This document shows, piece after piece, positions 1-47,191 of a DNA stretch of 47,191 nucleotides. The notes under the pieces were generated by a model that saw only the letters and a program-made list of their open reading frames with translations, searched no databases and was not told where the DNA came from. The DNA lies in IMG/VR virus record IMGVR_UViG_3300047328_000100, positions 1-47,191 of that record; one strand, 5' to 3'. Origin of the DNA: a virus. Made by a program: the position numbers and the translations under genes. Every line of letters starts with the position of its first letter. Position 1 is the stretch's first letter.

Positions 1-1257
1 CTATTCATTCGCCACTTTTTTCGGAAACGGAACCACGGTCTCCCGCCCCGCCGGCTTCCGCCTGGTCAGCGCATCATGCCAGCTCTGTACGCCAGCCGAC
101 ACACTTTCCGGCAGTTCTTTGACATAATGCTTCAGTGTCGTCTGGGCGTCCGTATGCCGTAAAAGAGTCTGCGCATCCTTGACCGTGCCGTGCTTCTGGA
201 AGTGGGTGGCCGTCGTCCGGCGCAGAATCTGGTGCGTCAGGTGCGGAATGCCGGCCAGCTTTCCAAGCGGCTGCAGCACCCGGTCCAAATAATTGTCCGG
301 CTCCATCGGGGTGCCGGAGGAGCTGGGGAACAGAAAATCCTCACTGGACAGGCCGTGGCTCAGAGCGTAGAACCGCAGCGCCGCTTCCAGCTCCGTCGAC
401 AACGGGACGGATGCCTTCGATCCCTTCGTCTTCGTGTGCCCGCTCAGCTTCGACTTCACAATCGTCTCGTCAATCCGGAGGAAGCTGGCGGTGCCAAACT
501 GGCTGTCGCCGATATCGTTCACCCGCAGCGCGAACAGTTCCGAGGGACGGAGCCCGCACACCATAAAAACCGACAGAATCAGCCGGTCGCGCTCGTCGCA
601 CACGTCGAGCAGCCGCTGACACTCCTCCAGCGTCAGAAACGCCGCACCCGGCGTCCGGCACGGCGGCATCTCCACCTTCAGCGCCGGGTTCTTCTCCATC
701 AAATCGTCATCGATGGCAAAATTAAAAACCGCCCGGACCTGGGTCAGACACTTCTGCAGAAGACTCTCGCTCTGCGATTTCGGGTCCGCCGCGATCGCAT
801 TGAGAGCCTGCTGGATATCCGAGCGCCGCAGCTCCGCCGCCACGGCATTCCCGATCCGGGGGTGGACATGATACTTAAACAGCGCCTGCACCGTGACCAG
901 CCAGTTCCGCGACCAGCGCCCTTCGTTCGTCCGGATGTACCAGCTCGCCAGCTGCTCAAACGTCGCCCCGGTCTCCGGCGGCCGCTGCTCCCGGATCAGG
1001 TCCAGCAGCTTCGCTTCCGCCGCGCCCTTCGTCAGTTCCGAGCATTTCCCCAGGACCTTGCACTTCTCGCGGCGCTTCTCCTGTTGTTCGCCTCCCGGTC
1101 CTTCGACCATTTCGTAGACGTACCAGTAACCCGTCCAGGTCTTCGACCGCTTTCCAGTCTTTTCCACCCAGCCATTCTGGCGTCTCTCTCTCGGCATGCT
1201 CCTGCCGATGGTAAGCAATTCCAGCGGTTCAGTCGGTACTTGCAGTTCTGGACCCAT
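1..1257 (-). CDS. int: Tyrosine recombinase / phage integrase
   Basis: This 418-aa protein should catalyse site-specific integration and excision of the prophage. The C-terminal catalytic domain shows the first Arg at about residue 237 (GLRPSEL), the second box LRRTTAT at 345-351 with catalytic Arg346, a His at 368 (LLRHTD) and the nucleophile Tyr378 (LKHYVK), ten residues after the His as usual. The position three before Arg346 is Gln, not His, as in other integrases carrying a QxLRRT box. The N-terminal half holds an arm/core-binding SAM-like region (about 95-190). A longer frame is open to 1458, but ATG 1257 has an AAGGTGG ribosome site and overlaps the upstream gene by 29 nt. It lies at the window edge, so an attachment site should lie just outside; none is visible inside. 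Confidence 0.95.
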   Translation of the reverse strand: MGPELQVPTEPLELLTIGRSMPRERRQNGWVEKTGKRSKTWTGYWYVYEMVEGPGGEQQEKRREKCKVLGKCSELTKGAAEAKLLDLIREQRPPETGATFEQLASWYIRTNEGRWSRNWLVTVQALFKYHVHPRIGNAVAAELRRSDIQQALNAIAADPKSQSESLLQKCLTQVRAVFNFAIDDDLMEKNPALKVEMPPCRTPGAAFLTLEECQRLLDVCDERDRLILSVFMVCGLRPSELFALRVNDIGDSQFGTASFLRIDETIVKSKLSGHTKTKGSKASVPLSTELEAALRFYALSHGLSSEDFLFPSSSGTPMEPDNYLDRVLQPLGKLAGIPHLTHQILRRTTATHFQKHGTVKDAQTLLRHTDAQTTLKHYVKELPESVSAGVQSWHDALTRRKPAGRETVVPFPKKVANE

Positions 1258-1474
1258 TTGCCACCTTTTCCACAGCCTGAAATGTGCGCCGCGCTTCGCA
1301 CCAGTCCGAGAAATCAAACACCGTGATGGGGTGCTGCTGTTCGTGCACCCAGTCCAGCATCTCCTCCATGGCCACTCCACAGCAGCGGCGTTCCATGTCG
1401 ATCGACCGCGCCAGCTCGTCCACCGCGGACCGCTGGTAACGCAGCCCGAGCAGCACATCGCGGACAGCCGACAT
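1229..1474 (-). CDS. Small hypothetical protein between xis-like gene and integrase
   Basis: An 81-aa protein of unknown function, containing a Cys-Cys pair (residues 31-32) and a Trp/His-rich central part (DWVHEQQHP). The ATG at 1474 sits six bases after the excisionase stop codon and has a GGTGAG site; an earlier ATG at 1507 is possible but its Shine-Dalgarno-like AAGGA touches the start codon. It overlaps the integrase start by 29 nt, so it is probably co-translated with it. No family recognised. Confidence 0.55.
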   Translation of the reverse strand: MSAVRDVLLGLRYQRSAVDELARSIDMERRCCGVAMEEMLDWVHEQQHPITVFDFSDWCEARRTFQAVEKVANGSRTASTD

Positions 1475-1479
1475 GCCGC

Positions 1480-1722
1480 TCACCGGCGTCTCAGTTCTTT
1501 TCGCCATTCCTTCAACGTCCCCCAGCGAAACACGATGTACTTGCCGAGTTTGTCGCTCGGCAGATGCGGCCGGCGGCGCCCGCTCGCATGTTCCCTCACC
1601 CAGCTCACTTTCACGCGCAGCCAGGACGCGACCTCCTCCGCTGTCAGCGTGGAGTCGTCATGCAGTTTTCCCAGATCGAGAGAGTCCATATCCGTGAGGT
1701 CGCGGAACTGCCGCTTCTTCAC
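1480..1722 (-). CDS. Excisionase-like helix-turn-helix protein
   Basis: This 80-aa protein matches the pattern of the HTH_17 / excisionase family: LTAEEVASWLRV at residues 26-37 forms the first helix-turn-helix half, followed by a wing and the closing Leu-Pro...Gly-Lys-Tyr...Arg-Trp...Leu-Glu/Lys-Trp pattern (about 55-75). Such proteins bind DNA near the att site and steer the integrase toward excision, which fits its position two genes upstream of int. The start is GTG at 1722, overlapping the stop of the upstream gene by 4 nt (GTGA), a sign of translational coupling. It could alternatively be a small transcription regulator. Confidence 0.8.
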   Translation of the reverse strand: MKKRQFRDLTDMDSLDLGKLHDDSTLTAEEVASWLRVKVSWVREHASGRRRPHLPSDKLGKYIVFRWGTLKEWRKELRRR

Positions 1723-2048
1723 GACCTCGCGTTCCCCGGCAGCGGCACCCGCGACGGGGCCTTAAACGCCTTCGGCAGGACGCGCGGCAGCGTCTTCCGC
1801 AGCTTCAGCAATTCGCCGTGCAGCACCAGCACCACGGCATCCTCCTCGGATATCGGGACGCGCAGCAGCATCCCCTTCTCGCCTCCCAGGGCGTTGTACC
1901 ACTCGATCAGCGAATACAGCCGGCCACAGCTGCGGATCACCCGGCGTCGCAGGCCGAAGAACTGGTCCTGGCCGATCTTGCGATGCCCCTGGAACTGCTC
2001 CCGCAGCAGATTCAGCGCTGCCGGAAGCGGATCGGTTTCGCTCTCCAT
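1719..2048 (-). CDS. Hypothetical early phage protein
   Basis: A 109-aa protein that I do not recognise. From the ATG at 2048, which has an AAGGAGG site about ten bases upstream, it begins MESETDPLPAALNLLREQF and is mainly predicted helical, with a basic segment (GLRRRVIRSCGRLYSLIEWY) and a basic Pro-rich tail. The frame is open further upstream, but that extension is Arg/Gly/Cys-rich and looks non-coding. It overlaps the excisionase-like gene by 4 nt and lies 58 nt after the replication-like gene, so it belongs to the early operon. Confidence 0.65.
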   Translation of the reverse strand: MESETDPLPAALNLLREQFQGHRKIGQDQFFGLRRRVIRSCGRLYSLIEWYNALGGEKGMLLRVPISEEDAVVLVLHGELLKLRKTLPRVLPKAFKAPSRVPLPGNARS

Positions 2049-2106
2049 CCCAGCCGCCCTCCTTCGGCGGCAAACTTTCACGCCACACCTCACGCTGCCA
2101 GACCCG

Positions 2107-2907
2107 CTATGTCGCACCTCCGCGCCGCGTCCTCTCGCCCATCGAACGCACTTCCGCGCCCGGCGGCTTCGGTGCCACAATCTCCGCCAGAGCCTTCTTC
2201 CGGCACGCACACAAACCAGGCTCGTGGCACGTCTCGCACAACTCCGGCGGTTTCTCCGCCGCAGCGCCCGCGGGCCTGGCGCGCAGATACGCTGGCACAG
2301 TCTTGAGCCAAAGCCCGGCGGACTGCTGGCGCTTGCCCTGATGCGTCAGCAGCAGAGCGGCCCGCAGCTCGCCGTCGGTGATCGCCGGCACAATCGCAGA
2401 AGCGGCCGCTGCCAGTTTCGGCGCAACATCGGCACCCGGGTGTAGCTCCTGCACCACCGCGGCCGTCTCCGGCCAGAGCGTCTGCTGCGCTTGCGATGTC
2501 GGAGCCGGAGTCGGAGGCGTATGCGTAGTCGGCTGCTGCGGAGTCGACGCGCGAGCGTGCAAATGCGCGCAATTGTCCGCAGCAGCAGCAGGAGCCGGGA
2601 ATTTCGATGTTCTCGTCCGCTGGCCGAAATCCTGAATCTCCAGATATTGTTTGCCGCGCACCTCATAGAGGATAATCAGCGGCCTGTCGCTGGCGGTTAA
2701 TTCTGCCAGGAATTGCTTCACGTCCTCGACTGTCCGCTCCGGCCGGAGTCCGTACAGCATCGCCCGCAACAGAATAGGCTCCGCCTCATACCTGCCGAAG
2801 TCGTCCACCAGCAGTTGCAGCTTTCGGTAAAACAGCTCAGCCGCTTCCGACAGCGCATTAATGCGCAAGCTGTGGTTCAGCCCTTCGCGAATAATTCTGT
2901 TAGGCAT
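2107..2907 (-). CDS. Putative phage replication initiator (winged-helix N-terminal domain)
   Basis: This 266-aa protein begins MPNRIIREGLNHSLRINALS, followed by a compact helical domain (to about residue 110) ending in IQDFGQRTRTSKFP. That layout is typical of phage replisome-organiser proteins with a DnaD/winged-helix N-terminus, which bind the phage origin and recruit helicase. The middle is a Pro/Thr/Ala-rich linker; the C-terminal part (about 150-220) is helical and is followed by a Cys cluster CETCHEPGLCAC that may bind zinc. ATG 2907 has a GGAGG site. No helicase gene lies beside it, so it may recruit the host helicase. The replication role is inferred from domain style and position; DNA-binding regulator is the alternative. 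Confidence 0.6.
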   Translation of the reverse strand: MPNRIIREGLNHSLRINALSEAAELFYRKLQLLVDDFGRYEAEPILLRAMLYGLRPERTVEDVKQFLAELTASDRPLIILYEVRGKQYLEIQDFGQRTRTSKFPAPAAAADNCAHLHARASTPQQPTTHTPPTPAPTSQAQQTLWPETAAVVQELHPGADVAPKLAAAASAIVPAITDGELRAALLLTHQGKRQQSAGLWLKTVPAYLRARPAGAAAEKPPELCETCHEPGLCACRKKALAEIVAPKPPGAEVRSMGERTRRGGAT

Positions 2908-3203
2908 AAGCCGCCTCCGTGTGACCCGTGCGCCGGACTTCGCCGCGCTCCAGGCAAATTTTTCTCCGCCCGGCCCAGTTCCTCGCCGTCGATCCACAGC
3001 CGCGCCCGCTCCATACGAATGTCCTGCACGCGCAACACCGGAGCCTCAATTAGCTTCCGGCAGTGCTTAGCGCGCATCGCGTAGTAGCCGTAAAAGGTCG
3101 CGCCTGGTTTATCTGGATTCCTTCGCTTTCCGCGGATTGTATGCGTCTTCGTTCCGTCGAGGATGTACGGAATAACTTCGCCTTTGAAGCTATACGCGGC
3201 CAT
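2877..3203 (-). CDS. ASCH-domain protein
   Basis: The 108-aa product carries the features of an ASCH domain: an N-terminal strand with a Gly-Thr-Lys turn (ILDGTKTHTIRGKRRN, about residues 15-30) and the hallmark Lys-Pro-Gly turn before aromatic strands (PDKPGATFYGYYAM). ASCH proteins resemble PUA domains and are thought to bind RNA or modified nucleosides; one studied member is an N4-acetylcytidine amidohydrolase. The start at 3203 has an AAGGAG site. It overlaps the DUF5131 gene upstream by 14 nt and the replication-like gene downstream by 31 nt. Its role in the phage is unknown; pairing with DUF5131 suggests nucleic-acid modification or recognition. Confidence 0.7.
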   Translation of the reverse strand: MAAYSFKGEVIPYILDGTKTHTIRGKRRNPDKPGATFYGYYAMRAKHCRKLIEAPVLRVQDIRMERARLWIDGEELGRAEKNLPGARRSPAHGSHGGGLCLTELFAKG

Positions 3204-4107
3204 CTGGAAACTCCTTCCACTCGCGCCCATCCAGTAGCGCACCAGCGGCCTTCTTGCCCACCTTGATCGGACCGTCCCAGCAATTCAGCGCTTGCGGCGT
3301 AAAATCGCGAGACCCGTCCTGTTTACCCGGCAGCCACTCGCCCCACTGCTTAAACAAAAAGGGAACGCCAAACGCCTGACAGTCATCCCTAACCAGCCGC
3401 GCCCAATCGGCCGACATTGGTCTCGCGCTTGGTCCTGACTCGCCACCGCAGATCACCCAATCAAGTACCGTGGAGTCCGCGCAGAACCTGCACAAATACA
3501 ACCCTAGATTCACCGGCCCCAGTGCCGGCTCGTAACTAATGAACCGCTTCGCCGCCGGCGTCTGCAACAGCAGAGGAATGCGCGAGTCTGCCGTCGCCTG
3601 GTCTTCTACTGAAACACCCAGCCACAGGTTTGGCAGCGGCCATCGACCATCAGTATTCGCATGGCACCAATCGAAGTCGTCGGCGACATCATTGATTGCG
3701 TCAGGCGTCCGCTCGGCGGCAATGTAGTCGCGCATCCGATGAGGCCGCTTGGTGAGTATTTGAAAGGTGTGCTGGGGTGACTGCGAAATCACAGCAAAAA
3801 CTCTGTCAATGTCACGGTTACCAAGGGCCTCGTGAAACAAGTCGCTCATCGAGTTCACAAAGATGCGCCTGGGCTTGCGCCACTTCAGCGGATCACACAG
3901 GTGTTTCTTGACCAGGCCAACCTTGCCTGTCCATTTCGAACCTGACTTTGCGCGGTCGGCAAACAGGTGAAACGGCTGCCCCTCATCCGAGAACCGCGCC
4001 GCTATTTTCTCCGCATAGCAATAGCGGCACCCCTCGCTCACACGCGAACAGCCGCGAACCGGGTTCCAAGTCGCGTCGGTCCATTCAATTCCAGTCTTCG
4101 CGCCCAT
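3190..4107 (-). CDS. DUF5131 / phage Gp37-Gp68 family three-Cys protein
   Basis: This 305-aa protein starts with the family signature GIEWTDATWNPVRGC and a CysX6CysX2Cys cluster (Cys20, Cys27, Cys30; GCRYCYAE), the pattern that places DUF5131 near radical-SAM-like iron-sulfur proteins. Further conserved pieces are visible: FVNSMSDLFH (about 84-93), ILTKRP (about 116-121), LWLGVSVED and VICGGESGP, and FLFKQWGEW near the C-terminus. Length and order match the family well, so the gene looks intact. The enzymatic reaction is not established; members occur in many phages and beside other modification or defence genes. It overlaps its ASCH neighbour and the upstream small gene, so the three are probably translated together. 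Confidence 0.9.
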   Translation of the reverse strand: MGAKTGIEWTDATWNPVRGCSRVSEGCRYCYAEKIAARFSDEGQPFHLFADRAKSGSKWTGKVGLVKKHLCDPLKWRKPRRIFVNSMSDLFHEALGNRDIDRVFAVISQSPQHTFQILTKRPHRMRDYIAAERTPDAINDVADDFDWCHANTDGRWPLPNLWLGVSVEDQATADSRIPLLLQTPAAKRFISYEPALGPVNLGLYLCRFCADSTVLDWVICGGESGPSARPMSADWARLVRDDCQAFGVPFLFKQWGEWLPGKQDGSRDFTPQALNCWDGPIKVGKKAAGALLDGREWKEFPDGRV

Positions 4108-4342
4108 CCGCCTTCACCCTTTCCCAATCCGGCTCCGCCTTCACCAGGAACTCGATCTGATCCACGCCGAGATATTGCGCCCTCGCCCGCTTCTTCGCTG
4201 TCTCGATCCGGTAGACCGACAAGCGCTGGAGCACATTCACTCCGAGCAGTTCCCCGTCTGCGCCGCACTGGACAGCCTGCGCCTTCAGCCGCCGCGTCCT
4301 GTCACTGCGGGTAATCTGGACGGTCAGTTTACGAATCCGCAT
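4085..4342 (-). CDS. Small hypothetical early protein
   Basis: An 85-aa basic protein, begun at ATG 4342 behind an AGGAGG site seven bases upstream. The N-terminal half is a predicted beta-rich segment (RIRKLTVQITRSDRTRRLKA) followed by a helical second half ending in WERVKADGREDWN. It overlaps the DUF5131 start by 23 nt. No family recognised; the strand pattern could suit a small nucleic-acid-binding protein, but this is a guess. Confidence 0.6.
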   Translation of the reverse strand: MRIRKLTVQITRSDRTRRLKAQAVQCGADGELLGVNVLQRLSVYRIETAKKRARAQYLGVDQIEFLVKAEPDWERVKADGREDWN

Positions 4343-4379
4343 GGCATGCCTCCTGAACGGGTCTATGACCGTCCGCCCA

Positions 4380-4388
4380 CCCCCCCCC
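4380..4388. repeat. Nine-C homopolymer tract
   Basis: A run of nine C on the plus strand (G on the minus coding strand) lies in the short gap between the 42-aa and 85-aa minus-strand genes. It is outside the chosen coding regions but would fall in any N-terminal extension of the 85-aa gene. A second such tract (ten G) lies inside a gene at 6792-6801. Confidence 0.9.
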
Positions 4389-4395
4389 ACGCGAT

Positions 4396-4524
4396 TCATA
4401 GAAACCACATCCCCGTGCTCGACACGGTGCAGTCATCAGCCAGAATCGGAATCCCCTGTGCGGCGATTTCCTTTTCACAATGAGCCCGGCTGGCGAATTC
4501 ACCCGGGTCGCTGAAGTTACTCAT
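4396..4524 (-). CDS. Micro-protein after parB-like gene
   Basis: A 42-aa protein starting MSNFSDPGEF at ATG 4524, which overlaps the last 8 nt of the ParB-like gene. The coupled start and a composition unlike a shadow frame (mixed acidic, Cys at two places, ending TGMWFL) support a real gene, but it is too short to assign. Function unknown. Confidence 0.45.
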   Translation of the reverse strand: MSNFSDPGEFASRAHCEKEIAAQGIPILADDCTVSSTGMWFL

Positions 4525-6223
4525 CGGCGTATTCCTCGCTCCCGTCAAAGTCTTCCTCGAAGTCTTCCTCGACATCGTTGGCCGCCGCGCGCTTGGCATC
4601 GGCTACGGGAGCAGCCTTCTTTCGTGCTTTCGTGCCTTCTTCCTTGCCAAACGAAGCGGTGAGGGTTTTCTCGATGGCCTTGGCATCCAGCCCAAACACC
4701 TTCGCTGCCTCTGCCAGGCGCTCATCCAGCTCTTCGTAGCAGTCGTTCTTCATGGCTAGGAGGCACATCGCCACCATCGCCTTGCCGAGGTCCTCTTCGG
4801 AACAAGCCTCCAGGCGAGACACAAAGGCATCCTGGGCGGCCTGGTAGCCAGCCGGTCGCGGCAGATCGCCCAGTCCCACCAGTTCTGCCGCCTCAGGCAG
4901 ATTACCCGCGCTCGCGAGTTCGCCCGCAATCAGCAACCACTCACGCCGGCCCAGCTTCTTGGGCACCTTCGCCAGGATGCCCTTCACCAGAGAATCGGCA
5001 ACCGCCTCCACCATGTCGCGCTTGCGACGGCTTTCGTCCGCCTGGGCATTCAGCGCACTGCTGCGCGATGACGATCCGCCCGCTGGCTTGCCCATGTGCT
5101 GTTTGCACTTCTGGTTCGCGCAAATGTCGAACTGCGCACCGACGTTATCACCGACCACCACCACCGCACGTTGCGTGTGCGGGCAGCGGTCACTCTTCGA
5201 CACCTTCGCGTAAGCACCATAACTAGGCAGGCACTTCAGTGCTTTCTCGTCAGCGTCCGAGATATACGATGTCGCTACACGCACCAGCGGAGTGCCCTGC
5301 TTCTTTGCTGCCTTCTCGGCCTGGATCAGGTAAAGCTTCCGCTTACTGTCAAAACACACGGCGTCCAGGCAGTGATCCGTCTTCTCGGCCTCATCAAACA
5401 ACAGCGGGCTCGCTCCGGTGCGCTTTGTGCAGCTTGCGCACGAGCCGGCTGCCTCATCCAGGTTCGCGTCCATCAGATCCCAGGGAGCCGACTGGAGAGA
5501 CAGAAAAAACTCAGCGCGAACAATGCCCTCGAACTCTTTTGCCGTGCGAGGCCGGTCATAAACCGGAAAATAGCCATACTCGTCGCCTTCTCGCGAATAG
5601 TCCGAGGCCCAGGCCTGCCGGAGCGCCCTCCCTTGAGACGCCGGTTCCAGGCGCGCCAGGACGCTGTAATGTTCCAGCGTCAGCCTGCCCTCACAGTAAG
5701 CCTCCTTCGCTTCAGGAATCAAAGCCGCCAGCTTGAGCCGCCGCTGCACGTACCGGTCCGACTTGCCGATCTTCTCCGCCAACTGCTGCACGCTCGAGCC
5801 ATGCTGCTGCACCAGCTTCAGAAACGCTTCGCCTTCCTCCAGCGGGTGCACGTCTTCACGGTTCGCATTTTCGATGCACATCACCTCGAGAACGTCCTTG
5901 TCACTCATCTCGCGGATGAGCGCTGGGATGCGCGTCTGGCCGGCCATCTCGGACGCGCGAAACCGCCGCGCCCCGCAGATCAGCTCATAGTCATGGAGCG
6001 CTTCCGGCCTCGTATGCCGGCGGACAATCACCGGTTCAATCACGCCATGCTGCCGGATGCTCTGCGCCAGCTCCTGCAGCTTGTCGGGATCAAAGCGCTT
6101 TCTCGGATTCGCCTCGGATTCCGAGATCCGGTATAGCGGCAAGAGTTGGAAGGTGTCCTCTGAAGGAGACGGCGGCGGCGCGCCGTTAGCGCCCGGCGCT
6201 TTGTTTATAGCGGCGGTTCTCAT
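4517..6223 (-). CDS. ParB/Spo0J-family protein with Cys-rich C-terminal extension
   Basis: A 568-aa protein whose N-terminal part is a clear ParB/RepB/Spo0J domain: NPRKRFDPDKLQELAQSI (39-56), the nucleotide-binding box GARRFRA (84-90), and IENANREDVHPLEEGEAF (117-134), followed by a helix-turn-helix region (about 143-165). Beyond residue 250 it carries a Cys cluster (Cys262, 265, 285, 290) and later CPHT/CANQKC cysteines that may bind zinc, then a helical tail ending in a very acidic stretch. ParB proteins are CTP-dependent DNA clamps in plasmid and chromosome segregation; in phages, relatives act in partition, regulation or DNA processing. No parA neighbour is visible, so classical partitioning is not supported. 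It lies one base after the upstream gene. Confidence 0.85.
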   Translation of the reverse strand: MRTAAINKAPGANGAPPPSPSEDTFQLLPLYRISESEANPRKRFDPDKLQELAQSIRQHGVIEPVIVRRHTRPEALHDYELICGARRFRASEMAGQTRIPALIREMSDKDVLEVMCIENANREDVHPLEEGEAFLKLVQQHGSSVQQLAEKIGKSDRYVQRRLKLAALIPEAKEAYCEGRLTLEHYSVLARLEPASQGRALRQAWASDYSREGDEYGYFPVYDRPRTAKEFEGIVRAEFFLSLQSAPWDLMDANLDEAAGSCASCTKRTGASPLLFDEAEKTDHCLDAVCFDSKRKLYLIQAEKAAKKQGTPLVRVATSYISDADEKALKCLPSYGAYAKVSKSDRCPHTQRAVVVVGDNVGAQFDICANQKCKQHMGKPAGGSSSRSSALNAQADESRRKRDMVEAVADSLVKGILAKVPKKLGRREWLLIAGELASAGNLPEAAELVGLGDLPRPAGYQAAQDAFVSRLEACSEEDLGKAMVAMCLLAMKNDCYEELDERLAEAAKVFGLDAKAIEKTLTASFGKEEGTKARKKAAPVADAKRAAANDVEEDFEEDFDGSEEYADE

Positions 6224-6224
6224 C

Positions 6225-6975
6225 TCAGTGCGCTCCGTTCGTCGCGGCGGCCGGCAGCTTCAAAGCCACGGGCACTATCTGTCCACCGAAAGTTTGTTTG
6301 GCTTCGCCGCTGATCATCAGTTGGCCCAGCGCGGTCCTGATGTTGGCTGCGGGCAGTTCCGGCTTGGCGCGTTGCACCCGCTCCACAATCTCGTCTGCCG
6401 TTGGATTCTGCCCCTTGGCAATCGCCGTCCGAATGAGGTGCCGGATGGATGGCTCCTTTGCCTCGGGCGCCGCCGCCTTCGGAGCGCTGGCGCGAACAAC
6501 CGCCTCTCTCGGCGCTTCTTGCGTCTCAACCACACACCACCGCCCGGCGCGTTTCTCGATCCTGCCCCGGATCTTCCAGGCGTAGGCCGTCTTGGGAATC
6601 TCGCCCTTCTGGGTACCGGGCCGCAGCAGCATGACGCGCGCCGCCAGCTCGGCTGGACTCACCGGGCCTTCCGACACCGCGCCCAACACCGCTTCCATCA
6701 CGCTGGGCCGGTTGTCCGGCGGCGTGGCGGCCGCCTTCGCCTTCTTGCGAGCCAGAAACTCTTCGAAGTTGCGCGCCTTGCGCTTCTTCACGGGGGGGGG
6801 GTGCCGCCACCGCTTGGCTTGCCTTCACCGCTGCTGCTGCAGGTTCCTCGCGTCCACTGAGGACTTCCAGCAAATCGGCGCATTCCGTTAATTTGGCGGC
6901 GCGGGATCGCAGATCGCCGACTACCTCGGCGTAATTGATTCCCGGCCCCACATTCACCACTGACTGCGTTCCCAT
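6225..6975 (-). CDS. Winged-helix-like early protein, reading frame broken at a ten-G tract
   Basis: Two frames together make one plausible protein. The first begins MGTQSVVNVGPGINYAEVV at ATG 6975 (GGAGAAGAG site) and runs well to AVAAPPP, where it enters the homopolymer 6792-6801. The second, open from the tract to 6225, reads VKKRKARNFEEFLARKKAK and contains two helix-strand modules (about PSVMEAVLGAVSEGPVSPAEL and PSIRHLIRTAIAKGQNPTAD) resembling tandem winged helices, ending in an Ala-rich tail. With nine instead of ten bases in the tract the frames join into one 249-aa protein. Either the assembly has a homopolymer error, or the gene is truncated, slips during expression, or is phase-variable. 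As sequenced, an intact ATG-started product would only be the 188 aa from 6791. Function unknown; DNA binding is an inference. Confidence 0.65.
6792..6801. repeat. Ten-G homopolymer tract inside a gene
   Basis: Ten consecutive G on the plus strand (C on the coding strand) mark the exact point where the frame of the upstream half of the 6225-6975 gene changes. Removing one base restores a single open frame. Confidence 0.95.
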
Positions 6976-7109
6976 AACTCTTCTCCAATCGGGGATTGCT
7001 CTCAAACAAAAGCGGAGAGGCGGTGTTCACTCGGGCCACATCTGCAAACCCCGTCGCGCCTTCCCGGACGCGCTCTATAGCCGTCCCCTCCGCACCGGCG
7101 GTGACACGT

Positions 7110-7373
7110 TCAAAGCACCGCCAAACTCAATCCTTCTTTTTTGAACGGATGCCGTTCGGGATGTCCCTTGATGTGCTCGGAGAAATGACTGCCCACAGAG
7201 GGCGCAGTCATCAGCGCGTGATGCTGTTCCGCCGTCACGTGCTGGTAGGCGAAGCTCGATCCGGGCATCCGCTTGTCTTTACTGGAGCGGAACTGGACAT
7301 GGAGCGTGTTCGTGTCGGGATCGTGGCCGACCGCATAAATATTCGAGGAGTTGACCTCTGTCATCGTGGGCAT
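7110..7373 (-). CDS. KTSC-domain protein
   Basis: An 87-aa protein that matches the KTSC domain: an N-terminal Ser-Ser-Asn-Ile...Gly-His-Asp strand, LHVQF (about residues 24-28), a central aromatic strand (SFAYQHVTAE), and a late Ser-x-Gly-x-x-Phe-x-x-x-Ile (SVGSHFSEHI, about 59-68). KTSC domains occur fused to lysyl-tRNA synthetase and as small stand-alone phage proteins; their role is not established, RNA or protein binding being suspected. Its ATG at 7373 directly follows the stop codon of the upstream gene, behind a GGGGG-rich site. Confidence 0.75.
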   Translation of the reverse strand: MPTMTEVNSSNIYAVGHDPDTNTLHVQFRSSKDKRMPGSSFAYQHVTAEQHHALMTAPSVGSHFSEHIKGHPERHPFKKEGLSLAVL

Positions 7374-8150
7374 CTACTTGGCCCCCCTTTCCAGGAAACT
7401 GATAATCTCGTCGTACTTGTCGGCGGTCACCGCCTCCGCCGAGGCGAAACCAAAGTCCCGAAGGATCTTCGGAATGTTGCCCTTGTCGATCCCGGCGCTG
7501 TAAGCCACCGCCCACAAGCGCGATGCCTGTTTGGGGCTGATCAGCCCCGTGCCGCGCTCCTGCTGTCGCTGCTGCGGCTCCCGTGCACCGCTGCCGGTCT
7601 CGTTGCCCGTCAGTTCCTCGGTCGGCGTCGGCGCATACCCGGCCATCGCGACCACCGGCGAAAAGACGAGACGCAGCGCCTTGGAGCACGCCCTGGTTTC
7701 CGCCATCGAGCGAAGCTGAAACAGCGGCACCGCCCGTTCGCCCACGCGCTGGCCTTTCTTGTAGACCGGGCGCGTGTCCCAATTCTCCTCGTCGTCCATG
7801 CACATCGACGTCGCCACGCCCAGGATGGTCTGCGACGGCCCATGCACCGCTTCCGCGCAGGCCTCGAAGCCGACCGCTTCACACAGCTCCAGCGATTTGG
7901 TGAACTCCGGCCGGATGCGGGCGCTCACCCGGTACATGGAGGCCACAAACGCCCAGGCCTCGTAGTACAGGTGGTCCTTCTTGCCTCCGAAGTTCTGCGC
8001 CCAGCCATGCCGCTTCACGGCGGCAATCAGCGCATTCGCGCACATCTCCGCTTCCGCGATCTGGATATCCGGCGTCCGGTGCATCCGCAGCGTAAACGCA
8101 TCTGCCGGCTGGATCTCCAGCGCGGGCACCGCCATCGCACGTCCGGCCAT
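7374..8150 (-). CDS. Possible phage recombination / ssDNA-annealing-associated protein
   Basis: A 258-aa protein of a type often found in phage recombination operons. Its centre carries FQLRSMAETRACSKALRLVF (about residues 143-162) followed by MAGYAPTPTEEL, a pattern I associate with phage proteins encoded near RecT/Erf-type annealing genes and exonucleases. The C-terminal quarter after a Gln/Glu-rich linker (about 200-258) looks like a separate helical module that starts ISPKQASRLWAVAYSAGI. Context supports the idea: a coiled-coil protein and a RecB-like nuclease follow upstream in the same operon. Start ATG 8150 overlaps the upstream stop by one base (TAATG). The annealing role is inference; the fold would need to be tested. 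Confidence 0.5.
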   Translation of the reverse strand: MAGRAMAVPALEIQPADAFTLRMHRTPDIQIAEAEMCANALIAAVKRHGWAQNFGGKKDHLYYEAWAFVASMYRVSARIRPEFTKSLELCEAVGFEACAEAVHGPSQTILGVATSMCMDDEENWDTRPVYKKGQRVGERAVPLFQLRSMAETRACSKALRLVFSPVVAMAGYAPTPTEELTGNETGSGAREPQQRQQERGTGLISPKQASRLWAVAYSAGIDKGNIPKILRDFGFASAEAVTADKYDEIISFLERGAK

Positions 8151-8878
8151 TATTTGCCTCCTTTCGAGCGCGTCACCACAACCGGAGCCTGATAGATCTC
8201 CACGCCTGGCAGCTTCATCGTGCCGCCGGTCGCCGCCACCAGCTTGTTCAGGGCGCCCTCATTCACTTCGAGCAGCGAGGCCACATGCTCATTGCCCTCC
8301 GCCGCGGCATGCCGCACGAACGCCAGCAGATTCGTCACACGGCCCTTCGGGACAAACCGAGTGGACACGGCGCTCTTTTCCACCGCGCGCGGCGCAATCA
8401 CAGGCGCCACCACCACCGGGGCCTCGCACAATGCCTTCACTTCTTCCGGCGCGCAGCCCAACTGCTCCAGATACTCGATCGATGCCTCGCGCTCCGCTTC
8501 CGCGCGTTCCTGCTCTGCCAGCATCAGCGCCCGCTGGGCTTCCTCGGCACGCTTCTTTTCGGCCAGGTCGAACGCGGCCACCTTGCCACCGAGGATCTTC
8601 CGCGCTTGCTCCAGCGGCTCGATCACGCTCTTGCGCTGCGCGACCGCTTCCTTCCACGCCTGGTGCGTCTTCTCGCAGATCGGATCGAAGCGCTGGTGCG
8701 CGACGGTCTCCAGAACGGCAAACTGCTCCATCTTGGCAGCAGCATCCGAGCGCGCAGCGGCGCTGGTGACGGCAAACTCTTCGGCCTCCTGCAGCGTCGG
8801 AGGACCGATTAGCCGGAGGCCGTGATCCACCTTCTCGCCGGTGGTCATCTGATAAATGTTGTTGGGTAAAGCAGACAT
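8150..8878 (-). CDS. Coiled-coil early phage protein
   Basis: A 242-aa protein with a long charged helical centre (about residues 85-145, rich in Lys/Glu/Arg/Ala) typical of a coiled coil, preceded by a helical N-terminus (AEEFAVTSAAARSDAAAKME) and followed by a globular C-terminal part with FVPKGRVTNLLAFVRHAA. Similar coiled-coil proteins occur in many phage recombination cassettes between an annealing protein and an exonuclease, where they may bridge or regulate them. I see no catalytic motif. GGAACT upstream of ATG 8878 is a modest ribosome site. Confidence 0.6.
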   Translation of the reverse strand: MSALPNNIYQMTTGEKVDHGLRLIGPPTLQEAEEFAVTSAAARSDAAAKMEQFAVLETVAHQRFDPICEKTHQAWKEAVAQRKSVIEPLEQARKILGGKVAAFDLAEKKRAEEAQRALMLAEQERAEAEREASIEYLEQLGCAPEEVKALCEAPVVVAPVIAPRAVEKSAVSTRFVPKGRVTNLLAFVRHAAAEGNEHVASLLEVNEGALNKLVAATGGTMKLPGVEIYQAPVVVTRSKGGK

Positions 8879-8906
8879 GGTTGTGAGTTCCTTTTCGTGA
8901 AATGAG

Positions 8907-9485
8907 TTAGTTGTGTAAGTTGAACTGGGCGCAGGTCACTGCGCTCAAAAACACGCTGGTGTAGTACTCGAACTTCGACGCCGAGGCTTCGTGCACCTTG
9001 TACGTTCCGTTCGCTTTGGTTTGCAGCGCCAGATAGCGGAAGCGCCGCGGATTGGGAAAGAAATTGCCATAACCTCCCACGATCTGGACAAAATAGCCGT
9101 CCTGAAATGCGCCCGACTTGAAGTCCAGCAGCACCAGATCGTTGCCCATGACACCCGTCCGGTCAAAGCGGCCGGCATAGTGACGGGTCTCATGAAACCT
9201 CGGACCTTCGATGAGTCCCGGCACAAACTTCGTGTCGCGCTCGAAGGCCTTGTAAGCCTTCAGGTGTCCAGCAATCTCGTCGTCCAGGCTCGACTCATCC
9301 AGTGTTCCGAGATCGTATAGCTCAAACGCCGCGTGCACCCGTCGTCCGCGCTCCGCCGCTTTATCCAGAGTCCGCTGAGGAATTCCGGAGAAGTCGATGA
9401 TCTTCGCCTGCTGCAAGGAGCGCGTCACACCCGCCACTTCTTTGCCATTCCAGAAGTAGGTATGGTTAGCGTCCATCGTCAGCAC
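8907..9485 (-). CDS. PD-(D/E)XK (RecB/Cas4-like) nuclease
   Basis: A 192-aa protein with the full set of RecB-family nuclease motifs: GRRVHAAFE (His51), GRFD (Asp108), LLDFKSG (Asp121 and Lys123) and the Q-motif QIVGGY (Gln134). These residues coordinate metal and cut DNA. The length fits a single-domain phage exonuclease. No Cas4-type iron-sulfur cysteines are seen, only one Cys near the C-terminus. With the two proteins downstream it suggests a phage recombination or DNA-end-processing module. The start is GTG 9485, six bases after a GGAGG site; the ATG at 9476 is poorly spaced. Confidence 0.85.
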   Translation of the reverse strand: MLTMDANHTYFWNGKEVAGVTRSLQQAKIIDFSGIPQRTLDKAAERGRRVHAAFELYDLGTLDESSLDDEIAGHLKAYKAFERDTKFVPGLIEGPRFHETRHYAGRFDRTGVMGNDLVLLDFKSGAFQDGYFVQIVGGYGNFFPNPRRFRYLALQTKANGTYKVHEASASKFEYYTSVFLSAVTCAQFNLHN

Positions 9486-9636
9486 GGGTGCCCTCCTTCA
9501 GCGCGCGAACGTGGTTTACCCACTGCTCGTATTCGCGCCACGCCTGCTGCGTCTTCCGGCGCACCACCAGAACCAGCAGAATGCCCGCGAGCACGATCAC
9601 CAAGCCGGCCGCTTCCCTCGTATGCAAGGCGCTCAT
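9466..9636 (-). CDS. 56-aa single-span membrane micro-protein
   Basis: This small frame starts MSALHTREAAG at ATG 9636, inside a 4-nt ATGA overlap with the preceding micro-gene, and ends TAA 9466, overlapping the nuclease start. Residues 10-25 form a strong hydrophobic segment (GLVIVLAGILLVLVV) followed by Arg-Arg-Lys, predicting one membrane span with the C-terminal helix (WREYEQWVNHVRALK) in the cytoplasm. Its own ending contains the ribosome site of the nuclease gene. Function unknown; small spanins, holins or superinfection-exclusion proteins have such shapes. Confidence 0.6.
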   Translation of the reverse strand: MSALHTREAAGLVIVLAGILLVLVVRRKTQQAWREYEQWVNHVRALKEGTRADDGR

Positions 9637-9737
9637 GACCGGTACTCCAGGTGATCGTCAAAGCGCGGATCTTCGCCGCGCTCCAGAATGGCCGCCCAAA
9701 GCGCACCCAGAATTCCGAGAAAAAAGATTGCGATCAC
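9633..9737 (-). CDS. 34-aa single-span membrane micro-protein (GTG start)
   Basis: A 34-aa protein: VIAIFFLGILGALWAAILE forms one hydrophobic helix, followed by an acidic tail (RGEDPRFDDHLEYRS). The GTG start at 9737 overlaps the stop of the upstream gene by 4 nt and has a GGGAGG site; its stop overlaps the next micro-gene by 4 nt. Overlaps of this type on both sides are strong evidence for a real gene despite the length. Role unknown; it may pair with the following 56-aa membrane protein. Confidence 0.6.
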   Translation of the reverse strand: MIAIFFLGILGALWAAILERGEDPRFDDHLEYRS

Positions 9738-10159
9738 TGCAACCTCCCGCTCTGCGGCTGTCTGCGGGCATGCGCGGAGCAGAACAGCACCGGCGTTGCC
9801 AGGCCGATCACGACATATTGCGCTCGCTGGTCGCACTGGTAGCAGTTGCTCTCCAGATCCGGCAGATACACCAGTTCGCCGCGACCGGGCGCAGGCAGTT
9901 GCGCATCCGCCGCCTGGGCCTTGTAGAACTGCAGCGACAGCAGCAGCGCGTTCAGATGCTCTTTGGTCGGAACCGCATCCGACTGCCCGCAGGCAATCTC
10001 ACGCGCCTCCTGCACCATGCGAAGCAGCGAAGCATCCGCCGCGCAGATTTCTTCCTCGGTCATCTCCCCACCACCTGCACTGACTGAGGGGAGCGGCGTC
10101 CCGGAATCATGCGCATCCTGCGACATAACAGGGAGGATGCGAGACTGACTGTTAGACAT
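9734..10159 (-). CDS. Hypothetical early protein with a C-terminal CxxC...CxxH cluster
   Basis: A 141-aa protein beginning MSNSQSRILP at ATG 10159, behind a strong AAAGGAGG site five bases upstream. The N-terminal third is disordered-looking (Ser/Gly-rich), the centre is helical (EEEICAADASLLRMVQEARE), and the C-terminal part holds CYQC and FCSAH, which together could make one zinc site. It is the second gene of the leftward early operon, after the ribbon-helix-helix-like gene. Function unknown. Confidence 0.65.
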   Translation of the reverse strand: MSNSQSRILPVMSQDAHDSGTPLPSVSAGGGEMTEEEICAADASLLRMVQEAREIACGQSDAVPTKEHLNALLLSLQFYKAQAADAQLPAPGRGELVYLPDLESNCYQCDQRAQYVVIGLATPVLFCSAHARRQPQSGRLQ

Positions 10160-10195
10160 TGAGCCTCCTTTCAAGGCGCATTGTTCAGGCCTGAG

Positions 10196-10231
10196 CGGAT
10201 GCTGGACACATCCGAGCGGGCCGTTTTTTTT
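10196..10231 (+). terminator. Hairpin followed by T8 (rho-independent terminator shape, plus strand)
   Basis: CGGATG (10196-10201) and CATCCG (10209-10214) can pair around a 7-nt loop, and after a GC-rich spacer eight T follow at 10224-10231. The spacer of nine bases between stem and T-run is longer than ideal, and no plus-strand gene ends here, so a role in stopping stray rightward transcription toward the switch region is only a guess. Confidence 0.25.
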
Positions 10232-10238
10232 GGAGTCC

Positions 10239-10454
10239 CTAGCCCGCCAGACGCTGCTTCGGAGACTGGACCGGTTCTTCGTCTGCGAAGAACTCTTGCA
10301 GTACCTTCACGACGAACGGGCTCGATTGCATATTCCGCTTCGCTGCAGCGATCCGCACAGCGGTCCGCATCTCAGTGGACATAGCTACTGTCAGGCACGC
10401 CGGTCGCGGCTCACGCCCTGGGTATCTTCCTGTTATGTTGTCTTGGTGGGTCAC
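10239..10454 (-). CDS. Ribbon-helix-helix-like small regulator
   Basis: The core reads ACLTVAMSTEMRTAVRIAAA followed by KRNMQSSPFVVKVLQEFF: a short beta strand, a helix, a turn and a second helix, the order of Arc/MetJ-type ribbon-helix-helix DNA-binding proteins. The frame is open to an ATG at 10484, but that codon lies upstream of the likely transcription start, so I favour GTG 10454 (71 aa, nearly leaderless); ATG 10382 would lose the strand. It is the first gene leftward from the switch, opposite the XRE repressor-like gene, the place of a Cro-like or early activator protein. Confidence 0.55.
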   Translation of the reverse strand: MTHQDNITGRYPGREPRPACLTVAMSTEMRTAVRIAAAKRNMQSSPFVVKVLQEFFADEEPVQSPKQRLAG

Positions 10455-10460
10455 GCTGCA

Positions 10461-10489
10461 ATCATGACTCAAGCATGTGCGCAAGTCAA
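10461..10489 (-). promoter_or_regulatory. Sigma70-like promoter of the leftward early operon
   Basis: On the minus strand TTGACT (plus 10484-10489) and CATGAT (plus 10461-10466) are separated by exactly 17 bases. The -35 box matches the consensus at five of six positions, the -10 box at four. It lies between the divergent XRE and ribbon-helix-helix-like genes. The spacer contains an imperfect inverted repeat (ACT...AGC and GCA...AGT) that could be an operator for the repressor. Confidence 0.5.
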
Positions 10490-10519
10490 CAAGAAAGTGA
10501 GTAGGATTTCCCCTCCCAT

Positions 10520-10894
10520 TTGCAAGCTGCTGATTTGGTTCGTAAAATACTCTCCGAGCGCGGATTGTCCCAGGGTGCCCTGGCAGATCTTTTGGGAATC
10601 GACGCGAGCCTTCCTAGCCATTACCTGTCCGGGAAGCGTGAACCAGGCCCGATACCTTCTCTGCTCCTGGCGAGCCTGGCGACTGAGCAGCAAGAACGGG
10701 CCTTCTGGATTGAGAAATCGGGGCTTGACGGAAAGAAGCTCACGCTGATTGCGGAGGCATTATCACTGCCATCGCCAACCACCATTTCGAGCGAAGAGGA
10801 GGCGCTTCTGAACTGGTGGCGTCATCCGAAAGGCCCAGTCGAAAAAAGCCTGAAAGATTTTGTAGAGCAACTACTAACAATGCGCACTCTGTAG
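10520..10894 (+). CDS. XRE-family helix-turn-helix protein, probable phage repressor
   Basis: A 124-aa protein with an N-terminal HTH of the XRE/Cro-C1 type: ILSERGLSQGALADLLGIDA, then the recognition-helix region SLPSHYLSGKREPGP (about residues 10-45). The rest is helical with no LexA-like peptidase dyad visible, so it would not be self-cleaving. It is the only such gene on the plus strand and faces the leftward early operon, the classical place of a lysogeny repressor. The only start that clears an upstream stop is TTG 10520; its ribosome site is weak (AGG 14 bases away), which fits low-level expression. Confidence 0.75.
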   Translation: MQAADLVRKILSERGLSQGALADLLGIDASLPSHYLSGKREPGPIPSLLLASLATEQQERAFWIEKSGLDGKKLTLIAEALSLPSPTTISSEEEALLNWWRHPKGPVEKSLKDFVEQLLTMRTL

Positions 10895-10896
10895 GC

Positions 10897-11256
10897 GTGG
10901 CCACCACTGCAAGACACTTACTTGCGAGAACAACAGCCCGACTGCGAGCCTTACCCGCATCCCAACGCGCCGCAATCACAGCGACACTTTCCTTCCTGCT
11001 ATTCTTGGCCGCCTCCAATCCCCAGCCGTACGACTTTCGTCCGCACTCGCCTTTCGCTCCGCACGGTCTTCTGCAGTTGCCGTTCTGGTTTGCAAAGTTT
11101 GGCTGGTTCGTAGGAGCATCTTTTGGGTTTGAGTACTCCTATGGGTTGCTGCACGTTCTTAGTGCGACTTCAGCGGTTTATCTAATGGTCAGGCTCATCT
11201 TTTGGTGTTTTGAAGCTGGCAGGAAGAGGCCGGCCGGGCATATCAGCCCCCCATGA
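10897..11256 (+). CDS. Putative small membrane protein downstream of the repressor
   Basis: A 119-aa frame opening at GTG 10897, three bases after the repressor stop, which suggests translational coupling; no strong ribosome site is visible. It shows about three hydrophobic stretches: AAITATLSFLLFLAA, LPFWFAKFGWFVGASFGF and LLHVLSATSAVYLMVRLIFW, with Arg/Lys-rich ends. Genes co-transcribed with a repressor are expressed in lysogens, and membrane proteins there often block superinfection; that role is inference. The same frame is open earlier, inside the repressor gene, but that part looks like shadow sequence. Confidence 0.4.
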   Translation: MATTARHLLARTTARLRALPASQRAAITATLSFLLFLAASNPQPYDFRPHSPFAPHGLLQLPFWFAKFGWFVGASFGFEYSYGLLHVLSATSAVYLMVRLIFWCFEAGRKRPAGHISPP

Positions 11257-11466
11257 CCGACGCCGAACGCATCCACGCCACAGGCCCGGCGTCAGACTGA
11301 ACTCCCCACAATCCTGCCCCGTTTCATCCGCGAAAGCCGGAGCGTCGTTCGTTCTTCTGGCTAGCGATATCCATAGGGGAAAGCTAGTACTCCGATGCTC
11401 CCGGGACGGGAGATATTTTAAGTGCGGCTTACACTCTTGCTCCAACGCTTACGGAGTGAAGCACCT

Positions 11467-11652
11467 ATGGCCCCCGACGAATTGGAACTATTGGCCCGCG
11501 CGGAAAGAATCGCCGTTGACACACTGCAATGGCTCATAACTCGGATTACCAGCGAAAGCGAACCACCGGATGGACGGGAACAGCTCCGGCGCATCACCGA
11601 ACACTACTATCAAATACGGCTCGGCCATCTCGCGGAATCTCGGCGTCCGTAG
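11467..11652 (+). CDS. Small hypothetical protein in plus-strand accessory region
   Basis: A 61-aa mostly helical protein (MAPDELELLARAERIAVDTL at the start), ATG 11467 behind GGAGTGAAG. Acidic and basic residues alternate as in a real coiled or bundled helix. The 210 bases before it (11257-11466) hold no gene I can support. Function unknown. Confidence 0.4.
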   Translation: MAPDELELLARAERIAVDTLQWLITRITSESEPPDGREQLRRITEHYYQIRLGHLAESRRP

Positions 11653-11752
11653 TGTTTTCTGTTGTTGTTGTTTCAACACTTTAGCTGTCGCCACACGTAC
11701 TTGCTTTTGTCCGTGCGCAGGCGTACAGTAGCCCGTAAGGAGACCGTCCAAC

Positions 11753-12184
11753 ATGGGCCAAGCGCCAGACCAGACCACGGCATTTTGCATCGACGGCGTG
11801 ACCGTCGAACTCACCGTCCGTCTCACGTCCTCTGGGTTCCGTATTTGTTTCGGCGCCCTTCAGAGCATGCAGGCCGCATCCCGTCAGTTTTGCGGGTTGC
11901 TCACTTCCCGCATTCAGACCTGGTGCAACATCCAGACTGCTGAACACGAGGAGGCAGTCATTGCTTACGCGTACCCAGCGGACAGAATCCTTATCGTGGA
12001 AGGGACCAACTGGACGCCGACCGAGAAAGACCTGCGCCAGTTGTGTCTCTTCCTGGAGGGGCCGAAGGCGACTGTCGTCACCGAAGACATCGAGACGCAA
12101 GTCCCGCCCCTCCGGCTGCACGATCTGCCGGCATCGGTGCGGGCGGCGGAACCGCCGGAGCCGCTGCTGGCGCTGACAGGATAG
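11753..12184 (+). CDS. Hypothetical protein in plus-strand accessory region
   Basis: A 143-aa protein starting MGQAPDQTTAFCIDGVTVEL at ATG 11753 with a TAAGGAG site. The first two thirds show alternating strands and helices (VELTVRLTSSGFRICFG, EAVIAYAYPADRILIVEG) of a compact globular domain; the C-terminus is Pro/Ala-rich. It is flanked by same-strand small genes with 100-140 nt gaps, so it may have its own promoter. No family recognised. Confidence 0.55.
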   Translation: MGQAPDQTTAFCIDGVTVELTVRLTSSGFRICFGALQSMQAASRQFCGLLTSRIQTWCNIQTAEHEEAVIAYAYPADRILIVEGTNWTPTEKDLRQLCLFLEGPKATVVTEDIETQVPPLRLHDLPASVRAAEPPEPLLALTG

Positions 12185-12326
12185 ACTTTTGCGAGAACCC
12201 AAAGAGAAGGGGCGGCGTAGCTGCAGCGATCCGCCCCGCATGCCTTTCCTATGAGGCTATTCCGTTCCGAGCCGCGCGCGTAAGCAAGCGGTTCCACCCG
12301 TAACCATCATCCATCCCTGGAGAATC

Positions 12327-12677
12327 ATGCCGCAATTCCTCAAGCTCAGTTCCGGCGCGGTAGTAAACCTCGCCCATGTCGTCCTGCTCACGCCGCCCGG
12401 CCACCTCCAGGTGACCAGCGGCAATGTGCTGATCCTAACCGCCGAAGATGCCGCTGCCGTCGAGCAGTCGCTCCTTCCGCCAGAGCCTGACTGGACAGCA
12501 ATCACAAAGCCCGGTCGCCTTTGGCTGCCTACTTCACCCGTTCCTGCCGCCGAGCTGCCGCCGCCTCCCGAATTGTCCGAGACCGTTGTGCTGCGGGATT
12601 TTGGCCGGGTTGGTACTTTGTCAAAGATTGCCGACGAGGCGCCGCCGCCTCCAGAAGAACCCAAAACCGTTCGCTAG
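12327..12677 (+). CDS. Hypothetical protein, N-terminal beta domain and Pro-rich tail
   Basis: A 116-aa protein; ATG 12327 follows GGAG by four bases. Residues 1-50 (FLKLSSGAVVNLAHVVLLTP, then LQVTSGNVLILTAEDAAAVE) make a small beta sheet plus helix of a kind seen in short stand-alone bacterial and phage proteins; the rest is a Pro-rich flexible tail with two runs of four prolines. No catalytic motif. Function unknown. Confidence 0.5.
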   Translation: MPQFLKLSSGAVVNLAHVVLLTPPGHLQVTSGNVLILTAEDAAAVEQSLLPPEPDWTAITKPGRLWLPTSPVPAAELPPPPELSETVVLRDFGRVGTLSKIADEAPPPPEEPKTVR

Positions 12678-12728
12678 AATCAGAGTGCTGAGCAGCAAGA
12701 ATTGCTCAAAACTGACGATAGGATAGGT

Positions 12729-13013
12729 ATGGGAGCTTCAGGCCAGATGGTTCAAGAGTCGGAAACGCGAATCTCGACCGATTTTCCGAAAGACCTTTTC
12801 GACGAGATTCAGCGGATTGCCCAGGAGGAGAACTGGCAGTTGTCCCAGGCAGTCATTCTGCTCGCCCGAATGGGCGCAAACTCGCAACGGGGATCTGAGG
12901 CCAATCTTGCTGCGCAGCATGCGCGTTTTTTAAACGAGAAAGATTCGAAGTTGCGCGACCAGGCTGGAGATGACCTACTTCGCTCCATCTTCGGGCCTGA
13001 TTCGATTGGCTAA
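12729..13013 (+). CDS. Ribbon-helix-helix-like protein, possible antitoxin
   Basis: A 94-aa protein with ATG 12729 behind GGATAGGT. Residues 14-49 (RISTDFPKDLFDEIQRIAQE, then NWQLSQAVILLARMG) follow the strand-helix-turn-helix pattern of ribbon-helix-helix DNA-binding proteins, and the C-terminus is charged and probably unstructured, as in antitoxins. The next gene begins 44 nt before this one ends, a typical toxin-antitoxin arrangement. Start could also be TTG 12702. The antitoxin role is inferred from layout and fold only. Confidence 0.5.
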   Translation: MGASGQMVQESETRISTDFPKDLFDEIQRIAQEENWQLSQAVILLARMGANSQRGSEANLAAQHARFLNEKDSKLRDQAGDDLLRSIFGPDSIG

Positions 13014-13251
13014 GCTGTCTTTCAAGAACCTGCCGCCGTCTCTTGTTGCTCACATCAAACAACGGGCTCTAGAACGGGACGCTTCCTACAAAGATTTGCT
13101 TGCGCTTCAGCGCTGGGTCAATTCAGAACCAGAAGCGCCCGATGGATATTGGTGGAAAGACTTTGGCTCCTTCAAGTTGTGTGGTGTGGATGGGCGGCCC
13201 TCTACCATCCTTGAGCCGCATATGGCTGCGCACGGTACGGAGCTTAAGTAG
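12970..13251 (+). CDS. Small protein overlapping the ribbon-helix-helix gene, possible toxin partner
   Basis: A 93-aa protein: a basic N-terminal half (LSFKNLPPSLVAHIKQRALE), a helix DLLALQRWV, then the conserved-looking Pro-x-Gly-x-Trp-x-x-Asp-Phe-Gly-Ser-Phe-Lys-Leu-Cys-Gly at about residues 57-73. I recall related short proteins with this Phe...Leu-Cys-Gly-x-Gly ending in soil acidobacterial genomes, always unassigned. ATG 12970 lies inside the upstream gene; TTG codons a little further on are alternatives. It ends three bases before the stop of the convergent giant gene. No toxin family recognised. Confidence 0.5.
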   Translation: MTYFAPSSGLIRLAKLSFKNLPPSLVAHIKQRALERDASYKDLLALQRWVNSEPEAPDGYWWKDFGSFKLCGVDGRPSTILEPHMAAHGTELK

Positions 13252-13260
13252 CCCCTACTT
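13246..13260. other. Small perfect hairpin over two convergent stop codons
   Basis: AAGTAG (13246-13251) and CTACTT (13255-13260) pair perfectly around a CCC loop. The stem contains the TAG of the plus-strand gene and the TAG of the giant minus-strand gene. No T-run follows, so terminator activity is uncertain. Confidence 0.5.
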
Positions 13261-16200
13261 CCGCCGCCGAGCTGCCGCCGCCTGCCGTCTCACATACAAC
13301 CTCTCGCGTGCGGGATTAGCGGCCTGTCCCACGAGTCCAGGCGCTGCCAATTCGATCATCATTCGCAGCCACTCATTTGGCTGGTCCTTTTTCGGTGTTC
13401 CAAACAGCTCAGGAGCCATGGACGAGCTGCCCTCCTCCAGCGACCCGCCAAAGAAGCTATTCAGCTCCTTCAATGTGGCGGCGCCCCGTTTCGCGAACGG
13501 GTTTCCGCCCTTTGTCTTCTCCGCATTCAGGAAACTGGGATGGAAACGGTCCTGCTCGTCGTAGAGGCTGGTCACATACGGTTCGTGCCCGAACGCGCCG
13601 ACAAAGAGCGTGCGCGGAAGCGGTCCCAGAAAGGGATGAGCTAGTGAATTCAGAACATCTTTCTGCGCTGACTCGAAATCCTGAAACCAGGTACCGCCGC
13701 GTAAAGCGGTGTCTGCCGCGCCCTTGATGCCGAAAAGGCGCGCCCCGCGTCCGGCCAGCGGATTGAAGCAGTTGAACCCCACATAACCTACCGGTGCGTT
13801 GCCCCACAATTGCTTGTAAAGCTTCCGGCCGTTCTCTGATGTGACATGAGCGAGACGGAACGGGATCTGCATGAACTTCGCCGCCTCGTCCTCCCAGGGC
13901 CACTTACCCGTCACGGCGCGATGCGTCAACATCCACAGCGCCGCCAGCGCGTACGGACTGTTGAGCCACTTCCAGGCCGTCAGCTTTGCGCGCTCATATC
14001 CCTGCGCCTTTGGACCATGGTTTCGAAGGACAAAGTAATTCGCGGCGTTCCGCGTCATCGTGGAACCAGCCGTATAAAACGGTGCCAGGAGCCCTCCAAT
14101 CGCCGTCCCCTTAATCGCCCGCTCAAAGTGGCTTTGCAAAGGGCGCGCGTAGACACCCAGCTGATTCGCAAACATGTGCATTCCGGCTTTGTCGCCCTCC
14201 GGGAAGATCTGTTTCGCCAGCCGGTACATATACAACCGCGAGCGTGTGTCTGCTCCCGACGGTCCCCACAACCCGGGCGCCAGCGACTTTCGCGCCAGCT
14301 CGGCGCCGGTGACTTCCGCATAGTGCTTCGAAAACGTCACTCCTCCAAAATGGTCGCCTAATATACCCAGCTCAGCCATGGCGCGCAAATCGGCAGCCGC
14401 CTCTTCCGCCTGCGGATGCTGCTGCAGAACCTTGAGCGCCGAACCGAACCTTTTCATCAGAGGAACCGATAACGCCTGATCCGCCAGTGAGTCACCGAGG
14501 AACGGCGTGTTGGCAATAATTGTACCCAGCAGATTGGTGCCGTGAATTATCGGCTCGGCTACACCCGACACGGCCACCTGCGTCACCTTTTCAAGCATCG
14601 CGGTGATCTCCTCTGGGCCGGGCAGCCGTCCTTCTTTGAGGTTGTGCCAGATCTCTTTCATTTCCGGATCAGGGAGTGTTGCGTCCAGCTTTTTGTCCAG
14701 AATTGGATCAGTCTCACCCGCCAGCCAGCGCGGCAGCAACACCTGCTCCGCTGGTTTGTTGAAAAGCTTTCCGTTCTGCACAATCGTACGCGGTTCGCCG
14801 ATGGTGCGCTTCACGGCGTAGTAAGGCACTCCGTTCCAAATCATCATGTCGCCATTGGGCCCCACTCCCTTTTCGAGCGGCTGCATGAGACCGGCTTCTT
14901 TCAGTGCGTCATGGAAACCGGCACGTCCGCTGGCACGGATTGCCGATACCATCCGCTCCCGTAGCGCCTCCATGCTCGAATCGTATTCATCCGCTAAGCC
15001 GGTCGCGAAATTGTTGTTCCGGTTTCCCGGCCGCGCGTACGACTGCCTCGCCGCTGTTGCCGTGTTGATCTTTTCGGGCGTCACCGGTGTCAGTGGGAAA
15101 TAGGTTTTCAGCGGTCCAGGATGCGTGGTGAGAACCCCTTCGTGTTCCTCATGCGCCTCGGCCAGAGGCTTTTCAATGTGGTCTTTGTACACACGGAGAG
15201 CGTCTTGAAAGTTTGGGTTCATCCGGGCATTCTGAAACTCTTCCGGCGACATAACGCTCGTGACCGCTTTCGCCGCCTGCTGGAATATATCTTCGGCGAA
15301 CGCGCGCAGGAGCGGATAGTCGCCCTTGTCCGCAAGGCTGACAGCCGTATGTCCCAAGTTACGGCCCAGGCCGCGCCGATCCTGCACTTTTTCTAAAAGC
15401 GGAACAAGGTTGTCCACGTTAGAGGCCAGCCTCTCATCCGACATGCGATGCACCTGGTCCGCCAGGTCGTTATAGAATTCCTTGCGGCCCAGAAGCCGGC
15501 TCTCTGTGCCCGCGCGTAGAAAGTCGGAAAGCGGCATCGAGTCACCGAGCGCCTTGCTCACCAGCGGCATGGCGGTGTGTAGAATGACCGCCGCCCGCGC
15601 ACGGTATGAGGAAGCCTTGACGCCTGCCAGGAATGCGGGCCGCGAGGCCCGCCGCAGCTCACTAAGATTGCGCACAAACGCAGACTGCAAAGCGCCGGCA
15701 GTCGAATAGTGACGCCGCGGCCTCAGAGTCGGTTCTGCTGCAGGCTCCGGCGCGGGAGCCTTAGGGCCGCCAGGTTCGAGCTCTCCCGGCCGTGCCGTTG
15801 AATATTTCAGGCCTTTCAGGCGCTCGGCTAGTTTGACGGGGTCTTCAGGTTGCTTTTTGGTCTCAAAAAGCTTGCCTTGGTCTTCGGAAATAGGCTCACT
15901 CAGTTTTTTCGAGAAGAGCACTTCCGGACCGCTTACCTTCTCTCTCACATGAGCGGCCAGCCGTCCATACTGCTTCGTGGCCAGCTTGCCGTTGACATCA
16001 AGGTTGCCCAGCCGGTAGGCGTCATAGCCGTCCGCGTACCGCCGCTCCAGCGGCCCGTCGAGCGCGGGCTTGCGGATCGTGGCCGGAGTCACCGGCTTGC
16101 CTGGACGCCGCGGCAGCCGGATCTCCGCATCCGCCTGCTTCCGCGCACGATTCGCTTCTGCCACGCCCAGCCCGAACTTCTTCTGAATGTCTCGAATCGT

Positions 16201-19200
16201 CGCATCGGGATCTGCCTTCGCGTAGGCGACAGCCTCCGGCGATACGGGTCTTTCCTTCGCAGGGGCCGCTACCGGCTTCGGTTCTGTCTTCGGAACACTG
16301 TCGCGCTCCGCCTGCTTCCGCACGCGGTTCGCCTCAACGACGCTGATCCCAAACTTGCGTTGCAGCTCTTTCAACGATGGGGGGCCGGCGTTCTTAAAGC
16401 TCTTCGCATACGCCAGCGCCGCCGCGACCGGATCTTTCGGCGCGGCAGGCTTCACCACCTTGGGCGTGGCCGCTGGAGTCACCAGAGCCAGCCGCTCCGC
16501 CGCGATCGGGAAGGGCACACCGTCGCGTTTGACCAGCGCGTCCGACCCGTCCTTGCCCACCAAGGTTCCCTGGATTTCTTTGCCGTCGGCTTTGCCGGTC
16601 CAGCGCACTAGGTCACCGGGTTTCGCGACACCGTTGGATAAGCGCAGGCGTGAAAAGAGGACACCCTGCTCCGGGCCATTGCCTGCGCCGCCGAACAGAT
16701 CAGTCTGCGCGGACTTCGGCCTCTTCAGTTTTTTGAGTTGCTCTTCCCGCGTGAGTGGAGAATCAAACTGTGCCGTCAGCCGCTCACCTTCGAGCTTCGC
16801 GCGGTCGTTGATGACGCCGTTCGTTACTTTGTCGGTTTCGGCTTGGTCGAAGAGGGATCCGGTGGTTCCGGCGCGACCTCGTTGTATTTCTCTTCCAGAG
16901 CCGCTCTGCCGCCCTTGCGGTAGGCGTTCGCCAGCCGCACCAGGTTTGCTCGTGTCTCCGGCTGGAGCGCTGGATCGTCCTTCGGGTTCGCGGGCCGGAT
17001 GGGTCCGTTCGGGTGGCTTATCTCGCCCGGACCCGCTATCACCGGGCGAATTCCCGCCTGGTCCATCAGGTTGTCGATATATTGATCCATCGAGTCGCTC
17101 ATAAAGTGCCTTCCTTAGTCCGGGCTGCACGCGCGCGAGAAAGCTCAATGCTTTGTCGCCGTGCTGCTTAAAGATTAACTGAAAATAGTGTTCCAGCGCG
17201 TCGAGCGCTTCTTCCCTGGTCAGGCCGAGCCTACGGTATTCCCCTGAAGCCAAGAACGCGGGAACTTCTGACGGAACTTCTGCTGGCCTGTACCCGCCGC
17301 CGATCAGGGCTCTTGCTGCTTTCATCACGGCAGGATGCTCCAATAGAGGGCCGGCCGACACATGACCCAGGAAGCTATGTCCCGGCAGCCGCAGTTGTTC
17401 CCGGTGTATCAGTTCATGGCGCACCGTTTCACGGAGAGATGCCTCGTCCGGAGACTTCGCCCTGAATTTTGCTGTAGCATCCGGAGATGCCACGACGACA
17501 ACGGCACCGTCCTCCATGGCCCTTCGCCAAGTCTGCGCCAGTCGGCGGACAGCGCTGGCGGCGGCTGCCGAAATACCCCGCTGCCCGGCGAGACCTTCCA
17601 GCGATTGCAGAACACGCGGAGCAAGCTTGCGTCCGACCGTCAATCCGTTGGTGGTGGCCACGTCGATCACCGAATTGCCCCACGAATCTCTCATTACCCG
17701 ATCAAGTACCCGCATGGCACCTTCATTGACATAGAGCCTTCCGTCGCCTGCGCCCGAGCCACGCATAAACCGCGCATCGGCGTTCGCCACGTTCACTTCG
17801 TCTGAGGCCTTCGGATTATAAGGCCGCAAAGATTTCGATGCCGCCACTTCGCCCGGACTTGTGCCGGGGCCGCCGCGAAACGCGCTCTCAAAGGATTCCC
17901 GCTGCGTCGGCGGCTCAAAGAATGCCGACTGCGCTCCATCGCGCGACAGCGCCGCATCGTTCGCATACTGCCGGAACGCCAAGCGGGCCTTGACCGGACC
18001 CTGCTGGAACGTCTTGGCGATGGCGAGAGCCTCGGGAGAGTAACTGGACACTTTCCCGCCAATGTCTGTTTGTTTGGCAAGATCGTCCAGATTTCGAATG
18101 CCGTGCGCCTTCGCCTCCGCCAGCGCACCGAGCGCTTCCCGCACCGCCTGCGTTACGCTCCACTCTGGCCGGTCCTCCACGCGCAGCACTTGCGGCGCAA
18201 TCTGCTCCAGCTTGTTGCGCAGCTCCGGCGCGGTCTCGGCATAATCGCCCGGCTTCTCAAACAAGCGACCCACCAGCGCCTTGGCGATGCGGCTCTTCGC
18301 CTCCGGCGTGAGCTGCCCGCGCTCGTCCAGATAGCCGTTTTTCTCCTGATCCGTGAGCACGCCATCCTTAACCAGCGACTGCACCATCTGGGCGCCCTTG
18401 TCACCGCGCAGCGCTTGCGCCAGCGTCGAGTCCTCGCCCACGTCGGCCAGGTTGCCCGAGATCTGCTCTACCGTCCGGGTGCTCAACCGCCTTCCGTCCG
18501 TCACCGCCTGCTCTTCGGGCGACAGCTTTGCCGCCGCAGTCTTGTTGAAGTCGGTAATCGCCTTCTGTGCCGCGGCCTGGTCGGGCTGGTTCACCAGCTC
18601 CCGCGTGAGGATCGGCTTATTGAATCGCGGCAGCTCATTCGGGTCAATCCCGTACTGCGCGGCATTCTTGGCCAGCTGGTCCCGATAAGCCTGCGCGCCG
18701 GCCGGATTGCTGGCATACACGCGGTTCAGCGTCATCGTGCGGTTGTTCCCGCCCAGCGCGTTGCCGCGCGGATCAATGATCGGAGCGCCCTGCTCCGCTG
18801 TCGGCGAAGGCGTCAGCGTGTAATCCGGCTTGAAATTGCCCGGAGCGGAATACTCGGCCACCCGCGCCGCGTTCTGCGGGTTTGAATAGTCGCGGTCGTT
18901 CGTGTATTCGTAGGCCGGGTTCGGCTCAAAGTTGTGCGGATTGTGCGACGGCACGACGTCCGCCAGTTCCCGCACCGAGTACCTTGCCGGGTAGCTTGTC
19001 TTTTCTCCCGGCACATTCACATCGACCGGGTTGCCCACAGCGGACGCGGTCTTCGGCGGCCTGACCGCTACTTCTTCTTTGGAGCCTTCGGCATTGCCGG
19101 CGGCGCCGCCTGCATCAGCTGCTGGTGCAGACTCCCCGCCGCCACCGGCGCTTTCTTCTTTGCTGGCGGAGCCGCCTTGCTGGGCTTCGACATTTTCGCC

Positions 19201-20229
19201 TTCTTGCCCTTGTCGCCCGGTAGTCCCGATCCCATCCACGGAAACACTTGTCCTGTTGTCATTCGTCTCACCTTCCTTCGCTTTCGTCTCACTCGTCCTC
19301 GCCACCGGGCTCTTGCGTCCCGGCGGCGGATCCACCACAAACCCTTCGGGCGGCGCACTCGCGGTGCCCGGTTTCACAACCCTCGAACCGACCGGCTGCT
19401 TCCCAGCCAGGCCATCGTTCTCACCAGAAACCTCACCCGGAAGCTGCTGCTCCATCGGCGCACGCTCCGGCCCTAGCACGTTATCCGGCATGATGGCCGG
19501 TTTCGGTCCCAGCTTGCCCGCCAGATGACCAGCGACACCGCCAGCGACCAGGCCAGCCCCAGCGCCACCCAGTTCCGCGTAGCCGTCCGGCACGCCCGCC
19601 TTTTTGAGACCCGCCTCGGTGCCTTCCTGCGCCAGCATGCCCGCGCCCAGACCGCCCACTGTTTCCAGCGGAGCAGAGGTAATTGCCGCCGGCAGCAGAG
19701 GCGTGGCTGCTTCCAGTCCGCCGCCAAGCACCTTCGCTGCACCGCCAGCAATCGTCGGATTCATCGGCGGTGCCGGTAGCGGCACGCCATACATACCCAT
19801 CGTGTGGCCGTCACTGACGCTCGGTTCCGTCAGGCCGGTCGCCACCTGGCCCGCGCCGTCCAGTATTTTCTTGCCGCCGCTGATCGGCGAATCCAGCACC
19901 GGAGCCGGCGTCATCTCATCGCCGACGGTGAACCGCCGTCCCGCGCGGTTGAATGTATCCGAAGGCTGCGCTAATTCCTGCGGCGTGTAGCCGCGCAGCG
20001 CATGCGGAATCGCCGACTGCTGCATCTGATTGCCGACGTGCGTCAGCATGTCTGCCACCTGCTTGGCGTTCAGCTCTGCCTGCTGAACCGCATCCGCCGG
20101 CTTAGGCAGTCCCGCCAGTGCCGGGTGCGGCGGATCCAGCACAAACCCGTCAGGCAGACCGGAAGTCGGCGCTGCTTTCGGCGGATCCAGCACAAAGCCG
20201 TCCGGCAGCGCGCTTAAATCGGCTGCCAC
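13255..20229 (-). CDS. Giant polyvalent phage protein (ParB-like + Zn-peptidase-like + helical C-terminus)
   Basis: A 2324-aa multidomain protein of the polyvalent type, made late and probably packaged and ejected with the DNA. N-terminus: three DGF-V-DPP repeats (about residues 9-16, 26-33, 294-301) around an Ala/Gly-rich hydrophobic region. A linker then leads to a DdrB/ParB-like domain (about 400-700: SVRELADVVPSHNPHNFEP, GNALGGNNRTMTLNR). Residues about 850-1040 contain HELIH (938-942), a zinc-metallopeptidase motif. Two repeats (about 1270-1367), LKELQRKFGISVVEANRVRK and IRDIQKKFGLGVAEANRARK, resemble FtsK-gamma winged helices. The C-terminal 800 residues are helical with membrane-like stretches, as in large polyvalent-protein-associated domains. 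Start is GTG 20229, overlapping the upstream gene by 16 nt. Two small frames are nested in its linkers. Confidence 0.85.
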   Translation of the reverse strand: MAADLSALPDGFVLDPPKAAPTSGLPDGFVLDPPHPALAGLPKPADAVQQAELNAKQVADMLTHVGNQMQQSAIPHALRGYTPQELAQPSDTFNRAGRRFTVGDEMTPAPVLDSPISGGKKILDGAGQVATGLTEPSVSDGHTMGMYGVPLPAPPMNPTIAGGAAKVLGGGLEAATPLLPAAITSAPLETVGGLGAGMLAQEGTEAGLKKAGVPDGYAELGGAGAGLVAGGVAGHLAGKLGPKPAIMPDNVLGPERAPMEQQLPGEVSGENDGLAGKQPVGSRVVKPGTASAPPEGFVVDPPPGRKSPVARTSETKAKEGETNDNRTSVSVDGIGTTGRQGQEGENVEAQQGGSASKEESAGGGGESAPAADAGGAAGNAEGSKEEVAVRPPKTASAVGNPVDVNVPGEKTSYPARYSVRELADVVPSHNPHNFEPNPAYEYTNDRDYSNPQNAARVAEYSAPGNFKPDYTLTPSPTAEQGAPIIDPRGNALGGNNRTMTLNRVYASNPAGAQAYRDQLAKNAAQYGIDPNELPRFNKPILTRELVNQPDQAAAQKAITDFNKTAAAKLSPEEQAVTDGRRLSTRTVEQISGNLADVGEDSTLAQALRGDKGAQMVQSLVKDGVLTDQEKNGYLDERGQLTPEAKSRIAKALVGRLFEKPGDYAETAPELRNKLEQIAPQVLRVEDRPEWSVTQAVREALGALAEAKAHGIRNLDDLAKQTDIGGKVSSYSPEALAIAKTFQQGPVKARLAFRQYANDAALSRDGAQSAFFEPPTQRESFESAFRGGPGTSPGEVAASKSLRPYNPKASDEVNVANADARFMRGSGAGDGRLYVNEGAMRVLDRVMRDSWGNSVIDVATTNGLTVGRKLAPRVLQSLEGLAGQRGISAAAASAVRRLAQTWRRAMEDGAVVVVASPDATAKFRAKSPDEASLRETVRHELIHREQLRLPGHSFLGHVSAGPLLEHPAVMKAARALIGGGYRPAEVPSEVPAFLASGEYRRLGLTREEALDALEHYFQLIFKQHGDKALSFLARVQPGLRKALYERLDGSIYRQPDGPGGNSPGDSGSGRDKPPERTHPAREPEGRSSAPAGDTSKPGAAGERLPQGRQSGSGREIQRGRAGTTGSLFDQAETDKVTNGVINDRAKLEGERLTAQFDSPLTREEQLKKLKRPKSAQTDLFGGAGNGPEQGVLFSRLRLSNGVAKPGDLVRWTGKADGKEIQGTLVGKDGSDALVKRDGVPFPIAAERLALVTPAATPKVVKPAAPKDPVAAALAYAKSFKNAGPPSLKELQRKFGISVVEANRVRKQAERDSVPKTEPKPVAAPAKERPVSPEAVAYAKADPDATIRDIQKKFGLGVAEANRARKQADAEIRLPRRPGKPVTPATIRKPALDGPLERRYADGYDAYRLGNLDVNGKLATKQYGRLAAHVREKVSGPEVLFSKKLSEPISEDQGKLFETKKQPEDPVKLAERLKGLKYSTARPGELEPGGPKAPAPEPAAEPTLRPRRHYSTAGALQSAFVRNLSELRRASRPAFLAGVKASSYRARAAVILHTAMPLVSKALGDSMPLSDFLRAGTESRLLGRKEFYNDLADQVHRMSDERLASNVDNLVPLLEKVQDRRGLGRNLGHTAVSLADKGDYPLLRAFAEDIFQQAAKAVTSVMSPEEFQNARMNPNFQDALRVYKDHIEKPLAEAHEEHEGVLTTHPGPLKTYFPLTPVTPEKINTATAARQSYARPGNRNNNFATGLADEYDSSMEALRERMVSAIRASGRAGFHDALKEAGLMQPLEKGVGPNGDMMIWNGVPYYAVKRTIGEPRTIVQNGKLFNKPAEQVLLPRWLAGETDPILDKKLDATLPDPEMKEIWHNLKEGRLPGPEEITAMLEKVTQVAVSGVAEPIIHGTNLLGTIIANTPFLGDSLADQALSVPLMKRFGSALKVLQQHPQAEEAAADLRAMAELGILGDHFGGVTFSKHYAEVTGAELARKSLAPGLWGPSGADTRSRLYMYRLAKQIFPEGDKAGMHMFANQLGVYARPLQSHFERAIKGTAIGGLLAPFYTAGSTMTRNAANYFVLRNHGPKAQGYERAKLTAWKWLNSPYALAALWMLTHRAVTGKWPWEDEAAKFMQIPFRLAHVTSENGRKLYKQLWGNAPVGYVGFNCFNPLAGRGARLFGIKGAADTALRGGTWFQDFESAQKDVLNSLAHPFLGPLPRTLFVGAFGHEPYVTSLYDEQDRFHPSFLNAEKTKGGNPFAKRGAATLKELNSFFGGSLEEGSSSMAPELFGTPKKDQPNEWLRMMIELAAPGLVGQAANPARERLYVRRQAAAARRRK
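16824..17102 (-). CDS. Overprinted 92-aa gene nested in the giant polyvalent gene
   Basis: In the +1 frame relative to the giant gene, ATG 17102 lies six bases after AAGGAAGG, a strong ribosome site. The product starts MSDSMDQYIDNLMDQAGIRP, has a helical centre (ETRANLVRLANAYRKGGRAA) and a Pro/Lys-rich end. Its composition is that of a genuine protein, whereas the giant protein here (residues about 1043-1136) is a Gly/Pro/Arg/Ser-rich linker that looks like the derived frame. It may be an independently translated gene created by overprinting; two compensating frameshifts in the giant gene are the alternative. Function unknown. Confidence 0.5.
   Translation of the reverse strand: MSDSMDQYIDNLMDQAGIRPVIAGPGEISHPNGPIRPANPKDDPALQPETRANLVRLANAYRKGGRAALEEKYNEVAPEPPDPSSTKPKPTK
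19068..19262 (-). CDS. Overprinted 64-aa Lys/Ala/Pro-rich gene nested in the giant polyvalent gene
   Basis: ATG 19262 follows AAGGAAGGTGAG by about five bases, and the frame is again +1 relative to the giant gene, exactly as for the other nested gene. The 64-aa product starts MTTGQVFPWMGSGLPGDKGK and continues with Lys/Pro/Ala-rich sequence ending PKAPKKK, a highly basic protein that could bind nucleic acid. The giant frame over the same bases is an acidic Gly/Ser/Glu linker (residues about 323-388). Low complexity makes chance more likely here than for the 92-aa frame. Confidence 0.4.
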   Translation of the reverse strand: MTTGQVFPWMGSGLPGDKGKKAKMSKPSKAAPPAKKKAPVAAGSLHQQLMQAAPPAMPKAPKKK

Positions 20230-21437
20230 GCTTTGCCGTCCCAGCGAACCTGTTTCTTAGTCTTCGGATTGGTAGCTGTCTGGCCCACCGTGAATCGCTG
20301 GGCCTGGGCAGGGGCCGCAGCAGGAGAGGCCGCAGCCTGTTTAGGAGCGGATGCCCCCGGCTGCGCTCCATCCCGTATCGCCTGCACCGCCTGCTGAGTC
20401 GACACCTGCGGAGTCGCCCCGTAGCGCTGCATGGCGTCGTTCTTTTCCGCCACCACTTCTTCGCGCCGCTTCGTCACAGCTGCAAAGCGGTTCTTCATGT
20501 CTTCCAGCTGCGCGGCCTTTTCCTCATCCGTCGCGGCTGCATCAAACTTCTTCAAGGTGCCGTTCTTGTCCACGTAGTGCTGCCCGCTCTTTAGCGCCGT
20601 GCCAATGGCCAACCGCTGCTGGTCGATTTCAGACTCTTCCTTGGTGAGCCGCTGGTAATCCGCGAGTGCCTTGTTCTTCACATCCTGAGCAGCGTTCGCC
20701 GTCAGCGCTCGCGTATTTGCATTAGCCGCTTCCACTTCCGGGTGAGCGAATTTATCCGTCTTGCCCTTCGCATTCAACGGTGTTTCCTTCACCGTCCCAT
20801 CGCTCATCTGATTCACGATGGTCTGATTGCCCTTGTCGTCGCCGATGATCTGCGTATGCAGCACGGTCGGCGAATTATCTTGCTGCGGCGGATTCAGCCA
20901 GTGTGCCATCGCCCCGAGTCCAGCCAGATGCTCCGGAGACACCTTTGACCCGCGCGGCAGCCCCGCCGCGTCCGCCAGCTTGTCGCTGATCGCAATGCGA
21001 TCCGCATCCTCCAGCGCCTTCTTGTTGGCAATCGTGCGGTCTAGCTGGTCTTGCAAGCTCGGAGCCTGCAAAGTCTGCCCCGCCACCGTGTAGGTGCGTG
21101 ACGGATCGGCCGGCACATCGGCCGGAGTTGTGTTTTTGAAGTCCAGCGACATCCCGCCGGTGGACTGAAGCGTCGGTGCGTTCACCTGCGGTGTGGGCGC
21201 GGGAATACTCACGTTCCCGTTCCTCACCGGCTGCGCGCCGCCCGCCAAAGCCTGCCCGAGACTCTGCTGCTGCTGCGCCTGAAACTCCTGCTGCGCCAGC
21301 TGCTGCCTGGCCTGTTCGGCTGCCCGCTGCTGCTGCAGCTCGCGCATCTGCAGCGCCGCCTGCGTCAAATGCTGCGCCACTTGCACGCCCTGACTCAGCG
21401 AGTCGAAGAATGGCTGCATGTATTCGTTGGCTGGCAT
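20214..21437 (-). CDS. Gln-rich coiled-coil virion protein (probable ejection protein)
   Basis: A 407-aa protein with a Gln/Ala-rich helical N-terminus (AAEQARQQLAQQEFQAQQQQ around residues 38-58), a central domain with YTVAGQTLQAPSLQDQL, further coiled-coil stretches, and a short C-terminal beta module (RFTVGQTATNPKTKKQVRWD...AWQPI) often seen at the ends of phage virion proteins. In short-tailed phages, genes at this place encode internal proteins ejected with the DNA; the giant polyvalent gene follows directly with a 16-nt overlap. Role inferred from composition and position. Confidence 0.6.
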   Translation of the reverse strand: MPANEYMQPFFDSLSQGVQVAQHLTQAALQMRELQQQRAAEQARQQLAQQEFQAQQQQSLGQALAGGAQPVRNGNVSIPAPTPQVNAPTLQSTGGMSLDFKNTTPADVPADPSRTYTVAGQTLQAPSLQDQLDRTIANKKALEDADRIAISDKLADAAGLPRGSKVSPEHLAGLGAMAHWLNPPQQDNSPTVLHTQIIGDDKGNQTIVNQMSDGTVKETPLNAKGKTDKFAHPEVEAANANTRALTANAAQDVKNKALADYQRLTKEESEIDQQRLAIGTALKSGQHYVDKNGTLKKFDAAATDEEKAAQLEDMKNRFAAVTKRREEVVAEKNDAMQRYGATPQVSTQQAVQAIRDGAQPGASAPKQAAASPAAAPAQAQRFTVGQTATNPKTKKQVRWDGKAWQPI

Positions 21438-21439
21438 GT

Positions 21440-22045
21440 TTATCCTCCCCAGGCGTTCAGCGCCGCCAGCAGTCCCAACCCCTGATTCGTGCCGCCGTTC
21501 AGCGCGGTCAGCCCGCCCGAAAGCGATCCCGCCGCCACGCTGCCCGGCACCGTGTATGTGCCGCTGGTAGAGCCCACATTTGTTCCGGTCGATGTGCTGC
21601 CCGGCGAGGCAAACCCGAAGCCCGTGGCCTGCGCGATCGCGTTCTGCTGCTGCTGTAGCGCATAGCTCTGCAGCTGGCTCTGCAGATTTCCCACCGCGCC
21701 TTCCCGTCCGACCTCAGTCTGGACGGCGGCTGTTCCGCTGGCTCCGCTGTTTCCGAACCCTCTTGCGCTGAGGCTTTGTTGCAGCCGGTCTCCGATCCCC
21801 TTGTACGTCTGGTTGATCTGGTCGGTTCCCGCTGTCGCCATCGGCGTCGTGTTGATGCCGTTCGTCATCTCGTTCTGCAGGGCATTCCCCGCCGCCGACT
21901 GCACTCCCTGCTGCGTGTTTGTGAACGTGGGTGTCGTCGAGCCGTACTGCGATTGCTGCGTGGTCGATGCGTTCGTGCCCGTCCGTGCCGCTTGTGTGTT
22001 CGAGAGGCCGCCCAGCAGCGCTCCCAGGCCTGTCATGATCGCCAT
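21440..22045 (-). CDS. Gly/Ser/Thr/Gln-rich virion protein (probable internal or ejection protein)
   Basis: A 201-aa low-complexity protein beginning MAIMTGLGALLGGLSNTQAA, an amphipathic Gly-rich helix common at the start of small phage tail or ejection proteins. The middle (QSLSARGFGNSGASGTAAVQ, then LQSQLQSYALQQQQNAIAQA) is Gln/Ser/Ala-rich and helical; the end is Gly/Thr/Ser-rich. ATG 22045 has AGAGGA upstream. It sits two bases before the next gene of the late operon. Similar proteins in other podoviruses accompany large ejected proteins. Confidence 0.6.
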   Translation of the reverse strand: MAIMTGLGALLGGLSNTQAARTGTNASTTQQSQYGSTTPTFTNTQQGVQSAAGNALQNEMTNGINTTPMATAGTDQINQTYKGIGDRLQQSLSARGFGNSGASGTAAVQTEVGREGAVGNLQSQLQSYALQQQQNAIAQATGFGFASPGSTSTGTNVGSTSGTYTVPGSVAAGSLSGGLTALNGGTNQGLGLLAALNAWGG

Positions 22046-22544
22046 AAAAATCCTCTTTCGTGATTCCGGCGATCACCAGGTCCGCCAGGCGGCCGCCGCA
22101 TTTCGTAAAGCTTTTCAGGCATCCTTCTTCGGGAATGCCCACCCGCTTCAGCAGCGCGCGCACGCGCCAGTTCGCCGCCAGCACCGGGCAGCTCACGCGC
22201 TCATAGCCCAGCGCAAAAATCTCTTTGAGACACAGCCGCACCGCGGCATCCGTCGTCTTCCGGCCCAGCGCATGCGGCGAGAAGAAGCAATGCCCCACGC
22301 CCGACACTTCATTCACCGGCTCGAACGACAGCCAGCCGCACAGCCTGCCGCCGCGCAGCACGCCCCACGTCTTGCCGCCCAGGGCATCCATGCGCCGCGC
22401 CTGCTCCACCAGCGCATCCGTATTGCGCAGCGCGAAGTCGTCCGCCAGATGCCCCAGCACCGGTTCAATCCACGAAAAGGCAACGGGCAGATAATGCTCC
22501 GGAAACGGGGAGATGAGGGTTATGGCTGTTGGTGGCGTGATCAC
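21714..22544 (-). CDS. GNAT-like acetyltransferase with anomalous C-terminal overlap
   Basis: Residues 1-165 look like a GNAT-type domain: VLRGGRLCGWLSFEPVNEVS (strands 3-4), HALGRKTTDAAVRLCLKEIF (the acetyl-CoA-contacting turn and helix) and VLAANWRVRALLKRVGIPEE (the last helix typical of RimJ/RimL relatives). Such proteins occur in many phage structural regions, with unknown targets. After about residue 165 (TKEDFYG) the frame runs 332 nt into the following virion gene without a stop, giving an Arg/Asp/His-rich tail that looks like shadow sequence of that gene. The natural stop may have been lost. Confidence 0.6.
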   Translation of the reverse strand: MITPPTAITLISPFPEHYLPVAFSWIEPVLGHLADDFALRNTDALVEQARRMDALGGKTWGVLRGGRLCGWLSFEPVNEVSGVGHCFFSPHALGRKTTDAAVRLCLKEIFALGYERVSCPVLAANWRVRALLKRVGIPEEGCLKSFTKCGGRLADLVIAGITKEDFYGDHDRPGSAAGRPLEHTSGTDGHERIDHAAIAVRLDDTHVHKHAAGSAVGGGECPAERDDERHQHDADGDSGNRPDQPDVQGDRRPAATKPQRKRVRKQRSQRNSRRPD

Positions 22545-22687
22545 ATCCCTTTAGTCGAGGGAGGCGTCCGACAAAGGGAAAACGTGGACGGCCACGAACA
22601 TTCCTGCTACGGTTTGTTTATGCCAACAGCAAAACCGGCGAAAGCCGCCGCAAAGAAGACCATGGGCAAATCCCGGACCGCCCGCGC

Positions 22688-25648
22688 CTAAAGAGTCTGA
22701 GCCGTCACGTCTATCGCTGGCGGCTCGACTTCCCACCCCAGCAGGTTGATCTGATCAAACGCCCACGGCGTCAGATTCGTGAACCCCTTTGCCTGGATCG
22801 CGCGGTAATCCCGCCACTGCGCCACTCCGGGATTGTCCACCGTGTACAGCACCCGCACTTTATTCTTCGGCCAAGCCAGCGCCGCCATATTCGTCAGCGC
22901 TGTTTCCACAAAGTTCATGTTCCGGTCGCTGGTCAGAAACGCCAGGTACTCCAGCTTGAAGTATTGGAACGGTGCTGTGTTCTGCGCCTGCCACTGCACC
23001 GGAAAGCTGATGTACGCATTCAGCCGCCCGCCAACCGCGGAAATCGGCGTTTCCACCGGTCCGTTCACATCGGCAGGCCACAGAATCTCAAATTGAGCCG
23101 ACGGGTAGGTCGCCTGCACGGTGTTGATGATGGCCGTCACGTGCCCGTTCAGCCGCGCCGCCAGGAAGTTCGCATCCGCGTAGCTGTTCACGCTCGGATC
23201 ATCATTCGGCGTCAGGAATGAATGCAGGGGCCGCCCGAGCGCAGCCGTGGCCGCCGCGCGCGTGGCATCGTCCCAGAACGCCATCCCCGTCGCCCCCGCA
23301 AACGGCCCGCCTTCCTGAAAGAACCACCACAAGTGCTCACCGCACTGCAACTGCACGGGCAAACCAGCCGCCGTCTGCAGATCCGCCAGGTGCATGAACG
23401 CCGCTTTCTGGTATGCGAGGAATGGCGCGGCCATCGGCACACACTGCGAACTGTTCAGAACCCCGAAGCCGGTGGATGTTTCGACCGCCGTGCCATCGGC
23501 GAAGCGGCAGACCCACACATTCGCCGCGCCTACCGTGCCCGCCGCTGCCGTCGCCGCTGTGTCGGGAGGCTGCACGATTTCGAGCGAGAAGGCGCTGACG
23601 ACACTCGTCCCAAGCGCGGCCGCCGTGGCATACAAATCCGCATGCCACTTCTCTGCGCCATAATTCAGCGCGGGCGATTGTGTCGGGTCCACCAGCCAGG
23701 TTCCCGCCGCGCTTCCGGTCAGGGAGCCCGTCACCGCGATCGGATTGGCCGTGCTGTTGCGATACGCGCTGAACGTCGAAATTTGATAGGCGGAGGCAGA
23801 AGAACGCACCGCCACGGTTAGCACAGAGCCGGACACGGACGCCCAGACACCGGCAAACACTTCGTTGATGTAGTAGGAGAAATGCGCCGCCCAAGTGGAC
23901 GCCGTCTCGGAGGCAAAGACGCTCTTGCCGATGGTCGTTCCGCCCAGATTGAGAAACAGGCCGTCGCCGACCGCCGGACTCACCGTGCTGAAGTCGATAC
24001 TGGCGTGTGCCAGCGATTGCGTTGTATTGTTGCGCTGATTCCACCAGAACACCCCGACGTACTCATCAATGGGACCGCCCGCGAATCCGAGTTTCTGGAT
24101 CATCCACAAAAGCCTTTGCGGCGCGAGTTGATAGCCGTGCTGGGTATCGTAGTCAATCGCCGGCGCCCGGTCCGTCCAGCTTCCCTGCGGATCGGGCACG
24201 TCAGACGCCACCGCCGCCTCTAAAAAATCGAAATAGCAATAACCGTAGCTGGAGATACCGGCGGGCGGCGTCTGCCCGGCCTTTACCGTCAGCACCACCG
24301 TATGCTGGCCCGGTGCAATGCCCGTAGCAATCTTGCGCCTGGTCGAGATCGCTTCCGAGATGGCTCCGCCGGTAGAGGGTGTCCCGACCGTTACGCCGCC
24401 CGATCCCGTCGCATACGTCACCGCCATCATGTTCAGGTCGGGCTTCGCCACGCCATCCACCGTCACGCCGAAGATGCCGCGATCCGAGTAGATCGACGTG
24501 CCCACCCACAGGTCATGCGTGAACTGCGACCAGTAGGTGATGGTGATGTGATCGCCTACCGTGTTCGAGTAAATCGCAAAGCCCTTCGAGAACCAGCCCA
24601 CGTCCGTCGTGTTCCACGTCCCCACCGCCGTCGTCCAGGCGTCCGTTTCCTCCACGCGCACACTGCCCGGTCCCGCCACCTGCTGCGCGGAGATCCCATG
24701 CGGATCCGCCGTGATGCCCCAGTTCGAAAACACCGCGTCTGCCGTGGTGTCGGTGTAAGCCGCCGAATTCGCCAGTGCCGGAGCAAACGTCAGCCACGCC
24801 TGGCGCAGGGAGTCAATTCCCAACGCTGTGAAGTCGATCTTCACATGAAACGTCACATTCGAATTGCCGCCGCTGAGCTGGATCGGATTCGTGACCACGC
24901 CTGCAACCTGAAAGTTCTGGCGGCTGCTGTTTGTCGCCACCCAGTACAGCCGGATGAAGTTGCCGACGTCCCCGGCCGGGGACGCCGTAATCGTGATATT
25001 CGCACCGCTCGATGTAGCCGACAGAGCCAGTGCATTCCCGGAATAGCTGTAGGCGTTCACCGCCGCCGCGAGCTGCGCCGCCACATAGGTGGGATTGTCG
25101 CTGCCCACCATCGTGTAGCTGTAGGCGTAATTCTCGAACCAGAGCGTCAGCACATCGCCGGCCACCGAACTGCCGCAGCTCACAGCGATGGTCACCGATG
25201 CCGCCGTATGGCTCCCGCTCGTTAGCGTCGTCGGATGAGTGTTCGCCAGCGTGTACGCGCTGGTGCCCGTCAGGTTCGTCTGGATGTTGCCAAATGACAG
25301 ATCCACGCGGCCCGTGCTGCCGTCCATGCGGATGAAATCCAGGTACGGGAAATCGATGGTCGGAAAGAACGGCGTGTCCAATTGCGCCAGGCCGGTGTAC
25401 TGCACATCGAACTCCAGCACGATGCCGCTCAGGCTTCCGTCCGGCAGCGCCTTAAGCCTAGGGTGATGATAGAAATCATCCGTATCGAAGATGACCAGCA
25501 CCCAGAACGCCGCTGGGTCGCGGAACACGCCGGAAACCGTAAAGCCCGTCGCCGTCGCCGAATGAAGCGAAGCGGGCGAGTCGATGCCGGAGAAGCCGCG
25601 GAAGTAAATGGACCGGTTCGGCTGGAACTTGTAGATGCGTTCGCTCAT
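22688..25648 (-). CDS. Large tail / receptor-binding protein with glycan-hydrolase-like C-terminus
   Basis: A 986-aa virion protein, starting MSERIYKFQPNRSIYFRGFS (ATG 25648, AAGGG site). The N-terminal 300 residues are beta-rich and suited to virion attachment; the middle (about 330-480) looks like a lectin or carbohydrate-binding module with many Trp/Tyr; the last 300 residues (QLQCGEHLWWFFQEGG, LNAYISFPVQWQ, VRVLYTVDNPG) resemble a TIM-barrel glycoside-hydrolase scaffold. Together this suggests host-surface recognition, perhaps with polysaccharide degradation. I cannot point to confirmed catalytic acids. It lies among tail genes and ends 143 nt before the GNAT gene. Confidence 0.65.
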   Translation of the reverse strand: MSERIYKFQPNRSIYFRGFSGIDSPASLHSATATGFTVSGVFRDPAAFWVLVIFDTDDFYHHPRLKALPDGSLSGIVLEFDVQYTGLAQLDTPFFPTIDFPYLDFIRMDGSTGRVDLSFGNIQTNLTGTSAYTLANTHPTTLTSGSHTAASVTIAVSCGSSVAGDVLTLWFENYAYSYTMVGSDNPTYVAAQLAAAVNAYSYSGNALALSATSSGANITITASPAGDVGNFIRLYWVATNSSRQNFQVAGVVTNPIQLSGGNSNVTFHVKIDFTALGIDSLRQAWLTFAPALANSAAYTDTTADAVFSNWGITADPHGISAQQVAGPGSVRVEETDAWTTAVGTWNTTDVGWFSKGFAIYSNTVGDHITITYWSQFTHDLWVGTSIYSDRGIFGVTVDGVAKPDLNMMAVTYATGSGGVTVGTPSTGGAISEAISTRRKIATGIAPGQHTVVLTVKAGQTPPAGISSYGYCYFDFLEAAVASDVPDPQGSWTDRAPAIDYDTQHGYQLAPQRLLWMIQKLGFAGGPIDEYVGVFWWNQRNNTTQSLAHASIDFSTVSPAVGDGLFLNLGGTTIGKSVFASETASTWAAHFSYYINEVFAGVWASVSGSVLTVAVRSSASAYQISTFSAYRNSTANPIAVTGSLTGSAAGTWLVDPTQSPALNYGAEKWHADLYATAAALGTSVVSAFSLEIVQPPDTAATAAAGTVGAANVWVCRFADGTAVETSTGFGVLNSSQCVPMAAPFLAYQKAAFMHLADLQTAAGLPVQLQCGEHLWWFFQEGGPFAGATGMAFWDDATRAAATAALGRPLHSFLTPNDDPSVNSYADANFLAARLNGHVTAIINTVQATYPSAQFEILWPADVNGPVETPISAVGGRLNAYISFPVQWQAQNTAPFQYFKLEYLAFLTSDRNMNFVETALTNMAALAWPKNKVRVLYTVDNPGVAQWRDYRAIQAKGFTNLTPWAFDQINLLGWEVEPPAIDVTAQTL

Positions 25649-25665
25649 CTACCCTTTCAGTCGGC

Positions 25666-26154
25666 TTACCGCACCAGAACCGTGAGGTCCGATCCTGGAA
25701 ACGAAACACCCGTCAGCGTGGCCCCCACACCCGTAATATCCAGCCGGATGATCGCATTCGCCGGAATGGGCCCGGCACCCGAAATGCTGCCAGACCCCGA
25801 GAGCGCCCCTGCCGCGATCGTCACCACCGGACCCCAGGCCGCCCCGGACACGTAAAGCTGTAGCGTGATCGGCGAACCAATCGGCGCAGTCTTCACGAGC
25901 GCCACGATGGTGCTGAATGTCTGCGCAGCCGCCAGTTCCAGAATCGGAGCCACATTCGACTGAATCGCCAAAATGCCCGGCACCGTCAGCACAATCTGGT
26001 TCACTGAACCGGACGCCGTGCTGCCGCTCGAAACAGTACTGCTGCCAGTCAGAGCGCCCAGGATCGTCCCGATGCGCCGCAGCCGGTCATTCAGGACCGG
26101 TAGCGACAGCGCTGAAATCTCAAGATTGCCCGTGCTGTTGCTGCTGCTCGGCAT
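25666..26154 (-). CDS. Hypothetical virion-region protein
   Basis: A 162-aa protein rich in Ser, Thr, Ala, Gly and Ile with alternating beta strands (VNQIVLTVPGILAIQSNVAP, ITLQLYVSGAAWGPVVTIAA, AIIRLDITGVGATLTGVSFP). It lacks charged clusters and resembles small beta-structured tail or fibre-accessory proteins. It precedes the 986-aa receptor-binding-like gene by 17 nt and its start overlaps the Cys-rich micro-gene by 35 nt. Confidence 0.55.
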   Translation of the reverse strand: MPSSSNSTGNLEISALSLPVLNDRLRRIGTILGALTGSSTVSSGSTASGSVNQIVLTVPGILAIQSNVAPILELAAAQTFSTIVALVKTAPIGSPITLQLYVSGAAWGPVVTIAAGALSGSGSISGAGPIPANAIIRLDITGVGATLTGVSFPGSDLTVLVR

Positions 26155-26314
26155 AGCGCTGCGCTCTCCTGTTCCGCAGATACGTCAAACGGGGACACAA
26201 GCTGCGGCAGAATTCCTTCCAAACGCCATGCCGCTTCTTCGCCAGAAAGGGTCTCGTGCAGGACCGGCACACCGCCGATTTCATCGGCACTTTGTCCTTC
26301 CGCTTATTCGGCAT
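26120..26314 (-). CDS. 64-aa Zn-finger-like protein
   Basis: A basic 64-aa protein with Cys16-x2-Cys19 and Cys36-x3-Cys40, a four-Cys pattern of a small zinc finger, followed by Arg-rich and Gln-rich ends (LTYLRNRRAQRYAEQQQQ). ATG 26314 lies in an 11-nt overlap with the end of the gp10-like gene; ATG 26284, with GGAAGGA upstream, is an equally good start. Nucleic-acid binding is likely from charge, its role in the late operon unknown. Confidence 0.55.
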   Translation of the reverse strand: MPNKRKDKVPMKSAVCRSCTRPFLAKKRHGVWKEFCRSLCPRLTYLRNRRAQRYAEQQQQHGQS

Positions 26315-28985
26315 CCGGCGTCTCCGCGTCCGCACCCGCAATAAAATCGCGCCAGCCCCATTCGCCAGGCCCCGCCAATCCGATCTCCCGCATCCAGCCG
26401 CGCACCGCATACACACGCGCTGTCGTGTTCTGCGGCAGCACATCAATACGCCACAGCCGCCCGCGAATGTTCGGCTGCAGCGGGAACTCAAAGATGCCGC
26501 GCGTCGTCGTGGCCGGAGCCGCATACACCATGCGCTGCGCGATCCCGCCCGGCAGATCCGTCCAGATCGCGATATCCACCTGGCCCACCGCATCCACTTC
26601 CATCTTTTTGCACAGCGCGATCCGCTCACTGTGGAAATCGAGTAACTGCGACCCGCGCACCGCCGCGTCCCGCTCTTCCATCGTGTAGTAGATGTAGAGC
26701 GCATGGATGGCCGGAGACACGCCCGTCGCCGTGCAATTGATCTCGATGCGCACACTGATGTGCGGATACAGGTCATCGCCGGTGGTCCCGTTCGAGTCGG
26801 TCTGTGTCGGCTCCAGCGCCAGATAGAATTTCTTCCGGTTTGTCCCGCTGAGAGTGAACGTGGTGGCCGACGCCTTCGCTCCGGCCGCACCGGAATTGTC
26901 GTAGAAGATGTAGACCGTCGCCGTCGCGCCCTGCAGCTCCGCGTCGATCACGATCTCCTGATAGCTCTTCGGTGCGTCGCCGGTGCCCTGATCCAGGAAC
27001 GGCGTTTGCCAGATAAGCTGCTGCCCGCTCTGCGCCTGCTGCACAGCTCCCAGCAAATTGCCGGCGGAATCCCCGGCATACCAGAGCCATTGACTCCCCC
27101 AGCTCAGCGCGGCCGTGATCGCGTAATTACCCAGATGGGACAAGAATTGAGCGCAGCGCACACTGCCGTCGCCGCCCAGGCTCATCAGGAATTGTGCTGT
27201 GATCCCGGCCCCGCTCACGCAGTTGCCAATCAGGGCCGTGCCATTCAGAAACGCCGCCAGCCCCCGCACTGTGTAGCCACCCGGGAAGAATGACGGCTGC
27301 GCGATATCGCTGGCACCAAACTGGATCCACTGCTTACCCACGAACACAGGCGAGATCCTCTCGCTCTGCAGAGCCGCGCTGTCCAGGTTGAACAGATAGA
27401 GCCCGTCCTTGCTCAGCATCAAGTCCGCGCTGCCCGCCACCGCCACGGACGTCTTAGACAGTGCGCCGCACGTTGCCGCCGTCTGCTCCAGCGTCCCGGT
27501 CACCACATCGCCCAGCAGCCGCCACACCGTCCGCTCCTTGTAGATCGCCGCCAGGCGCGCATGCAGGGTGATGGTTTGGATCTTCTCGTCCGACTCGCCC
27601 ACGTTCACCCAGTTGCCTGTCGGTTCACCGTCCTCCGACCCGGGAAACAGCGGAACGCCGTCCTGCGACCAGTACAGCTTGTTGTTTTTCCACGCCAATA
27701 GCTGGTTGAAATAGGGCCCCACGACGCCCACGTTATCCGTTGCCACGCCGGCAGGCGGAGGATCGTTTGTAGTGGGCATCAGGATCCCCAGCTCTTCCAG
27801 CGCCAGATCCGTCTGCCGGTCCAGGTACGTCGTCGTGGTGTTGTCCTCCAGCTCCACCACCTGGTAAGCGCTGCCCAGCTCGCCGCCCTCGCGGTAAATG
27901 CGACGCTTCACCACATCGCTGTCTGAACTCACCGGAATCGCGGATAGTTGCACTGCCCCCACCGTGGGCGTGACCGCCTGGCTGACCGGACCGGGATTTG
28001 TTTCTAGGCCCGCCGAGTTCACAAATGTCGCGTAGTAGTAATACGTCCCGACCATCGCCGTCGCATCGGACAGCGCATAGCCCGGGACGACCGATGCCGT
28101 CTGAGTGGGTGTCGCCGGAGCGCCCGTTCCCGAGGAGGTCGGCATCACCGTACCCGAGGCCGCCAGCGTGGCGTCCGTTTGCGTGTCCGTCCAGGGCTGT
28201 GACACGGACGGATAATCGAACGGATATGCGAACGTGTTGACCAGATACTTCGTGGTGAGCGTTCCACCCGAGCGGTACACCCGGATCTGATCCACGAAGA
28301 CGTTTGGAATGGGCAGACCCACAATCGAGATCGCGCCGCCGGATGCCACCGCCGTCACACCGGGACCGCCCGCCGTTTCCACATTCGTGTATTGCGTGCC
28401 ACCTGAGAAGGCCGTGTACACGAAGTAAGTGCAGAAATATTGGTAGGTGCCGGACAAGCCTCCAGAGGAACCCGAGTAAGCCGCAGCCGTAATCGCAGTC
28501 GCCGGAAGAGCCGGCAGCCAGGTCGAGACCGCCGCACCGGTCAAAACCGCCGACAGGATCAGCGGATTGATCTTGAGCTGCTTCAAGCTGTCCAGCAGCC
28601 AGACGAAGCCGTTCCACAGGAGGATGCTCAGCGGGTTACCGCTCAAACCCGTGGCGATCGCGGTGGGGCCCGCCGCCGCGCCACCATCCGGCCAGTAGAA
28701 ATAGAGCGATGTCCCCGCGCCGATGAGATACGCCCCGTCCACGCCGAAGTTCACCTGCCACACACCAGCCAGTTGAGGCTGTGTCACCGAGTAGCTCTGC
28801 AGCTTGACTATCGTATGAATGGCCGCGCCGACATTGCACAGCACCTGAAACGTATCCCCGCCGCGCAGCACGCCGGATTGATCCACGCGGAAGTTCTGCA
28901 ATGCGATCGCGTCGTTCGGCGCTTTGTCGCTCGGCGGCAGCAGATTCAGGCTGCCGGGAAACACCCGCTGCTCATCGCGCTTCAC
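26304..28985 (-). CDS. Tail hub / DNA-stabilisation protein (P22 gp10-like)
   Basis: An 893-aa beta-rich protein. The part HARLAAIYKERTVWRLLGDV, followed by GALSKTSVAVAGSADLMLSK and DGLYLFN, is typical of the gp10-type packaged-DNA stabilisation or tail-tube proteins of short-tailed phages, which attach to the adaptor ring after packaging. The N-terminus (SLNLLPPSDKAPNDAIALQN) is also characteristic, with the Asn-Phe...Gly motif. Long Thr/Gly/Ala-rich central beta region. The GTG start at 28985 overlaps the upstream stop by 4 nt; an ATG at 29006 is possible. It directly follows the connector-like genes. Confidence 0.7.
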   Translation of the reverse strand: MKRDEQRVFPGSLNLLPPSDKAPNDAIALQNFRVDQSGVLRGGDTFQVLCNVGAAIHTIVKLQSYSVTQPQLAGVWQVNFGVDGAYLIGAGTSLYFYWPDGGAAAGPTAIATGLSGNPLSILLWNGFVWLLDSLKQLKINPLILSAVLTGAAVSTWLPALPATAITAAAYSGSSGGLSGTYQYFCTYFVYTAFSGGTQYTNVETAGGPGVTAVASGGAISIVGLPIPNVFVDQIRVYRSGGTLTTKYLVNTFAYPFDYPSVSQPWTDTQTDATLAASGTVMPTSSGTGAPATPTQTASVVPGYALSDATAMVGTYYYYATFVNSAGLETNPGPVSQAVTPTVGAVQLSAIPVSSDSDVVKRRIYREGGELGSAYQVVELEDNTTTTYLDRQTDLALEELGILMPTTNDPPPAGVATDNVGVVGPYFNQLLAWKNNKLYWSQDGVPLFPGSEDGEPTGNWVNVGESDEKIQTITLHARLAAIYKERTVWRLLGDVVTGTLEQTAATCGALSKTSVAVAGSADLMLSKDGLYLFNLDSAALQSERISPVFVGKQWIQFGASDIAQPSFFPGGYTVRGLAAFLNGTALIGNCVSGAGITAQFLMSLGGDGSVRCAQFLSHLGNYAITAALSWGSQWLWYAGDSAGNLLGAVQQAQSGQQLIWQTPFLDQGTGDAPKSYQEIVIDAELQGATATVYIFYDNSGAAGAKASATTFTLSGTNRKKFYLALEPTQTDSNGTTGDDLYPHISVRIEINCTATGVSPAIHALYIYYTMEERDAAVRGSQLLDFHSERIALCKKMEVDAVGQVDIAIWTDLPGGIAQRMVYAAPATTTRGIFEFPLQPNIRGRLWRIDVLPQNTTARVYAVRGWMREIGLAGPGEWGWRDFIAGADAETPDAE

Positions 28986-29599
28986 GGTTGCCCCCAATAA
29001 CTGCAAATGATCTGTTCATACATCTTCACCATCTGCGCCGCGGCCGCCGCCACCTCCGGCATCGCATTGGGCGACTCCTTGCCGCGCGCCCGCTGCAGCG
29101 CGAAGTAGAGAAAGTAATCCTGCAGCAGCGCGTGAATGGGAGATGTCGTCTGGCCCGTGCTGATGGCAGGCGGAAGCACCTGGTCCACCAGTGTCACCGA
29201 GTTGACCGCGCCGGGATACGGATACAGCGTGATCGTCCCCAACGCGCCCGCATCCATCGAATAGCGCCCAGGCACCTGCTGAGTCCAGCACGCCGCCCCG
29301 GACCAGTAAGAATCCAGCGCCACCAGTTCCGCCGCCGACACCGGACGCATCTGCTGCCCGTTGACACTCGCAAAGATGGTGTTGAGCCAGTCCGCCGGCA
29401 GCGCATAGCTTCCCGTGCCCGCAACTGTCGAAAAGGTTTCCGCCGCCACAAACAACCCCAGCTCCGCCAGGCGCGACTGCGCTTCCCAGAACCAGCCCCA
29501 CACTTCCGCCTGGGTGCACCAGTCCAAATCACCCCATCCGCCCGTGACGCCGAGGCGCTCCAGCAGCACTGTCGTCATCGGAGAGAGATCGAAGCTCAC
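28982..29599 (-). CDS. Head-tail adaptor-like protein, copy 3
   Basis: A 205-aa protein whose second half shows Leu-Pro-Ala-Asp-Trp-Leu (ALPADWLNTIFASVNGQQ), a Trp/Tyr-rich beta region and a helical end (PIHALLQDYFLYFALQRARG). This combination fits the connector/adaptor family of podoviruses (P22 gp4-like), which bridges portal and tail. It is the third of three consecutive genes with the same general design and overlaps the upstream gene by 4 nt. Confidence 0.55.
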   Translation of the reverse strand: MSFDLSPMTTVLLERLGVTGGWGDLDWCTQAEVWGWFWEAQSRLAELGLFVAAETFSTVAGTGSYALPADWLNTIFASVNGQQMRPVSAAELVALDSYWSGAACWTQQVPGRYSMDAGALGTITLYPYPGAVNSVTLVDQVLPPAISTGQTTSPIHALLQDYFLYFALQRARGKESPNAMPEVAAAAAQMVKMYEQIICSYWGQP

Positions 29600-30234
29600 C
29601 GTTTTGTCCTCGTCAGTTCAAAAGGCATAGCCACTTCGAGACCGGAATCGCGAGTGCGCTGCCGCACCAGACCCGCCACTATCTGCGCTTCCGCCATGAA
29701 TTCGTCGAAGTAGGTCTGAAATTTCGCAAACTCCTGCCCGCCCTCCACCTGCCTCACCGCCCAGGCCGCATAACTCGCCAGCGCCCAGTGCGAAGCAGGC
29801 CGAATCTCCGGCACGTCCGACAGATTCACCAAAGGCACCGGAGGCCGCACATGCACTATCGTCAGTTGCGAGGCCGTAGATGTTTGGGGATAGACCGCGA
29901 GGAAGTCGAGGCCGCACAGAGCATACCGCGCAGGAGTTCCCAGAGAGCTCTGCCAGTTGGCCTCCACGGCTTCCAGTTGCGCCAGCGAAGCAGGCCGCAG
30001 CAGCCGCCCGCCGTAGTAGATCCTCCGAGCCAGCACGAAGCCCGAGAGAGCCGGCAGCACGTTGTAAAGAGCGGTATTCGCCGCTAGCGGAAACGTTTCG
30101 CTCGTCTCCAGGCAAAGTGACACGAGACAGAAGAGCCGCTGCGCCTCATTGATCGCATCCAGTACGCCGGGATAATAAGTGCCGTTATCGCCCAGCCGCG
30201 TGAGCGCCAGCGACTCAATCTGGGATAGGGTCAA
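29596..30234 (-). CDS. Head-tail adaptor-like protein, copy 2
   Basis: A 212-aa protein: MTLSQIESLALTRLGDNGTY is the N-terminal helix-turn common to phage adaptors, followed by INEAQRLFCLVSLCLETS, beta strands and a helical C-terminus that contains HWALASYAAWAVRQVEGGQE. The start codon is TTG 30234 with a GGGAG site upstream. Adaptor proteins of this type form the ring below the portal. It overlaps the gene upstream by 20 nt. Confidence 0.55.
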   Translation of the reverse strand: MTLSQIESLALTRLGDNGTYYPGVLDAINEAQRLFCLVSLCLETSETFPLAANTALYNVLPALSGFVLARRIYYGGRLLRPASLAQLEAVEANWQSSLGTPARYALCGLDFLAVYPQTSTASQLTIVHVRPPVPLVNLSDVPEIRPASHWALASYAAWAVRQVEGGQEFAKFQTYFDEFMAEAQIVAGLVRQRTRDSGLEVAMPFELTRTKR

Positions 30235-31141
30235 AGCAGTTGTCTCCCAGCCCGCGGATCACCCGTTGCATGCGATGCCGCGTGTATTGGCTCGCCATCC
30301 TCGGACGCGGATACGGCTTCTGGCTGTTTTCGACGTGCACCATGCCCATCAAATGCTTCTCAAACAGCACCTCGAACGCTTCGGCCTGGTCCATCCTGCC
30401 GCGCATCTCCAGAGCCAGGTCCGCCTTGCACCCAGCCAGCAGCGCCGCACAACTCACAAACGCCAGCGGGCCGTTGGTCGTGGAGGTGCCGTCAAAGCCT
30501 TCCGTGACGGAGTCGTACACAATCGGGTAGCCGCGCGCCACGGACGGCAGCGGCCACAACATGATCTGCTTGACGGTAACGCCCGTCGCCGGATCCACGC
30601 CGTCCGGCTGCGGGATGTAGCGCTGCACCGGGCCGCCCACAATCGCAGCGCCTTCCAGTTGCCCGAACTCGTATTCGTCCATCGGAGGAATCGCCACGCC
30701 GGTCCAGGGACTGCGGATCATCTTGAGGTTTCGGCAGGCATCCGGCAACTGATAGACCGCGCGTCCCAGCCAGTAACCGAGGCTGGTGTTGGTGTACCCC
30801 TCGAAGGGCCGATCCAGTGTCAATGTCGTATTGGTGAGAATCGTGACCGTGTACGGATTCCCGAAACACGTGACAAACTGCAAACCCGTCATCGACGATA
30901 CCCAGGTTGTGCCGGTGCCCGTGACGGCCGTCGATCCTTGCGTCACAGAAACAGTGCCCGTGGTGTACGCCGCCAGCGTTTGCAGCATCCCCGACACTTC
31001 CAGGCCCTGCCAGCCCATGCGCGAGAGAATCAGCGCATAGCGGGAATTGATCTTTTCATCAATGGTGTCGAGCGACACGCCGTTGCCCGCGAACTGCTGC
31101 AGCAGCAGCCTGATCTGGCCCCAGCTATAAAGATTGCTCAT
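30215..31141 (-). CDS. Head-tail adaptor-like protein, copy 1
   Basis: A 308-aa protein: an N-terminal helical pair (LLLQQFAGNGVSLDTIDEKI, RYALILSRMGWQGLE), an inserted beta domain with VSVTQGSTAVTGTGTTW (about 65-81) that resembles Ig-like inserts of virion proteins, and a late helical part (CAALLAGCKADLALEMRGRM). Helix-strand-helix order and the place just after fibre and capsid genes suit an adaptor/connector protein. It is longer than the two following relatives because of the insert. Confidence 0.55.
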   Translation of the reverse strand: MSNLYSWGQIRLLLQQFAGNGVSLDTIDEKINSRYALILSRMGWQGLEVSGMLQTLAAYTTGTVSVTQGSTAVTGTGTTWVSSMTGLQFVTCFGNPYTVTILTNTTLTLDRPFEGYTNTSLGYWLGRAVYQLPDACRNLKMIRSPWTGVAIPPMDEYEFGQLEGAAIVGGPVQRYIPQPDGVDPATGVTVKQIMLWPLPSVARGYPIVYDSVTEGFDGTSTTNGPLAFVSCAALLAGCKADLALEMRGRMDQAEAFEVLFEKHLMGMVHVENSQKPYPRPRMASQYTRHRMQRVIRGLGDNCFDPIPD

Positions 31142-31147
31142 AAGTCC

Positions 31148-32065
31148 TCAGTACCGATACCAGGCCTGCAGCGTCTCGCCCGTGCCTGGAATGGCAACGG
31201 TCAGAAACGTGATGGTCGCCCCGCTGATCGTGTAGTCGATGCCCAGCTTCTGAATCAGCCCGTTGCGCGTCAGTTGCAGTGAACTGCCCGCTGGCGTGTG
31301 GTTCAAAGTGAACGCGGAGTTTGTCCCGTTGATCGTCCCGCTGGGCACTTCCGCATCCGAGTAATTGAAGCTGGCGGAAGATCCCGTGTAGCGGTACCAG
31401 GCCTGCAGCAGATCGCCAGTCGCCGGAATCGTGCCCGACACAAACGTCAACGTGGCACCGCTCAGCGTGTAGTCGAAGCCGCCCGCCTGGAGAATCTGCC
31501 CGTTCTTCACGAGTTCGAGGCTGGCCGCCGGGCTCGGTGCGTGCGCCAGCGTAAAGGTGGCGTTCGTGCCATTCACCGAGCCGCCAGGTACTTCGGCATC
31601 GGCATACGAAGTGGAACTGGTCCCGACCGATGTCACCGCGCCAGGCGGCCCCGCAGGACCTTGCGGACCAGTCGGCCCGGCCGGAATCCCGAAATTGAAG
31701 ACCGCCGCGCTCGACGTTCCGCTGTTGTTCACGGTCGGAGTCGCACCAGCCGCCAGCGCCGTGGCCGTTCCCGCTGCAATCGTCGCCGCCGCGCCGGCCG
31801 GACCCACGGGACCAGGCAGGCCGCTTCCCGGACCCGCTACCACCAGCAGCGAGAATCCCGCCGGCCAGACTCCGTTTGCCCTCGGGCCGTAAATGTTGTA
31901 AGCCGACGCGTCGAGGTAGAAATCGCCATCCGTACCCAAGGAATTCGCCGGCGCGCCGTTACCGTGCCAGATGGTGTTGACGGAATGGGGAAGAGTCTGG
32001 AGCTGGCTAGTCTGCGCCGCCATTGGCAGCCAGACCGCCAGGAGCAATGCGAAGCAACGAAGCAT
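31148..32065 (-). CDS. Collagen-like fibre protein with signal peptide and two tandem repeats
   Basis: A 305-aa protein. Residues 1-18 form a classical secretion signal (MLRCFALLLAVWLPMAA before Gln-Thr). Then follows a GDFYLDASAYNIYGPRANG segment often found in phage fibres, two short collagen-like Gly-x-x stretches (about 82-93 and 130-142), and two tandem beta domains (155-226 and 235-305) with the same pattern YADAEVP/YSDAEVP ... LQAWYRY. Collagen and tandem beta units are typical of trimeric fibres; the signal peptide is not expected in a cytoplasmically assembled virion. ATG 32065 has AGGAAG. Confidence 0.7.
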   Translation of the reverse strand: MLRCFALLLAVWLPMAAQTSQLQTLPHSVNTIWHGNGAPANSLGTDGDFYLDASAYNIYGPRANGVWPAGFSLLVVAGPGSGLPGPVGPAGAAATIAAGTATALAAGATPTVNNSGTSSAAVFNFGIPAGPTGPQGPAGPPGAVTSVGTSSTSYADAEVPGGSVNGTNATFTLAHAPSPAASLELVKNGQILQAGGFDYTLSGATLTFVSGTIPATGDLLQAWYRYTGSSASFNYSDAEVPSGTINGTNSAFTLNHTPAGSSLQLTRNGLIQKLGIDYTISGATITFLTVAIPGTGETLQAWYRY

Positions 32066-32071
32066 GTCTTC

Positions 32072-32452
32072 CTAGAATGTTTCGACGGAGAGCGAATACG
32101 TGTAATTGGAGCTATCGCCGTGGACCATGTTGATGTCCCACTGCACTGGAAGCCCCCGGCTGACGGAATGCACCACATCGCCTTCGACTGCCGCCAGGTT
32201 GCCGGACAGCAGTTCATAGACGTAAATGCCCACGCCCGTAATTGGGGTCGGAGCCACCAGAATCTTGGCAGTGTTTCCGCTGGCGCGGTCATAGCCGCGC
32301 CACTGCAGGGTCAGTCCGCCGGTGCCGGAGGCCGCCGTCACGTTTACATACGCGCGGCCCCCGTGCATCGTATATTCTTCCGTCTGCGGAGTAGCCGTCG
32401 TCGCCGTGCGTGTGGCACTGCGCAACAGCACCCGCTGAGTGCGTACCTTCAT
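32072..32452 (-). CDS. Hypothetical virion-region beta protein
   Basis: A 126-aa protein beginning MKVRTQRVLLRSATRTATTA behind a GGAG site. The rest alternates strands (AYVNVTAASGTGGLTLQWRG, VGIYVYELLSGNL, INMVHGDSSNYTYSLSVETF), like a single-domain capsid-decoration or fibre-accessory protein. It lies 7 nt after the 336-aa capsid-like gene and 6 nt before the collagen-like gene. No family recognised. Confidence 0.55.
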   Translation of the reverse strand: MKVRTQRVLLRSATRTATTATPQTEEYTMHGGRAYVNVTAASGTGGLTLQWRGYDRASGNTAKILVAPTPITGVGIYVYELLSGNLAAVEGDVVHSVSRGLPVQWDINMVHGDSSNYTYSLSVETF

Positions 32453-32459
32453 GTTTCTC

Positions 32460-33470
32460 CTACGAGAGAATGTTTACGGCGTTGGCCGGGTTCACCGCCA
32501 GCGCCGCATACTGCGCATTGACATACACCGTCTGGACGCCCGAGCCCGTGTTGCTGATGATGAGCTGCAGCGCCAGTTGCGGCGTTCCGAACTCCGGATC
32601 CAGCGCCGTCGACGTCACCACTTGCGTATTGCCCGCCAGGAAAGCCAGCGAGGCATTGGCAATGTTCGAGCCCATGTCCGCCGTCGCCAGCGCCCAGAAC
32701 GAAGGCAGAATCGCCAGGTTGTGATTGCCGCTCGCGGCCACCACGTTCTCTGAGGCCAGGTAACGGATCTGGCGGCCGTTCGCCGCCGGTGCCGTCCCGG
32801 TCACGCCGCCCATGCAGGGCAGATCGTTGGCGAGAGACTGGTACGCGCCGGGCAGCAGGTTCGAGCCCTGCATCGCAGTCAGTGTCGCCGGCAGAAACAA
32901 CCCGAATACCGGTTCGCCGGTCACCGGCAGGTTCGCGATGCCCGCCTTCACCACGGTATTGGTCGGTGTCGTCGCCGCCGTTCCCACGGTGGTACCCGTC
33001 GCCGAGCCATACAGCGCCAGAAGCGCCGCATCCAGTTCGTACGCCGCCATACGCCCCAGGCGAACAGCCAAGTCATAGGTTAACGACGCATTGCGGTTGA
33101 CCACATCCACGGCGACCTGTTCGCCCACTTTGAGGCTCTGGTCAATGAAGGTGGTGGACGCGGCCGTCACGCCGTTGACCGTCATGTTGCCGCCCAGCGC
33201 GATTGCGGGCTGCACCGTGCGATACGCCAGCGCCAGCGCCACGGATTGCTGGATGGTCAGCTTGGCCACCAAGGGCGCCAGGCTGTTCAGCAGCTTCAGG
33301 CAGTCGGCCTGCGACGGAGTGCCCGCGGTCGTGGCAGGCAGATTCACGGGGTACCAGTTCGAAGGCACTCCGTTTGGCTGAATATCCTGAGCGCCCTTGT
33401 GGCTGATCGCCACGCCGCCCAGGCGTGCAAACTGGCTGGTCAGGTGAGTGAGGTGTGTAGATTTACCCAT
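32460..33470 (-). CDS. Second capsid-like virion protein
   Basis: A 336-aa protein, chosen start ATG 33470 with GAGG upstream (an earlier in-frame start at 33509 is less likely). The sequence shows a helical N-terminus, TIQQSVALALAYRTVQPAIA, a long helix resembling a capsid spine (NASLTYDLAVRLGRMAAYEL), several Thr/Ala/Asn-rich strands and NLAILPSFWALATADMGS. Length and layout resemble HK97-fold coat proteins, yet the clearer coat protein is the neighbour at 33549-34472. It may be a second shell subunit, a fibre base or a duplicated coat protein. Confidence 0.5.
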   Translation of the reverse strand: MGKSTHLTHLTSQFARLGGVAISHKGAQDIQPNGVPSNWYPVNLPATTAGTPSQADCLKLLNSLAPLVAKLTIQQSVALALAYRTVQPAIALGGNMTVNGVTAASTTFIDQSLKVGEQVAVDVVNRNASLTYDLAVRLGRMAAYELDAALLALYGSATGTTVGTAATTPTNTVVKAGIANLPVTGEPVFGLFLPATLTAMQGSNLLPGAYQSLANDLPCMGGVTGTAPAANGRQIRYLASENVVAASGNHNLAILPSFWALATADMGSNIANASLAFLAGNTQVVTSTALDPEFGTPQLALQLIISNTGSGVQTVYVNAQYAALAVNPANAVNILS

Positions 33471-33548
33471 CGTGTTTTCCTCGTTCAGGAGAACGGAGAT
33501 GACAACCATGTCAACTACAAGTTGTCATTCCCGTTATGTCCCTGAAAA

Positions 33549-34472
33549 CTAAGCGCTCGGCGCTCCCGCCACGCCAAAGAAGCCATTCCAGCCGCAGCTA
33601 AAGCGCATCCAGCCGGCCGTCTTCATCGACCGGCTCTCAAAATCCACGCCATGAACGGTGTTGAACGCTTCCCGGTCATACCAGCGAAGCTCGCACTCTT
33701 CCGGAGTCGCCTGCACATACCAGGCATGCGGATCGTTCAAGTAGTCCCACACCATGGCATTCTCGAACGTTCCGAAGCCCATATCCTGGCGGAACGCGTT
33801 GATTGCGCGATTCGCGGTGTCGGGGCGGTCCATGCCCTTTAACTGCTCAGCCGCCACAAAGGCCAGCTCGGGCGGAACAATCAGCGTCTTGGGAACAATC
33901 CGCTGACGAAGCCCGCGATGGTTGACCGTGCGGCGCATCAGCGTGATGATCTGGCGAATGCTATCCACATCGGGATCCGCCGCGATCGCCAGCATGTTGC
34001 TCTGCACGCCGCCACCGATCAGAGGGTGCGCCGTGGAGAAGAGCGGCACACCGTCCGGACCGGGGAACGTGGAGTCAAAGCCCCTGTTGAAATTGTAAGC
34101 AGCAGTGATCTCGCGCGTCTCATGCGCCGAGCGGCCGAGTTCGACGGCCAATTTTTTGATGACGCCAAACTGATCGTCGTCCATCGAGATCTTGCTGACC
34201 TTAAAGCCCATGCCATATTGCAGGTGCAGATAGGTCTTGCGGAATCCGGGCAGCGGCGTGTCGTACCGCACGCCCACACCTTCGCCCACCACCGGAACGG
34301 TGCCGAAGCCGGTCACTTCGGTGGTCTGTTCAATCGACCGCGATGATTTTTTCATGCGGTAGACCTGCTGAAACTGCGCCGGGAATTGCGCGTACTTGGT
34401 CATGATGACCTCGTCCAGCGCGGGCAGCATCGAGGTCAGGTTTAAATCGGGGAGTAACTGTCTGACAATCAT
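33549..34472 (-). CDS. Major capsid protein (HK97-fold, Mu gpT-like)
   Basis: A 307-aa protein with the marks of gpT-like coat proteins: an N-terminal region with GFGTVPVVGEGVGVRYDTPL, the spine-helix part QFGVIKKLAVELGRSAHETR, the signature PLFSTAHPLIGGG (about residues 144-156) and a C-terminal P-domain with TLIVPPELAFVAAEQL and WYVQ...EECELRWYDREAF. These proteins form the icosahedral shell. Neighbours are a decoration-type gene upstream and a second capsid-like gene downstream. The scaffold gene lies about 4.7 kb upstream in the operon, further than usual because of the inserted secreted-type genes. Confidence 0.8.
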   Translation of the reverse strand: MIVRQLLPDLNLTSMLPALDEVIMTKYAQFPAQFQQVYRMKKSSRSIEQTTEVTGFGTVPVVGEGVGVRYDTPLPGFRKTYLHLQYGMGFKVSKISMDDDQFGVIKKLAVELGRSAHETREITAAYNFNRGFDSTFPGPDGVPLFSTAHPLIGGGVQSNMLAIAADPDVDSIRQIITLMRRTVNHRGLRQRIVPKTLIVPPELAFVAAEQLKGMDRPDTANRAINAFRQDMGFGTFENAMVWDYLNDPHAWYVQATPEECELRWYDREAFNTVHGVDFESRSMKTAGWMRFSCGWNGFFGVAGAPSA

Positions 34473-34507
34473 GTGTTTCTAAGTCCTGTTTCTCTTTCTG
34501 CCGCGCC

Positions 34508-35083
34508 TTAGACGCCGGCGCTTCCGTAGGCAAACTGGTGCTTCAGCACGATCACTTCGACAATGGCGTTTGCGCCTTCGGAGTTCGTCAGTGCCCGTCC
34601 GAGATCCTGAATTCGCAGGTCGAGGCCTGCGGTGGTGGCGATGCTCGATGAGCTCACCTGCATCGCGGAAATCAAGCCGCCGTTCGTCTGAGCCGCGTTG
34701 TTCACGTTGGCGTTTTTGCCGACGTGCGAAGCGACCGTGATGCTGGTCGTACCGTCGCACTGCGCTTCATATACTGCCGTCGGATCGTCGACCACGGTAT
34801 GCCACGTAGCGTTCGATCCCGCTCCGTAGCTCAGGCTCGCGCCCAGAATCAAAGTGGTTCCGGGGGTGCCCTCGGTGAACGTCTTGACGCCCGGAGTGGG
34901 GATCAGTTGACCTTCCACCGTCTGCGAGACAGCGGCCTTGGTGACCAAGTCGTAGGTGTAAATCGGATAAGTGTCGGAGGCCGGTTTCGCATACTCACGG
35001 ATGCCGACCGGCGCACCGGCCGTATCAATCATCAGAGGTCGGAAGCCATGCGGCCAGTTATTGTTCGTTTGCGAATAAGACAT
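34508..35083 (-). CDS. Capsid decoration / head-stabilising protein
   Basis: A 191-aa beta-rich protein starting MSYSQTNNNWPHGFRPLMID. The early HGFRPL box followed by IYTYDLVT and ending IQDLGRALTNSEGANAIVEV with a hydrophobic last strand matches small head-decoration proteins placed just before or after the coat gene in podoviruses. ATG 35083 has GGAG at a long spacing. The 114 bases before it (35084-35197) hold no gene I can support. Confidence 0.65.
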   Translation of the reverse strand: MSYSQTNNNWPHGFRPLMIDTAGAPVGIREYAKPASDTYPIYTYDLVTKAAVSQTVEGQLIPTPGVKTFTEGTPGTTLILGASLSYGAGSNATWHTVVDDPTAVYEAQCDGTTSITVASHVGKNANVNNAAQTNGGLISAMQVSSSSIATTAGLDLRIQDLGRALTNSEGANAIVEVIVLKHQFAYGSAGV

Positions 35084-35197
35084 TGTTGTGAATGCTCCAG
35101 TGGGTCAGCACGCCGTCCTTATCGCAAGCCCAGGCGGCAGACGCTCCTACCCGTGTTAGTCGCGACCGCCGCCGTCAAAAGTAAAACCGCGCTTTGT

Positions 35198-37585
35198 CTA
35201 GTTCGTGATGATAGGCAGAGTCGGCCTGCGGTTGGCCTGCGCGTCCACCGGTCCGATCGCTTTGCCGTCCATCGCGCACGCGCCCGCAAACTGCGGGTTG
35301 CTCGGAATGTGGCCCGCGAAGATCCAGTGCCGTACCGCCGTGATCGGGTCGCACGGCGACGTCGTCGTGCAGGCCGTGTCCTCGCCAATCCCATACACCT
35401 GCAGAGCGCCGTCGACCAGCATGGTGCCGATCGGCACATTGACCTTGAGCCACGTGAGCGTGTACGGCTCCCAATAGCTGTACCAGGCTCCGCTTCCGCC
35501 CGGCTGCGGAGCGGAACTGCAGCCCGCCAGCGCATAGCAGTTATAGATCAGCGTCTTGCCCCAATAGAAGCCGGTCACTGCGGAGCTCACCGTATCGCCC
35601 TGCGCATAAGTCGTCGAGGTCCAGGCCCCGCGAGACGGAGTCACATGGAGGTAATCACTGGCAAACGCCTCGATCACCCGCTTATAGTCCACGCCCGGGT
35701 CGATCGCATTATTGTCATGCTGGCCCGGCACGACCCCACTGAACGCGGAAATGTAGCCATTGGTCTGGCCGGTGCAGCCGGAGCAGGCGGTGAGCTGGGT
35801 GGCGGACGACCCTCGTCCCCAGTTGTAATCCAGGCCCGTCGCGGTTCCCGGATTGCTCACCGTCGAGGAATACAACTGGTCATCGATCTTCACGAACGAA
35901 TTCGCGTCCACCGGGTTCCACATCGTGTTGCACCGCAGCGACGTCAGCACGCCCGTATGCGACTGCGCGTTTTCATCCATCTGAGAAAAACCGAATGCCG
36001 GGTTGCCGGATCCATAGTCGGCATACCAGTAGTTGTGGTCCGCCAGCTGATAGCCAGCCCTGGAACCCGCGCTGCCAGCCGGCTCCGACCAGGAATGCGC
36101 CGAAGGGTCTGGCAGAACGATGTTGTTGTCGAACGTCATCGTATACGAGGAGCTGATCGGTACCTGCGAAATTTCGCCCGAGTCGCCCGTGTTCGCGACA
36201 GCTACCCCGAAGATGTTGTACTGCTCGGTTGTGTTGCGCGCCACCTGCCAGTCCAGAAGAACGTGCCAGTTAGACGTGGCATCGAAATTGAAGAATATGG
36301 AGTGCGTCACGTCGCCGGGCGTGTTGTACGAATTCGCGGCACTCTGGCTGGCGCCGACGAAGACATTGTTATCCGCGATCCAGGGCGTTGCGTAATCGTT
36401 CCCAATCTGCGCGTTGCCCTCCATCAGGTTGCCCCTGAACGTGACGTTCTGCATGTTGCTGACGCTGAACAGGGCGGTGTCGGATGCATTATTGATAATG
36501 ACCTTAACGCCAGAGTCCGCCGAGCCGGGGAAGCCAAGCTGGAAGTTGGCCTGGGGGAAGCCGCTCGTCACCGCCACATTCGACGGCACCGAGTTACTAA
36601 ACTTGTTGTTTTCAAGATCGAATATCTCGCTCGGCCCGTAAATCTGAGTGAGCATCGCGATGGAGCAGGCATTCAGCGTTGAGTTCGTGAGCGTGAAACC
36701 GCCATAGGTGCCCTCGTCTGAGATCGCGTAAAACCATGGCTCCGTGGCGTTGCCGCCATTCGACAGCGACATATGGGACCAGGACACGATGGGGCCATGA
36801 CTGGCCGCACCCGCGCTGAAACGCCACTTCCCGCCGCCCGACGTCGTGATACCACACGTCCCGCATGTCCCATCCGTCGCGTAAGCCCTCGACCAGCCAC
36901 TCCCGCTGCCCCCCTGATTGCCGAAGCTGTACATGTCCGTAGAGCCGCCCGACATGCTGAAATCAAACGTCAGGGTGCCGCCCGCGCTAAAGGTAATGCC
37001 CGTGCTGCGATCGCCATAGGTGTCGACTGACAACACATCGCCGCGCGCCGTGATGCTGGCCGCGATGATGATGTTGGTACTCGAACCGCCCAGCACCGCC
37101 GGTGTGCCGCCGCCGGCATTCCAGTTCAGCGTCCAGCTTGCGGTGCCGCCCGAGCACATGCTCGAAATCGCCGTTGCTCCCGCCGCGCTGTAGTAGCCGC
37201 GCAAATACAAGTAAGGTGTGCAATTGCCCGAGACGAGATGGCAGCCTAGCGCCGCGCCCGTGTTTCCATTAACGCTGGTGCCGCCGATCGACGGAGCAGA
37301 TCCGCAAGTGCCTCCCGTCGCCGAACCGGTAACGGAATACGGGTAGCTTAGATACGGCAGTTGGCCGTTGCCAAAGGTGGCGGCCGTGTCGAGCGTGAAC
37401 GTGTGCGCCGAGCCGATGATCGAGATATTGTCGCCCGCCTGCGGTGTCGTTCCGCCGCAGCTCGTCCAGTCCGAGGCCACGGCCGTCGAGAACGTAAAGT
37501 GCGCCGCCGAGTTGACGTTGAGCTGGCAGGTATTGTTCGCCAGCAGACCGCCAGCGAATAGCAAGAACAGTAATAGCTGTTTCAT
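35198..37585 (-). CDS. Secreted-type parallel beta-helix protein (tailspike-like)
   Basis: A 795-aa protein with a signal peptide MKQLLLFLLFAGGLLA, then a long Gly/Ser/Thr/Asn-rich region full of short strands (ITFSAGGTLTFDFSMSGGST, NVTFRGNLMEGNAQIGNDY) characteristic of right-handed beta helices found in tailspikes and polysaccharide lyases. About two dozen cysteines, several in CGTCG and CSGC pairs, point to disulfide bonds outside the cytoplasm. It starts one base into the stop of the upstream secreted gene (TAATG), so both are co-translated. It may be a phage-encoded cell-surface or released protein instead of a virion part. Confidence 0.65.
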   Translation of the reverse strand: MKQLLLFLLFAGGLLANNTCQLNVNSAAHFTFSTAVASDWTSCGGTTPQAGDNISIIGSAHTFTLDTAATFGNGQLPYLSYPYSVTGSATGGTCGSAPSIGGTSVNGNTGAALGCHLVSGNCTPYLYLRGYYSAAGATAISSMCSGGTASWTLNWNAGGGTPAVLGGSSTNIIIAASITARGDVLSVDTYGDRSTGITFSAGGTLTFDFSMSGGSTDMYSFGNQGGSGSGWSRAYATDGTCGTCGITTSGGGKWRFSAGAASHGPIVSWSHMSLSNGGNATEPWFYAISDEGTYGGFTLTNSTLNACSIAMLTQIYGPSEIFDLENNKFSNSVPSNVAVTSGFPQANFQLGFPGSADSGVKVIINNASDTALFSVSNMQNVTFRGNLMEGNAQIGNDYATPWIADNNVFVGASQSAANSYNTPGDVTHSIFFNFDATSNWHVLLDWQVARNTTEQYNIFGVAVANTGDSGEISQVPISSSYTMTFDNNIVLPDPSAHSWSEPAGSAGSRAGYQLADHNYWYADYGSGNPAFGFSQMDENAQSHTGVLTSLRCNTMWNPVDANSFVKIDDQLYSSTVSNPGTATGLDYNWGRGSSATQLTACSGCTGQTNGYISAFSGVVPGQHDNNAIDPGVDYKRVIEAFASDYLHVTPSRGAWTSTTYAQGDTVSSAVTGFYWGKTLIYNCYALAGCSSAPQPGGSGAWYSYWEPYTLTWLKVNVPIGTMLVDGALQVYGIGEDTACTTTSPCDPITAVRHWIFAGHIPSNPQFAGACAMDGKAIGPVDAQANRRPTLPIITN

Positions 37586-38535
37586 TAGTTGAGAGCCTGC
37601 ACCGCAACCGATTCGAAGGAGAACTGCGCGGGGGACGTGAACGTGTTCGCCGTCGGCGTCAGCAGCAGCCGGAACTGGCTGGCCGCCGCGCACGTCGGCG
37701 TGAACGTCAGGGTAGCGCTCTGATTGATACTTGCCGTCGACACAGGATTTAATGTGATCGTGGACAAGCTCGTGTAACTGGGATTGTCGGGAGACGCTCC
37801 CGCCGCCACGCACGAATACGACGCCTGCAGCGTGATCGCATGCGACGTGGTGGTATCCGCCGTCCGCCAGATCAGCGTGGCCGTCCAGCTCCCGGTCACT
37901 CCCGCCGGTACCGGGAACTGCAAGCCCCAGTTCGTAGTTGTGTTCGCCGCCGGAATCGTCCACTCGCCCTGCTGATTCGTGCTGGTGCAGGAATTGAATA
38001 CCGGCGCGTTGCTGGTCGGCACCCAGATCGCCGCGCCCGCCAGTGAAGCTTGGCACACACCAAAGGCCGCAAACGACCAGGTGCGTGTGGAACTGCCTCC
38101 CCCGCCGCCGCTCAAAGTGCCGTAGACATCCAGGCGCCCCAGCACCACATTGGCGGACTGCCCGCTCGATACAGCCGCTTGCACGGTGCCCAGCACGCGC
38201 GTCCCGGCCGCGATCGCCGCCAGGCTCGTCGCTCCGGAATCCCGGCAGTCGCTATAAGTGGACGTGCCCAGAATGACCAGGTCGCCCGGCGTCGTCGCGT
38301 TTTCAAAGATGCACGGCTGCACACCGGAGGTGGTGAGCGATACGGTGCCGTTCGAGGACGCGGAGGCTAGCGCAATACCGGCATAGATCCCGCCGCTGCC
38401 CAGCGGAGCCGCCAGGCCGGTGGTGGCATTCAGTTGCACCAGCGTGTTCGCGGGAATGGCCGTCGCGCCCACGGAATAGGTTTGCGCGGACAAACAGGCC
38501 GCGACCAGAGAAAGAAGAAGGATGAGTCTCATCAC
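37585..38535 (-). CDS. Secreted or lipoprotein-like protein coupled to the beta-helix gene
   Basis: A 316-aa protein with signal sequence MMRLILLLSLVAACLSAQTY. The VAAC at residues 11-14 would fit a lipobox, while Ala18-Gln19 (SA before QTYS) fits ordinary cleavage, so anchoring is uncertain. The mature part has a short domain with GGIYAGIALASASSNGTVSL (as in phage decoration proteins that bind head surfaces), a Gly hinge (residues about 146-150) and a beta sandwich with paired cysteines. Together with the following beta-helix gene it forms a two-gene secreted unit inside the late operon. Function unknown. Confidence 0.6.
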   Translation of the reverse strand: MMRLILLLSLVAACLSAQTYSVGATAIPANTLVQLNATTGLAAPLGSGGIYAGIALASASSNGTVSLTTSGVQPCIFENATTPGDLVILGTSTYSDCRDSGATSLAAIAAGTRVLGTVQAAVSSGQSANVVLGRLDVYGTLSGGGGGSSTRTWSFAAFGVCQASLAGAAIWVPTSNAPVFNSCTSTNQQGEWTIPAANTTTNWGLQFPVPAGVTGSWTATLIWRTADTTTSHAITLQASYSCVAAGASPDNPSYTSLSTITLNPVSTASINQSATLTFTPTCAAASQFRLLLTPTANTFTSPAQFSFESVAVQALN

Positions 38536-38547
38536 CCTTCTTAGTCG

Positions 38548-39144
38548 CTAGTTGCCTTCGCCGCGGTCCACGGAAATGCCCATCTTGTAGTCTTGGCCGT
38601 TGCCGACGTTGTTCACCGTCTCGCCCGGCTCCAGCACAGTCAGGCCCATCCCCTTGGCATCGTGCTTCATGCGCTCGATGTCGTCGCGCTGCTGATCCTT
38701 GATCGACCGCAACTCCTCATTACTGCGCTCAATGGGAGCTTTGCGCCGCTGCGCAGCGATACGCTCCGGAATCTCACCCAGGATCATCTTGCCGCACCGC
38801 ACCGGGTCGCCTTCGTCGTCCTTCACGATCTGGTAGCCGCGCTTTCCCAGCCGGTCCGTCACCGAATCGCTCATCAGCTTCAACGCGAACCCAGGGCGGC
38901 CATAATCTTTCTTCAGTTGCGCGAGCGGATCGGTCAGGCCCAGCGGATCGTAATCCAGATCGCCAAATCCATCCCTCGCCTTGTCCTGCGCGTCGGCCAC
39001 GAATTCCACCTTCGGGAATCCGTTCTCCGCGCGCTTCTGCTCCAGCTCCGCCTGGCGCTGGTTCAGTTCCTCATTACTGGGCCCGAGCGCGACATGCGCA
39101 AATGCCGGGTCGGGTTTCGGAATACTCGTTCGTTTGCTCGCCAT
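38548..39144 (-). CDS. Hypothetical protein next to scaffold
   Basis: A 198-aa charged helical protein. It begins with a basic Pro-rich stretch (MASKRTSIPKPDPAFAHVAL), then NEELNQRQAELEQKRAENGF, a central domain with LMSDSVTDRLGKRGYQIVKD, and a helix ERSNEELRSIKDQQRDDIER, then ends in a Gly/Asn-rich tail. Such proteins near scaffold and coat genes are often minor head components. AGGAGG lies 13 bases before ATG 39144; the gap to the scaffold gene is 4 nt. Confidence 0.55.
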   Translation of the reverse strand: MASKRTSIPKPDPAFAHVALGPSNEELNQRQAELEQKRAENGFPKVEFVADAQDKARDGFGDLDYDPLGLTDPLAQLKKDYGRPGFALKLMSDSVTDRLGKRGYQIVKDDEGDPVRCGKMILGEIPERIAAQRRKAPIERSNEELRSIKDQQRDDIERMKHDAKGMGLTVLEPGETVNNVGNGQDYKMGISVDRGEGN

Positions 39145-39148
39145 CGAA

Positions 39149-39868
39149 CTACCTGCCTCCTGTCACAACCACGCCATCCTTGGCGCGCTTCTTGTATTGC
39201 TCAGGGCTGATTTCCATCTGCTCGCAGATGTACTTCTGGAACGCGTCCAGATCGCTGGACTCTTCCGTTTCTTCCGCTTTGCGGCTTCCCTTGTCGCCGG
39301 CCTGCGCTTTGGCGCGCGCCTCGCGCTCTTCCTTGTCGGCTTTGGTCAGGCGCTTGCCTGACTTGTACCCTTCGAGTTCGGCCTTCTCTGCCGCGAACTT
39401 CATCGCGAGGTGCTGCGGCATACCCGCATCGACCAGGCCTTTGTAGTGTCCCGCTGTCGCCTTAAAGAATTCGCTGTTGGAATCCTTCAAGTCGGGGTAC
39501 TCATTTGCCAGAGCATTCTCAGTCGCAATCACCTGCGCCCGCGTTTCAATCTTCTTGTCGACGTCGTCCGCACGCACAAAACCGCGCTTCGCCAGCAGCT
39601 TGTCCAGACCCTTGCTGCCTTCTTTCGACAGCAGTTCGATCGGATCGACATCCTCTTCGTCTTCGGTGGCTGCGGCCTTCGCCGGCGCCGCCGCTTTCTC
39701 TGGATTCTTGGCCGCCTTCTGAGCCGCGTCATGCCAGTAGCGCGCCGCCGTGTCCTTCTCGGCGTTCTCGGCCTTCAGCCGTTCAATCTCCGCCTGCAGC
39801 GCCGCCGCATCCGGAACCGCGGCCGCCGCCGCTGCTGCTGGGTCTTGCTGTTCTGTCTCTTCAGCCAC
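39149..39868 (-). CDS. Capsid scaffolding protein
   Basis: A 239-aa highly charged, helical protein: an Ala-rich N-terminus, a coiled coil (AALQAEIERLKAENAEKDTA), an acidic Asp/Glu segment (TEDEEDVDPIELL), further amphipathic helices, a Lys/Glu-rich stretch and a basic end (SPEQYKKRAKDGVVVTGGR). This layout is standard for internal scaffolds that template shell assembly and leave before DNA packaging, the basic tail binding the coat protein. The start is GTG 39868 seven bases after GAGGAG; it overlaps the upstream gene by 8 nt. Confidence 0.75.
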   Translation of the reverse strand: MAEETEQQDPAAAAAAAVPDAAALQAEIERLKAENAEKDTAARYWHDAAQKAAKNPEKAAAPAKAAATEDEEDVDPIELLSKEGSKGLDKLLAKRGFVRADDVDKKIETRAQVIATENALANEYPDLKDSNSEFFKATAGHYKGLVDAGMPQHLAMKFAAEKAELEGYKSGKRLTKADKEEREARAKAQAGDKGSRKAEETEESSDLDAFQKYICEQMEISPEQYKKRAKDGVVVTGGR

Positions 39869-40247
39869 GTTTCAACTCCTCGCCAAATTTCGTGTTTTCG
39901 TAAAGGTCCGCCCGCTTGCGGCAATACGCCTCTTTGCAGGCAAGGCAAAGGACCGCATAGATGCCATCCATCGGGACCACGTACATCCTGGTAGTCGCAC
40001 CACCCGTCAAAGCGTCAAGATCCCGCATGGATAGTCCGCACTGCTGACAGCCGCGCGGCACCGCACCGCCCAGCACCGCCAGAGCATGCCCGTGCCACTC
40101 GTGGCAGCGCCCGCACATCTTCTGCCCGCTGGCAAACTTGCCTAGATCCGAGGGCGGCAATTGCCGCGAACACCAGTTGCACCGCTCCTTCACGACACCT
40201 GTCAGCGTCCGAATGATACGGTTCCTCTGAATCGTTGTCACCGTCAA
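39861..40247 (-). CDS. Multi-CxxC zinc-ribbon protein
   Basis: A 128-aa protein with CNWC, CGRCHEWH, CQQC and CLACKEAYC: four Cys pairs plus His residues, enough for two zinc ribbons. The end is acidic-basic mixed. Start TTG 40247 overlaps the stop of the upstream gene by 4 nt (GTG 40241 is an alternative). It begins a run of seven small late-operon genes with ATGA/TTGA-type overlaps. A role in transcription or nuclease activity is possible, not shown. Confidence 0.6.
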   Translation of the reverse strand: MTVTTIQRNRIIRTLTGVVKERCNWCSRQLPPSDLGKFASGQKMCGRCHEWHGHALAVLGGAVPRGCQQCGLSMRDLDALTGGATTRMYVVPMDGIYAVLCLACKEAYCRKRADLYENTKFGEELKRG

Positions 40248-40450
40248 GCCTTCAGTAACTCTCGCGGTTCTACTTGCACCTGAAACTCATCCACCAGCCG
40301 CCTGAAGTCCGCCGCATTGCGCTGGATCTCGCTGTGGATGTACTTCCGCCGGCTCATGTCGATCACTTGCGGTTCGTTCAGAATCTCGGCCAGCGCCGCC
40401 TGGTGCAGCAGGATGTCCGAGACAATCCGCAAAATGCACGGTTTCTTCAT
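40244..40450 (-). CDS. Small hypothetical helical protein
   Basis: A 68-aa protein, MKKPCILRIVSDILLHQAAL at the start, all helical by appearance. Its ATG 40450 lies in a 4-nt overlap with the Tad2-like gene and its stop in a 4-nt overlap with the zinc-ribbon gene. Tight coupling on both sides argues for a real gene. Function unknown. Confidence 0.6.
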   Translation of the reverse strand: MKKPCILRIVSDILLHQAALAEILNEPQVIDMSRRKYIHSEIQRNAADFRRLVDEFQVQVEPRELLKA

Positions 40451-40971
40451 ACAATCTCCCAGTCGTTGGCCAGCATGTCGGACTGACTGGCCAGCCAGCC
40501 CATCAGGATCTCGCCGCTCGCGGTCTTCATGGTGATGCATGGCAGCACGTCGGCCGACCCTCCGTTGGCTCGCGCGAAATCACGGTTGGGCGTTGCCCAG
40601 AAGCAATCAAACGGGAGAGCCTTCTGGCCGCCGGAGTAGGCCAGCCACATCCCCTTACCGTTCCAGCCGCGCCGCGCCACGCGGAATCCGGACTTCAGCG
40701 CTTCGAGTGCCTGCCCGAACGGCATGTGTCCGCTCTGCACCAGCGCGTATTTGCGTTCAAAGACGTCCTTCGGATTGATGTACTCGTAGCCGTCTTCCTG
40801 CCGCACCCAGTAATCTCCGGCGCTCGGCACGTAGCGCGCCATCATCGCTTCGTGCGCTACCTTCATTTCTCCGCCCGCCAAATGGCACACCCTGGTTCCG
40901 TCCGGCAGGATTACGCTCACGGCGATAATGAGAAAAGCCTCCACAAACACAGGCTTCGCCTGATACCTCAT
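40447..40971 (-). CDS. Tad2-like (DUF2829) anti-Thoeris domain fused to a phage N-terminal domain
   Basis: A 174-aa two-part protein. Residues 83-174 match DUF2829, the family of the anti-Thoeris protein Tad2: MPFGQALEALKSGFRVARRG, WNGKGMWLAY (103-112), ITMKTASG (146-153) and the strongly conserved end GWLASQSDMLANDWEIV (158-174). Tad2 sequesters the cyclic ADP-ribose-type signal made by the TIR protein of Thoeris and so protects the phage. Residues 1-75 (YQAKPVFVEAF ... GDYWV...YEYINPKDVFERKY) resemble another small domain common in phages. The gene sits between small genes with 4-nt overlaps on both sides. Family membership is by pattern; ligand-pocket residues were not checked. Confidence 0.75.
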   Translation of the reverse strand: MRYQAKPVFVEAFLIIAVSVILPDGTRVCHLAGGEMKVAHEAMMARYVPSAGDYWVRQEDGYEYINPKDVFERKYALVQSGHMPFGQALEALKSGFRVARRGWNGKGMWLAYSGGQKALPFDCFWATPNRDFARANGGSADVLPCITMKTASGEILMGWLASQSDMLANDWEIV

Positions 40972-41243
40972 CGCTTGCCTCCCTTAGCCGACGTCGCCGC
41001 CAGCTCGCCGTCCATGATGTCAGCCAGCGATCGCACGGTCTTCAGCGCACCTAAAGCGCCCTGAGTCCGCCGCCATTTGTCCACGTCAAAAGTCTCCTCG
41101 CACACCTTGCGCTCGGTCTCAATCATCTTGTCGAGGCGGCCCAACAATAAGCGAAACGTCCGCGACTCCGTCATCGCGCGCCATTCCTGCTGTGTAATCG
41201 GTTCGCCGCGCTCCACGATGCGGAGGTTATCGATGATGTTCAT
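40968..41243 (-). CDS. Small hypothetical helical protein
   Basis: A 91-aa protein starting MNIIDNLRIVERGEPITQQE at ATG 41243. WRAMTESRTFRLLLGRLDKM and RRTQGALGALKTVRSLADIM suggest two long amphipathic helices. Overlaps of 4 nt on both sides couple it to the Tad2-like gene downstream and the membrane protein gene upstream. Function unknown; small oligomeric virion or adaptor roles are possible. Confidence 0.6.
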   Translation of the reverse strand: MNIIDNLRIVERGEPITQQEWRAMTESRTFRLLLGRLDKMIETERKVCEETFDVDKWRRTQGALGALKTVRSLADIMDGELAATSAKGGKR

Positions 41244-41467
41244 CTGCGGTACTCCATGATGCGGCGGTTGATCGTCTCTCCACTGGCCGCCAGCGTCTTT
41301 GCATATTTCTCCGGACTGATACAGATCAGCAGCAGGAAGATCGGCAACCCCGACAGCAGATCCGCCATCAGGCACATCCGGACCACGACTTCTTTTAGCG
41401 CCTTCACCGAAGACTCTCCCGCGAAAACCAGAGCATCGAGCAGCGGCCGCATCGCAAAAAGCGCCAT
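41240..41467 (-). CDS. Small protein with one membrane-span-like segment
   Basis: A 75-aa protein from ATG 41467: MALFAMRPLLDALVFAGESS, then MADLLSGLPIFLLLICISPE, a hydrophobic stretch of about 16 residues, and a basic C-terminus (INRRIMEYRR). A longer frame to 41530 exists. Its start lies inside the upstream Cys-containing gene and its stop overlaps the next gene by 4 nt. It could be a small holin-like or host-membrane protein; no family recognised. Confidence 0.5.
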   Translation of the reverse strand: MALFAMRPLLDALVFAGESSVKALKEVVVRMCLMADLLSGLPIFLLLICISPEKYAKTLAASGETINRRIMEYRR

Positions 41468-41706
41468 AACGCTCCCTCGTACACCACCGCCCGCGAACGC
41501 GGATCCACTTCCCAGGACGCGCGATGACACCTGTCACACAGGGCGCGCCTGTCACGCTTGACCCAGCACCACAAAGCCACGAGCCACGCCGGCACCACCG
41601 GTTGCTCCGTGGAGGCCAACCGCGACCAGGCGCGCGCCTCACAACTCCGGCGCGGGACGGCGATCCATTGCTTGAGCAATCTAAACTTGCGTCTTAACAA
41701 GCTCAT
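41404..41706 (-). CDS. 100-aa basic protein with a CxxC pair motif
   Basis: A strongly basic protein beginning MSLLRRKFRLLKQWIAVPRR, with WLVALWCWVKRDRRALCDRC and later CGRC, giving two CxxC knuckles for a possible zinc site of the HNH or ribbon type. ATG 41706 has GAGGAG eight bases upstream and overlaps the preceding gene by 4 nt. The basic, Trp-rich make-up points to DNA binding; an HNH-like nuclease near portal and terminase is common in phages, but no clear HNH residues are seen. Confidence 0.5.
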   Translation of the reverse strand: MSLLRRKFRLLKQWIAVPRRSCEARAWSRLASTEQPVVPAWLVALWCWVKRDRRALCDRCHRASWEVDPRSRAVVYEGALWRFLRCGRCSMLWFSRESLR

Positions 41707-41834
41707 AGATTCTCCTCAGGGATCAGCCACGGCAACCCGCACTTGCCGCATTTTCGCGGGTACATCACCTTTCCCATGTACGGGATCGGACTTTCCCCGA
41801 AAATCGGATAGGTCTTCCAGTGCTCCCGGTGCAT
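41703..41834 (-). CDS. Micro-protein with CGKC knuckle after portal
   Basis: A 43-aa protein MHREHWKTYPIFGESPIPYM... with CGKCGLPWLIPEENL near its end. The same frame is open to ATG 41909, which overlaps the portal stop by 4 nt and would add an Arg/Trp-rich N-terminus of 25 residues. A different frame (start near 41895, MADLDTAQQRDKLARTEVFG) also looks plausible over the same bases, so the true start and frame are uncertain. Confidence 0.4.
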   Translation of the reverse strand: MHREHWKTYPIFGESPIPYMGKVMYPRKCGKCGLPWLIPEENL

Positions 41835-41905
41835 GACCGAACACTTCCGTTCGCGCCAGTTTGTCCCGCTGCTGAGCCGTATCCAAGTCCGCCATAGCCT
41901 GCGCC

Positions 41906-44128
41906 TCATCCTTGCCCACCTGGTCCTTGCGGCGGCTTCGCCGACGGCGGAGTACCCGCAAAAGGCTTCGGCTTAATCGGAGAAGGAACCGATCCCTGCA
42001 TCGGCATCGGCCCCGGTCCCAGATTCGCCGCCGGCGGAGGCATCATCACACCCGGCGGCAAGCCCTGCGGATTGCCCAGCCCGGCAGCCGGATTTGTTCC
42101 CAGAGCCTGCGCCTGCTGCACCGCGGCTTCCGCCAGCGCCTGCACCAGCTTCTTTTCCTGGAGCTGGTGAATGTGATCCAGGTAGTGCGATTTGAGCGCC
42201 TGCATCGCGTCGTGGTCGGAGTACTTGTCATCGGTCGCCGTCTGCAGATCCTTCATATGCCGGATCATGTGCAGCTCGTCGTTGTCCATCGGATTGACTT
42301 GGACCAGCTCGCCCTGCTGCATCAGCGCCCACTCTTCCTTCGGGTTCTTCGGCAAGTCGCCTTGCGGCGGCTCCGCCACCAGGTCCGCAAAGTTCGGATC
42401 GCCAAGCGCCTCATGCGCGTCGCGCGTGATCTTCCACAGCGCCGCCGGCGAATTGATAATCAGCGGATTCTGCAGGTCCAACTGGTAACGCGCCAGAGTG
42501 TCCTGCTTCTGTTGCTGCCGGTCCCACTGCGAAGTAGCCAGCTGCAGGTGAAAGTCATAGCGCCCGTTTCGGTCTGCCTGAGACAGAACCGAACCGCCCT
42601 TCTGCACGGGGAACAAACCGTCAGCGTCGTTCTCGGTAACACGGAAGAAAGTCTCCTCATCCCCAAACTGCCACTCCAATAACCAAAAGTGCTGGAAGAT
42701 GGCCGCATAATCCTCGCGCAGTGCCGTAGTGTCCAGCGTCATGCGCAGGTTGCCCTGCTGGATGATCGCCATCGTACCGCCTACCGTCTTCGGCGCGTTC
42801 GGCCGGTCCATCTGCCGGCCCATCTGCACATCCGACGTGCCCAGCAACCGCTCCACGTACGCCAGCAGGGACTGCTCGCGCATCGCCACCGCTTCCAGAT
42901 CGACAGAGATTTCGAGCTGCTTATAATCGCTCTGCGGATTGTCCATGGGAATCCACAAGCCAGGCCGGAGCTTGATGTCTTCCGGCTCAAACCCCTGACC
43001 AGGCCGGTAAGCACCGGGCGGACTCACAGCCAATTCCTGCCCGTCCGTGCCGAGATTGTGATTCTTGCGGATTTCGTCTTCAAGGTCGATGATCTGCGCC
43101 GGAATCCCATCGCACCAGTAGGAGCCGTCCTTCTCGTAGCTCGCTTCCACAAAAGGCCGCGGCTTCGGCGCGGCGGGGTATAACTGGCGCAAGTCCTGGA
43201 TGCCGATGACCATGTTGAGATCAGGCAGAAACCGGACCACAATGTCCGACTCGTACAACTCCCGCTTCTCGATATCGAACTCGTCCGCGTCCTTCTCGCC
43301 GCGCTTCAGTTGCCGCCACTTGCCGTACCACTCCAGCACCAGCACCGTGTTGCCCGCGGACTGCGGGTTTTCCATCGTGACGCCTTCCGCGTCGTCCTTT
43401 TCCCGCTTGATTTCATCGCCCTGATAGTCCCTCTGCGAACGCTTCGACGCCATGCGCAGGATGTCCGAGAAATTCTTTTTGATGCCCTGATAGCGGCCCG
43501 CCTCCTCGCCCATCAGCAGCGAGTTCGGCGAGATGCGGTACTTGCGAATGATCCACGAGAAATCATGCAGGGATTCCACCTGCTCCGCCGGCACAACCAT
43601 GTCATCGGGCTCCATCACGGTGAAGCCAGGTCCTTTGTAGTAGGTATGATCAGCCCAGCCCTTACTGGTCTGAAACTCGAACTTATCGATCTGCCAGGGG
43701 CAATAGGCAAACACCCGGCCATAGATGATCTTGTAAAGCTCGTACGTCAGCAGTTTGACCGTGATCTTCATGTCGTTAAACACGCGCCACGTCATGTACA
43801 GCCCGATCTTCCGGTCGTTGCGGTAATCGCTCGGGCCCACCGGCTTCGCCACGATCTCCGCGTCGTCCCCAAAGATCGCGTCGGCGTTCTGAGACCACTT
43901 CTGCTTACAGCTCCAGCGAATCACCGGAACCGGGAGATTGCTGGCGTCCTCTTCGCCCGGAGCAGATGCGCCCACCATCGCCCGCCAGCGCCTAAAGTAT
44001 TCGCGCCATCGTGCGATCCGCCGCGAGTGATCCCCCAGCGCGTTTTGGTAATCCTGCCAGACGCGCGCCCCGAGTCGGCGCTTCTCAGTTGATGACAACT
44101 TCAACTGGTAGCTCTGCTGATCAGGCAC
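41906..44128 (-). CDS. Portal protein (P22-like, short-tailed phage type)
   Basis: A 740-aa protein. Typical portal features are seen in order: an N-terminal helix (RLGARVWQDYQNALGDHSRR), ASNLPVPVIRWSCKQKWSQN, WRVFNDMKITVKLLTYELYK, a core with LYESDIVVRFLPDLNMVIG, then IPAQIIDLEDEIRKNHNLGT, PKTVGGTMAIIQQGNLRMTL and a long C-terminal helical stem that ends in a Pro/Gly-rich tail. The portal forms the dodecameric vertex through which DNA enters and leaves. Length is in the range of podovirus portals. Start GTG 44128, overlapping the upstream gene by 8 nt, with AGAGGCG before it. Confidence 0.85.
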   Translation of the reverse strand: MPDQQSYQLKLSSTEKRRLGARVWQDYQNALGDHSRRIARWREYFRRWRAMVGASAPGEEDASNLPVPVIRWSCKQKWSQNADAIFGDDAEIVAKPVGPSDYRNDRKIGLYMTWRVFNDMKITVKLLTYELYKIIYGRVFAYCPWQIDKFEFQTSKGWADHTYYKGPGFTVMEPDDMVVPAEQVESLHDFSWIIRKYRISPNSLLMGEEAGRYQGIKKNFSDILRMASKRSQRDYQGDEIKREKDDAEGVTMENPQSAGNTVLVLEWYGKWRQLKRGEKDADEFDIEKRELYESDIVVRFLPDLNMVIGIQDLRQLYPAAPKPRPFVEASYEKDGSYWCDGIPAQIIDLEDEIRKNHNLGTDGQELAVSPPGAYRPGQGFEPEDIKLRPGLWIPMDNPQSDYKQLEISVDLEAVAMREQSLLAYVERLLGTSDVQMGRQMDRPNAPKTVGGTMAIIQQGNLRMTLDTTALREDYAAIFQHFWLLEWQFGDEETFFRVTENDADGLFPVQKGGSVLSQADRNGRYDFHLQLATSQWDRQQQKQDTLARYQLDLQNPLIINSPAALWKITRDAHEALGDPNFADLVAEPPQGDLPKNPKEEWALMQQGELVQVNPMDNDELHMIRHMKDLQTATDDKYSDHDAMQALKSHYLDHIHQLQEKKLVQALAEAAVQQAQALGTNPAAGLGNPQGLPPGVMMPPPAANLGPGPMPMQGSVPSPIKPKPFAGTPPSAKPPQGPGGQG

Positions 44129-44852
44129 AATAACGCCTCTTCGGCTCCGGCTTTGGTTCCGGTTCTGGCCGTTTTTTGGTCAGCGGAGAAAAGTACTCAT
44201 CAATCGGAAACAGCGCATGCGGCTCCGTATCGGCGAACGCCAGCCCGAGGATCGCCTCGATCCGGTAAATCTCGTGAAAGAATTCTCCGCGCTCCATTCC
44301 AAATCGCCTGCAGCAGATCCGCCATTGCGCTCCGAGCAGCAGGTGCAGCACAAACAGTTGCCAGCGCCGCGAAGGGGGGCACCCCTCCTGCGCCAGTTGT
44401 TCTTTCGTTCTGCCGCCGTTCAGCGCGCGAAATGCGACAAGCTGAAAATCCGCCAGAAACTCCTCGTTGCGCAGCGACCAATGCGCCCCGCCGCCGTTGT
44501 TCCGGCCCTGGCCGATAAAACGAGTCCAGTCCACTTTCCCGATAGCACCGCCGCCGTCCAGGCACTGGTGGAAGCGCGCATGACACGCGCGGAAGATCGT
44601 GCGGAACACGCAATAGCAAACGGCGTTGGTGTCCTTCCGCGCGGCCCGGTGGCCGAAGCCGTAGCACAGCGAGCAGCTCTGCGCTGCCAGCGCCAGCGCG
44701 TGGTTACGCCAGCCGGTCCAATCCTGCCGCCTGGTAGCACCGCGCGCACTCGCCGCCTGCTTTTCCGCGAAGCGCAAGCGGCCGGAATCAATGCAAATTA
44801 CCTTTGGTTTCTTGGGTGTATGGGAGTGGGTTGGGTCTATGGTGGTGGCCAT
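44121..44852 (-). CDS. Cys-rich protein between terminase and portal
   Basis: A 243-aa protein containing CSLCYGFGHRAARKDTNAVC, then YCVFRTIFRACHARFHQC, a dense Cys cluster of zinc-ribbon/DnaJ-like spacing, followed by FLADFQLVAFRALNG, LLLGAQWRICCRRFGM, FFHEIYRIEAILGLAFADTE and a Pro/Glu/Lys-rich end. I know proteins with this pattern only from acidobacterial genomes and phages, without function. Its place between large terminase and portal is where a small terminase or an HNH nuclease often sits, so a packaging role is possible. ATG 44852 has no good ribosome site. Confidence 0.6.
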   Translation of the reverse strand: MATTIDPTHSHTPKKPKVICIDSGRLRFAEKQAASARGATRRQDWTGWRNHALALAAQSCSLCYGFGHRAARKDTNAVCYCVFRTIFRACHARFHQCLDGGGAIGKVDWTRFIGQGRNNGGGAHWSLRNEEFLADFQLVAFRALNGGRTKEQLAQEGCPPSRRWQLFVLHLLLGAQWRICCRRFGMERGEFFHEIYRIEAILGLAFADTEPHALFPIDEYFSPLTKKRPEPEPKPEPKRRYCA

Positions 44853-44856
44853 ATCG

Positions 44857-46554
44857 TTACATCAGTTTTCGGCGCTCTCCGCGCTCATCCTGTTTGTCGA
44901 TGCGCCGCCGTGAACTGCTAACGGGCAAAGTCTTTTTCTGCCGGCGCGGCATCTCCGCGATCCCCACACACGCCAGCGCCAGCGCAATCACCAGGTCGTC
45001 GTGGCAGCCGAATTGATGCTCCGCCCTCCCGTTCGGCTTGATCACAAACGTTCTTAGCTCGCTCAGCGTCAGCGGATCGTGAATCAGGATACTCATCTGC
45101 CGCAGCGCCTCATCCAGCAGCGAGATCATTTGCGGCCTGGTCACCAGCGTCGTCTTGAAGCCGATCAAATCGCTTCGCATGCCCGGATCCTGATCGGGCG
45201 CCTGGATCCGGTGATAGACAAACGCGGGCGGGTAGCCTTTGGCCAGTAGCGAATCGATCGCCGCCAAGCCCGGTCCGTTGGCCTCGGGAATAATGCCGGC
45301 CCAGTGGTAGTAAATGCCGAGCATGTAGAGCTGCCACCCGAACTCCGCCGGCGTCGCGCGCGCCCGGTACCGCGCCACTTGTTCGCCCGTGTCGCGGTCA
45401 AAGACATGCGCCACCGACCAGTCGGGATCCGCTTTGCCCTTCCCGTTATTGACGTCGATCCCTTCCGAAACGTCCGCAGCCACAATGTACTCGCGGTTCT
45501 CCTGAGGCCTGCGATACATCGCAATGTCGCCCTTGTCGCGCGGCGTAAATACCAGCTTCTTCGTCCCGGCCAGGTCGAGCATCTCCAGGCCGCCCTCAAT
45601 CGCTTCCCGCACCACCGGCATGCGCGAGATCGACGCATGGTCGAACCGCGGCCGCCCCGATGTCAGGAACGCTTCCTCCGGGTTGCTCGGATATTCCTGC
45701 CGGAAGAGGTCCTCATCACCATTGAGGTCCGTGTGGATCTTGCGGCGCCGCCACGCCAACTGCTCCAGCGTCAGGTTGTAGCTTTGTCGAAGGTCGCGTT
45801 CGGCGGGTGTCAGTGAGCGCTCGAAGGCATCGCGCGGCACATCCAGCGCCAGCACATATTCGGGATGCTCCTGCCAGCCAAAGAAGTACGGGATCCACTC
45901 GCTCTCCCCGCTTACAGCCCTCTGCCACATGATGTGGAATTCGTTGCCGACGCCGTTGGCTGTGCTCTCCACAATCGCTTCCGTATCGGCATCTCCCGGC
46001 ATGGCGGAAGTCACCGCGCCCATCAGTGTTCTGGCCAGGTCCCCGTAAAACGCAAACTCAGAGAAATGCACCCGCCGAAGCGAAAACGACCGGCCAATTG
46101 TCGCCGTCTTGGCGGTGTGGAATTTGATCCAGCTGTCATTCGCGAAGTCGAGCTGATCCGTCCGGTCCGTCGTCCGCTTCGGCGCGCCGATTAAGCCGTG
46201 GAACGGACGGTAGTGCTCGTGGAAGCGCGAGTAGTACTGATACACGTTTCCGGCGGTGACCTCATCCTGCGCCAGCACTAAAGTGTGCTGCCCAGGCTTG
46301 TGGACCGTGTCGCGATAGAACCGACCGGCCACGTAAGTCGAGATCCACACCTGGCGCGCTTTGAGCGCGATGATGCGGACCGGCTTGCCTAGCTCGCGCT
46401 GCCGCTGAATCAGGGCGTGCAGTTTCTTTTGCGCCGGCCCCAGTTCCATGGGCACCAAGTGCCCGGCTTTGTCCAGCACCGTCAGCGACTCGCGCGCGAA
46501 CGTCTCGTCATTGTGGAAGCCTTCGTAGATGGCGTCGAGGTCTTCGGGTGTCAC
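44857..46554 (-). CDS. terL: Terminase large subunit
   Basis: A 565-aa DNA-packaging motor. The ATPase part has a Walker-A-like IIALKARQVWIST (61-73), with Trp70 where Gly is usual in KxRQxGxS versions, and a Walker-B region RVHFSEFAFYGD with Glu166 as likely catalytic residue. FRQEYPSNPEEAFLTSG (284-300) is the linker typical of terminases. The nuclease domain shows YIVAADVSEGID (Asp361), a second acidic DPDWS, and a late HDDLVIALALA with the third aspartates. The start is GTG 46554, directly behind an in-frame stop; the ribosome site (GGGTGA) is weak. First gene of the leftward late operon. Confidence 0.9.
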   Translation of the reverse strand: MTPEDLDAIYEGFHNDETFARESLTVLDKAGHLVPMELGPAQKKLHALIQRQRELGKPVRIIALKARQVWISTYVAGRFYRDTVHKPGQHTLVLAQDEVTAGNVYQYYSRFHEHYRPFHGLIGAPKRTTDRTDQLDFANDSWIKFHTAKTATIGRSFSLRRVHFSEFAFYGDLARTLMGAVTSAMPGDADTEAIVESTANGVGNEFHIMWQRAVSGESEWIPYFFGWQEHPEYVLALDVPRDAFERSLTPAERDLRQSYNLTLEQLAWRRRKIHTDLNGDEDLFRQEYPSNPEEAFLTSGRPRFDHASISRMPVVREAIEGGLEMLDLAGTKKLVFTPRDKGDIAMYRRPQENREYIVAADVSEGIDVNNGKGKADPDWSVAHVFDRDTGEQVARYRARATPAEFGWQLYMLGIYYHWAGIIPEANGPGLAAIDSLLAKGYPPAFVYHRIQAPDQDPGMRSDLIGFKTTLVTRPQMISLLDEALRQMSILIHDPLTLSELRTFVIKPNGRAEHQFGCHDDLVIALALACVGIAEMPRRQKKTLPVSSSRRRIDKQDERGERRKLM

Positions 46555-46701
46555 TCACCCGTGTAGTCGAGGCGTGCGGACAATCCGGATTTGATGGGCT
46601 GCTATTTCGGAACCGATTTGCAGGTTTCGGGGAAATCCGACCATCCAGAAACGCGCTAGGACGAATCGCAGACGGCAGGTTGATACTGAGACAAGGGCCA
46701 A

Positions 46702-46920
46702 ATGAAGCAGCAGACTTATCACATCTCGAACCCGATCGAGTGGCTTGCGCTCACCTGGCCGGTGCCTCCGAAGTCACTGGTCTTCTGGTCCCAAGGCCAA
46801 TCGGGCGGAGTCCTTCTCTTCCTGGGCGTGCACTACATCGCCGCCGCTGGAGGAACCTATGCTTTCTCGATTCCCGGTCTGCAGGCCGGTGACATCGTGA
46901 CGGTGATCACGACAGAATAA
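46702..46920 (+). CDS. Small plus-strand hypothetical protein
   Basis: A 72-aa protein, MKQQTYHISNPIEWLALTWP at the start, beta-rich by appearance (SLVFWSQGQSGGVLLFLGVH, GTYAFSIPGLQAGDIVTVIT). It reads opposite to the terminase from a site 147 nt away, so it is divergent from the late operon. The ribosome site is weak. Its TAA stop lies within the first copy of a 15-bp direct repeat. A cargo gene (moron) or the remnant of a host gene are both possible. Confidence 0.45.
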   Translation: MKQQTYHISNPIEWLALTWPVPPKSLVFWSQGQSGGVLLFLGVHYIAAAGGTYAFSIPGLQAGDIVTVITTE

Positions 46921-46950
46921 ACTTGTGTCCGCACAACAGAATAAACTTGT
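46912..46950. repeat. 15-bp direct repeat pair
   Basis: ACAGAATAAACTTGT occurs at 46912-46926 and again, unchanged, at 46936-46950, nine bases apart. The first copy includes the stop codon of the plus-strand 72-aa gene. The AT-rich repeats stand out in a GC-rich neighbourhood and could be protein-binding sites, a small duplication or a mobile-element scar. No transposase is visible beside them. Confidence 0.85.
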
Positions 46951-46963
46951 AACGCCACGGGCA

Positions 46964-47191
46964 TTATTGACGCACTTTCATGCGCATCGGACGCCGAAAC
47001 GTCTTGCCGCCGCGAAAGTAGAGCCTCCACACCGAGCCGTCCACCAGCAGCACAAACACACGGCCGCCATGGATCTCAGCTAATAAGGGCTTGGTCGGCA
47101 ACCCGACGCCGCGCCGCTGCCGACGTCGCTCTGCTTTGCTCAGCGGGTAAGCAGTGCCATGGGCCCAATCCGCTGCTTCCGCCGCCGTCAT
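46964..47191 (-). CDS. Hypothetical protein at the window edge
   Basis: A 75-aa basic protein reading from an ATG exactly at the last base of the window, so the true start may lie beyond it. It begins MTAAEAADWAHGTAYPLSKA, has an Arg-rich segment (ERRRQRRG) and a beta-like end (GRVFVLLVDGSVWRLYFRGG). It ends 14 nt from the second direct-repeat copy. Role unknown; DNA binding is possible, and its place upstream of terL would suit a small terminase only weakly. Confidence 0.45.
   Translation of the reverse strand: MTAAEAADWAHGTAYPLSKAERRRQRRGVGLPTKPLLAEIHGGRVFVLLVDGSVWRLYFRGGKTFRRPMRMKVRQ

Follow-up and report, generated by a model that had tools for sequence, protein, structure and literature searches.

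A Tad2-family protein with a Dec-type OB-fold domain encoded in a phage head operon

A virus record of 47,191 bases, analysed here at its full length and called the window, encodes in its head operon a protein that joins a C-terminal Tad2-family domain to an N-terminal domain resembling the OB-fold of Dec, the capsid decoration protein of phage L. Our best reading is that of a Tad2-family sponge produced from the head operon and equipped with a Dec-type OB domain. We consider this reading, in which ligand binding, protection and capsid attachment are inferred parts, somewhat probable as a whole. The open reading frame runs on the minus strand, from 40971 to 40447, a strand that the earlier note on this DNA did not give. 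The coordinates of all features are collected in Table 1.

Table 1. Features of the window and of related loci (positions are those of the window unless a locus is named)
Feature	Position	Strand	Basis or remarks
OB-Tad2 fusion gene	40447..40971	minus	174 aa; open reading frame with Pfam, PDB and PHROG matches; AF2 full-length pLDDT 75
Tad2-like domain, residues 83-174	40450..40725	minus	PF11195, VIA-align, motif alignment
N-terminal domain, residues 1-82, Dec-like OB-fold	40726..40971	minus	Profile, AF2, Foldseek, VIA-align
ATGA stop/start overlap with upstream gene	40968..40971	minus	Sequence
GGGAGG, putative ribosome-binding site, 6 bases 5' of ATG	40978..40983	minus	Sequence
ATGA stop/start overlap with downstream gene (40244-40450)	40447..40450	minus	Sequence
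Large terminase TerL	44857..46554	minus	phrog_2, 1.7e-22
Portal/connector-like protein, 740 aa, upstream in operon	41906..44128	minus	Weak phrog_332 connector match, 9e-5; position after TerL
Scaffold-like acidic protein, 239 aa	39149..39868	minus	Name from position and composition
Major head protein (MCP)	33549..34472	minus	Phage_capsid_4, 1.8e-11; phrog_371, 3e-17
Signal-peptide-like N terminus, late operon	37585..38535 (ORF)	minus	MMRLILLLSLVAACLSAQ
Signal-peptide-like N terminus, late operon	35198..37660 (ORF)	minus	MKQLLLFLLFAGGLLANN
Signal-peptide-like N terminus, late operon	31148..32065 (ORF)	minus	MLRCFALLLAVWLPMAAQ
Integrase, DUF5131 and ParB genes at record end	1..6223	minus	DUF5131, 7.6e-95; ParB, 4.5e-26
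SPO1 pair	L319:5122-5391 and 7489-7767		Tad2 gp34.65 and OB gp34.82
Cpn10/GroES-like gene between portal and Tad2	L050:5431-5826, L045:5583-5990, L390:5570-5986		
Phage_gp49_66	L050:6354-6797, L045:6300-6611, L324:5236-5613, L083:2854-3177, L039:3400-3990, L146:1501-2052		
Tandem Tad2-like pairs	L058:6001-6793, L066:2878-3559		Second copy divergent

Residues 83-174 match the complete Tad2-like profile (PF11195, profile positions 1-73 of 73; E = 7.5e-25 and 87.7 bits, where the cut-off is 25), which bears out the earlier assignment of a DUF2829/Tad2 domain to exactly this span. In a phmmer search of the PDB, only Tad2 or AcrIIA7 proteins are matched, namely SptTad2 (8wjd, 3.9e-17), HgmTad2 (8kbi), AcrIIA7 (9kzr), ModTad2 (9eib) and SPO1 Tad2 (8sme). 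Similarly, Tad2 or AcrIIA7 chains fill ranks 1-24 when the full-length AF2 model is searched with Foldseek, and VIA-align gives Z scores of 8.2-9.5 and rmsd values of 2.2-3.4 over 72-94 aligned residues with SptTad2, ModTad2, SPO1 Tad2 and HgmTad2. The residues that are invariant in 40 relatives are all kept (F85, G86, A88, G95, R100, G102, W103 and N104, and further along G105, G107, M108, W159, D165, L167, D170 and W171), and a motif alignment finds nearly all of them in SPO1, Spt, Hgm and ModTad2 as well. With the ligand pocket located as described for Tad2 (PMC12043709), a residue identity check shows that the loop and helix motif residues building it are kept. In the C-terminal stretch GWLASQSDMLANDWEIV, two positions are different from HgmTad2. 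The fold, the full-length domain and the GWNGKGM and W..SQ.D..A.DW motifs are thus held in common with SPO1 gp34.65, SptTad2, HgmTad2 and ModTad2, whereas the protein of the window adds a Dec-like N-terminal domain of ~80 residues, is encoded in a head operon, has GMW for GMF and carries an insertion of intermediate length.

On these grounds, the C-terminal domain most likely captures a TIR-made signal of the ADP-ribose type (gcADPR or His-ADPR), and its capture would keep the Thoeris effector off. It is quite unlikely that the Tad2 fold is aimed instead at the cyclic dinucleotides of CBASS, or that it acts as an AcrIIA7-like anti-CRISPR, rather than on Thoeris signals. The protein does stand near HgmTad2/AcrIIA7 and SptTad2, for which structures with cGG exist, and according to a review Tad2 binds cyclic dinucleotides via a long insertion between strands 2 and 5 (PMC12043709). 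However, the distance from GMF/GMW to the MKT-like strand, counted on the alignment, is 38 residues here, compared with 31 in SPO1 Tad2 and ModTad2 and 42-48 in SptTad2 and HgmTad2. Such an intermediate length is not diagnostic, so that cyclic dinucleotide binding is not predictable from the insertion. AcrIIA7 (8kbi, 9kzr) shares the Tad2 fold and a similar sequence, and owes its name to anti-Cas9 activity.

That the N-terminal domain is a Dec-type OB-fold is well supported by profile and structure comparisons. A profile (A3) built from N-domains of the same type as that in the window, together with a few rows of the types A and C described below, has a sole match in the whole PDB, Dec (6e3c, E = 1.3e-4), with residues 19-91 of the Dec chain aligned to profile positions 5-77. 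AF2 models the domain alone with a pLDDT of 91.4 and a pTM of 0.80, and a Foldseek search with this model ranks Dec first among 350,542 chains (E = 4.8e-3, probability 1.00, 24% identity; next match 0.079). VIA-align gives a Z score of 7.1 for the pair, with an rmsd of 3.3 and 25% identity over 80 of 81 residues (next Z score 5.8). Dec is also the next match after the Tad2 chains for the full-length model, and hhalign against a Dec profile yields a probability of 94.7. As a control, dropping the A and C rows from the profile moves Dec to E = 0.023, compared with E = 110 for the top scorer among 2,000 shuffled Dec sequences against the same query-type-only profile; with type C alone, the value for Dec is 0.0045. 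Dec is found with the profile only: a PDB search with the single N-domain sequence gave nothing, and the profiles of type A and type B did not retrieve Dec from the PDB. No Pfam family exceeds the cut-off for the N-domain, and PGDYG (PF14083), tried as its family, was rejected as a weak neighbour below the cut-off. The single sequence scores are each modest, and common descent of the N-domain and the Dec OB-fold is likely.

The comparison with Dec also frames what the domain may do. Dec binds the coat through its OB part (residues 10-77), and its C-terminal part juts from the capsid as a trimeric spike (PMC6449081). An N-terminal OB-fold and a gene placed beside packaging and head genes are common to both proteins, but the trimeric beta-helix spike of Dec is absent from the protein of the window, where the Tad2 domain occupies its place. 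The capsid-contact residues K30 and Y49 of Dec (PMC6449081) are not kept in the N-domain, although the coat proteins differ and these residues need not be kept. In Kapi1 and Huey, P22-like phages with a related fusion and a coat protein 30% identical, the Dec-contacted coat residues E81 and P82 are kept while R299, P322 and E323 are not. The proposal in the earlier note that the protein might be packaged gains some support from the Dec-like nature of the fused domain, while the unconserved K30 and Y49 speak against a tether. Our best-supported guess is that the OB-fold would keep the sponge attached to heads under assembly, or close to them; that it tethers the sponge to the capsid we regard as possible, if doubtful. 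The more specific picture, in which Tad2 has been grafted on a Dec-type capsid-binding domain such that growing heads carry many sponge copies absorbing the TIR signal that they trigger, we consider unlikely. A decoration protein with a second, intracellular job is known in Psu of phage P4, which inhibits Rho (PMC7602432). Psu is a functional analogue only, being helical and directed at another target, and no kinship with it is claimed.

A Dec-type OB domain in a head-operon product could also belong to a protein that coats the head, with the Tad2-like part reused for another ligand or for stabilising the capsid and with no role in anti-defence. The layout of Dec, whose OB part likewise precedes a projecting C-terminal spike (PMC6449081), is in line with this alternative, which is nevertheless very improbable given that all residues invariant in the 40 relatives are kept, that most of them are also found in signal-binding Tad2 proteins and that they are likewise kept where a relative is encoded away from head genes.

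Within the window, the fusion gene lies downstream of TerL and the portal-like gene, with the major head protein gene further downstream. It shares an ATGA with the gene on either side, and GGGAGG precedes its ATG, so its translation probably takes place as part of a polycistronic block, in agreement with the run of co-translated genes described previously. The placement of the gene between scaffold and portal, as first proposed, stands as far as the head operon and the upstream portal-like gene are concerned, the latter named from a weak match; the scaffold is a name given by position and composition, as this acidic protein has no PHROG match and only a sub-threshold Pfam match to ZapB. Acidic proteins occupy the equivalent position in loci L045, L050, L055 and L390. 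The small genes neighbouring the fusion have no match over the cut-off to any Pfam or PHROG family, which speaks neither for nor against the earlier suggestion of further anti-defence genes among them, and PADLOC and NCBIfam gave no matches. Three other products of the late operon begin with signal-peptide-like stretches, which are odd in head or tail genes. Toward the far end of the record lie integrase and ParB genes, and the set of integrase, DUF5131 and ParB points to a temperate, possibly plasmid-like, phage. A closely related prophage of the window was searched for and none was found.

The lysis-TerS interval of P22-like phages is a common site for accessory genes. This is where dec is found in phage L and ST64T, between the lysis genes and a TerS-TerL-portal-scaffold-coat block. 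The OB-Tad2 fusion of the P22-like phages Kapi1 and Huey is found between the lysis genes and TerS, like dec, and Dewey and Bas106 encode a lone OB protein there. Since the interval commonly hosts accessory genes, the shared place of dec and OB-Tad2 serves as support and not as proof.

Placement of Tad2 among late genes is a recurrent pattern beyond P22-like phages. In distant phages, with major head proteins 28-33% identical to that of the window, Tad2 lies between the portal and the head protein, in some cases joined to an OB domain and in others not. The order is portal-Cpn10-Tad2-gp49_66-scaffold-like-MCP in L045, L050 and L055, and portal-Cpn10-Tad2-scaffold-like-MCP in L390, a prophage of Phenylobacterium deserti; family matches confirm the portal in L050 and L390, Cpn10 in L045, L050 and L390, and gp49_66 in L045 and L050, with the other names given by likeness or order (gp49_66 in L055 from likeness to L050 only). 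L040 has Tad2 between the MCP and a gene of portal size, and in Ruegeria phage 45A6 the portal is followed by OB-Tad2, with a head protein 2.8 kb further. A PF05065 search for head proteins came out nearly empty. The Cpn10/GroES-like gene between portal and Tad2 is listed in Table 1 for three of these loci.

In 10 of 14 records, OB genes of the type in the window lie at most 5 kb from TerL and share its strand (4.1 expected, P = 4e-4), and the same holds for Tad2 genes in 12 of 25 (6.1 expected, P = 0.0075), with P values that are optimistic because some of the phages are related and the 5-kb limit was self-chosen. There are counter-examples. In the N4-like phage IME11 the gene lies between those for a single-strand-binding protein and the virion RNA polymerase, in Vibrio phage 44E38.1 it follows ssb, and in SPO1 a cluster of small genes devoid of head genes contains the Tad2 gene gp34.65 and, at a distance of 2.1 kb, a lone type B OB gene, gp34.82. 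Some further genes are on the strand opposite TerL. The presence of related domains in these non-structural regions (IME11, 44E38.1 and SPO1) means that an OB domain need not imply capsid attachment.

The earlier note considered late expression unusual for an anti-defence protein. This concern does not hold, given the several distant phages with Tad2 between portal and MCP and given that the trigger of Thoeris is itself late: in staphylococci and streptococci, it is the major head protein that activates the TIR proteins of Thoeris (PMC12578639). A sponge made together with head proteins would thus be timely. In the proposed mechanism, the fusion protein would be made from the head operon alongside the portal, scaffold-like and head proteins, a timing that would be accounted for by this late trigger. 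For Sau-Thoeris, the head protein itself is needed and not the assembled head (PMC12578639), so that a seat on finished capsids would not be required.

The fusion is not unique to the window. The protein is matched by 357 phage records, and a scan of IMG/VR yielded at least 595 confirmed relatives. Its two-domain layout is shared with phrog_872, a family listed without known function (residues 43-174 on profile positions 41-171 of 172), but the N-domain of phrog_872 belongs to type A, from which that of the window is distinct. Three kinds of N-domain precede Tad2 in the relatives, and Tad2 also occurs alone or with other extensions. Type A (YIGTK...GYVSWSP) is mostly fused to Tad2, type B (KPVTVEAVQ...PGDWI...PCKPDIFEATY; 808 phage records) is mostly alone, and type C carries the motif SHK...DGYxSxSP. 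The type found in the window (KPVxVEA...GDYWVxQxDGYxYxNPKDVFERKY) is usually a lone protein of ~80 residues; it is closest to the mostly lone proteins of loci L086-L123, and among 38 loci only L097/L098 and L102 have Tad2 behind it. Type A and the window type are related (hhalign of profiles A3 and A4, probability 98.5), and type B matches the window type with a probability of 91.0 over 30 columns (A3 and A5).

Tad2 sponges are known as free proteins. The protein of the window could likewise be a free cytosolic sponge as in SPO1, with the OB part serving as a generic accessory domain that has nothing to do with the capsid (one that aids oligomerisation or solubility, or that contacts a host factor) and the late position being a mosaic accident in a cargo-rich spot. 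Several observations are consistent with this rather unlikely alternative: the OB-type domain is widespread and in most cases stands alone, as type B illustrates; fusions of it to Phage_gp49_66 and, judged by fold, to MazG also exist; the lone OB and Tad2 genes of SPO1 sit in a cluster without head genes; and L390 and L040 fill the late slot between portal and MCP with a stand-alone Tad2, which shows that the OB part is not needed for that slot. Against it stand the frequent position of the window-type OB gene beside TerL on the same strand and the fact that the best structural relative of the OB domain is a capsid protein, Dec.

Other associations of these domains were also observed. Phage_gp49_66 (PF13876, no known function) adjoins Tad2 in L045, L050, Huey and phage Y3, is fused to Tad2 in L039 and is fused to the OB domain in L146, which makes it, by association, a candidate counter-defence or head-associated protein. 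The OB-type domain is joined to MazG-like pyrophosphohydrolases in Vibrio phage vB_VpaS_KF6 (BFVD A0A384WK77) and Microbacterium phage Casey (H151), and these attachments suggest that it is a general phage fusion partner of nucleotide-handling domains. Tandem Tad2-like pairs with a divergent second copy occur in L058, L066 and G013 (the record of L014); in L058 the second copy reads GWADEIKLV where GWNGKGM is expected.

Neither Tad2 nor Dec nor the two-domain layout is new, each being already known or listed; the new part is the Dec-type identity of the N-domain. No literature linking Tad2 to a decoration-protein domain was found in a search of mostly open-access papers, which is no proof of absence; the sole paper found to mention both Tad2 and a decoration protein concerns stand-alone Tad2. 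The Dec-type OB-fold is a first structural label for a small domain of "unknown function" in hundreds of phages. These observations suggest that counter-defence can be coupled in timing, and perhaps also in location, to the protein by which TIR immunity is set off, and that some phages may keep an anti-immune sponge on or near the head under construction.
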